Below are positions 1-64,000 of a stretch of DNA of 64,000 nucleotides, one piece after another. Numbering within the stretch: position 1 is the first letter of the stretch; each line of letters begins with the position of its first letter. The notes under the pieces were generated by a model. That model was not told the DNA's origin and did not search any database. It saw only the letters and a program-made list of their open reading frames with translations. The stretch is from NCBI GenBank assembly GCA_026874595.1, contig CM049310.1:37711558-37775557 (forward strand), read 5' to 3'. Position numbers and translations under genes: made by a program. This DNA comes from Sipunculus nudus (lineage: Eukaryota > Annelida > Sipuncula > Golfingiida > Sipunculidae).

Positions 1-285
1 TCCCTCCAGCATGGACGCTATCATGACTCGTTGAGTCATTTTCGTATACAAGTCAGTTTTTCAGATAAAATTGAGGTTGTGACATGCACCTGAAGAGTTA
101 CCGTGACCTTTCTTTAATAATACTGAAATTATACTATTCACACGAAAGAGAATTCCCATGAGTGGAGCAATGCAAGGTTGTTCCGAAATTTAGCACCGAT
201 GGATCCGGATATATGTTCAAAACTTATGGCACTATGTTAAATACTTATCTGTACGTTATATCTAAACTCATATTTCATATTAAAG

Positions 286-928
286 GTTGACCTGCGGTTC
301 AAACATAAGCTGACAGGTGTGAGAATAAAGGGACATTCTGACGTGGATCGCTGGGTCACCAAGTTCATGATTCAGATGAGTATCGACGGTGAAACATGGA
401 CGACTAACACCGATTCTGACGGAAATGAAGTGGTAAGTAAGCTTAAAGTTTCCATACATTTACTGATTAATTCACTGACCGTTGAACTTGAATAATTAAT
501 GGGTTTAATATTTAACAGTCTATAAATATCAAATGTCATACGGTATTCGACCTACTTCTAAAACTGTCATTGTAATGTAATACTTAAGTGTGCACGGTAG
601 TGAAATCATATTGACTAACAAATTGAGTTCCCTTGTTAATGTGCAGTCATGTTAGGTCAATCATAAGTGATAAAGCAGCCTCTCTTGGTTCCACTTACTG
701 TACACTTGAAATGTCACCTGAGCATTTCAACATCTTGGAACATTGTTACTAAGAGACGTTATGATAAAAATTTTGTGTGACGTCACCAGCTGTATGACGG
801 TAACAAGGACCGTGACACACTGCGGAGTCACTTCTGGTCTCCCCCGGTACTTGCACGTTACCTGAAACTGATGATCGTGGAATCAAACGGGGATCCTGCC
901 CTTCGCTTTGACGTCCATGGATGCACCG
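286..928 (+). CDS. Discoidin (F5/8 type C) domain, two exons of a partial gene
   Basis: Two exons encode most of one discoidin domain, an extracellular beta-sandwich that usually binds carbohydrate or phospholipid. Exon 286-432 (49 codons) follows a TAAAG acceptor and ends at GTAAGT. It reads VDLRFKHKLTGVRIKG and later WVTKFMIQMSIDG, the usual core strands. Exon 790-928 starts after CACCAG and ends at GTAGGT in phase 1. It carries SPPVLARYLKLMIVE and closes with FDVHGC, matching the family's C-terminal 'ARYIRL...GC' signature. The domain start and any signal peptide lie upstream of the window. The phase-1 end joins the lectin exon at 2183 in frame, so this is one gene. The long second intron (929-2182) is filled with simple repeats. 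Codons are open and the splice signals good, so it is probably functional. Domain call secure; gene identity unknown. Confidence 0.85.
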
Positions 929-1233
929 GTAGGTATGAAAGACAGTGTAAATGAAATACATTTTATTATACATAATGCCATATTTTAGCCCTTAATTAAT
1001 GGAAAAACCAAGTGCTAATTCAATGCCAAACCTTTCAACGCTTAGCCCTGTTTGAAAATATGGCACATAGTATTGATATTTTACGATAATTTCTAAATGA
1101 CTCTTGGAAATGATTAAGGAATGTCACAATGTACAAGCAAGAACAAGTGAATATTTCACCTACAGGGGATATATAGTAATAGAAACATAGTTATAATAAT
1201 AAATAAACTAATATTATAATAGTAATAATAATA

Positions 1234-1268
<35 letters not shown>

Positions 1269-2182
1269 CAGTCCAGACTGGTACTGTTTCTTTAATCAGT
1301 TATTACCCCCCCCCCCCCCCTTTAACAGTTATGTGTCAAATATGAGGGGAAATGTGCGATACTTCCTAATTTATCATGTTCACAGAAGAATCACTTCACA
1401 CACATTTTTTTTACATCAGCGTTCTTGCAGTGTCAGAACGCCAGTGATATTCTGACCAGTCATGCAAAGGCGTGCATTTCAGGGCCCAGGGCCATCTAAG
1501 TTTACAGGAATCCCTGGAGGGGGGGGGGGACAATGGCCCCTGATTGTGAGGGTGGGATGTATGTCTTACACAGCATGAAACAACCTGAAATGCCCTTTCC
1601 ATGATTTCCATACTTTTACAACGGTCTCGTTAAAATATAGGCGCTTACACTGACGTGAATATATTGAGTTACCTAAATATGTATCTTTTCATTTACCACT
1701 GGTTATAGAATTTAATGTTAATATAACCTGCATAATCTGTTATGTAACGTGAATAAAAAACAATCTTTCACCCAGACCTATGTAAGACATAGAAATATTT
1801 TTAATATCTTTAAGACCGCATTTCAAATATAAATCTATTATAAATGTCCGGCTGGATGGTTCGCCCTGGCCGTATACGTATCAAGTATCCGTGTTACATT
1901 TTAGAGGTCAAAACTGAAATAAAGATATATTTCACTGTACTGTTATTAACCGTTGAATATAATCGATTGTATAAAATATATATTTCAATGACATAATTAC
2001 TTGAAATACACTCGTGTATATATATATATATATTATCATTATTATTTTTATTTTTCGTGCACTTACAGTTCGGTGATCCTGTGCTTTACGAATTATTTCC
2101 GCCAGTGCATTACAGACACATGTTATTCCAGTTTAAAATAATTCATCTGGTATGGATACTTTCTTGTGGCCACGTCTTACAG
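929..2182 (+). other. Intron with (TA)n, poly-C and a duplicated 140-bp block
   Basis: Intron between the discoidin and lectin exons. It holds (TA)n at about 1236-1266 and 2015-2032, poly-C at 1307-1321, poly-G near 1517-1527, and the first copy of the block repeated at 2582. No coding signal was seen. Confidence 0.6.
1297..1437 (+). repeat. 140-bp direct repeat, copy 1
   Basis: The block starts CAGTTATTACCCC, continues with 'TTTAACAGTTATGTGTC' and ends TTCTTGCAGTGTCAGA. It recurs almost identically at 2582-2727, differing mainly in poly-C and CA-repeat length. The near identity implies a recent duplication or a young dispersed repeat. Confidence 0.85.
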
Positions 2183-2392
2183 ATTCATCATTAGAGTACG
2201 CTACGGCTTACCAGAGCTCTGTCCTGATGGGAGGATTTGCTGAGCTAGCTGTGGATGGAAACTCTAACGGAGAATTCAAGGGAGGAAGTTGCACCCACAC
2301 CATGGAGGAGCGACACCCATGGTGGGCCGTGGACATGGGTCGCGAGATGGTGCTTGATGGCCTCCGGATTGTTAACAGGGCGGACTGCTGCG
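2183..2392 (+). CDS. F-type lectin (fucolectin) domain, N-terminal exon
   Basis: The exon follows a TCTTACAG acceptor. It takes one base from the preceding exon (G|AT = Asp), in phase with the discoidin exon at 790-928. It contains the hallmark F-type lectin stretch: a VDGN motif, then GGSCTHT, PWWAVDMG and NRADCCG, the family's Ca- and fucose-binding scaffold including the adjacent-cysteine pair. It ends at GTGGGT (2393) in phase 1; GTAATA at 2397 is an alternative donor. The second half of the lectin fold, with its remaining cysteines, was not found downstream. It lies beyond a long intron that I could not resolve, or has been lost. F-type lectins are fucose-binding, often immune-recognition proteins; a discoidin plus F-lectin fusion suggests a secreted recognition protein (inference). 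Confidence 0.85.
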
Positions 2393-2407
2393 GTGGGTAA
2401 TAAGTAC

Positions 2408-2485
2408 TGCTGTAATATGCTTCTGTGGCTCAGGGGTAGAGCACAAAATTAAAAGATAGTGAGTTCGAATCTCAGCCGCGGGGGT
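2408..2485 (+). repeat. tRNA-derived SINE head
   Basis: An A-box-like stretch (GTGGCTCAGGGGTAGAGC, 2425-2442) is followed about 20 bases later by a B-box-like GAGTTCGAATCTC (2461-2473), as in a tRNA gene. The arms do not fold into a clean cloverleaf, so a SINE head is likelier than a working tRNA gene. It is followed by about 90 bases and then the repeat at 2582. Confidence 0.5.
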
Positions 2486-2581
2486 GAGATTTTCACGGTC
2501 GACCCTCACCAGGAGTTAGCGCTATACAGGCCAAATGTGGGGGCCGTGCTCAACGGCCGTGTTGCACTCACAACGATTGCC

Positions 2582-2727
2582 GCAGTTATTACCCCCCCCC
2601 CCCTTTAACAGTTATGTGTCAAATATGAGGGGAAATGTGCGATACTTCCTAATTTATCATGTTCACAGAAGAATCACTTACACACACACACACATTTTTT
2701 TTACATCAGCGTTCTTGCAGTGTCAGA
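2582..2727 (+). repeat. 140-bp direct repeat, copy 2
   Basis: Near-identical to 1297-1437, in the same orientation. It directly follows a tRNA-like segment, so it may be the tail of a SINE whose tRNA-like head is kept only in this copy (inference). Confidence 0.85.
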
Positions 2728-2842
2728 TATCTTTCCCATATATATATATATACATATATATAGAAGGTAGAAGATAGAGTTACCCTCCGTTTTAAAGTGC
2801 GCTATGGCCTACAGACTAGCCAGAGCGGTATAACACTGATGA

Positions 2843-2903
<61 letters not shown>

Positions 2904-4439
2904 GAAAAGTTTATTCATTAGAAAGACAAAACATGCCCTTGTACGAAGTACCATCTGTTGTCAGTTATCCAAACGAGCGTCCGCAATGGTGTATATAAAC
3001 TGATATAATTCTTTTATGTTCAAAGAATATAAACCGGTTTTTTTTACATTTAACTTGGTCATAAACATTTTTTTTAGGGGGGGGGGGTGCATTGACAAAA
3101 AATTACTGAAACTACATTTATACTCTATCAGCAAAGAAGCTGTACCTTCAAAGAAAAAAAACAGGAGATACCTCACATCGGTTGTGACAAATACATAGGG
3201 CGCCATCTAGGTGTGGCATATGGAACGACCAAAATGTCCTCCAGCAGATCTTCTCGGAACACCTCGGCCGAATCCGTTGACAACTAGCCTCACAGATGCA
3301 CATAGGGAGCGGCCAAAGCCGCCATGGAAGGTATTCCGGCAAGGCAAGTTCAAGGCCAGGTAAACTGTACACCAGGTCCTGTTGCACGCTGTGTAAAAGC
3401 TAAAAAAATGTATTTTATGTACAGGTACTGCCAGTCCTCAAATTTTCTCTTTTAGAGGGAACAATACCTCAAAAGTGTTTTTTTTCCGGTATCGTGTGTC
3501 GGTTTTAATTTAAAATGAAATTCAGGATATTTTTATTAAATCATCAATTAAAACATCAGTTTTAAGTGTAGATGGACATATTATAGAGTAAAACAAGTAA
3601 AACAACCTTTAGAGGTTATGTCATGCAGTTCAAAATTAGCCCGCTAAAATGTCTGGCTCTTACTCGGTGCTGAAAATAGCGTAAATAATTAAAAAAAAAA
3701 TTAAAATGAAATGGAAATGAAGGTCAACGATACAATATGTAAATCATCAAAAAGAACACTGTAACAGGTACACTGTATGTGTCCAGTATGGGTTTTAAAC
3801 AACTTTGTAATTGATTTTAGATGTATGGAGTTGTCCCTGTGATGCTACATTAAAGGGACATAATCAGGAGCAATATTATGCCTACTCTTCCACATTATCG
3901 TTCAGTTTTGCTTTATACAAAAGTTTACCAGCAAAAACATCCCAGCACACAGGCTCAGTACCTCACATACGGCGTTTAGCACCTTGTTATTGCTCTGGGT
4001 GTTGGTAAACACAGCCCACGTGTTTTTTTTTTTATACCAAAACAATCCCGCGTGGCCGGAGGTCTGAAAATGAGCCGCAACACGTGATGTTTCAGCCAGC
4101 AGTAACATGTGTTTCATTTTTAGGGCCAAGAAGTCAGGGAATCTCCAGATTGACAGGTTTTGTAGCCCGGCGATGCATGCGCTGTTCTTGTTTATACCTT
4201 TGATCGCGCCCGGTCCACATTTTATACAATGGTAAGCAAACGGTTTCAGGGCAATAGTTTGGCAGGTATCAATTCATTTTAAAGGAAAGAGACTAATATT
4301 ATCTGTCAATTCATCATGCTTTATAGGTGATTTCAAATTTGTGACTATGTGATAGCTCTAAAAAGATTCTGTGCATCGGGTTATTTTAAAGGAGAGAATT
4401 AATATTACTTGTTTTCAAGAAACTCTTTAAAAATGATAA
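2728..4439. other. Repeat-rich non-coding stretch
   Basis: Holds a 55-base (TA)n at 2847-2901, T and G runs near 3060-3090 and AT-rich filler. Short open frames here lack support. The missing second half of the F-type lectin was looked for and not found. Confidence 0.5.
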
Positions 4440-5560
4440 TGAATTAAGTGGCATAGCCACATAGCTGGAGGATTTGGCCGAATTTTTTGTTCAACACACC
4501 ACAAGTGATTCAGAAAATAGAATCGTACATATATTACTTTCTCTTGAAAAATCAACATATAATGTTATTTATATATACTGTCCAACCAACGTATCGACAG
4601 ACCAGCATTACTGAAACAATAAGAGGATTATCTTTTGGTTGATGAATTTGTTATTCATAACTATTTTGGTAAACTGAGGGAGATTTTAATGTTAAGGAAC
4701 ATATGGGTCCAGACAAACAGAGAAGGAGTAATGTTATCAATGATTGTTTGGTTTGAAATAATGAATTTAATGTTTTCAATTACAAGTACATGATGTAAGA
4801 CGAATATAGAATTGGACCAAATTATGTAAGGCCGTTTAATTTCTGTTTTAATGTGTCAAATGACTCAGATCGTGAGAACCATGTAATCTGACCACGGTTC
4901 CCTATTGGCAGAAATAGATTATAACAATATTCCTAAAGTTCCAGGATACTGATATTTTAATTGTTCTGTTTTAAAAGATGAATAATAAAATAAAATCGTA
5001 GGGGCATTTTGATATTATTGGCAGGGACAGAGGGCAAATCAACCGATTTATGAAAATGGTGGGATTTGGGTGAACTTAAGATAAAAGCTATAATTAGAGA
5101 CTATTGTAAAGCAAAGGTAAAATCCACAAGGCGAACATGTAATTTTCCCAATTGTTAAAGCATGGACGCCATGGTTGAAACAATTTTAAATTTGGAAACC
5201 AATCTGCACAACGTCCATTCGGTGCAAGGTTGAATATCGGGAGAGGGGAGAACACATGAGTTAATTCTTTGAGAGCTTAGAAAAAATGCGGTTGGTGGGT
5301 GATTTGAAGGATGAGCGGGGACGGGTGCATTCAGGATTTGATTCAATGTGAGGGGTCGAGGTCTCTTTTTACCAAATTCTTTACAAGTACGAACAAACAG
5401 ACATCATTTTTTTAATAATCTATCCGTCAATCTGAGCCCGACATCCGTGGCTTTGAGTGAAGGCAAGAAACCTTTAGAAGAGGCAACAAAGGCACTAAAA
5501 GATTTGAATTTGGTGAAAGTCCAGGCATTGATGGCTTGACCGACGATGGGTCCATGCAGC
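4440..5560 (+). pseudogene. Degenerate L1-like LINE: endonuclease and start of reverse transcriptase
   Basis: Relic of a non-LTR retrotransposon read across several frames. An APE-type endonuclease signature GDFN is at 4679-4690 (GDFNVKEHMG), and the catalytic SDH motif is at 4887-4895. The N-terminal reverse-transcriptase signature follows: a leader like LEEATKALKDLN, then GESPGIDGLTD at 5512 on, equivalent to the 'NKSPGxDG' block. Order and spacing fit the EN-RT ORF2 of L1-like elements. Many stops and frameshifts interrupt it and the catalytic palm was not seen, so it is dead and 3'-truncated. Clade assignment is tentative. Confidence 0.7.
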
Positions 5561-7825
5561 TGTGCATGTAATATCGCTCACCCGGTGTATACTTTGTGTC
5601 AGCTACCCGTTGTACAGTACCCCGGATTTTTGCCATGTCTGTAATGCAAAAGAATCTAATATAAGATATATAAGATATATCAGATGTATGTATACAGTTG
5701 TTAGATTTCATATCAAATACAGGGAGTTATGTGTTATGGATTAGCAGATATATCAGTATTAGTATCCTAATAGTTTTATCCACTTTCTATTCTAAAAATA
5801 TTGTAACTAGTGGAACTATACAGGAACACTTTTCCAGGAAATGTAAAGGGGATCAACGTTAGCAGAATTGGTGTTATAATCATGTATTGTGTAGAATCAA
5901 TGATAAATTCAATATTTCAATACTTATAAAGAGGGAGGGGTGTGTCATATGTTCATTGTTTTGTATCTATGATAAATATTGTGCGCGGATATGAGTGTAT
6001 ATCCGTTAATATTTAAATGTTCATCACGCTAAGGTTTACCTTCAAGATGAAGAGCGAAGTTTCGGAAAGACACTTTATTTATTTTTTTATTTATTGATGT
6101 GTTTCATTATCTACGTAATTAGGTTCAGGGTTTTCGTTATCATGTTAAGATATTTTAAAGAACCAGTACTAGAGTCTGATGTGATAACATGATTTGATTA
6201 TAACATTTAATTATAATCTCTTCTGAGACATTTTAAGTTTCGTAAGATGTAAAATTTCGCGATGATTACATTTTGAACGTTTCGCTAAGGTTTAAGTTTC
6301 GCGATCGTACCCGAACCTTTTAAATCGAAGTACAGCATTTTTTTTTTATTTAATTAAAAAAAAAAGAATAAATTAGTAACCCTGCGCGAAGCGAGGATTA
6401 TTGTTTTCACTCGATTCTTTGTGTGTGTGTGTATGTGCAGACGATATCTGAAGACTGTATCACGGATGTTATTGATATTTATCATATAGGTTGGTATTGT
6501 AAGTGTTCACGAAGTTCAATTTTGGTGTAAATCCAAGCGAAAATAACCCCAGAGTGAGTGTTTTATTGGGTTTTATAGCACATGTTACCACTTGTTTTTA
6601 CTGTTCTGGTTGAGTAATCGTAATTTGGCACACCGGTGTAAAGACTTAAGATTACCCCCTCCCCCATTCAGGTTACCCCCCGGTAATCTGAAACCGATTT
6701 CAGACTACCCCCGGGGATAGCCTGACTCTGATTTCACGTTACCCCCCCCCCCCCCCTTCCTGTTCAGATTACCCCCCCCCCCCCACCTCCCTGATCACGC
6801 TTATGTGATTGCTTTTTGTGTAAGTCGGAGCTCACCGCTCCTGATATATTTTCATCCTCAGCTGGCTGGTGATATAGTGGTCAGCTCCGTCGGGCCGTAC
6901 ATGTGTGTCTATGTCCTTAACCACTTCATAACACATATTATCTCAAAAAAGTTACTTACATCCCATTTTAAATAACTTGGCAAGGTTTTGGTCACACTTA
7001 CTTGATTTTTATACTTTTTATGATTTTTAACGCTCGTCTTATAGACGGATCGTATTATAGTACTGGCATATATGTCGGTCCGTCCAAAAAACATTGGACG
7101 ATAACCAGGAAAATAGCTGCAGTATGCTTTTCTGTTGCCGTATTTCGTGATCACAAAAGAAAACAATTAAATTATGGATGTATTTATCATATCAGTTAAT
7201 GTGCAAGACTGCATGTTTCATGTTTAGTTGGTGTATTAATAATCTTACCGGAAAGAGAGTGTTTTGTACCTTTTCTACTGCAGGGATAATGACAATTTAA
7301 TAATAATAATCACCATCGTTAATTTTACTACTGTTATCATGATAAATAGTGGTAGTAGTAGTTGTTGTTGTTGCTTTTGTTGTCAGGTCACTTAAGTTAA
7401 TGTATAAGATAAGTAATAATCATAAGTAAACATTTTTTTTGGGGGGGGGGATAATCTGAAATCATTTTAGATTAACCACGGGGGTTATCTCTGAAATCGG
7501 TTTCAAGTTACGGGGGGGGGGGGGGTTATCTGAAATCGATTTAGATTACCCCCCCCCCCGGTAATTTTAAAGGGGGATTATCTGAAATCGCTACACCTTG
7601 GCAGAGCGCTCGGATCAATAAGTTCATAGGTCACAAGTTCGGAGGTAAAGGGGCACGCTTGCGTGTCGAAGCTAATGGAGATTTATAGGGCTATAAAGCA
7701 CTTTGCTTATCATGAATAGTCAGTAGTTTTCAGTGTAGTCCAGTATAAAGGGGCTCAATTCCCAAATACACAGATCACAGGGGAACCAGAGACACCAGAG
7801 CCCGCAAATTTACCAAGGAAAACAG
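5561..7825. other. Non-coding with GATTACCCC-type poly-C/G arrays
   Basis: No gene seen. At 6645-6790 several units combine GATTACCCC with CTGAAATCG-like text, separated by poly-C. Related units appear with poly-G at 7438-7600, mostly in the opposite orientation. The stretch 6370-6530 (GCGCGAAGCGAGG followed by TG repeats) looks like a dispersed repeat, but the family was not identified. Confidence 0.5.
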
Positions 7826-8270
7826 AGTGTACCTGCCCTTCTACGGCATAAGTTCACCTTTTTATCCAACTTCCACCCGGAACCTATCACCCACCACGGC
7901 AAGCGATTCCCCACCAGTGAACAGCTTTTCATGTATTTCAAGGCGGAGATGTTCCAGGACGAATGAATCGCCGATCAAATACTGAAAGCCAGGACCCCAG
8001 GCCAAGCCAAACACCTAGGTCGCCAGGTTTCGGGGTTCTCTGATGAACGGTGGTTGGGGGAGGAAGGAGGAAAAAACGTTTAAAGCATTTATTGCTAAAT
8101 TTTCTTCAACCCCCGAACTTTCTGAGACCCTTCTCAAGACCGGCACCAAACATTTGGAGGAAGCCTCTGAAACAGACACCATCTGGGGTATCGCCCTCCC
8201 GATAACCGGCCCTAAAGTCCACAACAACACAAGTGGAGGGGACTCAACCTTTCGGGGGGGGGGGGGGGGG
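7826..8270 (+). pseudogene. Broken NADAR-family (YbiA-like) gene fragment
   Basis: Reading across frames gives a recognisable NADAR domain, a family of N-glycosidases and ADP-ribose-related hydrolases. It begins YLPFYGISSPF, then NFHPEPITHHGKRFPTSEQL, KAEMFQDE, a stop, then QILKARTPGQAKHLGRQV. It continues from 8043 in another frame with AKFSSTPELSETLLKTGTKH and IWGIALPITG. Lesions: a 1-base loss in a T run (7859-7863), an in-frame TGA at 7964-7966, and a frame change near 8075-8090 after DERWLGEE. It has no introns, which suits a retrocopy or transferred gene. It abuts a 20-base poly-G tract and a SINE. Family call good; non-functional. Confidence 0.75.
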
Positions 8271-8368
8271 GGGGCTTGGGGGGCTTGATGAGCGTCAGGG
8301 CGGAACTAATGAAGAAAAAAAAAACAAAATCGGGTCCCACACCCTCCCAAATGTAAGTAGTTTAAACT

Positions 8369-8527
8369 GTTACGGGGTGACATAAAAGCGGACCGAACTG
8401 TCTCGCTAGTGAAGCTTGCTTTGCTAGCGAAGCGGAGGGTTCGCCGGACTGGTACGCCACCGACCTGGGTTCGAGACCGGGATCGGCCCAGGATTTTTCC
8501 CCTCAACAATTTGCCTTCGTAACAAAA
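8369..8527 (+). repeat. tRNA-derived SINE, copy 1
   Basis: Starts GTTACGGGGTGACATAAAAG and carries an A-box-like TAGCGAAGCGG followed by a B-box GGGTTCGAGACC, ending near CCTTCGTAACAAAA. A second full copy lies at 8654 and a truncated one at 15760. Confidence 0.7.
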
Positions 8528-8653
8528 TTGGGGCTTGTCCGACGTGACAGTTAACTTTGTGGCCCAGGGAGTAAGCTCACCAAAGTGTGACTCCTGAGGA
8601 TAATTAATCTTGTTCTGATAGCAGAACGCTCTTGGGGGGGGGGGGGGGGGGGT

Positions 8654-8822
8654 GTTACGGGGTGACATAAAAGCGGACCGAACTGTCTCGCTAGTGAAGC
8701 TTGCTTTTCTAGCGAAGCGGTTGGTACGCCGGACTTGTACGCCACCAACATGGGTTCGAAACCGGGATCGGCCCAATGTTCCCCCCCCCCCAAAAAAAAA
8801 ATTTCCCTTGTAACAAAACATA
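8654..8822 (+). repeat. tRNA-derived SINE, copy 2
   Basis: Same unit as 8369-8527, with A-box TAGCGAAGCGGTTGGTA and B-box GGGTTCGAAACC and a poly-C/poly-A tail. A 20-base G run (about 8635-8652) precedes it. Copies 1 and 2 are only 285 bases apart in the same orientation. Confidence 0.7.
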
Positions 8823-11800
8823 AGTAATCAAAACTGCAAAAGTAGCAAATACGCACACCACGTCCAACAGGTATGCACAAGACCAAAAAGGTATAAATAA
8901 AACTATTTTTTTCAGTTTTCAAATTGCAATAACCTACAAAACTATTTAAAATGCATGTAATACTTTCGGAAATAGAAAAAAAACATAACAATATCTAAAA
9001 GGACAAATAAGAACACAAATTTTATCCATATTAATAACGACACAATCTAGAACCAAAAACAGACCGGATAGCCCCAAAATAGTAAAACTAAAGATCTGTT
9101 CAACCTTCTTGAATCCAGATAAAATTAAAATAACCTAAAAAATTTCCTTCTAAAAATACAAAAGGAACTTAAAAGTTTCACATGAATACAAATAATTATT
9201 ACCCCCTTTATAACGTGTCAGACAAGAGAGCAGCTTCAGTGCACAGCCCACCCAGTGGGAGCTGCTATTTTTTTTCCCTGACAAAAAAGGGGTTTGTTAA
9301 AATAATTAAAACTAATACAAACACCACACGGCTCAGTGCCTACGCGATGTGATCCAGAATCTCTCGCTTGCCATTCTAGTTCGCCTTATAAATTAAGTTT
9401 CTAAATATCTTTGAACTTGTTTTATGCACCAATATCTTGAACATAACGCAAATAACAATACGGATCAAAGATGGTGTGCTCCCAGGTCTCGCCACCTCGC
9501 TAAGTATTATCAAGAATTTACATAATTCTTCTTCCCAAGGTCAACTCTACACCTAAAGGAATTCTATTTATTTAGGTGGAAAACAGAGTTCAGCATTTTC
9601 ACTGCATACAATTCAATGGCTGCTATAAAGAATGTTGAAAATGGAAGAAAATACCAATTGAAACATATAAGAGTTCTGATGTGGATGTGGAAATGTCTCA
9701 AAAAGTATTTTTCAAAGGTACAGTTGCACAACACAGTGCTAGGAACAGATTCACATAAGGTAAATCAAATGTATTTAACAGCATTTTGCTCTTTAGTGAG
9801 ATTAATAAAGGACACAAATCTTACCTGTGAACATATCCCGTTCGACAACAATAGCATTACAAATACAGTCAAATTTAATCGACCACTTTAGTTGTTTACT
9901 GGCAGGAAATTACTAAAAAAGCAGGGTTGACAAACTACCTTCATTAAATGAGACTTGCAGGCCGGCACGCTCGGCAATGTAGGATTTTCCAAAAGATAAA
10001 TAAAACAAAACAGCCATTTGAGTTATAAATCATCAAATGGCCACAATGTTTATCTGAATATCCAATGGTTATTCCTAGGACAAAATATATACTTCCAATT
10101 AAACGTGATGATCATAGGACTATAACAGTGTCCCATTATGTCGATCAATGTTTTGCCCCTAAGCACGTTAAGATGCCTTGATTAAGTGCCGTCCTAGACG
10201 TTGGCCCATGTCTTTTTCATTCATGGCCTTATGGGCCAAATGGGGTTCGTTACATCCAACGGGCCCTGGGGCCACCTACCTTTCCATTTAGGTATCCACC
10301 TATAGTTAAAAGGAATGATAGGTTCAGCACTGACATCTGACAATAGGAACGTTTGAAATAATATTAAAGGTATTAAAATCCGTTGAAAAATCAATTAATC
10401 GATCATGCTCGAGTGATGCGAAAAAAAGTAGCCGAGATAAGTCAACAGGGTGGTGTCGACGAAAAACGATGAAACGGAAGCAATTAAGGATCATAATGTA
10501 ATCCTGCAAGAAAATATAATGAATCACTGAGTACTGAGAAAGACTACATAGCTGTTGACAAGAATATTTATTAGTCTCCCAACACAGCAGCTGGTAATAT
10601 TACGATGAAACGTAGGGAAATATTTGTACAAAACTTAACAATTTGGTTTGCCAAAATTACCAGTAGCCTACACATTGGTGATAAAAAAACGTGCTCAAAG
10701 ATCCAAATTTACATCAGTGTGTGGCTAGTTAGACCCCTTTAGATAAATCCAATATTTCCATCTCAGAGTGTCTGGGAAGAAACTTAAGAATTGTATTAAT
10801 TAAACATTATTCCCATATAGAATGATGACAGTAAAATATCTTAGGATAACTTAGATACGTTTACTTTAATAGCACGGTTGTGGATGCTTGCGAAACACAC
10901 TGACTTAAAACAATGGTCTTAAAAAAATGCCAAAACCCTGTAATGTTTATGAAACGTTGGTCGGGCCAATTAATAATCTTTAACTTTTGAATAAGGACAC
11001 GAATAAAAGTCGGTGTGATGTTGATCCCTTCTTTCTTTGTTACACCATGACTGCATAATGGTCAACAATGCTCAAAGGAGTACAATATCTTACAGGCCCA
11101 TTATACGTAAATGTCACATACGATCACAGGAAATTTAAGTAACGCCTGCAATGTTTGTATATACTTAACCGTCTAAATATATCCATGCAAATACAGATGA
11201 GCGATAGACGACAACGCGCCACAGCTATTGCTCACAGCTGAGTTAAAGATAATTATGATTGAGAACTGAGATTTTGTCAAATATACAGGTGTTCCCCCAA
11301 TAAATTTTCAATGGACATAGAAACATGCACTGAGAACAAGACAAAAGAGGGGTTAGTGTTATATCGTTATTCTATAAAAGTAGTCGACAATACAATGATC
11401 GAGACATCTTATTTAACATCAAGCACCTGTATGATAAAACAAAGGGAATAGGATAATCCATTTCCCTCTTTAATTATATCCGAGGCGTGTTCATTTCAGT
11501 AAGAGTATGGTGTTTCATTGTTCAAGCCTGGTGTCTTGGTTAATTATTATATTCTGTTTTGCGTACATAACGCCTAACGGATTCGCTGAAAAAAGTGTGA
11601 CCAGAGGTATCATAACGCATAAGTATAAGGTTTATAAAATCCTGATCAAAGAGACAGCTTTTACCTTGGATAGCCGAGAGGATCAAGGTGACTTTTGTAG
11701 CAGTCATTTATCATTTGCGACTAACCCTAAGAAACCGGTCAAACACTTCGCTGATAACTGGCTACAGACTCTTCATATTATCAGATAATAACCATATATA

Positions 11801-12574
11801 ACACGCTTATTTCTGTTGGAAAGATACATTTGAAGATGCGGACCTAAGTTTAAGGCCTGGAAGTATTATACCCAAGAGAAATAAGGAGTTCCTGATTAAT
11901 TATACGTGGGGTAATGTTATTGGTAAAAAAACACAAGTCACAAGCATAATCACACATATTGCTGCTCAATACGTGTCCACATACTGTGTTTAGACCGACA
12001 CACGTTTTCAGATGATCACTTATGTATATCATAGCAGGTGATGCTAGCACTGAAAAAAAAAACAGTTTTTACATTTTAAACATTCTTTATTTATTTTCCT
12101 GGGTCCTTTGTGGGATTGACCCTGATCCTAGCGACCACTTGTACACGTCGGATCACTGATGAATGTGTAGAGCTGCAGAAATGAAGAATTTCCTTCTTGA
12201 AGTACGTACGCATTTCACAGCATTACAACGATATCATTCTTACAATAGAGTTTATACACCTGTTAGAGAACTTGTACAAAGCGGATTCAGGGAATTCTTA
12301 GTAATACTTAACTTAAAAGATCTGTCATATAAGCAAATAAGATATTGAACCACCAAAAACACATATTACTTAAAAACTACAGTTTGAATCTACGGGTAGC
12401 TGCTTTAGCAATATAATTCTTGCTACAACCAAAATGAATATTAGGATCCAGCTTAGTGCCTGAAATGTTTAAATTCTATACACCGGTTTCTGCTTTCAAC
12501 ATCTAAAATAAGTTGCTTTATGGTCTGTCTGATGTGTATTCTTTAAACCCACTTACCTGTACGTAGTGAGGAAC
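8823..12574. other. AT-rich intergenic DNA, no gene recognised
   Basis: No domain, repeat array or RNA gene was recognised. One open frame at 11507-11788 (+) begins with a hydrophobic, signal-like stretch and meets a GTATCA donor-like site after about 34 codons. It has no recognisable continuation and is not called. Confidence 0.4.
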
Positions 12575-14185
12575 CATAAATTCTTCAAAGGTGATTGATG
12601 GCAAATCTGTCAATGAAAGATATTCCATTTAAATATCGTTTCTATGGGTTAAGCAAAATAGGTTATTCGACAAGTGACCAAGGACTCAAAGATCTCTTGT
12701 GCACTCGTCCTATGTGACAACACTAGTAAAGTAAGAATTATTCAATATCATAGGGGAAACTTCTTGAAATTTAAAATATCATTTAAGTTGGAAAACCTAA
12801 AGATACTTCTAAGAGAATATAAGGACATCAGTCATAAATGTGACATTGATGAGTTTAAAATTTAACACGCCTGCATAAAGCTCCAGTAATTTTCAAATTT
12901 TTGCTATTTGCCATGTCTCCTCTGTTGACATTTTGCTGTTTGCCATGTCTCCTCTGTTGCGAATTTATTATTTGCTATGACTCCTCTTGTGATATTGTGC
13001 TATTTGCCATGTCTCCTCCATGTTGAAATTTTGATAAACTGGTGAACATACTATCATAAAACGTCACAGGGTCACAAGGACAATAATTTAACATACCTAT
13101 ACACGATGAACACTATTTTACTCATCTTATGGTAAGCTCAGTATTTGGACACACTTGAATGACTGTGCTAACTATAAACAAAATCCTTCTTAGATTCATA
13201 TAATTTTTGTTAATGAAGATAACACCCCAAAGTTTACACCAAGATGAATATTTGAGTTAAAAAATATATTTTTCATTATTAATACAGCATTTGCTAAGAA
13301 AAGCTAATCTTGTGATTTGATTTAATTAAACAGAACATACACACAAAAATTCTTCAAAGGTGATTGATGGCGAAGCTGTCAATGTAAGAAATTCTATTTA
13401 AATATCGTTTCTATAGGTTTTAAAGTTTTGCTAAATACATGTATAGGTTCTTCGACAAGTGGCAAAAGACTCAAAGCTCACCTGTGCATTCGTCCTATGT
13501 GACAGTACTAGTAACGTAAGAAAATGTTCTTATCATACAGGAAACTTCTTGAAATTTGAAAGATTATTTCAACTGGAAAACCTAAAGATAATTCTTATAG
13601 AATATAGGGACATCAGTCATAAATTTGATATTGATGAGTTTGCAAATTTAATATGTTTACATAAAACTCCTGAAATACCAATTTTTGCTATTTGCCATGT
13701 CTCCTCTGTTGACATTTTGCTATTTCCCATGTCTCCTCTGTTGACATTTAGCTATTTGCCATTACTCCTCTGTTGAGAATTTGCTATTTGCCATGTCTCC
13801 TCTGGTGATAATTTGCTATTTGCCATGTCTCCTCAACGTTGGTATTTTGATAAATTGGTGGACCTACTATTATTAAATGTCTTAAGGTCACAGGGACAAC
13901 ATTTGGGAATACCTATACATGATGAACACTATTATACTTAACAATAGTCTGCTCAGTATTTGGACACGCTTAAATGACTGTGCTAACTTTGGACACGCTT
14001 GAATGACTGAGCTAACTATAAACAAAATCCTTCTTAGATTCATATACTGTTTGTTAATGAAGATAACACCCCAAAATTCCAACAAATGACGAGTTTACAC
14101 AAAGATAAATGTTTGAATAATATACTTTTCATACTAATATAGCATTTGCTGAGAAAAGCTAGTCGTTGTGTCTGAATTTAATTAA
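12575..14185. repeat. Tandem duplication, about 0.8-kb unit, with nested minisatellites
   Basis: Unit 1 (about 12575-13345) and unit 2 (about 13349-14185) align along their length. Both begin near TTCTTCAAAGGTGATTGATGG and end in TTAATTAAACAGAA. Each contains a roughly 32-base minisatellite (TTGCTATTTGCCATGTCTCC) at about 12897-13040 and 13680-13845. In unit 2 the segment TTTGGACACGCTTGAATGAC is further duplicated. The short open frames across the array contain the repeats and are unlikely to be genes. Confidence 0.75.
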
Positions 14186-14416
14186 ACAGAAAATACACCG
14201 CTTTTACTGTGAGCAAGATTGCAACCAGTAAACGTCACAGCTATAAAGTAATGATGGATAAACTTCCCTCCTTGCGTAATGGTCATATTCATATCAAAAT
14301 CATACCTGTTGACTCTTATGAAGAATTATTTAGAACCAATGAATTCAATCTGATATGAGGATATATTGAGGTATCCTTCCTGCGGTCTCCATCTATAGAT
14401 AACACAATGGTTTGTA

Positions 14417-15129
14417 TTATTTACCTCCAGGATTGCTCAAGGACAGCCAGACCATGTCCAGATCTGACTGGGTAATAACTGAGGGATCTGAAGTTGAGTC
14501 ACGTGTCGCAAACCAAAGGAAGCCCAGATCAGATTCCCCGAACACATCTGAGTACGGTCTATCCACATACCGGTGAATGGGCCCTGCTCAACCACGCCAG
14601 CTTAAACAACATTTTTTTTGTCATTAGGAATAAAGTATGAATAAGGGGGTCATACGGGCAGAAAATATTTCGTTTATACCGAATGCATTTTCAAATTTTA
14701 AAATAAAGAGATATAACTGCATGAACAAATTTATGTTCGCTTGAGAATATGCAGTCAACGAATTAGCCAAACTAATAAAAATAAATATAAAGGAATTCAT
14801 GGGTCAACTCAGTTAAATGTAATATCTCAAGTACGATGCCAACTATACACTGACGCTATGATCTTGTCGACATTTTCGTAGAATTGCACCTTTCCTGTAC
14901 ACCTGTTCTTCTACATCCAGCTGGTATTAAACATGTAGCAAACTACTAAAGTCGGTGCATTTAAAAGGAAAAACCCTAACAACTCTACTTACCTTCATTT
15001 TTCATGTTGTCAAATTTACGCTGCAGATCTTCCTTGGTTAAATCATCCCTACCGGCTGAGAACAAACAGAAAATTCGGCATCCCGTGCGACGTGAACGGT
15101 CGTCCATATAACTGTCACATGTTGTTCAT
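14417..15129 (-). pseudogene. Secreted cysteine-protein family, copy C (broken)
   Basis: Two exons homologous to copy A at 16664-23913. Exon 14993-15129 (137 nt) has the same TATCAACAG acceptor and GAAG|GTAAGT donor and encodes RRTGCRIFCLFSAGRDDL...FDNMKNE. Its first complete codon is TGA (15126-15128) where copies A and B have TGC (Cys). Terminal exon 14417-14600 matches GVVEQGPFTGMWIDRTQMC but has lost one base just after that cysteine, shifting the frame. Two independent lesions make this a pseudogene. Intron and flanking DNA also align with copy A, so it arose by DNA duplication, not retrotransposition. No separate signal-peptide exon was found. Confidence 0.7.
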
Positions 15130-15185
15130 CTGTTGATACAGCATAATAGAACAACAACTTATTTCTGAGATCTCTTAACTTTTAT

Positions 15186-15215
15186 TATATATATATATAT
15201 ACATATATAAATATA

Positions 15216-15264
<49 letters not shown>
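15186..15264. repeat. (TA)n microsatellite
   Basis: Long TA run with a few interruptions, just 5' of copy C on the minus strand. Confidence 0.9.
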
Positions 15265-15266
<2 letters not shown>

Positions 15267-15759
15267 AGGGTTGTAATAACGCCTTTCCGCCTGTCTCAGA
15301 CAGCAAACACGTGTACTGAAATACATTTTTCATTCTGTACTAATCCGTTGGAAAGGTAAACACCTAAAGATGTTTTCTAGATTATTAGCTGATAAGTATA
15401 AAGAAACATGATACAAAAAGAAAGAAATATCTTACAGGTGGTATTCCACCGACTCCCTTATACTCCCCGGTATTTAGGCATTCATTTCGTATATTTTTCC
15501 TGTTTGTTTTTCTGTGGCACAATCGGTTTTCTGATATTTCAGTGTTACTATTGAAAACATTTAGTTCTTTTTGCAAATGTGCATGTAGGATGGCATGTAG
15601 ATGGCAGAATCGGAGCGAAATGTGACTGAAATTTTGATATAACGGTCGAACACATCTTAGCGGAAAGGCTATTTTTTTTTCCGCGGAAAGGCAAAACTTT
15701 AATAATGCCTTTCCTCTTAAAAAGGTGAAATTTTCAAAGTATTACGATTACTGTATATC

Positions 15760-15860
15760 GTTACAGTTTGACATAAAAGTGGGCCGAACTGTCTCGCTAG
15801 TAAAGCTTGCTTTGCTAGCGAAGCGGTTGGTACCACGGACTTGTGCGCCACCAACATGTT
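15760..15860 (+). repeat. tRNA-derived SINE, truncated copy 3
   Basis: Aligns with the first 100 bases of the SINEs at 8369 and 8654 (GACATAAAAGTGGGCC through CACCAACATG) and stops before the B-box. Confidence 0.65.
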
Positions 15861-16663
15861 GTTTGCCCTGTGACAGTGATATATATCAAAATGGGGCACA
15901 TACCTGTATGTTTGGATTGGGTACACCATGATTGCTTCATTAGTTGCAATACTCAAAATATTGTAATTTAGTAAGAGTCCACAACACACGTCACGCACAT
16001 AGGATAAAAAAATGTAGGGGGCACCATAAATGTTGGTATGAGATCACTTGGCACATTATACACATACATACAAAATGGCTATAGCTCACAGGTGAAATAA
16101 CTTTAATAACTGAATATTTATCAGATACTAGTAAAATATCTATATATGCATACATCTTTAATATGTATTACACTCCGATCAGTTCAGGGTATGGCTAATG
16201 AGAACGAACCGAATATCAGATAAAGTGCTATACATAGAAAAGAAGGTTCACCAAAGAGAAACTGTCATTGATTGGCACAAAGTTTAATTTTATTTTCCTA
16301 GGAGGTAACGAGCAGGAAACAATGTCTATTAATTTATGCTGGAATTAACCTACAGGGTCCGGAGTCTATTAACCAGGGATGACGTTACCAAGCAGAGATA
16401 TTCTTTTAATTTAAATTGACTATAACAATTCTGACGGCCTATACATTGGACTCGCAAGAATGCAACCAGCAGGTCGCAGAGTTATAAAAGAGATAATGGA
16501 TAAAATACACTCCGTACATAATGGTTCGTTCACAGTCATACATGATTACTCATATGCAGAGATGTTGAGAACCAATGAATTTAGTGGGATTTTTTTAAAG
16601 CTTGTAGATGGTCTGTTCACTGAGGTCTCCATCTAAAGATAACAAAATGAGCAAAATATATTC

Positions 16664-19600
16664 CTAACCTCCATCATTACTCAGGCTCAACCAGACAAAG
16701 TCAATATCCGACTGCGTAATAACAGAGGTGACAGAAGTTGGGTCACGTGTCGCAAACCAAATGAAGGCCAGATCAGCTTCCCCTGTACACATCTGAGGAC
16801 GGCCCATCCACATACCTGTGAATGGGCCCCGCTCAACCACGCCAGCTTAACCAACATTCACTCTAGAGAATAAAGTAGGAATAAGGTTAAACATTATTCA
16901 TTATGCAATTTTGAAATAAAAAGAAAAAAGGGCATGCATAATTCGTTTGCGGTTTGTATATACAGTCATCAAAATGCCAAATTATTAGAAGTGAAAAAAA
17001 TATCTTAGAAACAAGCGACCTTTCGGTTGTTTACAGATAAGTGTCATTTTTAAAAGTACAAGAAGCAGAAATTTTTAAAATATCAAAACAAATTATTCAA
17101 ATAAAATCTTTACTTTGTTATTTTCCAAAATAAATTGGATCCGTAAGTATCACTCTTATTGCCGAGTCTCTCTAAAGATAATACTTATAAATGTTTTATG
17201 TATATTGACGCTCTGAATTCCACTTAAACGAATCTATCTACCTATCGTGCTGTTAGAGACGTCTCTGTACCTACGGCCTCATTACACCCACTATACTTTC
17301 TCAAACGCATTTTCCAAAGCTTGGTTTAAGTAACTCATATGGTCATATTGGCTGTGGTCTGCTGTCATTAATGTCGATCATTACCTGTGACCAGCTTATT
17401 CTTAATTTGCCTCTGCAAATGCCTCGATGTCTACTAGTACTTAAACTTCATTGAAAAAGACATAATTCAAGCAGATAACTACAAAAGAGTTATTATTGCA
17501 GTGATCAATGACTACTCGTTTCTCCTCTGTCAAAGCTTCGCCGAGAGTCTGCATTACTGCATTTGGAAGCCTTTGAACTGGTTTACTCATTGAATATCTG
17601 TCTTACTGGCAATTAAAACAACCGATATCAAGACTGTCATGGATCTGCACCTATCCCCGCGTATTTCCCTGACTGGTATAGTCTTAGGCCTATATTTGTC
17701 TCAAATCAGGACTGACTCATAACCAAATATGTTTGCAACAAATGAAATGTAGTACTGAGAGTTCTTCTATTTTTAGCAGGTTCCTTGGTGTAGCGGTAGT
17801 GTTGTGTAAGTTGTAATATACAAATACTAATAATAATAAAAAGAAGAAGAAGCAGAACAATAACGGAAAAACAAATATATTGAAGATAATATGAAGATAA
17901 TGATGTCATATTATTGACCTCCTTCTATTTATTGCAAGCTTTGCCGAATTCCAATGTAAAGGGGAAAATGACCCAGTGATGTGATATCACAAGTCAATTT
18001 TAATATTTCCTTTGTCACAATTGTCACTGATGTTGAATATGCATTGACTCGAAGATCTTGCCAAAATTTATTTATAAGAGCTAGCACCTGTCCTGCACAA
18101 TTCTTCTTCCTACACCTGGCAAGTTTTAAACTTGGCAAACTACTGAAAGCATTGTCGGTGCGTTGTAAAATGAAATACCCAAAACTCTACTTACCTTCAT
18201 TTTTCATGTTGTCGAAATCACGCTGAAGACCTGCCTTGACTAGAACATCTCTTCCGGCTGAGAAGAAACAGAAGATTCGGCATCCCGTGCGACGCATACG
18301 ATCGCCCGCATAGCTATCGGATGTTGTGCATCTGTTGATACAGCGTAAGTAAGTTTTACATTAGTTTTCCTTGGAGACTTAGGTGTGTATAGTTTTTCTT
18401 ATTCTTATTAATGTCTGCCCTTTCCAAGTATCTCTTTATATAATTTGGTGTCTCAAAATCATTTAAAGAAATTAGATTTTTTTCCCTTTTTCAGTGATCA
18501 TGATATCAGCAACTCCTTGTGTATTATTTCCCGTCGAAGGAGATATGTCTTCTAAAATGGACCACGTCTGGTCGTCCGTCCTTCCAACACCCGTTTTTAC
18601 CAAATATCTCGAAGAAAACTCCTGATGCTTCCTTCGAAAAGTTTTGCAGATATGTAATTAATAAAAACACTAATTCCTCCAACTCATATACAATGATTTC
18701 TCAGAGTAAGGGGAATTGAATAAATAATATATATATATTAGATGGAACTGTGTTCAAACTTTGGTTTTCTCAGGACTTTGTAATTTGGTTATCGCGAAAC
18801 TGCACATTTACAGGTTTTTTTTCCTAATATGTCGCAAATGTTTTTCTTCTTATTTTATGACCTACTACACTAATCTTTACCAAAGAAGGCAGCCAAGATT
18901 GTCATGTGACTATAATGTTATTTTACCATGCAGATGGCGCGACCTGTGGTGGTTGATTTTTTCTCTGACATGGAAGCTGGTATTTTCTGCTTATTTCTAA
19001 ACTATCCACAACATATTTTAAACTTAATTTTCATATCATGATCCACTGTATCCTTTAACAAAGGAAATCAATTGTATGTGAATTTAATTGTTAATATTCA
19101 AAATTGCCTTTTAATGCAAATATAAATGTGACCAAACAAAATAAAATCTAGTTGTTTGCATACTTAGAATTTAGAATAAACATTCAGGCAACAGCAGAAG
19201 CTACACGCGTCAATTTTTACAGCTATTTTATATTCACATTATAGCTGAAATTGTATTTATTATTAATGCTTGTTTTAATTTGTTATCCATTGTTATGCTC
19301 TTGTTCAAATATGGGGAAGTACATATTAAACAAAATTGACATATTTATTATTAGTAGTAGTTGTTGTAGGGGTAATAGTAGTAGTAAGTCAGTTTGTTTA
19401 TTTTTTATATAAATGATTTTAAATAATATTTATTTTATGATTATAAAATAAACATTTTGATCTTAGTACCGGATCGCCTTCAACAGGACCTGAGCTTCAG
19501 GACCGGTCCGCACCTTTAATTTTCTAGCTTATGATATCATACTCGTTTTTTCTCAATATCATAGCTCAGTATTCGTCAGAAAAACAGCTCAGCATTTCTC

Positions 19601-22600
19601 AGTATCACAGTTCAGTATCTGTCAGTATCATAACTCAATTTTTTTGCATTCCATGAAACAATAGACAAAAGCTTTTATCCCATGAATTTCATTCACTCTC
19701 AACATATATTGTTTAATATAGATTCTATGTTTTGGTTATATATGTAGATCTACCTTTTGTTATATTACTTTTTTCATAAAGTCTTCCTATTTGAATATTA
19801 TTCAAATGATATCCCATTTAAATTCATTTAGCAACATGCTATAATTTAGGTTTATGCATATGGTATCCTAAAATTTCTTGATTTAAAATTAGTCCTTGGA
19901 CGATTCCTGAAACTTTAAGTTTTTCTTCACCTTCCATTATTATTAGTTTTGACGCCGTTTTCTGTAAAAGAGATTCATGGAGATCAAATTTCAAAACAAG
20001 ACCCCTCTGGAAAAGTGTCAAAAAGGCATGAAGTCATCAATGTTTTAAACTAACCTCGGTACATAACTTTTTGAAAATATATGGGTTAATGTCGAGGGTT
20101 CACATCACGAAACATTTATGTGGAGGAATTTTTTTTTCTGCTGAATTCAATCAGAGCTACTACCACCACTAATTTTAATGTGCTTACTCCATTTGAATTA
20201 ATTTTAAAACACTATTTAAAATTAAAAATTTAAAATTAAAAATTTAAAAATTTAAAAATTTAAAAATTTAAAAATTTAAAAATTTAAAATGTAAAAGGAC
20301 ATATAATTTTAAAACCATACTTTTACTTGGATACAAAGAGGCAAGATTAGTCCTAATTATCAACTGGATGAGCCAAATGGAATAGATATGTTATTTTGAA
20401 ATTCAGCGTTTTTTCAAGACTGAAAGTGAACAATACTTAGCTACTTGAAGTATTTATAAGTGATCATTTGTTTATTATAAGGGTCTACATCAACTTTTGA
20501 GGCAGAGTAAAAATTTGATGTTTACATTTCATGTTGACGGTATGGGGCAATACGTTGTGTTTCTTTTATTCGACTGAAATGAAGATACAAAAGTAAATTT
20601 GTAGATTCAATACAAAATTTTAAAATGAAAAAAAAATGACAGAATTTTAAAGATTAATGGGAAAAAATCCTGCAGATGCAGTCAAAAATATAAAATTGAT
20701 GAAAAAAAGTCTAGGAATATAACTGCTTTCAAAACATTTCTACTCTGCACCCTTTAACTTGAAGCATCTAAAATAATCACTCTGCATACATTTAGGATAT
20801 ATTTATGCTTGTGTTGTTTTTTTATAATTGTTGTGATCCTGGCATAACAGGAGAAAATTGCACTAAATTAAATAATATGAAGTGGTGCGTAAAAAATAAT
20901 CGCTTAAATTATCCGCCCAAAAGGTTTGATAAATAAATTTGAAAAAAAGACAACCAAAATGGCTGAAACCACGGAGACTTGAATTAGTTTTTAGTTTAAT
21001 AAAACAAATCTGATTATGAACATCGCATGCATGTTGTTACTTAAACATAACTATGACTTTAAAAGGGCTGCTGCTGATAATTTTGAAATTTCGAATGGAT
21101 TTAATATTCGTCTGATTGACTGGCAATTCTGGCTCAGTCCTTAAATATTAATTAAAACACCTAGTTTATATTTGTTTGAAACCTCCTAGGACCTGGCAAA
21201 GAGTTTCTCCATTTACCTAGCAATGAGCATTCTGATAGACTGGGACAGAATACATTTGTTTCTAATTTCCATTAATTTTGCATTTTGGAATAACATAAAT
21301 AACATTAATGTACGTTTTATAAGTTGTCGATTTAGGCATTCATAAATGAACTTTTATTAACAACATGAATTTTTAAGTCCTGAATTCCCCAGATTACCAG
21401 CCCAAGTGCTAATTCTGATTGCGAACATACAAAATAACAAAGAATGAAAGGGCCGCCCTTTCATTTAAAACCATACACTTGAGCTGTCATGACCAGTCAT
21501 GAGCTGGATAAAGGGGTCGTGATGACTGTAAACCCGATTTGAAAGGAGAGACATACTATGCTTTTAGGAAATATGGATTCTGTTTGATTTGTTTGGAGTC
21601 AGGTCAAGGAATCAAAAGACCGTACTGAAACATGTAATACACTACTCTGATATAAAGTTTTTTGTTATCAATTTAGTTTTGCACCCCTCTCAGTATTATA
21701 TTAATCCTTGGATGATAGAGTGCCAACTGATATGAATAAAATACTGCAACATTCTGATCTGATAAATCTAAACATTTTTTCATCACATTCAGTTCAGTTC
21801 AGTTTTGAGAAATATTTGTATTAATTTTCCATAATAAAAGGATTAAACAGAAAATATTTAACACTATTTTTGTGGTTTCAGTGGTTTGTTCATAATTCGT
21901 TTATATTTCTGAATCCTTTGTTTGCCGTACAAAGAATATAAATTATCCCCGATTTTTACGGCAAAACAATAAAACCCATCTTGTGAATCTGGTCAGGATA
22001 TCTGAGAACTGGCGAAACACTGTATTGTGAGACAATCAGTGAAGCCTTCCTTAGGAGCTTATCTCCTGTATACACTTATCCAAACAAATCACTTAATTTT
22101 GTAAACTTGGGTGAAATATTGAAGGATTGATCGGGCCCTATATATTAACATGTCTCTCGTGACTAAAATTTCTTTTTCCTATTAAAGTATGTAAGTATGT
22201 CGAAGCCACTATTTGCCCTTTCAACCGGCCGGAAAGAGATTAAATAAGGACAAGCCACAAAACTAAGAAATAAAATCGGTTTATATGAAAGAATCTTTCG
22301 TTTTTTTTTATTTAATACATCTCTTATATCTTATAAATGATTTTACCTGAGACGCCTCTATGAACAGATGACAGTGTCATGTAAATTAACATTATAAAAA
22401 AGAGTTGTTTAACATCAGTCCATATTATTTTCTGATATAGTTATCTCCCTCTACAATTTGTCTTAATATTTCTTAACAAACTATCCAGCCTGTGTCTAAC
22501 TCTGAACTTGGCGGAACAGATCTATTAGTAATCAGGTCAACTGGCTCCCAGTCCTAAATGCCTACCTACAGTTTAATTTATAAATTCGAATTTAAGATTT

Positions 22601-23913
22601 TTAATTTGATAAACTACGTAAAACGGAAGTAAAACATACAAGTAGGATTTTTTTCAGCAAAATAATCACACTTAAGTTAGCTGTTCTGTCGAACACATTA
22701 AAAATAAACAAAATGCCAACGTATACATAAAACATTAATATTTATAACTTTTCAGGATCAATTGGGAGATTTAAATGATGTAACGGTTTCACTTTAGCCA
22801 AACAGTTTTCAAGAATTTCATTGAAAGAGAGTTTAAAAAAAACAGGAAAAAATGAAAAAACAATATATTTATTTTTTAAATAAATCATAATGTCTTTGCT
22901 GTCCTGCCTGCTGTAATAAAGACGTTTTATGACACATTCACTGATTTCTTACCATCACCTTTTGCCTAGTTACCAGGTTTAATTATGAATTTAATGTATA
23001 TACACGTTTTCAAATATATTAAATAAAAGAGATACTATATTTTTGGCTCTAAATGGAAAAACGTCATTGTCAAGTGGTTTATGTTCAAGACTTACCTCAT
23101 TAAAATACAAATCTTATGCAAAATGTCATGACAGCTGTAAATTTCTATACTAATTTTCTTTTTTGTCAATATAGAATTAAAATTCAGGGTTTAAATAAAA
23201 TATTTAAATTAAATTACATCAAATTTAGAAATATAAACATGAATCCCCCAAGCTGTTTATATTAGGTAAAGTGGTTCCCCTGGTTGAATTTAGCAGTAAA
23301 TATTTTCCACGTAACAATTTCGTAGAGTGAACCCTTGACATTAACCCATAAATAAAAAAATATATACATGTAGCGTGGTTTTAATTTATTGATTTGCAGA
23401 TTTCAAGCCTTTTGGGCATGTTTCGAGGGGGTAATGTTTCGAAAAGAATGCCTTCCCTGAATTACTTTAACAGAAAATGGCATCAAATTCAATTATTACT
23501 GGGGTGCAGCAAACTCGAAATTTAGGGCCTGATTCGGAATTGGCCCCAGGACTATATGAATAGGTGAAAGATAATTGACGTATATATGTACTAAATGTAT
23601 ATGGATGATCAAAATCCACTTGAAATCGCCATGTTTCAAAGTATAGATTTTCTTATCCCTATAGAGTGAGAGGAATAGAATAGCTTTGTCCATCTCTCTA
23701 AGAAGGTTGAGAGAATAAATTATTCCTGTCACCCCCCCCCCCCCCCGCAAGTCACATGTTTAATAGATAGCAAAAATAAGATTATTCGTTCATTGGTTCA
23801 TTGGATAGCATAAATAAGGTTATTCGTTCATTGGTTCAATTGAAACATACGTTTGGGCACTATCGGCTCCAACAACAAGGAGGAATATAGCCAAATACAG
23901 CATCGTTGAGTCA
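16664..23913 (-). CDS. Small secreted cysteine-containing protein, copy A (open)
   Basis: Three coding exons on the minus strand. Exon 23913-23851: acceptor TTATAG, ATG at 23903, signal peptide MLYLAIFLLVVGADSAQ, donor GTATGT, phase 2. Exon 18331-18195 (137 nt): CTTSDSYAGDRMRR, then TGCRIFCFFSAGRD and FDNMKNE, donor GTAAGT, phase 1. Exon 16845-16664: GVVERGPFTGMWMGRPQMC, TGEADLAFIWFATRD, DIDFVWLSLSNDGG, stop TAG at 16664-16666. Junction phases agree (AC|A = Thr, G|CT = Ala), giving about 120 residues with a signal peptide and few cysteines. The family is not recognised. Copies B and C keep a CxxC start (CTAC or TTC); copy A has Ser at the second Cys. The last exon may instead splice on at GAG|GTTAGG, but copy C also meets a stop just after this point. 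This is the only copy without a visible lesion. Confidence 0.65.
19660..23340. other. AT-rich segment present only in duplication copy A
   Basis: No gene, transposon end or coding domain was recognised. It includes a (TTTAAAAA)n tract at about 20217-20290. It is either an old insertion in A or a deletion in B. Confidence 0.5.
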
Positions 23914-24839
23914 CTATAACAGAAACAAAAAATTCTAAACTAAATTTTGAAAAAAAATTGAATTAGTTTACAGATGATTTTTTACATGGATTGTAGAAAT
24001 AGTTATAATAATAAATAAGCTGCACTCTCAATGGCTCGAGGTGGAGACATTGGGTGGTCTGTATGGACGTGAAAAAACCGAAGAACCCGGGAAAATACCT
24101 TAGAGAAGCCCAAAGAAGACCTTACCACTACGAGCAATTCTCATAGGCACTCCGGGTATCGCAATCGGGTCAAATCCTTTTAATACTCAATTCTTGAGGT
24201 CCCAAGTTATATTCTCATTCAAGTAAGGTCACCTGGCTCAATTGCAGAATTTATATTCATCCTGACTACCTTTGGGCACATATGAATGAATTGTACGTAA
24301 ATTTTTGCTGTGAAAAGTTTGAATGACCCTCTTGTGAAAGGTTTATGACTTGCTTTATCTACAATGTCTGATGCAACGGATGCTTGTCAGTAATTGTGGA
24401 TAGAGGATCCTAAAAAGGTAGGGGGCGCAACACCCTGCAACAGGTGAACTAATTTTTTTTTGTTTCATTAAAATTTCTTCCATGTTTTTTTTAATTGAGA
24501 GTGACTGTTTCTTCTGTTGATGTTCGAAATCGGAAGTTCGGGCCACGCAAACAAAATGTACTGTCAATAAATGTCGGCTGATAATGCCATTTACCAAAAC
24601 CTCTTCACTTACTTATGTTAAAATATCGGTAGTTCTTCATATAATAAACGTTATACACTTAATGTGTCATGCATCACCTGCTTTATCAGAAAATGAATCG
24701 TGTGTATATTTTTTAGACAAATTTCAGATTTGGTACCTGGACTAATGAAAAAAACACGAATAAGCAAGGATAATAAATTTATTTCAAATTGGCAAAAAGA
24801 AATTAGAAAACTAAAGAAAACGCAAATTTTGGTTACTCA

Positions 24840-24895
24840 TGGTGTTGCCTTCAGTCGTCATCTGCCCAAGTCCTCCCTTCGTCATTATTTATAAT
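24840..24895 (-). promoter_or_regulatory. Candidate TATA promoter and 5' leader exon of copy A
   Basis: Minus-strand TATAAAT at 24893-24887 is followed by a short leader and a possible donor (GTAACC) near 24835. The same arrangement is conserved in copy B (TATA at 45833-45827), about 0.8-1 kb upstream of the signal-peptide exon, whose own acceptor lies only about 10 bases before the ATG. That spacing implies an upstream non-coding exon. Confidence 0.35.
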
Positions 24896-25139
24896 GTTTA
24901 TTGACTTGAGAATTAAACAGGTGTCGGGGTATGTATGAATTACCCGACACGTGGCTTTCTTATCTGTGTGAATAAGGTCAGTAAAAGAGGAACCTTGTCT
25001 GCGAACACAAACTTTTTGCGATAAAGAGGCTAGTAAACAATAGAATTTGGCCCCTGGAAAAAAAACTTGTTGCTCTGCATAATAGAAGTGCACGAGTTTG
25101 GACTGGACCCGATCGGATCGCTAACACAAAAAAAACGAA

Positions 25140-25190
25140 CCTCTTATCCCTAGACCGGTCCGGTCCGGTCCGGTCGGGACCGTTTTAACT
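25140..25190. repeat. CCGGT tandem repeats
   Basis: Short run of CCGGT/CGGTC pentamers in copy A; fewer units are present in copy B at 46018-46045. A similar cluster lies at 47880-47930. Confidence 0.6.
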
Positions 25191-26368
25191 AGTTTTTTAA
25201 GGTTAATGCTAAACAGATGATTTTTTTTATTTAATTCAACATGACATTAACAATCTTGTCATTTACAAGGTGTAATTAAAACACTCTTTAGCTACGTAAA
25301 ATGTATTTAAATGCAATAGTATAATTATATACGTGTCAAATTTACATATTTGTCCTTTGAGTAACAGTAAAGGGTACTTTTTTCTTTAAATTATGATGGA
25401 AGTGACATGTTCAGCATTAGAATCATTGTCCCCTGCTGTGTAACACAATGATCGGGCTTTTCCTCCGTGTAACTGTGTATTATATACAACAAGAACAATA
25501 TCTTTACATTCAATACGTTCAATATATATATTCTATATAAACTATGTATATCAAATCATTAACAGAAGATTAATAATGTTTCTGTTTTCGAGTCGCACTG
25601 AACCGCTATATCATTATTCAGTTTATGTCAACACGGAGCCATCCCCATCCAGCAAAGTCTTTGAATCAGCCTGCTCCACCCTGCACAATTTGGTTTATAT
25701 TCTTATTACCATGTTCCGCACATTGAAACAAAATATTTCACTGTTGTAAAGTAAATTACAAAGACTGTGATTTAAAATGTTAAATTAAAAAATCAAACCC
25801 ATGTCTTGCGAATCATGGACAGATTATAGTATTACCATAATCGATTTTGTCAAATATTTGAACGAATATATATTATGAAAATTATGTAGAATGGAAGTTT
25901 TTTTATTCAGGACTGGCAAGGGTTAAAGGCGCAAAGGTTAGCTTGATTCAAACTAGTCGTGAATACATGGCCGAGTAGGCCTTTATATCGGACTGATCGG
26001 CCCACTTGAATCGTAATACAAACAGTACGGAGGAATGTACTGCAAATGTCATCCATCATGTTGCATAAATATCGTGGTATGAGCCGATAATCTTAACATT
26101 AGGCTACGAATGATGAATTATCACAAAAGATACATGTGAATACAGAACCGAAATTGAAAACCCGTCTCCATTGCAAAGAGTCATTTCCTGAATCGCGTAC
26201 AAGTTGACTGCTGTCCAGCAATCCATGCGAGCTATGTTTGTATTCGAGTCGGAAATTTCAGGCACATGGTAGGTGTTGTTAGAAAGTATTCTAAAAAGCT
26301 AACTCGAGAATGTCGCATTATGGACACCAAGACGGGGAATAAGATAGAGCTATGTCTCTATTTCTGTT

Positions 26369-26400
<32 letters not shown>

Positions 26401-26887
26401 CAGAGAATGTCAAGGTAACTGAAAATAGGTATCTTTATTTCAGATGAGCATAGATGAATCGACTAGATTTTGATGCTGCATCTTATTCAGGTTTCGGAGC
26501 GTCATCAAGGACTCAGTATATGATTTTAGTAAAAATATTCTAAAACTATTGCAAAATAATGTCCTGATGTAATAAAAAAATTATCACATTTGAAGTCACC
26601 GGATAAACAGTCCCTAATTCTTACGACAACAAATAAATAGTCACATCCGGAATACTTGTCACCTCGTACCAAAAGGCAAACCTGGACTCAGTTGTGGCTC
26701 TGCGTGTATGCCATAGCCGGGGCGGATGACTAAGCTGAAACAGCTCACCGTGTAATCTTTAAACTCATGTTTACTTGATTATTTTCACGTTTCATTACAA
26801 CACATTCAGTAAGAAAACTGCTTGTAGGGATAAAAAAGTAACGTAAGAAAACGCTATTGCTATGGATTTTTTTTTACACTCACATAA

Positions 26888-27148
26888 ATTCTTGCACCTG
26901 CGGGTACTGATTTGCCTGTTGGAATATCAGCTGATTGTGGGTCACTATTAACGTTGGTTTTGCGCGAGGACAGGACCATCGGAAGCGAATGCCTTAAGTG
27001 TACGCTAGAGTACGTGAATTGTACCAGACCAGTGGCCGGGGATAACTCCCAGAACTATACGGCACCAACATTTATGAGCCTCACAAATGTTCTTTTACAC
27101 ATTTTATATGTTAATAGAATATTAATGTGGCAGCACCATGTAAAATAA
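26888..27148 (+). other. Open frame inside the inverted-repeat element
   Basis: Reads TDLPVGISADCGSLL, then ECLKCTLEYVNCTRPVAGDN. The related copy on the minus strand at about 63110-62940 reads DVPVESSADCKSLF...SECVKC before a stop. Conservation of SADC and EC.KC hints at an old exon of a cysteine-containing protein, but no family was recognised and there is no start or splice evidence. Confidence 0.25.
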
Positions 27149-27368
27149 AAATGACGGCGGATGTGACGGCAAAAAGCGACTGTTATCTCAAGAGGGCCAT
27201 CTATAGCAGTTGGTTGCATATAATCACGTTCTCTTACCTGCGGCTGTGGGCATAATAATACCTCTTACCCATAACTTAAAGGAGCACTTTAAGTCTGAAA
27301 TTGCTGTCAATATGGATAGCACAAAGACGACAAAAGCGAATAAGTCACATTTTATCAGTCACATGTAA

Positions 27369-27369
<1 letters not shown>

Positions 27370-27433
<64 letters not shown>

Positions 27434-27460
27434 AATATATATATATATGTATATATATAT
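27370..27460. repeat. (TA)n microsatellite
   Basis: About 90 bases of nearly pure TA inside the inverted-repeat element. Confidence 0.9.
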
Positions 27461-27564
27461 GAGACATTGCTGAAACACTATTATATGCCTAAGGTGAATA
27501 AGGTCTTTTTTTCGTCATTTATCTATCAGCTTTACACTTACCTTTTAGTCAGATTTAAATTCTC

Positions 27565-27639
27565 TAGAGAGAGAGAGAGGAGGACAAGAGAGAGAGAGAG
27601 AGAGAGATAGAGACAGAGAGAAAGAGAGAGAGAGAGAGC

Positions 27640-27673
<34 letters not shown>

Positions 27674-27685
27674 CAGACAGACTGA
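27565..27685. repeat. (GA)n microsatellite
   Basis: GA-rich run at the inner edge of the right arm; it mirrors the TC run at 26360-26401 in the left arm. Confidence 0.9.
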
Positions 27686-28232
27686 GAGACATAGCTATAT
27701 CAGATTCCTCGTCTTGGTTTTCTAAAGGCGACATTCTTGAGGAGAATTTTTTTGTGAAATTGACACATCATAATTGGAGATATAATGTCACGTGACAATA
27801 ACCAAACCAAACGTAAGTCTTTCTATGTATACTTTCTAACAACACCTACCATGTGTCTGAAATTTCTGACCCGAATACGAACATAGCTTGCACGGCTTGC
27901 TGGACAGCAGTCAACTTGTACGCGATTCAGGAAATGACTCTTTACCATGGAGTCGGGTTTTCATTTTGGTTTGTGTATCCACATGTATTCTTTTGTGATA
28001 ATTCATCATTCGTAGCCTAGTTATAAGATTATCGGCTCTATACCACAATATTCATGCAACAAGATATATGACAACTGCAGTACATTCCTCCGTACTAGTT
28101 GTATTACGATTCACGTTAGGCTTATCAGTGCGATTTAAAGGCCTACTCAGTCGAGTATTCACGACTATTTCCAATCAAGGTAACTTTGCACCTCTTACAC
28201 TGAAACCCTAAGATTTACTAGTCCTGAAAAAA

Positions 28233-31200
28233 TTAACTGGTACAGCTCAAAGGCGCCTTATTCCTTGTGCTTGTTTCACAAGTGAGTTTCTTATAAAAAG
28301 CGCCTCGTGTATTGTGCACAGCATGGGTTGCATTTTTCTCGATACCATGTAGCCTTCAAGTAACGTATATGGTCATCTAGATGAGAAACGGTATCCAGGG
28401 GCGGGGTTTTCTTTTCTAGCATTTCAACAGCTACTTTATAATTATATTACTAATAACTAAAAAACATATTGTATCGGGTCTGGACCTGTGTTTAATCCAT
28501 TAGCTCTGAATGGTTTACAAAAACGCACAAAATATGTTGCGACAAAAAGTAAGGTATGGATGCGACAATATATCAGTATTTTGTATACTACAGTAAGTTA
28601 CTGTCATTGAATTATTATTGTATATATTTTTTTTAATGTTGCCTAAAGAGGTAGGTTTTAACTGATAACATGAACAGGTACTGTAAAATGACAATCGTAC
28701 AATACGTAGCCGTTCGTTCGATAGTGGTTTACCAGCCGCTAGAGATGAGGCCGTAAATGGCACAGTCAGCAAGTCCTATCCGCCAGATCAAAAGGGTGTG
28801 TCAGTTCCTGAAGGTAACTTGAAGCTATATTTATACCAGTTTTAAAAAAGCACAGAAATCCAAAACGTAATGCGTTCTTTCCCTGGCAGTTAATATAAAG
28901 AATACAATACTGATCTGTGTTGATGGTACTCCAGAACTGCATGATGCTGACGGGTCTCACAAACATACACCTCCCCTATCCCCAAATGTCCCTCCCAGTC
29001 AGCGTCCAGCACGAAATGGATGTCTTGTCCCAGCTAAATCCTCAAATCCCTGATCACGTCAGAATTATTAAAACTTACACGCTTAACCTTCTTGTAGGGA
29101 TATCATGCTTTTCCCTCAACAAGACATCTAATAATCCCCATAAATGTACATTGAAGGTGTATGATGTAAGCATCGTTTTTATGCATAATTCTAGGGATTA
29201 TTTGATCATTTGTCGAGGGATAAGCAAGATATCTCAACCTGAAAGCATGTTACATTTAATAATTTGAGGTAACAATTACCGTTGGTGGGACTAGGATTTT
29301 AGCTACAGGCCTTTTATGCAAACAATCCTTATTTGTTCTTTCTTTTTAGCGTCACAGGTCCTGAGGTGAAGACTTTACCCTCTAAAGCTCGGTCAGATCT
29401 AACCAATGTGGTTTAGACCATGATATTCGGCGTTCAGTGTGAGGACATCCAACAACCTCTACATATAACGCAAAATACAGTTGTATTGACTCAGTTGTGA
29501 CATAAATTGTAAATAAATAACGAAAAAAGTTGGCACATAATCTCAAGAAACCAGATAATTGTGACATCAATTGGCTCTTGATTACAGTCTGACAGGCATA
29601 CTGGGAGGGCTTAGGAGGGTCTATTCTTAGGTGTCGTAATGGAGATCTATGAGGGAATATTCATCTTTAAGTACTTCTTTTTATAGATCCCCCTTTTAAT
29701 ATGCATAAAACTCCCGTTTGGGGATGTGTCGAATTAGAAGAAAAACTCCCACACATGTTCGGACTCCATTGCTGAATAGAGGCTGAATGTTCGGGGTAAT
29801 AGAATTTGAGCCTAAGGCCGAAACAGACCTTTCGGTCTGATCTGACGGCTGGAGGTGTCACTTTTGTGCTGGACGCTGAAAGGCCGGGGCGTCTGGGGTT
29901 TGGGAGATAGAGGGTGAGCCCCATCGGCGTTCAGTTCTTGACAACGTTGATTGCACACCGCACAGCTCCAGAGTGCAGCACCATGGTTATGCATGCGTGA
30001 ACCACATACTTTTCGGCTTATTGTCGAGGAATTGCCTCAGTTCTTAAACGTTCTTCAAATAGAAGCGGGTCATTTGCAACATTGGCTAAGTATAAGACCT
30101 ATTGACAGTCTGTCGTTCTCTTGGGCTGTAGGAAGTAAATCTTCAGTGGATTGTATGACTGTTAGCGGGATTTTAAACCGAGTCATATTTGGATTTTTTT
30201 TTTGCATATCTTAATTTGTTTGCTTACCTAAACTAAATGGTCCAATCATTTTTAATTACATGAATGTGAATATATTTTTCAAACAAGAACTTTTACATGA
30301 CTAACATTTCCGGAAAATGAAATAAAAAAAATATTTTAGCTAATTATATAATCATAACTTTTATGCAATGATGTAAATCATATAATTTAAATCACCCAAG
30401 CATGCATGGGTCTTTCACTGGTCACCATCACATCAGCAAGTTATAATATAAATGAAGTCAAGTATTTAACACGTATTTTCACGAGATTTTTATGCGGACC
30501 TGAAAATGAATATACTGTCAGTATTGTCAGAGACGCCGCTTCAACCCTGTACTGAGGTGCATCTGGAAAAGAAAATTCTTCGGCCGGAAGCAAAAAAATA
30601 TTGTTCGGGTTCAGTGTGAATGATAATTTCGTATGCGATCGAATTTTAGTTGGAGCCACTCAATATGCGTTCATGTTATAATTGCTCGTACCCATCCGGT
30701 GTGAAACTGCCTTTAAGGCCAATTTACACAGTGCAATTTTTCAATGTCGACTATGGCTTATGAATATCGGTAAACTCTGTATGATTTGGGTGGCATGCTT
30801 GGGACCTCAGAACTTATATAGCTATTGGGCCAGTTTGCGAGATGTAGGTCAAAACGGAAGTTTAAATGGAGAAGGATTGGATCAAAAATGTGGGAAGGCC
30901 GGGGGTCGTTCAACCAAGGAAGATCAAAAAGAAAACCTCATAAGGTTATCAGATCTGTAAAAGATTTTCAATGTCTGCATTCACAATATGCCATCAAATC
31001 AAAAATTGCGATATTACAATTTTTTTTTGAAAAATCATTAATTTTTTTAATCCGCTGGAGCAGGTGTCGTCGGCAATCACAACGAAGAGGTGAAACGAGA
31101 TGGAACAATATTTAACATTGTCAACATGATTGTCAAAAATTCGACCAAAGACGATCTTTCCTATTTTTCAACAAAGATGCTCTCTGCAGGTCACATAAAA

Positions 31201-31598
31201 GGATCACTATTTTTAATCTGTATAGATAAGAGTACTATGTCTTCCATATAACATGTATTGGTGATTACTAAGTGTTTCATATGACATAGTATACTTGAAG
31301 TTTTCACATTCCATTTGAAAGGCCTAGCAAAGGATTTTTCCATTGGATTTTTTTTTTCATATCCGCAGAAATCTGCCGGATGACACAGATAATACTGGTA
31401 CTTCTAGAAATTTTCATAAAAAATGTGTAGCTTAAAGATTATTGACATGTCAAATGGAAATCATGTATTTTGAAATTCAGGTAATATTTAGGAAAACAAA
31501 ACAATATGTAGGCAAACCTCTGACACCGTTGTCGTTCTAGGAACCTGAGAAAATAAGTGCCTGTGTGTGTCCGAGTGCAAACATATGAAACTAGTCTT

Positions 31599-31646
<48 letters not shown>

Positions 31647-32330
31647 AATTTTGTATAAGAATATTCTAATTCTAGCGTAGGTATCAAGGAAATCCTGCTT
31701 TTTCACTGTCGCAGCACAAGATATAAACTAATACATTTTGATTAAATTTTGATATACAAAGCGTTTTCCATTCAATTCATCGCTTAGTCTTCAACACAAC
31801 CATCGATTTTAGAGCTGATGTAGAAAATAAATGTAAGGAGAGTTTCCTTTATATTGTGATCTGAAATCTGTACAACCTATACGATCTCGCCAATGTATTT
31901 TGCATAAATGCAAATACTCCGGCTCGGTCGAAAAAAAAAACATGAAAGGTATTTTATTTCCCTAGTTGTTGATTTGTAAAATTTTTATTGGTGATTAAAC
32001 TTTATAAAGTGATATAAATTTTACAGCAGGACATGCACTATATAGCCATTGATAGGCCTTGGAATGAACGGTTGCAACTCATAACCTCAACTTAAATATT
32101 GGAAAACCAACAGTATTTATTGAACATATTCATCTGGATACCCCTGCATTGTTGTGCCTACCCATGTGTCTATCCCTGCGTTAATATGTATGAGCAAGTG
32201 AGTTACCGCGTTTTAATATGTCCATGTGTCTATTTATGCATTAAAATGTGTGTCCGTGCTTGCAACATGTATAAATTTGCCTGTCCATTTATTTATTCGT
32301 GTTTTCAGTGTATAAATGTAATCATTAAGC
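28233..32330. other. Intergenic DNA, no supported gene
   Basis: Contains a (TA)n at 31599-31642. A short segment near 28935-29060 (TGACGGGTCTCACAAACAT on) recurs at 63880-63950 after the second copy of the inverted-repeat element. Open frames here (for example 28917-29267) have no domain or splice support. Confidence 0.4.
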
Positions 32331-32339
32331 AAAGACAAC

Positions 32340-32995
32340 ACAACATTAGAAAGGAGCTCCCACGCAGCATCAATGTCAACCTGCTGAACCAAGTCAGCGT
32401 TATAACCCCCAAGAGCGGCATAGGTGTCAAAGCATAAGTTGGCCTCATAATCGCAAGTCTGGGTAACCTGCTTCTATGAACCACTGAACGTAGCCCTGTT
32501 CACGTTGTCATCTGCAAAGGAATATGTTTATTGCAAGAAAAACTTTTAAAAATAAAATTAATAGCCATAATGAAAGAATACATCATTATAAAACTTAACC
32601 GAAATAGTATATTTCTTTTCTCTTAAAATAATCTTGTTTATATAATTTGAAATAAATTTAAATTATTTAGAGAGATTTCAGATTTAAAGTTTAAATTTGA
32701 TTATTTATTTTAAATGTTTTAATGACAGGTGGACGAGGCCCCTGGAATAACCTGTTTTTAGCTTAAATCACTTGCATATTGTGGCATAATTTCTCTCAAC
32801 CTCTGATACTGTTTAAATGGTTTAAATGTCCTTTCTATTGACCAGCATTCTTAATTCCATCGAATGCTGCTTGAAGGTTAGCTTTGGTCATTGTGGCTTT
32901 ATCGACGGATACGGCGCAAAAAGCGCGGCACCCTGTCCAAGTCTCAGGGTCTGATACTGCATCATAGTTAGCACAGTCGAACATGAAGAAGAAAA
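32340..32995 (-). pseudogene. Secreted cysteine-protein family, divergent copy D (broken)
   Basis: More distant member of the same family. The exon ending at 32843 reads FDCANYDAVSDPETWTGC, RAFCAVSVDKATM and FDGIKNAG, aligning with copy A's Cys, TGCRxFC and LQxxFDxxKN positions. The donor GTCAAT is weak. The next exon starts at 32511 after TTTGCAG and reads DDNVNRATFSGS, then TAG (32474-32476), then KQVTQTCDYEANLCFDTYAA and DIDAAWELLSN. The TAG sits exactly where copy A has Trp (FTGMW), so a single TGG to TAG change explains it. The 5' boundary is uncertain: acceptor TGTAG at 32996 gives a phase that does not match the family's signal exon. Probably a pseudogene, unless the stop is polymorphic. 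Confidence 0.6.
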
Positions 32996-33239
32996 CTACA
33001 TTCAAAAACACAAATAATAGATGAACACGTTATTAATATTTGTATATTCACAAATGTGGAATGAAGCATACGAAACAGGAAACCAAAAGATACTATCGCA
33101 AGAACTACATTTATCGTAAATATAACAAAAAGAATTTAGACAAGAGAAACAAAGGACATGGGAAACGCTATTACACAGCAGTATAATTTAAATCTATAAA
33201 GCGGGGATACGCACACTGACATTCGAACACTGAGTAATA

Positions 33240-33650
33240 AAGATTTAAAGAAAACGACGGGAAAATTAAGACTACTAGATTAGCGGGTCAGAATACAGAA
33301 AAACAGGATAATAAAGACTACTAGAAGAAGATAGTAGATATGACTGTTAGAGGAAGACTTGGTACTTAAGATAACAAGATGAAGGTAGCATATATGACTG
33401 TTTAAAGAAGAAAGGTTAATCAAGGTTCTTAGCTAAGAAAAAAAAAAGAGATTTAAGACTGCTAGAGGAAGACAGGTTAGCTAAGATTGTAAGAGGAAGA
33501 CGGGAGAGTTTTGACTGCTAGAGGAAGACAGATAAATTAAAATTGTAACAGGAAAACGGGAGAGTTTGAACTGCTATAGGAAGACAGGTTAGTTAACACT
33601 GTTAGAGAAGACAGGATAGTTGAAACAACTAGAAACAGACAGGAACAAAT
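33240..33650. repeat. Degenerate minisatellite, about 28-30 bp unit
   Basis: Repeating text of the type GACTGCTAGAGGAAGACAGG followed by TTAGTTAA, in a dozen or so drifting copies. Confidence 0.7.
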
Positions 33651-34188
33651 AAGAAAAGGTGAAGGAGTTATTCCGCTGGAATATTTCTCTCCTCTCTCTT
33701 TTCGGCTCTAAAACACAGCCCCTTATTTATAACTTCTCACCCCAAGCCGAGAACTTTCCATTTCTCGACCGATCAAAAGAACCCAATAGTACACACGTTA
33801 CAGGAAACATCTAGAACAACAAATGCTGTGTCTCTACATATCAGGGTTCACACGTGGGCCGGCCCGGCTCGGCCTGGCGAGAAAGCATGACCGCTGTGTT
33901 TACACGTGAGCCGCATCAGGCCAGATAGAACAAGGAACGCTGTAGCTTAGCAACGCCCAGGGTTTGAGCCAAACACGAAACAGAATGTCAACCGGGCACA
34001 ATAAAAGAGACATGTCAACAGCTCACAATAAAACAGACATTTGTAACAAGACAAACAAGTGACCCATGGGTCATGACGCTCAGCCGACTGACATGTTGAC
34101 AATATGTCCTTGCACAGGCAACTAATTAAGATAATGTCCAGCCATTCCTGAGGAATCTGGCAATTTGTTAGAATTTTGCATTATTTTT

Positions 34189-34503
34189 GGGGTGCTCAAA
34201 CAAACCCCAAAACTCTGGAAATATAGGTCACAGTGACCGAATTTCAGTTTCTTGGGAGAACTTTTGAGGAACTCTCAGGATCTCAAGTTAGAAGTTTATG
34301 GGCCAAATGGTTATGATTTGTGCCCTACTTTGGTATCAAATTTTCAATCATTCTAAGGGGTGCTTATAAGCCCAATAGCTCAGAAAAGATGGGTAACAGA
34401 GACCTTATTTCACGTTTTCAAGGAGATTTCTCATGGACCTCCCTGGATTTAAAGTAAGAAGATTCCAGGTCCAATGGTTTGATTTGTGCCCAGCTTTGGC
34501 TGA
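34189..34503. repeat. Two tandem copies of a 168-bp unit
   Basis: Both units begin GGGGTGCT (34189 and 34357) and end near TTTGTGCCC and CTTTGG. They are diverged but colinear. This is likely part of a dispersed satellite family. Confidence 0.6.
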
Positions 34504-35541
34504 AAAACAAAGAAAAATATAGTAAACAAATTTATAATATAAAACAGGTGGTGCCATAAGTCTGCAGAAAGTAATGAAACATTCCATGACAAATATTCAT
34601 GCAAAGAATCATGGTGATCAATGCATTAGTTGTTTATCGTAAATATATTTTGAAATTTTAAAATAAAAAGATAAAAAGGCATGCATGATTTCTTTGCGGT
34701 TTGTATGAGTATATACAGTCATCAAAATACTAAAATATTAGAGGTGAAAAAAAAATTAAGAAATAAGCGACCTTTAGTTATTTGTTACTTTGTTATTTTC
34801 CAAAATAAATTAAATCCGTAAGTATCACTCTTGTTGCCGAGTCTCTCTAAAGAGATAAGTTATTAATTTTTTCGTGAATGTTGAACCTCGTAATCCCACT
34901 GAAACTTATTCTTTTCACGAATCTAACTACCTATTTTGCTTTTAGAGACGTCTCTGTGCATACGGCCTGTTCACATCCTCTTTAATTCCTCAAAAGTTTT
35001 TGTCAAAGCGTGGTTTGGGCAACACATAGGGTCATATTCGCTGTCAGCTGGTGTAATTAATGTCGATCATTACCTGTAACTAGCTTATTCTTAATTTGCC
35101 TTCTGTAAATGCCTCGATGTCTACTAGAACTTGAACTTCATTGACAAAGACAAAATTAAACAGGAAATTACAATAGAGTTATTATTGCAGTGAACAATGA
35201 CTGCTCGTTACTCCTCTATCAAAGTCTCTCCGAGAGTCTCCATTACTTCATTTTGAAAGCCTGGGAACTTGTTTACTCATTGAATATCTGTCTTACTGGG
35301 AAATAAAACAGCCCATGACGAGACTGTCACGGATCTGCACCTATTCCCGCGTATTTCCCTTACTGGTATAGTCTTGGGCCTATATTTGTCTCTAAAGTAG
35401 ACACATTACCTCAAATAAGAATTGACACTAACCATACATGTTCGCAACAAATTGAATGTAAAACTGAAGTTCTTCTATTTATAGCAGGTTCCTTCGAGTA
35501 GCTGTAGTGTTGTGTACGTTGTAATATAAAAACACTAATAA

Positions 35542-35577
35542 GGCCAAAAAAAAAAAAAGGTCTGGTTCTCAGGCACT
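35542..35577 (+). repeat. Left terminal inverted repeat of the 5.4-kb transposon
   Basis: GGCC, 13 A, then GGTCTGGTTCTCAGGCAC; pairs with the right end at 40923-40957. Confidence 0.9.
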
Positions 35578-35724
35578 TTTTTTCAGAAATCCGTGAGGGA
35601 GGGCGATTTTTTTTTTTACCTTTTTATTTCTAAATTATCAGTAAAAATCATATGAACCGGGGACAACATGATAATTACATAATTTCTTGCTGAACAAATA
35701 CAAGCACATCATATGGAACAAACC

Positions 35725-35730
35725 TTTATT
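35725..35730 (-). terminator. Polyadenylation signal of the transposase gene
   Basis: AATAAA on the minus strand about 150 bases past the TAG stop, inside the element. This is a plausible 3' end. Confidence 0.4.
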
Positions 35731-35878
35731 TCTTTTCTCTATAAAAATATATATCAGAACCATGTAGGTTTCAAAACAAACTTGCTCTGTATTTATGACC
35801 AGCATAAATAGAGTTCATACTCTTGCTTCTCTGAAAGGAAAGCACATTTTCATGTACATACATTTTAAGACCAGTTTT

Positions 35879-36684
35879 CTACACCTTGGAACACTTTGAC
35901 TTTTGTTCACCAGCAACTACATGCAAATTTCGCTTCCTTCGCAATGGTTTATCATGTTTGGTCTCACATGTTTCACAGATGGGGTACCAGTCATTGCTTG
36001 TAATCAGTTCGGTATCAGTGCCACAAAAAAAACACACATCTTTGAAGGATTCACTGCTGTAATAGGGCACTTCAACAGGCACTGAGCAATTCAAGTTTGC
36101 CCTAACAAACACCAACTCCAATAACTTGTCAATGTCTTGGGTTTGATTGTCATTGGATATCATTTCTTGAAGCACTGCACCACATGTGTATTCATAGTGA
36201 TTAAGAAACAATACCAAGTTTCTAGCTTTTTCAATGGAAAGTTTTTTGCATGCATAGATAACGCGAGGCTTTGAACAGTCTGTACAAACTGCTACCTCTC
36301 TCACAGTGTTAGCAGTTTGTGCTGATGGGCTAAATGGAATAAGGTGTCCTTCCTTGGACTTCTTCATAACAGACGGCATATACTCCTGCGTAGTGGGGGT
36401 TCAATAAAGCTGTTGAAATGACTTGTAATGGCCATCATCCCCTGAAAAAAAAACACATAAAAAACATCGATTTTATTTAAACCAATCATCACAGTATAGG
36501 AGCTGTGTCTAGATCGTTAAATAAGGATAATTTGTGATTTTGCCGAGACTAACTTGCACATATAGTCTGTTAATTAAAAACATGATTTGCAATATACTAT
36601 GTGGTATTACAATGGTTGGTAGAAATAAATGAAAATTAATAAATAAAATGCTTAGAAAGATGCACTGTTACTTATTATAATATA

Positions 36685-36735
<51 letters not shown>

Positions 36736-39700
36736 CTGAAGAAAAACAACACTGAATTCACAACAGACTGTATACACACACAGGTAACTATTATCCCTCA
36801 TCTTATTTAAAAAATGAAAACTCTATATTTAAAATTGGACCAAACCTGGCACTGGATCTGGTATTGGGTGAACGGTTTGGAATATCTCAGGGGGAAGTCT
36901 TGGCTTCTGGCAAAGTGTGCACGCCTCATCACCGCACTTCTTGATGGTGAAGGAGTACTGTCTCTGTGTGAAACAATGTTTCACAAGTTCATGCAAGTTT
37001 GGTCTGAAAATAAGATTGAAAGATATGTCAGTGAGAAACAGAATAAATTGAGTAAATGTCCAAGTAACAGACACCTAGCCATCTACCCCCATGACATGCA
37101 GGAGACTCAAGTCACAGTAAGAAGATGAGAGTTCCAGATGCATACAAGAAGAGAGCCATCACTATTTCCACTATGTGCCACTATGTTTGCTATATATGTA
37201 TTAAAATGCAATATCTCCATTGCTTGTAACTTAAACTGAAATGGAGAAGTAAAGAAGAAGGTATCTGCATGGGGTTGATGCAAAGAAACACTAAATCACA
37301 TGAGACAGTGACTGATTCTTAATTGAAAAATTCATTCAAACACATTTTAGTAATAAATGTGTGGGATATTAAAATATGTGATATGGAGTGGTATAATGTT
37401 CATGATATATAGCATTTTAAAACTTGTTCTACCTTTAGCTGTCCAGAAATGATCACATATTAAAGTGTTAAAGGAAAGGCTTCAGGAAGTGTAATGCAAA
37501 TGGATTAGCAAGGTCTTAACCAAAATAATTTGTTTTTAATTCAGTATCTAGTTGCTCCAAATTTGAATGAAGATTGAATTTGAATCATCAGTAAAAGTCA
37601 ACAATAGTTTACCTAGACTTCAAGGCTTTCAGAAGTGAGCTCTGGTTTCTTGCAACATCTACTTGGTCTCCATATCTGCCTAGCAGTGACCACAGTTCAT
37701 CCATTGCCACTTTAGATGCAGGAGAGAATACCTTGAACTTCTTCTCTTTGAGGGAAAGCCTTCCGAATAGGCCCTCTAGCAGCTCCTGTGTACAAGTGAG
37801 AAAGTACAATGAAATAAAGATAACAAAAATATAAAAATTCTAGTCAAATGTGTTATGTTACTACATAACTTAAAAATAATCCTGAATGGTGTTAAATTGC
37901 TATTGTTTATTGTACGATTGTTTAACATCTAAACAATTTTGCAAATACAAGAGGTTCAGATTTCAACTTAATATTTACTGTTTATACAGAGCTTTGCATA
38001 TTATTGTGTAGCATTTATTTACCTGCACAGGAGCAATGCTTTCTTTCACAGCTCTGAGTAGCTCCTGATTGGCCGCACACTTCTCACGAATAGCTTTGAG
38101 GCCATTGGCAGAATGAATCAAAGATTCAAACTTGGGCTCCATCTTTTCTCTTTCTAGTCCAACACACTGTAGGGCAAGATTTAAAATTGACATTATACGT
38201 TCTGGGGGGTTTTTCCAGGATGCCATGGGTGGTGTGCGCACTGCCACTAGAAAATCCAGGTCCAAATCCAGAAAAAGGCATAGCAGACTGAGCTGAACTG
38301 AAAGGTAGGTAAGGTTATGGTCTGGCCCACCATCAGAGTAGATCATGAGAACTGGTTTTGAAGCTACTCCTTCCTTTTCCATAATGCTCTTCAGCTCTGC
38401 AATATGCCTGAGAGGTGATGAAGGCTCTAGTACCAAATCTTTCACTCCTACATACACTTGCCCTCTGTAAAATGAACCAGTCAGAATAGAATCTGGTATG
38501 TCCATCAACATGGTTACACTTGGAACCAGGCTAAACTTTGTGAAGTCATGATCTGCAACTTGGAATTTGACCCCATTTGCAGTAACAACACGTTTCCCAC
38601 GATCAACAGCTGCAACTGCACACCCTGGTTCCCCAACTTTACAATGATGCTTGTCATCCATAGCTACAAAATTTGTGTACTCTCTGTACTTGATGGCCAG
38701 TTCTTTTTCATACCTGAATAATGCCGAGGCATAGTGGGAATCTTGATGATTCTTCCTGAACTGCCTTGACTGAACTGAATACCTTACATTCAGTTTTCCT
38801 GTGTACTGTAAGGAGCTCTTGGATGAAGGTGTCTTTGGGGAAAATTGTAGGCGCAGCCACTGTGTTGAGGGAATAGGAGTTCCTTCTGGACATGTCTCTG
38901 CAATTCTTGATCTTAAATCTGCAACTGACATTGCTGTGGCTATGTGAGAAACAGGGTCATGTCTTCGCTCATCTGCTGCTGTATCCACAACATTTTCAAT
39001 ATACTCAGCAGCTTTCTCAAAAAACAGTTCATATTTTGGAGGCCGACCTGGATTATGTGTCCTCAAATCAGTGATTATATCTGGATCCTCCAATTCAACC
39101 ATTGTTTCAACTTTATTCCTCATTTCTTCCTCCATTTTGGTTTCAGGAGCAGATAAATCACCAGTCAATGTACGATACAGGTACAAAAGTCGATGTGGCT
39201 TTACATCTGTCAACAGAGAAGCGTATTTCATGTAGGTTCGCCTCATGGCCCTTGTGTGATAATGCTTGAATTCAGATCTGATTTTTGCAATCACATTTAA
39301 GTTTTCAGCAAGCATATCCTCTTCATTCATGTCAAAGGGGACTGTCCATAAGAAATGAAATGAGCCAACATTATTTCCTCTTGAAATTGTCAGAAGACAA
39401 CATTTTACTGGCATGGCCTTGTCAATGTTATCAATATAGTAACGTCTGTCACGATTATCTTCCTCATTAGTCAGCTCATCAATCCAAATGGGACTAAATT
39501 TCTCTGCATTGTTTACAAGATCAACAAGCTTTTTGTACCGAGCAACATAAGTTGGTTTCACAAGCTGTCTTGCAAAAATTATTTTCACAGTTTGATTGTC
39601 ATCAAGGTCTCTAACAGGCTCTTCATGATGATGTCTGTCAAATGTAGTTTTGGCTTGAATCCCCAAATAATTCAGATAATTTTTCATCATGTCACTTAAT

Positions 39701-40548
39701 TTAACTGTTGCGGCCTTCACAGTCTGCCACCTCTCAGTCTGCATCCAAGGTGTATCGAGAGATATTTCCAAGCTATGTAAATGGCAGTTTAAAGAGTCAG
39801 CCCTTACTGGGGGTATTTTGTGCTTGTGATCTTTTGGTTTATTAAAATTTGTAAAAGGCCGAAACATTTCTGGCAGATGAAAGCCACGATCATCAAACTT
39901 GGGCAAGTGCTGATCTAGATACCACATTGTGTCCACTAGATTTTTAATGAAATCAAAACCACTCCCAACAACAGCCTCTTGGCTGAATCCTAGATTATGC
40001 TGAGAAAAAAACTGTATAACAGCATTGAAAAGTTCACGCTTTTTGTTACTCAGGTTTCCTGGTGACAAGTCATATTGAGGTGGTAATGAAAACTCATGTT
40101 GTTTTTTCATCAATATTTCAAAAGCATTTTTGGGTTTTGGTACATCTGGCAATTTTTCACTACTACTAGTACTAGCAACAGGCGCAGCACTACTTGAGGG
40201 CCCGGGTACACAATCCGCCTCATTCGGGGTACGGACGCCAGTTACTGCAGCTGGGCTATTTATTTGCATGATGTGAAAAGATACATACCTTCCAAAAAGA
40301 ATGGCTTCTTGTATTTTTGCTGACAGAACAATATTTTCCAAAAATGACGTTGTTTTTTCAATACTTGCAGTTATTTTACATTGTTTTGTTAAATCACATT
40401 CTGGTAGCGACGGTTCATGTTCATCAAGTTTTCCGTCCACTATCAATTCAAGTAACGTTCGTAGAGTGCATTGGTCACTAAACCCGCCAACAATCCCCCA
40501 GGGTCGAACAATCTTGCCATTCTTCACTACCTGAACAGAAATCAACAT
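35879..40548 (-). CDS. DDE transposase, 1,139 codons in four exons, one internal TGA
   Basis: Exons (minus): 40548-38023 (842 codons, donor CAG|GTAAAT), 37785-37613, 37003-36846, 36441-35879. All junctions have GT-AG and agreeing phases. The start is the first ATG (MLISVQVVKNGKIVRPWG), in a long uninterrupted exon. Candidate catalytic triad: D631 or D632 (VAMDDKHHC), D739 or D743 (IYSDGGPDHN) and E783 (WKNPPERIMS), late in exon 1, spaced like an RNase H fold. C-terminal zinc-binding clusters: KKCGDEACTLCQK in exon 3, CTDC and CFFCGTD...CETCETKH in exon 4. The only lesion is TGA at 36403-36401 (codon 966; LY-stop-TPTTQEYMP), which would remove the last zinc clusters. It would cut and rejoin element ends in the nucleus. 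Such proteins seem familiar from corals and sponges, but I cannot name the superfamily. Confidence 0.85.
36680..36731. repeat. (TA)n microsatellite in intron 3 of the transposase gene
   Basis: About 50 bases of TA between exons 3 and 4. Confidence 0.9.
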
Positions 40549-40571
40549 GATTTTTTTTTCTCTTACTAGAT

Positions 40572-40587
40572 CTATACTATAGTATAG
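40572..40587. promoter_or_regulatory. 16-bp perfect palindrome upstream of the transposase ATG
   Basis: CTATACTATAGTATAG lies 24 bases upstream of the start codon, within the element's right subterminal region. It could be a dimeric protein-binding site, but no function is shown. Confidence 0.25.
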
Positions 40588-40922
40588 TCACTCGATCATC
40601 AGATCATAACACCATTTTTGCGGCCAATGGTCGCTATTAGCAACAGTCACTTGCATCAAGAAGTATTCGGGCCGCTTAGATCTTATTCAATCACATATTC
40701 GGTTGTTAATAAAACGCTAACACGCATGCGTGCATAACCGACTTTGTATTAGAGTAAACAGTGGAAACTTGCGTGTACGCGTTCAAGCACGAATTTGAGT
40801 TAAAACCGCACGTTATCGCCCGCAAACATCAAGCGTCCGAGAGACTGAAGCACTAACTGGTAAATTTCTTTGGAAAATCGAAATAAAAAATTTTCATGCG
40901 GGGGGATAAACTTGATGCGGGC

Positions 40923-40957
40923 GGTGCCTGAGAACCATACCTTTTTTTTTTTTGGCC
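40923..40957 (-). repeat. Right terminal inverted repeat of the 5.4-kb transposon
   Basis: Inverted copy of the left end: GTGCCTGAGAACCATACC, 12 T, then GGCC on the plus strand. Confidence 0.9.
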
Positions 40958-42584
40958 TAATAATAAGAAAAAGCAGAACAATAACGGAAAAACAAACATA
41001 TTTAAGATAATAATGTCATATTATTGACCTCTTTCTATTTTTTGCAAGCTTATATAAAAGGGCAAATGGCCCAGTGATGTGATATCACAAGTCGATTTTA
41101 ATATTTACTTATTCACAAATGTCACAGATGTCAACTATGCACTGACTTTAGGATCTTGCCAACATTTATCTATAACAGCTAGCACCTGTCCTGCAAAATT
41201 ATTCTTCTTACACCTGGCAAGTTTTAAACTTCGCGAACTACTGAAAGCATTCTCGGTGCGTTGTAAAATGAAATACCCAAAACTCTACTTACCTTCATTT
41301 TTCATCTTGTCAAATTCACGCTGAAGATCTGCCTTGACTAGATTATTCCTCCCGGCTGAGAAGAAACAAAAGATTCAGCATCCCGTCCGACGCATTCGAT
41401 CGTCCGTATAAGTATCGCATGCTGTGCATCTGTTGATACAGCGTAAATATGTTTTACTTAAAACTGTATTTTTCCCGAAGACTTAGGTATGTATGTGTAT
41501 ATTTTCTTTTCCTTGTTATTGTCTGCTCTTCATCAACTATCTATTTTAATAATTTGGTGTCTCGGAATATATCTTTATTTATTATTTTTTTTAAATTTAG
41601 GTTTCTGCCCCTTTCAAAGGGATCATGATATGAGCGACTCTTCTTTTATCAGGTCCCCACCGTAGGAGATAAGACTTCCAAATGGGACGTCTGTTCGTCC
41701 GTCCTTGCAATCGCCGTTTTTTACCAAATATCTCGAAAAAAACTCCTGATGCTTCCTTCTACAAGTTTTGCAGACATACTCATCAAATTGTCGACTTTTC
41801 CTCGTATAATCAATAAATAACAACACTGAATCCTCCAAATCATATACATTGCATTCTTAGTGTCAGGGGGATAAAATGACTAAATTGAATGACTGAATTT
41901 TCCTGATCGCCAAAACTGCACAATTTCAGGGATTTTCTTATATGGCGCTATTTCATTTTCTTTTTATCTCATGACACATTACACCAACATTTTCCAAAGA
42001 TTACAGCCAAGTTTGATCATGTGACTGTTATGTTATTTCACTCTCTGTCAGGGGAACTGGTATTTTCTGCTTATTTCTAAATTAGTCAGAACATATTTCA
42101 AATTAAGCTTTCATATCATGATCAACTGTATCTTATAACAATAAAAGTGTGACTCTTATGGTTTACATTCAGAATTCCTTTTTAATGCAAATATAAATGT
42201 GACCAAACACAAAAATATGTCCAGGTGTTTGCATACTTAGAATCAAGTATTAACATACAAGCAACAGCAGGAGGTACATGCGTCAAATGTTACAGCCATT
42301 TTCAATTAATGTCATAGCTGAATGCTATTTAATTTCACTGCTTGTTTTGTCTTGTTATCCATGATCATACTCTTGTTCAAATCTCAGTTCTCATTTCTCA
42401 TAATTTACGCCATGTGTTGAAACAGGGTCATCTGGATAATAAGCTTATAATGCATTTTCATTTTTTAGATCCATTTTTTGTTTTTCATTTAAAGGGACTC
42501 TTGTCACGGTTTCAGACTATAAGTTCATTACTAACCCCATATTTCCTAAATAAACACATGGCGGGGGATTATTTATGATTCCAT

Positions 42585-42905
42585 GCCGTTCTATAACTGA
42601 AATCAGGTTCGCATACTAAGGTTCCTACCCCTAGGCCCTTGTATAAGTGACTTCGGGTTGTTATACTTAGGACACTACCCCTAGGCCCTTGTATAAGTGA
42701 AGTCCGTTTCTCATACTGAGATCACTACCTCTAGGCCCTTATTTATGTGATATCGGGTTCACATACTGAGCTTTCTACCTCTAGTCACTTGTATATGTGA
42801 TATCAGGTTCGCTACCTCCAGGCCCTTCTACAAGTGATATTTGGTTCTCAGACCGACTCACCACCTCTAGCCCTTGTGTTACTGATATCGGGTTCTCATA
42901 CTGAG
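42585..42905 (+). repeat. Minisatellite, about 50-bp unit, about six copies
   Basis: Units of the type CTACCCCTAGGCCCTTGTAT, AAGTGATATCGGGTTC, TCATACTGAG. They drift in sequence and one unit is shortened. Not seen at the matching place in copy A. Confidence 0.75.
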
Positions 42906-43423
42906 CTCTGGATCTGAGCTCTACATTTTCTCCCCAAATTTACCAAATATTCTCATGATAATTTTCTCAATAATTAATGCAAAGGCTACTTTTTTGTATT
43001 TTTGTCATCCATTGTGTTATCCATTGTGTAAGACTTCTTGCTTTGACATTTTTTCAGACTTTTTCATCTAAATTGGTTATGGGTGTCACAGCATAAATTT
43101 GGCAATCATCCAATGCCTCAAGTATTTGTGTTGGTCGGTATGCTTTAATCAAACAATTATTTTTACTATTTTGTAAGTGAGCTGCAGCTATTGAAAAGTC
43201 ATTATCTATGTCAGAGCTTTTTTTCTATTGAGGTGCGGACCGCTTGTATTAACAACGTGCTTATGTTTGTAGGTAGCTTCTAAGCAAAGATCCCTCATTA
43301 ACAACAATAAATATATTAAAACTACTGACAGGAAATTTGTTTCGAAGAAGATGTTCTGAATTTCAAGGCCTATATTCGGGTGTGGTGTGTTCAACTCTTT
43401 TAGTTTATTTCTTATTTCTTCAT

Positions 43424-43469
43424 CATCTTCTTCTTCTTCTTATTATTATTATTATTATTATAAGTAGTA

Positions 43470-43514
<45 letters not shown>

Positions 43515-43520
43515 ATAGTT
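43424..43520. repeat. Compound trinucleotide repeat (TTC)n(TTA)n(GTA)n
   Basis: Three adjoining trinucleotide tracts. A shorter related GTA/TAG patch is present in copy A near 19345-19385. Confidence 0.85.
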
Positions 43521-43689
43521 AGTCAGCTTGTATGATTTTTATATTAATGATTTAAATAATAGTTTTTTTTAATTATTTATAAAATAAACGCTTTGACCGG
43601 TCAACCCTTAGTACTAGACCGCCTGCAGCAGAGAGGACCTGCAGGACCGGCTTGCACCTTTAATTTTCTTGATTAAGATATCATAGCTC

Positions 43690-44553
43690 AATATTTCTCA
43701 ATATCATAGCTCAGTATTTGTCAGTATCACAGCTCAGTGTCATAGCTCAATATTTCTCAGTATCACAGCACAGTAATTGTTAGTATCACAGCTCAGTATT
43801 TGTCAATATCACAACTCAGTGTCAGAGCTCAATATTTCTCAGTATCACAGCTCAGTATTCGCCAGTATCACAGTTCAGTATTCCTCAGTATCACGCCTCA
43901 GTATTTGTCTGTTTCATAGCTCCGTATGTGTCAGTATCACAGCTCAGTATTTGTCAGTATCACAGCTCAGTATTTGTCAGTATCAGAAGCTCAGTATGTG
44001 TCGGCAGCATAGCTCAATATTTCTCAATATCACAACTCAGTATTTGTCAGTATCACAGCCTAGTATTTGTCAGAATCATTGCAAATTATTTTTCAGTATC
44101 ACAGCTTAGTATTTGTCAGTATCTTAGTTCAGTATTTGGCAGTATCAAAGCTCAGTATTTGTCAATATCAGAGCTAAGTATTTGTTGTATCACACCCAGT
44201 ATGTGTCAGATTCATAGCTCAGATTATGTCAGTATCACAGCTCAGTATTTGTCAAGATCACAGCTCAGTATTTGTTAGTTTCAGAAGGTCATTACAGTAT
44301 CATAGCTCAATATTTTTCAGTATCACAGCTCAGTATTTCTCAGTATCACAGTCTTGTATTAGTCAGTATCACAGCTCTATATTTGTCAGTATCGCAGCTC
44401 AGTATTTCTTGAATCGCAGCACAGCATTTTACAGTATCGCAGATCAGTATTTCTACGTATCACAGCTAAGTATTTTTCAGTATACTGAAATATCATACTG
44501 AGAAATACTGAGCTGTGATACTGAGGAATACTGAACTGTGATACTGACAAATT
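43690..44553. repeat. 23-bp minisatellite array with a terminal strand flip
   Basis: About 35 units of TCAGTATCACAGCTCAGTAT plus TTG. The unit has no stop in some frames, so long false open frames run through it. At 44476-44489 the array turns back on itself through the palindrome TTCAGTATACTGAA, and the last units (to 44553) are inverted. Copy A keeps only a handful of units (19550-19640). Confidence 0.9.
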
Positions 44554-45779
44554 TCAATTTTTTAAATTCAATTTAAAATATAATGTTTTGAAATATTTTC
44601 TCCGTGAAACACTTAAACAGAAATTGGCATCAAGCTCAGTTATAACAGGAGTGCAGCAAACTCGAAATTTAGGACCTGTTTTAGAATTGGCCTAAGGACT
44701 AGACGGATAGGTGAACGATTATTGAAGCAAATATGAATAATATGGAGAAAAAAAATTGAAAAAAAAATTGAAATCGCCACGTTTAAAAGGATGGATTTCC
44801 TTACCCCAAAAAGTGAGTGGACAAGAAGAACTTTGTCCACCTCTCCTAGAAATATGAGTCGAACAAGTTTTCCTGCCGTTTCCCCCAGCAAGGCCAGTGA
44901 TTAATGGAGTAGGAAAATAAGATTTTTTGTTCAATCTTTCAATTAAAACTTACGTTTGGGCGCTAGCGGCTCCAACAGCAAGGAGAAATATAGCCAAATA
45001 CATCAACTTTGCGTCACTATTATAAGGCAAAAAATGTACACTTAATTATTTAACACGTTCAATCATGAATTTATTAATTTGATTATTAAGAATATATTAA
45101 AGGATTTGTAGAACGAATTTTTATAAACATATATGTACATCCTGGCTATCTTTGGGTACATATGACTGAAATGTAGGTAATTTCTGCTGAGAAAGGTTCG
45201 AATGGCCCTCTTGTGACAGGTTATGAACTGATATATCTACAGGAATGTCTGATGCAACAGTGGCTAGTCAGCAATGGTTTATAGAGGACCCTAAAAAGGT
45301 AAGGGGAACAACACCCTGCCACAGGTGAACCAGACTTTACACTTTTTTTAATCCGATTGTAAATTCGCCCGCTTGTTCGGAATAGAGAGTGACTGTTTCT
45401 TCTGTTCATGTTTGAGTTCGAAAAAGGGGGGCCGGGCAAGCCAAATAAAACTATCAGTAAATGTCCATTGATGATGCGATTAATCAAAACCATTTAATTC
45501 AAATATTTATTCATATAATAAAAATTATGCACTTAATGTATCATACATCACCTACTTTATCAGAAAACGAATCATGTGTACAATTTTTAAAGCAAATTTC
45601 AGCTGTAAATGTCCATACTGATTTTTATTCTTTATTGGAATATCAAACATCACCTGCTTTGGAATAGATTTGGAACTTGGACTGTTGAAAAAACATGAAT
45701 AAGCAACTATAATGAATTTATTTCAAACTGACTAAAATAAGTAAGAAAATAAAAGAAAATGCAAATATTGGTTACTCAC

Positions 45780-45833
45780 GATGTTGGCTTCACTCGTCGA
45801 CTGCCCAAGTTCTCTGTTCCGTCTTTATTTATA
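45780..45833 (-). promoter_or_regulatory. Candidate TATA promoter and leader exon of copy B
   Basis: Minus-strand TATAAAT at 45833-45827, then a short leader ending at a strong GTGAGT donor near 45782. Colinear with 24840-24895 in copy A, where the equivalent donor reads ATGAGT. Confidence 0.35.
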
Positions 45834-46406
45834 ACTTTTTTGACTTGAGAATTAACAGGTGTGCTGGGGTAATGACGAATTACCCGACACGTGGCTTTCT
45901 TATCGGTGTGAATAAGGTCAGTAAAAGACCCAGGGAAACTTGTTGCTATGCATAATAAAAGTGCAAAATGTTGGACTGAACTCCAGCGGACCGCTAACAC
46001 AAAATGCTCACTCTTATCCCTGGACCGGACCGGTCAGAACCGTTTAACCCAATTTTTAAGGGTTTATGCGAAACAGATGATTTATGGATTTTATTCAACT
46101 TGTCATGAACAATCTTGTCGTGTACAACGTGTTATTAACTACTTTTTAACCAAGTAAAATGTATTTAAATGCAACATATATTTTATATGTTTTTTTTTCT
46201 CTGGGTAACAGTAAAGGGTACTTTTTTGTTAACTTTTGATTGAAGTGATATGTTCAACATTAGAATCATTGTTCCCTGCTGTGTTGCACAATATTCATGC
46301 TTTCCTCTGTGTAACTATGTATTATATACGAAATGATTAATTTCTATACAATCAATACATTCAATACATAGTCCTATATATCCTATATATCATATATGAA
46401 TATATA

Positions 46407-47390
46407 CAGTGAAACTCCTACTTGCGTACAACTCAGTGAGGCGGACAACTCGCTAATGCGGACACTAAATCTCATTCACTTCAAATTTGCCTCAATATTA
46501 TGTTTAACGTAAACTCATTAAAGCGGATTACTTATTATCCCGGTCAACAGTCAAGCTTTCCCGTACCGCCTGCGTATCTAGTATATTACGACGGACTAAA
46601 GCGGACAGACAGCGCGAGTTCTATTTTTGTCCATATATCTGACGGCAGATGGCGCTCCGAGGTCCTGACCTCGTATGACCTGTTTTTGGTCAAAGCCGCC
46701 CGAGGACAAGCGTAATATGATGAACCATCGTGTTTTTTCATGCGAATATACATTGGAAATTGTCGTTTATTTCTATTAATGTGCAGATATCACAATCGTT
46801 ACTGTATTAAGATTGGCCGGTCAATCAGAAAAAAAAATACGCGTTCAAACGACTTTTCATGTGATAAGACCACCATCAACGACTAAAGTTCGTGAATTGC
46901 GATCGCCGCCAGGGAAGCCTTAACTAGTTAACGACATTTTGCACTTTGTTATGGTGAATGCGTCGTGAAGACTATACCTTGACAAAAAATGATGCTGTCC
47001 GGATGCTGTCAATCATCAGTCTTCAATATACCTAGTGCAACCATCAATGAACTATGCTTACTTATAGAAGATGAAGCATGGTGCGTCGGAGTGTAACTGC
47101 CTAGATTAGTGTGCGAGGCCTAGCTGACGAAGTTAAAAAAAAGAGAGTGTTTGTCCTTTCTTTGTTAATAATAATATTGTATAAATTACAAATGCATATT
47201 AAAGCTATTTTGAAAATGATTAAAAAAAAATTATATATTTCAAATTAAGCCTAAACATAATCAAATCAGAGGATATCAGTACCATTCAATGAATAAATGA
47301 CCCAATATGCTAAACTCCTCTAAACGGGACAACTCACTAATAAGGACAACATCCTTCAGTCCCTTGAGTGTCCGGCTTAGAGTAGTTTCA

Positions 47391-47393
<3 letters not shown>
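46407..47393. mobile_element. MITE with pogo/Tigger-like ends
   Basis: Left end CAGTGAAACTCCTACTTGCG and inverted right end CAGTGAAACTACTCTAAGCC are flanked by TA on both sides (TA target). The 987-bp interior contains GCGGACAACTCGCTAATGCGG and a related inverted segment near the right end, but no transposase was recognised. The TA-rich site is empty in copy A (about 25520-25545), so it inserted after the duplication. The family call rests on end sequence and TA target only. Confidence 0.75.
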
Positions 47394-47447
<54 letters not shown>

Positions 47448-47462
47448 TATATAGATATATAG
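47394..47462. repeat. (TA)n microsatellite flanking the MITE
   Basis: Long TA run at the MITE insertion site. Confidence 0.9.
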
Positions 47463-47830
47463 GTGTATATATATAATCATTAACATTAGAATAATAACTT
47501 TTCTATTTTCGAGTCGCATTAAACCACATATTATCATTCAGGTAATGTCAACCCGGAGCCAACCCCGCCCAGCAAATTCTTTGAATGAGCTAGCTGCTCT
47601 CTGTAAAATTTGGTTTATATTCTGAGCACCATGTACCGCACAGTGACACAAAATACTCTACTCTTGTCCAATCAATTACAAAGACTGCGATTTTAAATTT
47701 CTCATTAAAAATCGAACGTGTGCGAATCACGTACAGATTATAGTATTACATTTATTGCACGGGTTTCTGTGTATGTCATTAGGGGTTGCCAAATATTTGA
47801 AAAAAAATGTTTTGACCATTGTGAAGAATA

Positions 47831-48719
47831 AAAGCAGAATAAAATATGTTAATTTATTTTTTATTTTATTTTTACAAAGGGACCGGACCGTTCAGGCCGG
47901 ACCACTCGACATGTTATGTCCGGTTCGCACGTCTAATGTAAAATAATGCTAATGTAAAATTTTGCTCAGACCCAAAATCGGAATAAAACGGTGTTGGGAA
48001 ATCATACAGATCTTGATTGTTATTTACTAAGTAAGTAGAGGCTACTTCTAGTAAGTCCATTAATTAAGCTACTTGGTAAGTAGATCAAGAGTGAACAAAC
48101 AATATGAAATATGGCATTGCTCACAAACCTATTGACCGATAGGGTAATATTTTGACCAACTCGAAGAACAGGATTTCTTGTTCCATTCAATCTAATTAAA
48201 AAATCCTTTTTTTAAAGTACCTCTTTTTTACGTGCTCCCTTGCAATCCCTCTTAATCCTTTTGTAATCAGCCGATTGCTCCTGATAAAGGGGCCATTTCA
48301 TACAAGTTTGGTGGCTACGCCCCAATCCCCCTCCCAGCTCATCAACTGCTTGAACAAACCATATTATATCCGAAACACTAAGCAAATGAATTTTCACCTT
48401 TAAAATTAAGCTCTTTTGATAATTCGTTAAAATATGAATTGCTAACGAAAATGTGTTACAGTGACTCAAAGTTCGTACAATATCAGTGCATCACAGTCTA
48501 AAAACTAAAAGTCGTTTGTCATGTCTTGCAGACACGATATATTCTTAGGTGTTGACCTTACACGTTGGTAGATTTATGAGTGTGACATGATTTCAGCCAT
48601 TAAATACAGAATTGGCCCCAAAAACTCGGCCATTAAATACAGTAATTCAATAATTCGTCCAAAGCTTATGATTACATAGCTAAATGCTACTTTCTTTGCG
48701 AATTACTATTCGTTATGGT
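47831..48719. other. Intergenic, nothing recognised
   Basis: AT-rich. A CCGGACC-rich patch lies at 47880-47930 and a short duplicated GGCCATTAAATACAG at 48597 and 48628. No gene was seen. Confidence 0.4.
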
Positions 48720-49430
48720 AACAAAAGATTGGTATTCATGTTTTCAATTAATGCATTAAGATCAAGTGCAATGTCATACTGGAAAGAGAGAAAGCAACAA
48801 TATCCATGATATGACATGTTTTTGCAAGAAAGTAGCACAGAAATGCATTTTAGATTTCATTCATAAAATTAGAACGCGAATGCATTTGGTGTCACGTCTG
48901 AGGTCTGGAACTGCACAGATCATTCATCTAGGTCAAGGTTATAGTCGAATTTTGAAGAAGAATGCAACACTCGCCATGCTAGGTTTTTTTTTTTCCAACA
49001 TGTAAATAAAAAACAAATATTAAGTGTTATTCCTATTTGGCTTTAGATTAGCCGGGATTTCCATTCATTTGGTGATACTTTTAGGTCATGGTAGGTACCT
49101 ATGGAGCAATAAGTTCAAGGTCAATGCGAAACCTGGATGGTTTGATATGATATAGCATGTATTTGCATATAAGTGACATAAAACACATTCAAAGGGTTAT
49201 TTTCATCTTAATTTAAGTTCAGATCATGCATTAAGGTCAAGGTCAAGTTTTTAAAAATACAATCACACTGTCCATGAAATGGCATGTTTTTGCAAAAAAA
49301 AAAAAAATATTAAGGGTGTCACTCCAAGCTTGCAATAGAATTTTCACGTAGCTGGTGATACTTCTAAGGTCATTATTAGAACATATCATGCATTAAGGTC
49401 AAGGTCGATATTAACTTTGCTAGGGGAAAT
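48720..49430 (+). repeat. Satellite-like units, left of the RecQ element
   Basis: Three or so drifting units with TTAAGGTCAAGGTC, a 'CCATGATATGACATGTTTTT' block and GTGTCACTCC-type text. The same units appear in inverted orientation at 60540-60890 on the far side of the composite element. Confidence 0.65.
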
Positions 49431-49591
49431 ATATATTTTAGAAATTTATGACGCCACTGCCCCGTAGGAATGCCTATTAACTTGTCACTGTGACAAATTT
49501 TATATTTGCCAATCATCAAAAACGAAAACAAATTTCCCATGCGCATGTAATAATACGTTTAAATGGTATTTTAATATGAATCTATATTACA

Positions 49592-49593
<2 letters not shown>

Positions 49594-49666
<73 letters not shown>
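49594..49666. repeat. (TA)n microsatellite, left arm
   Basis: Mirrored by (TA)n at 60437-60483 on the right side of the composite element. Confidence 0.9.
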
Positions 49667-49670
<4 letters not shown>

Positions 49671-49783
49671 TAATTTATGTACAATCAATGAAGTTGGGTA
49701 CCTTCAGCTGCAACTTCTTCATTAGTATTCCAGCTCTTTCTTCGTATAACATTCATGCTAGCAATGTCTTATAATTAGCCATA

Positions 49784-49897
49784 TACTGGTATACACATCA
49801 GTTTATCTTTTCGACAGGTAAATGCTTATTATATCACGTTCCCCTTCAGTTGCACTTTTTCAGGTGCTGCTGGTTGCGTAACCCTGGCAGGCAATGG
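49784..49897 (+). repeat. Left inverted end of the composite element
   Basis: Pairs with 60025-60157. The right copy has about 17 extra bases between CAGTTGCACTT and the CAG.TGCTG-type block. Confidence 0.7.
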
Positions 49898-50636
49898 AGA
49901 AATTTCAAACCCATACCTCCGGGGGATGTTATTGCTACACAATGCTTGGACATAATAATGTGTGCTAGTAGCCATGACAACATGACACTCAGGCCTTCGG
50001 AAATAAAATGATACGGGCCTGCGACTCATGATGGAAGTCACAACAGAACGCCCGTTCTAAGGGGCAGATCAAAATATATGCTTGGTGGTATTATTTTACA
50101 TCACAGGGTTATATGGTCATGTTATATATGCTTAATATCGAAGAAAAAATGTTGTTCCACAAATATAATTACATTTATTACCTCCTTTCATCTCTCTGGC
50201 CCCGATTCACATGGAGTCGGCCTTCTTGTCCATTGCGGCCCGTGTCATGGCGATATCGTGGGTAACAGAGACTTTCCCGCTAGGGGCGCTAAGTGTCTGT
50301 TTATAAACAAACGAACGTGTCTAGTGTTTTTCTTTTGCTTGCCTGCCTCGGAGCCCAATTTATTCCCCCCAATAAATGCCGATGTACAAAAAATTTACAA
50401 ACATATGGGTTTCACTAAACATTTAAATTATCTTTGCATGACTGAATAAAAGAAGAACAGATTGTAAAACGTTAATGTTTACTGAAGCTGTGAATTAGAG
50501 AGTCAAGTGATTTCACGCCTGTCAGATTTCACGCCAATCGCTTGTTAGTCTATCGCTTGTCAGTTTGTTGTCAGAGGGTGTTATCAGAGAAAGAAAAAAC
50601 GTTTATTTTGCATTATTTATCGTGAACAATCTCATC

Positions 50637-53600
50637 ATGTTTGATGATGGGGGTCGTTTTGAGATCGAGGACCATGTGAAAAAAACTTGTTCCAGGATGT
50701 GCCTTAAAGGAAGAACAAGAGGCAGCTTTGCAGTCCCTCCTAAAAGGGAAAGACACAGTGGCTGTTTTGCCCACCGGTTACGGGAAAAGCCTGGTGTTTA
50801 TGCTCTTTCCAAACCTTTTGCATTCAATATATCGAGGCAAGTTATATTTTGTCAATAGACACATGTAGTTTTATTGAAAATTAAATGAGCTTTATTTGTA
50901 CAGTTTGTTTACAAAACAACTTGTAGAACACCCCCCCCCCCCCCCCAATAGCAAACAGTGTCAGGATACAGGTTTCCCCCTCCCCCAACCGCAAACAGTG
51001 TCAGGATACATGTTACCTACATTTAAAATTTGACTAAGGTTATAACAAGGGAGTTATAAATATTTTCTATATTAATAGCACATCCAATTTACAGTTGGAT
51101 TACTGTGTCAAATTTTTTTTTCTTTAATATGTATTTATTATGTCCCGGGATTGCATAATAAAAAAATGGGAAATTTTCCACGGAGGCCTTATATAAAAAC
51201 TTGTTACTCCTAAAATATGTAAGATATGTATTTTCTCCCAAATAATCATATAAATAAATATTTATTATTTCTTTTCAGGAGCAAATTATGTAGCATCGGT
51301 GATCTGTCCACTGACAGCTTTGATACATAACCTGTATCAGGAGTACAGGAGGAGGGGGTTCTCTGTTGGTTACATAACAGAGAATAGTGCTAAGGGATCA
51401 TGATTAGGTGCTAATACAGTATTTTTCATTTGTTTACATATGATCAAAATATACCCCCTATATTTTAATTACATTGTTCTGTGTTTTCATGATTAAATCC
51501 TGCTATGTAATTGGAATCCAGCATTCCCTTGTAAATATATTCAAATTAAGTGGAAATTGATACAGATTATGACAAATGATATAATAGAATTTTTCTTAAT
51601 TTGCCTAAATGTATTTCTTACATCTGATATTTTTTTCGAATTTTTATATTTTTTGCCTTAATTTTTAAACAGATGTAGTTGCTGGGATGCACTCTGTGCT
51701 CTTAGTTACACCAGAGGCATTAGAACAGGAGGAGTGGAGAGAGTTGTTCTGACCAGTGATGTTTACCAAGACAAACTGTGCCTGGTGACTGTTGATGAGG
51801 CCCACGCAGTTGTATAATGGTATTTATATTTTTTGCTTGTGTGTACATATAAAAGAAACCAACTTTATGGTCATATATGATACTTCACTTATGAATATCT
51901 CAATCCGAAATTTACCTTACAGTTAGTTATAGCACACAGGCTGTCCTTTTAATGTACTTTTAGAGCAACTGAAGTAATGTTTGTTTGTTGGAACAAGGAA
52001 CAATTTAATATATGGTATTCTGTATGAACATGTCCCTTGTGCTTTTCAGGGAGTCATTCAGGGAGGCATACACAACCTTGGGGGAAATCAGAGCCTACTA
52101 CCCTCAAGTTCCATTTCTTCTAACATCTGGTACCTTGACCAGTGACATGCTGTCCAAAGTGTTGGCATCCCTACATTTGAAGGATGTAAAGACAATAGCC
52201 AGGGTGTCAGACAGGTGACTGAGATTAACCTTATTTTAAGTCATAATATGACTATAGTACTTCAAGGGTAACACTTTTAGTATATTCAGTTAACACATAA
52301 TGCAATTATAAAAATCTAAGAAAAGTAGTCAGATGTTTATTCAATATCCTCTCTTAAGACACAAAAAGTTTCAATAAATATATTTAATGAGCCTGTATGA
52401 AGAAAAAGATAACCGAAACGAACATGTAAAAACTAATGCATACAAATTAATTCTGTGTTATAAAAAGGTACTGAACTGAAATGCATGTTAGTTGCGGAGC
52501 TAGTGTAAATCATTTTAACAAAACTAATACATACCATTAACTGTAGATTTGTATACATATACTAACAAGAAGATATCTCTCAGTGATATGCATAGCTCAT
52601 ATTGTATATTCAGGCAAATAATAACAAGAAGATATCTCAGTGATATGCATAGGGCATAGTGTATTTTCAGGCAAATAATAACAACAAGATATCTCTCAGT
52701 GATATGCATAGGGCATAGTGTATTTTCAGGCAAATAATAACAACATGATATCTCTCAGTGATATGCTAAGGGCATATTGTATTTTCAGGCAAAGCAAATA
52801 AAGAAATAAGTTAATTTTAAATAATATTATACTAAAATGTTATAGTTTATTTCCAGGCCCAACATCAAGCTGCACTTCCACGCTAACAACCACACTGACC
52901 CTGCAGAGGCTCTGGAAGATTACATGGATGATATGAGATGGAATCAAGAGACCTGTCGCAAGGCTGTCATATACTGCAGGTAAGAAACATTACCCAGTTT
53001 CTTTTTAATAATCACTGTACATATTTAATATTCATCATATCATCAAAAGTCAATAACACAGGACCTGCTACAGTGTACTCCATCAGCATTCATTTACAGT
53101 AGCTTTAATATTTTCACTTTGAAGACACACAAGTTTTATCTCAGCTAATGACAAAGGCTCATGTGTCAACATAAGTATCTATGCAACCATCTTCTATCAA
53201 GATTTAACTCTATGTGTATGTAATTTAGTGAAATCTTTAAATGCAAACTTTTAAAGGTGTTACTGAAAAAAAATATTTACAGATTTACTAATAGGGATAC
53301 ACTTTGTATGTAATCTGTATTCAATGAGGTGAGTTTTATAAGACAATGTATAATAAAATGAATAAAGATATTTTTTATTTTTTTTTCCACAGATCTCTTT
53401 CACAACAAGGCAAGATACACCAGGAACTGGTATATCTTCTCCGTGAGGATGCTTTTGTCAACCGAATAGAAACCAAGGACATCAAGATGATCAGGCTGTA
53501 CCATGCAGAACTTGACCCGCAACAGCAGGCAGAAATTTTGGAGGAGTTTTCTAAGCCTAGCTCAAAAATCAGATGTCTGATTTCTTCTGTTGCTTTTGGC

Positions 53601-53953
53601 ATGGGTCTCAATATCCCTGATATACGTCTGGTGTACCACTGGGGGAGCCTGATACTCTCCTGCAATACTGGCAGCATGTTGGCCGTGCTGGTAGAGATGG
53701 CCTTCCCACTGAAGCCCATATTCTGCACAACGGACACCAACTTGCAAATGCCCAGAAAGATGTGAGAGGTTTTATTAAAACTTTGCAAAATGACCCTGCT
53801 GCATGTATCAGGAAATCAATCCTTGAACATCTGCATTTGCCAGCCATGGGGGACATAAACAGGACGGCCACAACTTGTGAGAACCCAGGGAGCTGTGAAA
53901 AGTGTATGTGCACATGCTGTAGCAAATGCATGGAGTGGTGTGGCTGTAACTGA
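50637..53953 (+). pseudogene. RecQ-like ATP-dependent DNA helicase, decayed
   Basis: Exons: 50637-50836 (GC-AG donor GAG|GCAAGT), 51279 to about 51408, 51673-51819, 52050-52214, 52857-52979, 53393-53953. Visible helicase motifs: Walker A PTGYGKS (50770-50790), Ia CPLTALIHN, II DEAH (51794-51805), III LLTSGTLT, ATFGMG-like SSVAFGMGLNIPD, and VI QHVGRAGRDG (from 53672). The C-terminus is a cysteine-rich tail (CEKCMCTCCSKCMEWCGC). Lesions: an extra A in a run at 50679-50685; TGA at 51401 with no good donor before it; a frame change near 51740; TAA at 51815 where the family has Gln after DEAHAVV; and a frame change in the G run at 53641-53645. It would have unwound DNA 3'-5'. It lacks long RQC or HRDC regions, unlike cellular BLM/WRN, and resembles the short RecQ-like copies common in invertebrate genomes. 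Confidence 0.85.
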
Positions 53954-54344
53954 TGCTATTTATGTACGGACATAAATCATAGGGTTTTAAGACAAAGGAA
54001 AAAAGATTGTTTTTTTCAGGCATTTTTTCAGATATTAGGACCGGAGCATGATATATTTGAAACATTGTATTATATTTTCAATGCTGTTTCATATTATGAG
54101 AGGTCACCATTAATTATCACCATAATTTGCCAAACAGTTAAAAGCATATCATTACAAGAAAATTTTTTATTTAAATTTAATCATATTTTTTATATAGAAA
54201 TGTCAGCTCCAAATTAGTTATATTCAAAGGAAAACCAGAATAAACCTTTTGATGTAGCCGCAGAAAATGTGTGGTGCCTGAGAAACCAACCATTGTATAT
54301 TCTGTCATACATGCACATACATTAATAGAAGTACACTGTCTGTA

Positions 54345-57300
54345 TCAATATAGTTGACATCTTAAGTTGATGAGTGAACTTGTGTCTGAGGAAGGTTTAT
54401 GTTGTACATTTCTGCATCCAAGTTTTTTTTTTGCATATTTCTTTATTTTTTTGCGCAGCAGGTCCTGATCACATGCTCCATATGTGTGAATGAAGTCTGG
54501 GAAGCTTTCATGTGCTCTGCCTGGCATGTTCTGAAAGAGCTAGGCTTCCTTGTATTCTGTAAATAAATGCACAACAACTAATATACATAATGTGAAATAA
54601 CAGAAAATCATGGCAATTGTTGAGACAGTATAAACACCCTTCAGATATTAGGCTCAGTATCACACTGAAGGACTGTTATTATAATCCCTCTGCAAACTAT
54701 GTTGATATTAAACTGAACTACAAATCAAATCCCTTTTATTATTTACTGATGATTCTTGTTGCCTCTGCATGTGGTTATCATTTGATATCTCAACCACTCA
54801 AAACTTATGAATACATGGCAGAATTTGCCATCTTGATCATGTATGAGATTATATATGAAGACTTGACTGTTTGTGTTGACATATCCTCAGCATTATGGAA
54901 AATGTTTTATTTTATTTAATAAATGTATTCAATAAACTTGTGTGTGGCCTGACATTATCCGAATGCCAACAAAAAGGTGATAATTTTCCATCCTGAATGA
55001 ATCTGTTTCCCAGGGGAAAGAACATAATTTTTTTTTATAATTTCCTCAGTTATCACAGGACACTACACCTCAAGGTGAAATATGACAAGCATAATTACCT
55101 TTAACAAACTTTGGAACAGCAGCTGAGTATGTCTTTGTCCACTTTTTATGTCCACGGCTCATGTATGTGTCACCCATTTCTTTTATAAAGACCTCTTCGA
55201 GAGCTTTTCGAAACGATCCTGCCATGTGGCTGGCACGCTGCACCTGGTCCTCCCCATAGAGCCCATGGGTGTGACGTAGATGATCTGTAGGTGAAGATAA
55301 GCACAATGATAAGAATATAGTAGCCTGTCACAACATATATATTTTAGACTTACATCTGGGTTCAGGATTAAATAACACTGCTACAACTGTGAGATCACAG
55401 AGGTAACCATGGCGTCTCACCTTTGGGTTAAATGACTCAAATAATTCTCTGCGGAAAGACCTCAGTTCTAATAACTGCTGATGGGGGACTGATCTTCATT
55501 TTCATTAGGCCTTGAAGAGGCTGGAAGTTAGTGAAATATGTGATATTCAAAGTCTACTTAACATGAATCAAGCAATAGATATTTAATATGTCACAGACCA
55601 CTGCATGACAAGGTAAAAGAGATCTCCTGTTACAGTGTTTTGACAGCATCTTTCTATTTTCTTGCTTAAAAGCCCTTAACAGGTCATTCAAATTTACCTT
55701 TGAACTCATTGTTGCTGTGTTCTACCAGTAGATCCAGTTCTTTGTTTCTGCCTGGAACTCCCCAGGTATTAGCCACCCGGTTATACCAATAACAAAACAG
55801 TTTTCCTATAAACAGGGAATTTAAAGAAAACATTCTGCGGACCCCAATTATGTATATATAAAGAAATCTTACAGTAAAATGAATATATAGTTGGAAATAT
55901 ATATATATGAAACAAAGCTGTTGGACAATGCTTTATTTTGCATCGGATAATGAGGTAACGAGTCGTAGGCATGGAGTCCTGGCTGGCCTATCAATGGTGT
56001 AAGTGTTTTAATGAAGGGGCAAACAAACGTAGGGGAAACCATTAGACCACAAATATTTTACAGTTAACCAGCAAATCAGTACCAATGTGTATGAACAACA
56101 AATATCTTAGAGCCCTGGCCAAGGGATGCATGACAGCAATCACTGACCCAAATTTGATTGAAATCTGATAAAATTTAGGAAAGTTACTGCACGGAAACGA
56201 ACCTGACGGACAGACAGACTGACAGACAGAGCGACAGACATACAACCCCAAATCAATGTCCCCCATTCCTAGGAAGCAGGGGGAATTAAGTAGTAGGCCT
56301 ATAAGAGAGAGAATCTTAGGCTAATCAGGATGATATGTTGAAGTGTGGTTTACCTCTTGACATTTCAACTGAACCAGTATTTATTGAATTAGTGAGCACA
56401 GCCAATCAGGATGCATTATAGTTTGTGTTAAAATACTCAAGATTTAATATATATCTTACTGATACTGGTGTTTCCTAAAATATTAAATTTAAACATTTTT
56501 TAAATAGTGACAGCACATAAATTTTCTTTCAAAGCTTGGTTTTTATTAAGGTGTATATCAATATCAGATGACAATCCTAAAAGAAATCTGACAAAATAGG
56601 ATCTATTAAATGTGGGTGAATATTGAAACAGAAAATTACCTGATGTCACACGGTGGGCCAATATCAAGTATTTATTGTTGTTGTGGAGAAGAAATCCTGG
56701 CATGTCATATCGCCACAGCATCATCAGCATGGGGCCATTTTCTTCCCTCTCTGCATCCAGCAGGGCCTGATGCATCAGGCCCTCCCATGCTAAAGCCTTG
56801 GAGTACTCGCACACAGAGTCATATGAGGATGATGGCTTCTTTGCTTTTTTTCCTGCGCTGGCTACTTGTTCTTGTTCTTTGGCTCTTCTTCTTTGGCCGA
56901 GCTGAACTTGAGGTAATGCATGCTGGACAAATCCATTCATCTTCTACTACAAAAAATATAGAAACAAATCTGAAATTATAGTGTCAATTTAATACGACAA
57001 CATTGGTGTATATATAAGTGACACAACATAACCATTTTATTTTCTTTTAAACATAAGTTACTGGAACCATCAAATTTGACTAACATATGGGTAACATTTA
57101 CAGTTGAATAAAATCAGGTAGATTTTGCCTAAATAACGCTATTAACAGGCATGGTTACCATGTCCTGTTTGTCTGCACACATATAACATGTTATACCTGG
57201 TATGGTGTGGAAATTCACACATGACAGGTAGACCCCTCCCCAGCGACAAATGCAACTTCATTGTCATAGCCTAGCCACTGGTGTTCTGGAAGGTTAGGTT

Positions 57301-59343
57301 TTTCAGCATCGCAGCAGTATGGAGTTTGGTTTCATTTGCTGGACGACCTGGAATGGCTTCAGGAATTTGACAATTTCCTCACTTAACCTTTTCAGGTCAG
57401 TTTGATTTTGGGGGACATCTGTCAGACCTTTCATTTCCAAAAGCTCCATTGCCAGCAAACACACCATTCCTTCTGTGCTAAAATTCAGGAGCTGATAACA
57501 GTTCTGTATGTTTTCAGACACTCTTCCCTTCACTGAGCGGTGCTAGAATCGACACTTTATATTGAACAAAGTGCCTGCCTCCCTTGCACTTGTGGCCCTG
57601 AACTGGTCATTTTATAAGTTCTGAAAAATATCAGGGAACATGTAAACTGCAATTCATAGGCAAAAAGGAATGAATCTGTTCACTTGTTAATTTCTGAGAG
57701 TCTTATGAAAATAATATGAGACAGCAAACTGAAATATTTCTATTTAACAATTTTTAAAAAAATATTCCAATTGGGTCCTTTGAATGCAAGGTTTTAAAAC
57801 TGAACACTATTATTTTTTTTATTTTCATAAGAATATACCAATATAATTACTGCAATCATAATAGTACCTTTATTCGATTATTCCACTTTTTTAATAATTG
57901 TTATCAATTGTTATCAGATTCAGAATTACCTTAGTGAACAATTAATTTTTTATGTGCACAAATAAAATACCACACACCTGCAAGCAAATCATACGATGAT
58001 GAAACTCCTGGGGTGATGGTTCCAAGCCCTTAAGTGTTGTCCTGGGTAGCTTTTGGTCCACCATTGCCTGTCGAGCACTGACCATCCTTTCTACAGAGGA
58101 CTGGTCCCCTTCACACAGAATAGGGAAAGACTCTCCCTGTAAAAACTAAAGTGCAGTGTCAACACAATTCATATCAAAACTCACCTGACAACTTAAATAA
58201 CTAAAAGATATACCAATTTCTCTGTACACAGAAACGAACTAGATTTGCAATACATACACCAAATGACATCATTATTTAAAGATATAAATCTGATTGCACC
58301 ATGCTGTTCATATTATGCAACCAGAACATCATACTTTATCAATACAAATTGGAAGTTCTTATAATATCATGACCATCACCAAACAATTATAGAACACTTT
58401 TATGAAACCAACTAAAAGTGTACATTTATTTTATTCTACTCCTGGATTGGCACATGAAGCAATATTAAGAATAAGAAAATACTTGTGGTCAAAATTTATC
58501 ATAAATATTTCCTAGTCTAATTAAATTCTTTACAATATGTAATATAATATTATATGGTGACATTTATATATATGTTAAATGATTTTTACATTGTCCTGAA
58601 AATAAGTGACATACCTCAGTGCCATCTGGGTATGGGACATATTCATTCAATGCTTTTAGTATGTGGAACACCCCCTTGGTTGAAGTTGGATCAGCATCAA
58701 TCACCCCTGGATTTACAATATCTAACTTCTTGTCCATCAGCTCTGTATTGTCATGTTTGAGGATGGTGGAGGCATTCACAAAATGTTCCTGTAAAAAAAG
58801 GAAGGACAATGTTTTGTGAAAATTCAAGAGTTTTTTATATCCTCCTGTCAATCATGTGTGTTCACATATTGACTACCATCACAAACAAAACAACTTCAAA
58901 TTCCCATCTTCTGCTCCTCTACTGAAGAATGATTTTATATTACTAGACATGGCATATTATGCTATGACCCTCAAAGCGCCCACTAACTCATATTTTAGCT
59001 TACACCTACCAAAAATCAGCTCTAACATATAATGTATACGTGTGCATTTAAAATGATTTGCAAGGCCTAAAAATCCTGTAAATATTCAGTTGACACTGAT
59101 ACCGAGGCTCACCTGAAAGTATGGCATATGCTCTATCAATATCCTTTGAACAAGGACTTGGGTGTAATCGTAACTACTGTCACAGTCTCCTGGACAAAGG
59201 AAGTTCTAGTGGTCCATCATAAGGAACACGATGCTTCACTGCCATCAGCATTGCCCACAACATCATTTTGTTCTGATGATCCAGGCTCTGCAATTTTGTC
59301 CGCCTCAGTTTTCCCACATTGTCCCATACAAGGGAGTATTCAG
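54345..59343 (-). pseudogene. DUF6589-like multi-exon gene, decayed, possible transposase
   Basis: Exons (minus): 59343-59113 (YSLVWDNVGKLRR, NKMMLWAMLMAVKHRV, then a frameshift to YTQVLVQRILIEHMPYFQ); 58788-58615 (ending EYVPYPDGTE); 58136-57978 (GDQSSVERMVSARQA, FHHRMICLQ); 57620 to about 57348 (SAREAGTL, in-frame stop, SVKGRVSENIQNCYQLL); 56946-56640 (DEWICPAC in one frame, YSKALAWEGLMHQALLDAER in another); 55805-55698 (YNRVANTWGVPGRNKELDLL); 55284-55099; 54530-54345 (MPGRAHESFPDF to the stop). The GDQ..ER block, WDN block and NxxGxPGxNxxxDL block recall DUF6589 proteins, often taken as transposon-derived; that match is from memory. N-terminal exons were not found. At least three frameshifts or stops kill it. 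Confidence 0.65.
56140..56275 (-). repeat. Dispersed (GTCT)n-linked repeat
   Basis: Minus-strand text with several GTCTGTC units followed by CAGTAACTTTCC and TTTCAATCAAATTTGG resembles a repeat type common in mollusc genomes. It lies in an intron of the DUF6589-like gene. Confidence 0.4.
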
Positions 59344-60024
59344 CTGTAAAAGATGAAAATGGACATGACTGCATGTCTAACTCATTGATACAAGTTGATC
59401 ATCCTCATGGGTCACACATAAACACACAAACATGCATACACATAGAATCCAGTTTTGTTCTGAATTGGAAAATATCCTTTAAATCTATTATTAGTTTCAT
59501 TAGTTTCACATGATTAAAAGTAATAATGGGTACCATAACCTATGGAAGCTAACACTCTGAGTTTAAACTTTGCAACTCGAGTAGATGTGCAGTTGTGATA
59601 TGTTTCCTTATATCTTAACTAGAGCTTCCTCGATGTACATGCCTTCCTTTTTAATATTTTGGGTAATATGGAGGCATAAAGTTAGCAGCTGGGTTTTTTT
59701 TATGTGCATATGTGTGTCCTTGAGGCAGTATCACACCCACTAACAAGTACCTAGAATAGACATTTTGTGGAGGTTTCTTCAGTTTATTTGACTAGTTTGC
59801 TGTTACCATGAATAGGTCAGTATATGTGATATAAGTATTGTGTATAACGTAAATACATCTGAATAACAGCTTTTGAACCTTAAGCCGAGAAAAATGATGT
59901 CCTGCAGATTTGGGAGTTTGAATTTCATTCTGCATACCCCCAAGAGATATTTGCTTTGACCATCTGTTCTGGTAGGGTTAAACCTTGGTATGTATGCTTC
60001 GGGGGAACGGTTTCCATATCCCTT
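59344..60024. other. Right interior of the composite element, no exon recognised
   Basis: The missing N-terminal exons of the DUF6589-like gene should lie here if the element is complete. A minus-strand open frame at 59803-60090 overlaps the inverted end and matches nothing known. Confidence 0.4.
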
Positions 60025-60157
60025 GGTTTCTTTGCCTGTCAGGGTTACAAAGCAAGCAGCTACTGAACATTTTAAAATAGTTAAGTGCAACTGCAGGGGT
60101 TATGTGTTGTAATTAAAATGTACCTGTCGATGGGATGAGCTGATATGTTCACCAGTA
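60025..60157 (-). repeat. Right inverted end of the composite element
   Basis: Inverted match of 49784-49897; colinear conserved blocks over about 115-130 bases. Confidence 0.7.
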
Positions 60158-60435
60158 ATAATCACTGCACCAATGCACAGTAATTGCGACCATGAAATAA
60201 ACACAGCTAAGAGCAGGGATTTAGATAAGAATTATGATGATGATGGTAACCATGATAATGAAGAAGATGGTGATGATGTTCTGAATGATGAATAGGTTCA
60301 TAACTTCATGGGTTGTAGAGGGACTTTGCATATATATGAAATGGTGTATTCATATCAAATTATAAATCACAAGTTATGTTCCAGCACATTTAAGGTTTGT
60401 TTTCAATGGCTAAGCATAATATAAACAGTTACAGT

Positions 60436-60485
<50 letters not shown>

Positions 60486-60900
60486 ATTTATGTCATTTTT
60501 TTCAAATACCTACCATATAATGGCGGGTCTGGTATTGTCTTATCAAATTTGCCATTGGTCTTACCTTGAAGCATGATATGTACCTTTCTTGGGCTCAGGA
60601 GTACCATCGAATCAATGGGCTTTCTAATCGCAGCTAGAACTGACACTTTAATTGTAACCTTGTTGCAAAAGCATGCCATATCATTGTGTTTTTTAATCAA
60701 ACGAGACCTTGACCATAATGAGTGATGTAAGCCTTTATTGGCCTATGATTCATCATCGAATTAATAAATGAATGAGTAATCTAAATTAAGTTAGAAACGT
60801 TGAATGTGTTTCTATGTCACGTTCTTGCAAAACACAAAACATGCTATTTCGTGGCGAATGCTTCTTTTTTCATGTAACATGTTTTTTATATTAACGTTGT
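60158..60900 (-). repeat. Right mirrored arm: (TA)n then satellite units
   Basis: (TA)n at 60437-60483, then inverted copies of the 48720-49430 satellite units (CATGCCATATCATTGTG, GACCTTGACCAT). The order from the element outwards is the same as on the left. Confidence 0.6.
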
Positions 60901-62139
60901 TTTTGAAGACAGGTAGGGACATCAGAAAACTTTGAATGAATGTTTTCATTCCAGGTTTAAAAGAATTGTAAAAAACGATAATGGCTGTCAATATGGCCGT
61001 TAAAATCCAGATTAAGATCAAATAGTTTATTTGTTATATATACGTAAGTAGCACATACTATAGTATATGTTTTGACTAGCTTGTTGTAAAATCACCCGGA
61101 AGAGGAAAATCAATTCCTAAAAATATAATAAATTAACAACAGATTAGTTTTCAACAAGGGATCAGTTTAGTTCCCGGATTGCTGACACGCAGGTACTCGT
61201 TTAGATTCTTTTTTGATCACTTTGGAACGACGGATAACGACATGGGAACGTCAAGATCTCTTTATTTGAAGTATGGTGCGCTACATGATTAGAATCTGTA
61301 ACTTTTACATACGCTTTCTTTAGCAAACTCTAATGGTAAACCAATTGAAAAGATGGCAAAGAAGTCCCGACTTTCTTCCCAGCCGTTTAAACAACCCTTT
61401 CAAGTGTATTCCGTTCCTCGGCATTGATATGCTTCCTCCCCACACATTGACAGAGAACGTCAATACAATATCTGTAAAATTTCAGCAGCACCGAGAAGCT
61501 AAACCCTTTAATTCTTATTAAAAGTACGGCCATTGTTTGGCTTTCTACGTACGAAAGAAACATTTTTTAACCCTCCTACTTCAATTCTGATGACATATGC
61601 ATACCTAACAATTTAAAACGGTCAACAATTTCTCCCACAGAACCACCAATTTCTATGGGCAAGATCTCTGACCATTTACGATAACAGTCTATGTACGTCT
61701 CCTCGGTTGATTTTAATATGATATTTATATTAGTCATCACGTGATTGTTTTTTGTTGCGTCAATAGACTATTGGGTATTGAGAAAAATAGGGTTATTTAC
61801 TACCTTTTACACACAAAAAAAACTTTTCCGGTGCCAAATTAAGTTTTATAGCTGATCATGAATGGATGACTGATTTGGCACCTTTAAATAACTGAAGGAT
61901 TTTTTTTTTATTTTATATACTAGAAATCTGCATCCCAATGTATACATGCAGCCACAATGGGAGCTCTGTTGTTCGCTTGACGCCGTCACTCCAAGGTACT
62001 GGGTGCTCAATCGTGACCTGTGCAAAGGGCCGGGCCACACTGACAAGGGGGGGGGGGGGGATTTCTGTGCATTCACCTATTTTTTGCCCATATTCCCAGG
62101 TTCATTTGTGCATAAGTGACCATACAGTTGTGAAAATTC
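60901..62139. other. Intergenic, nothing recognised
   Basis: AT-rich, with a G run at 62046-62060. No gene, RNA or transposon end was seen. Confidence 0.4.
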
Positions 62140-63890
62140 TTTGATGATGCTCCGGAATCCGAAGAAGATTCAGCTTCAAAACCAAAATCTAACCGACACT
62201 TCCTAGCCCATTCCCGAAATGCCTTTAACATTTCATAAGATTCCCTTCCTGATTGCGTGAGTTATGTTGTGAACAATCAGTTACACACAAACACACACAC
62301 ACACATGAGCGGGAATTAACACATACTTACTCGACCAATAACATGCCCTACCACGTGATAAACGAAACTACGTTCCCTGGAGTGTCTCAGAAGTGTCTTG
62401 TAAAGCACAGTTTGAAAATTCAACGGGTACTTTGGGGAACCCCAAATACTTGGTAGGTTCAGTTCTGTTCATCAGTTCTCTATGTAATGAAAAGCGTCCC
62501 ATTCAGTTTTTGTAGCTAATTTAGTCAACTGTCTATTGATCAACGACAAAATACAATTTTGAAAGTAAATAATCCAGAATGACCTTACTCACACTTAAGC
62601 ATATAATAGTTTTCAGCAAAGTCTCACCTATCAATTATTTACATGTGACTCATACAATGGGGCGAATGAATTCACTACTGTAGTCTTTGTGCTATCCATA
62701 TTGACAGCATTTTAAGATTTGAAGGGCTCCAATAAAATATTAGTAAGAGGCCTTCTTATGCCCACAGCCGCAGATGAAAAAAAACATGATTTTTATGCAA
62801 CCAACTGCTCAAGATGGCCCTTTTCAGAAAACAGTCGCTTTTGGCCGACACATCCGCCGTCATCTTGATTTTACATGGTGCGCCGCATTTGTATTCTGTT
62901 AACTTGTAAAATGTGTAAAAGAATATTTGAAAGGCCCATAAATGTTGGTGCCATTTAGTTCTTTAGGTGATCCCCGGCCACTGGTCTGGTACAATTCACT
63001 CAACCTGGCATACACTTCACGCATTCACTTACGGCGGTCCTGTCCATGCGGACAACCGATGTGAATAGTGACTTACAATCAGCTGAACTTTCAACAGGCA
63101 CATCAGGACCTGCATGTGCGAGAATTTATAACTGAACGTAAAACAATTCCAAAGGTTTGCTTTTTGGTACGAGGTTACAAAAATTACGGATATTGAATAT
63201 TTTTGTCATCCTTAGAATGAGGGACTGTTTATCTGGTACCTTCAAATGCTGTTAATTTTTTTTTGTTACATCAGAAAATCAAATTGCAATAGTTCCTAAA
63301 AATCACATACGGAGTCCTTGATAACGCTCCGGAATCCGAAGAAAATGCAGCATCATCATCGAAATCTAATCGATTCATCTTGGCCAATTACCGAAATTTC
63401 TGTGGTTCCGTTCATGTCATCAAAATGTTATGCCATTAATGTTGGCCTGTTATCTTTGATACTTATTGTTAGTTACCTTTGCACTTTCTGTGGAGAGGAG
63501 GAGAGACAGACAGAAGGAAAGACAGTGAGACAGACAGACAGAGGTCTATCTAATTCGCTGTCTTGGTTTCCTACATGCGACATTCTCGGGGGGCATTATT
63601 GTAAAATTGACACAACATAATTGGAAATATTATGTCACTCGACATGAACCAGACCAATAGTGAGCTTTTCTAAGTATACTTTCTAATAACTCCTACCATG
63701 GGTCTGAAATTTCTGACCCGAATACAAACATAGCTCGCACGGATTGCTGGACGGCAGCCAACTTGTACGCGATTCAGGTTATGACTCGTTACCAGGCGTT
63801 TCCAGTTTGGTTTTTGTGTTCACATGTATTCTTTTGCGTTAATTCATCATTCGTAGCATAACGACTAGATTGTATGCTCTATACAACGAT
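62140..63890. mobile_element. Second, rearranged copy of the long inverted-repeat element
   Basis: 63570-63885 matches the right arm 27720-28050 in the same orientation. 62582-63380 matches interior 27503-26455 in the inverted orientation. 63885-63950 then resumes with sequence like 28935-29060. A roughly 100-base block (CTCCGGAATCCGAAGAA) occurs twice here, at 62140-62240 and 63315-63425, and once, inverted, at 26455-26530. No left arm was recognised. The window ends before the right flank is complete. Confidence 0.6.
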
Positions 63891-64000
63891 GATGACGGGC
63901 CTCACAAACACCCACCTCACCCCATCACCAAACGCCCCGGCCCGTCAGGATCACGAGAGTGACACGTTCCGTTCTTACATCCGTCATATCAGACTAGATG

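Follow-up and report, generated by a model that had tools for sequence, protein, structure and literature searches.

The window, i.e. the whole stretch of 64,000 nucleotides that was analysed, contains two decayed genes facing each other, and with good confidence we read them as the remnant of an old, disrupted copy of a transposon like AcademH, with a young relative of 17.0 kb that encodes a RecQ-like SF2 helicase and a DUF6589 protein, the probable transposase. The gene pair is real and is mobile as one unit. The assignment to AcademH is suggested by the fit of the helicase and of the length of the target duplication.

The helicase gene of the window is located on the plus strand at about 50637–53953 and consists of six exon-like blocks (Table 1). 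The acceptors are AG in all five cases examined, with clear donors at exons 4 and 5 only. The protein joined from the exons, with X at the breaks, matches the Pfam domains DEAD (E 2e-17) and Helicase_C (E 1e-12), and its best matches in PDB are WRN, with an E-value of 1e-34, and RecQ, in agreement with the RecQ-like helicase gene described in the initial annotation. The decay noted there is also confirmed, as the reading frame shifts within exons 1, 3 and 6 and a stop codon follows directly after DEAHAVV.

The DUF6589 gene is found on the minus strand at about 59343–54486, convergent with the helicase gene. Two of its exons compared singly to PF20231 gave E-values of 4e-4 and 1.8e-3, both below the cut-off, while the joined exons, in a query with one wrong residue, scored 45.9 bits (cut-off 27; E 4e-12), and the DUF6589-like gene that had been claimed to face the helicase is thereby established. 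No convincing counterpart of the N-terminal exons of the young transposase was found within the window. In a five-row alignment of DUF6589 sequences four rows extend to the DN motif and all four retain it, GDQ is present in four rows, and the D and the E of a D-x3-E motif are conserved throughout the four rows reaching that motif; near GDQ the exons of the young row were joined in the wrong frame, but the exon itself reads CHGDQLSCERM. A candidate DDE active site, judged from this conservation, may consist of the D of DN (WDN in the window), the D of GDQ and the E of D-x3-E.

Table 1. Features of the worn element and of its flanks, in window positions.
Feature	Position	Strand	Remark
Array of ~160-bp subrepeats, left flank	48745..49562	+	Outside element
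Left arm of inverted repeat	49784..49894	+	Outside element
Left end of element	49969..50216	+	TAGCCATGACAACATGACACTCAGG...; ~250 bp common to high-copy family
Helicase exon 1	50637..50836	+	ATG by eye; PTGYGKS; internal frame change
Helicase exon 2	51279..51391	+	3' end approximate
Helicase exon 3	51673..51817	+	DEAH; frame shift, stop codon; 3' end approximate
Helicase exon 4	52050..52214	+	
Helicase exon 5	52857..52979	+	
Helicase exon 6	53393..53953	+	Helicase_C, QHVGRAGRDG, cysteine-rich tail; internal frame change
DUF6589, last block alignable to young element	54486..54560	-	
DUF6589 exon	55099..55284	-	
DUF6589 probable exon	55354..55520	-	5' border approximate
DUF6589 exon	55698..55790	-	NTWGVPGRNKELDLLVEHSN; PF20231 positions 338-366; 5' border approximate
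DUF6589, open frame containing exon	56640..56943	-	5' border unset
DUF6589, open frame containing exon	57306..57542	-	Borders unset
DUF6589 exon	57978..58136	-	GDQ; PF20231 positions 107-154
DUF6589 exon	58615..58788	-	
DUF6589, first detected exon	59183..59343	-	WDN; 3' end approximate
First detected DUF6589 exon to resumed homology with element-free site	59344..59533	.	Right end lost or unrecognised
Right arm of inverted repeat	60032..60157	-	Outside element
Related inverted subrepeats, right flank	60492..60874	-	Outside element

The linkage of the two genes was surveyed in the 1.43-Gb genome assembly containing the window, where a search with PF20231 gave 26 matches, corresponding to 23 DUF6589 loci, and a search with the window helicase gave at least 96 matches (95 of 193 candidates scored) at 58 loci. 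A helicase match lies within 15 kb at 12 of the 23 DUF6589 loci and is convergent in all 12, with a chance expectation of 0.03. For ten of the loci the sequence was taken together with about 10 kb of either flank, and tblastn detected a convergent helicase in eight of these, one weak hit on the same strand (E 0.005) in the ninth and none in the tenth. This adds two loci and brings the total to 14 of 23 (13 if two copies of one element are counted once) having a homologous RecQ-like helicase, all tail-to-tail, with the linkage at the other 13 loci judged from the match tables. A convergent helicase was not found at nine of the 23 loci, including the one with the weak same-strand hit. At C3:42848257-42849636 there is a DUF6589 open frame of 554 aa that no stop interrupts. 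In the reverse direction, and among the matches listed, a PF20231 match is in reach of 12 of the 58 helicase loci and of none of the other 46. Among those listed as unpaired are a family of four to five near-identical copies (C1, C2, C5, C7 and C9) and, at C9:35.76, C15:53.17 and C6:2.73 Mb, the three loci most closely related to the window helicase. The unpaired loci speak against strict pairing, and some of them may be host RecQ genes. The window pair itself is absent from the PF20231 matches, indicating that such tables overlook worn copies.

The young relative is present in two copies of 17.0 kb, C9:27538303-27555316 and C2:78066802-78083817, which are in opposite orientation and differ by 82 substitutions over 16,990 aligned bases, with 50 gap columns. 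Their end points are identical, TAGCTGCATAAGCGG marking one side and ACTAGGGCTA the opposite side; they start with TAGC and finish with GCTA. The terminal inverted repeat is about 4 bp, and a comparison of the terminal 3 kb of both sides detected no longer inverted match. Each copy is flanked by a perfect target duplication of 9 bp, TGCGCGTGG in one case and the differing GTCCTCAAA in the other, and this length is unique, with no match at any other length from 1 to 13. The copies contain DUF6589 (E 5e-12) and Helicase_C (E 8e-13) in intron-containing genes that face each other, with DEAD below the Pfam cut-off, and also a block of weak PHD-like matches that are all below the Pfam cut-offs. The window genes can be aligned to the young copies block by block with the order conserved. 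The near identity of the copies together with the 9-bp duplications shows a recent transposition of such a unit, not of the window copy itself. The single mobile unit that had been proposed for the two genes is thus supported both by their convergent linkage and by these two copies.

The left end of the window copy is at position 49969 (TAGCCATGACAAC...), which is the same first base in 12 aligned copies, the window and 11 others, with differing flanks. The copy of the window family at C9:35.76 Mb joins a different flank at 49968 and ten further copies start with TAGCCATGACAACATGACACTCAGGCC, also in differing flanks, and from this shared start the left end was placed at 49969. The terminus reads TAGCC, to be compared with TAGC...GCTA in the young copy. 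It is conceivable, and in our view unlikely, that an unrelated high-copy repeat has inserted in front of the helicase gene and accounts for positions 49969 to about 50216, the true left end then being elsewhere. The 250 bp are indeed widespread: with 49690–50637 as query 40 of 1401 candidates were scored, 36 of the 40 starting at 49960–49971 and ending at 50210–50260, and the 25-base end has 636 exact copies in the genome (reversed control 0). Moreover, three high-copy members that were read for about 1.37 kb from the end hardly differ from one another over about 1.3 kb, and have about 250 bp in common with the window element before they diverge from it, indicating that the high-copy members are a separate young family. 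However, the window copy and the C9:35.76 Mb copy have flanks that diverge exactly at this point, the element-free site at C5:82.0 Mb breaks at the same place, and a third DUF6589 locus, C10:70.57 Mb, repeats 33 of the 38 terminal bases at a distance of 1.2 kb upstream of its match to DUF6589. The young element likewise starts with TAGC. A right end was sought at C10:70.57 Mb and not found.

On the right side of the transposon, homology to the element-free C5:82.0 Mb site resumes at about 59534, and neither a right end nor a target duplication was recognised for the window copy. The simplest reading is a deletion by which part of the flank was lost together with the right end and the beginning of the transposase gene. 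In the C9:35.76 Mb copy the stretch read on the far side, 35752500-35757499, where the DUF6589 side would be expected, gave no match to it, and this copy is therefore uninformative for the right end. At C15:53.16 Mb the left flank and the helicase are shared and 49508–50605 is missing, as would be the case for a duplicate of the inserted state with a deletion of its own. A scan for duplications of 9–10 bp around the repeats and arrays gave one TAG..CTA candidate in 2652 site pairs, allowing at most one mismatch, which is not significant, and a looser scan gave 568 hits in 36,445 pairs, where most of the matches listed are in AT runs. The near-duplication AATAATGTGT/AATAATGGGT at 49954–49963 and 59522–59531 (9 of 10 positions) was set aside once the left end was at 49969, and may be a trace of another event. 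Positions 44553 and 63754 were also rejected as ends, there being no duplication at these sites and the 17–28 kb region of the window being collinear beyond 63754.

Kolobok transposons have a target site duplication of TTAA. A Kolobok-type element with a RecQ helicase, either KolobokH or one of the Kolobok-1_CCri kind, in which RecQ occupies the other strand, is a very doubtful identification of the present element. Elements of this kind are on record and have a RecQ helicase and a transposase in common with it, the RecQ gene of Kolobok-1_CCri being on the complementary strand (PMC9587614, in excerpt), but KolobokH is reportedly known from fungi only, according to the same excerpt. The young element differs by the length of its duplication, 9 bp, and neither TGCGCGTGG nor GTCCTCAAA contains TTAA.

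The initial annotation had placed the ends of an element at inverted repeats outside the two genes, with ATA as a possible target duplication. By gapped blastn these repeats, 49784-49894 and 60157-60032, are identical at 88 of 126 positions (70%, E 5e-10), and when the window is divided into 1.5-kb tiles, an inverted match of this strength is found in 5 of the 861 tile pairs, the present one included. The repeats are thus real, the block and the subrepeat array are mirrored on both sides, and ATA adjoins the outer ends of both repeats, but an element that has these 126-bp repeats, at 49784 and 60157, as its ends and a duplication of 3 bp is highly improbable. The related C5:82.0 Mb site matches the window at 44553–49971 and 59534–63754, with gaps, and its sequence traverses both repeat arms (window 47417–49971 and 59534–61579). 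Between the arms it has 495 bp of its own and nothing matching window 49972–59533, neither helicase nor DUF6589. Since both arms are present at this site without the genes, the inverted repeats lie outside the element. Furthermore, homology continues past 49784 and 60157, and when five other copies of the left array were read two stopped at 49971 and one at 49967, close to the end at 49969 that is common to the 12 copies. A query with the left flank, 48743–49570, gave at least 99 DNA matches (40 of 197 candidates scored), two close relatives among them, of which the C5:82.0 Mb site is one. The inverted repeats belong to repeat DNA that harbours the element; their existence is upheld, while the role as ends and the ATA duplication are rejected on the basis of the C5:82.0 Mb site, where the arms are traversed, and of the end at 49969. 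The concern that the repeats might be an unrelated dispersed repeat holds for the repeats themselves and not for the gene pair.

That the pair should be host genes or a segmental duplication, with no transposon at all, is very improbable in spite of parts of the window being duplicated inside it, and is contradicted by the young copies, whose borders are sharp and common to both and whose 9-bp duplications are perfect and different on two chromosomes. No relative was found when viral contigs were scanned with one stretch of each gene, E. coli genomes gave no match, and Rfam gave 0 matches.

For the transposon the following working is proposed. The DUF6589 protein, probably the transposase and of DDE type, would bind both element ends and, after cutting or nicking, join them to a cut staggered by 9 bp. 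The helicase may take part in transposition, and would then open the DNA at the ends or assist in the resolution of an intermediate.

DUF6589 is likely to be the AcademH transposase. We favour, with some reserve, the wider reading in which DUF6589 genes and many RecQ-like genes are for this reason, in genomes of this sort, parts of a living transposon lineage that is recently active, intron-rich and 17 kb in length, and that maybe also moves the end-sharing family of hundreds. The finding suggests a function for DUF6589, and it ties a set of the RecQ-like genes of this genome to transposons and not to host DNA repair, with a recent movement documented by clean 9-bp duplications. In annotation such genes are easily mistaken for host helicases or left as unknown proteins, and intron-rich elements would tend to escape a screen that requires one long open reading frame. 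DUF6589 was unmentioned in the literature searched, which had subscription papers, Kojima 2020 and Repbase outside its reach, and PF20231 occurred there once, in an unrelated optics paper; the link between DUF6589 and AcademH may therefore be new. The class is known and the worn copy is a new member of it, and the DUF6589 link is the most useful part.

The distinct new architecture that was claimed for the pair is not sustained, the class being already known: AcademH, helicase-encoding transposons of animals and fungi, was reportedly named by Kojima in 2020 (Mob DNA 11:15). The Pfam family DUF6589 (PF20231) resembles the window gene by the score of the joined exons, and is a family without a stated function for which a role as transposase is suggested here. 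An Academ element with a RecQ helicase is mentioned in PMC3627910, and PMC10294476 reports an amplification of Academ in bivalves and, for one curated library, a mean element length of 5565 bp. AcademX belongs to the same superfamily as AcademH, but has a nuclease and duplications of 3 or 4 bp, whereas AcademH has duplications of 9 or 10 bp, a difference that PMC10045372 ties to helicase versus nuclease; in the young element the duplication is 9 bp and a nuclease was not noticed. With AcademH the window pair and the young relative have the helicase gene in common, as well as an animal-like host genome, and the duplication, not recognisable at the window copy, is in the young relative of the length given for AcademH in that source.

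The window contains two collinear series of segments, 17110–28049 and 34785–63890, which are 70–86% similar to each other with insertions and deletions, and whose matches are in direct and partly in inverted orientation. They represent either an ancient duplication or a more extensive repeat unit that contains the AcademH-like element. The related stretch at 17.83 kb in the window does not carry the 5.4-kb insertion (Table). The inverted ends of this insertion contain GGCC and, directly after it, a stretch of A residues, and TAATAA may be its target duplication. The open frame inside it has no significant match in Pfam or PDB, and the whole looks like another DNA transposon with a putative transposase.

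Table. Repeats and inserted sequences in the window, and helicase matches elsewhere in the assembly (G000)
Feature	Position	Strand	Remarks
Insertion, 5.4 kb	35542–40957		39-bp inverted ends, 92%
Open frame, 870 aa	37978–40587	-	inside the insertion
Long array, 23-bp unit	43678–44552		inverted piece at right end
Mirrored arrays, ~160-bp subrepeats	48745–49562 and 60492–60874		
Tandem unit, 59 bp, x4	52559–52793		within intron of helicase gene
Helicase matches (n = 4–5)	C1:90713234, C2:86932551, C5:42171723, C7:60568031, C9:23020122		nearly equal scores

The array of 23-bp units adjoins position 44553, where the homology to the related site at 82.0 Mb on contig C5 ends. The arrays of ~160-bp subrepeats stand inverted on either side of the AcademH-like insertion, the order of array, block and inverted-repeat arm being identical on both sides but mirrored, and a DNA search finds copies of the left array at many places in the genome.

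A family with hundreds of copies (L043–L055) has the same first 25 bases as the AcademH-like element, a pattern present at 636 places, and three of its copies are near-identical across ~1.3 kb. The helicase matches listed in the Table, which lie on different contigs, have a similar exon spacing where both exons are listed, and no PF20231 (DUF6589) match is located near them among the matches listed; they are probably members of another young family carrying a helicase.
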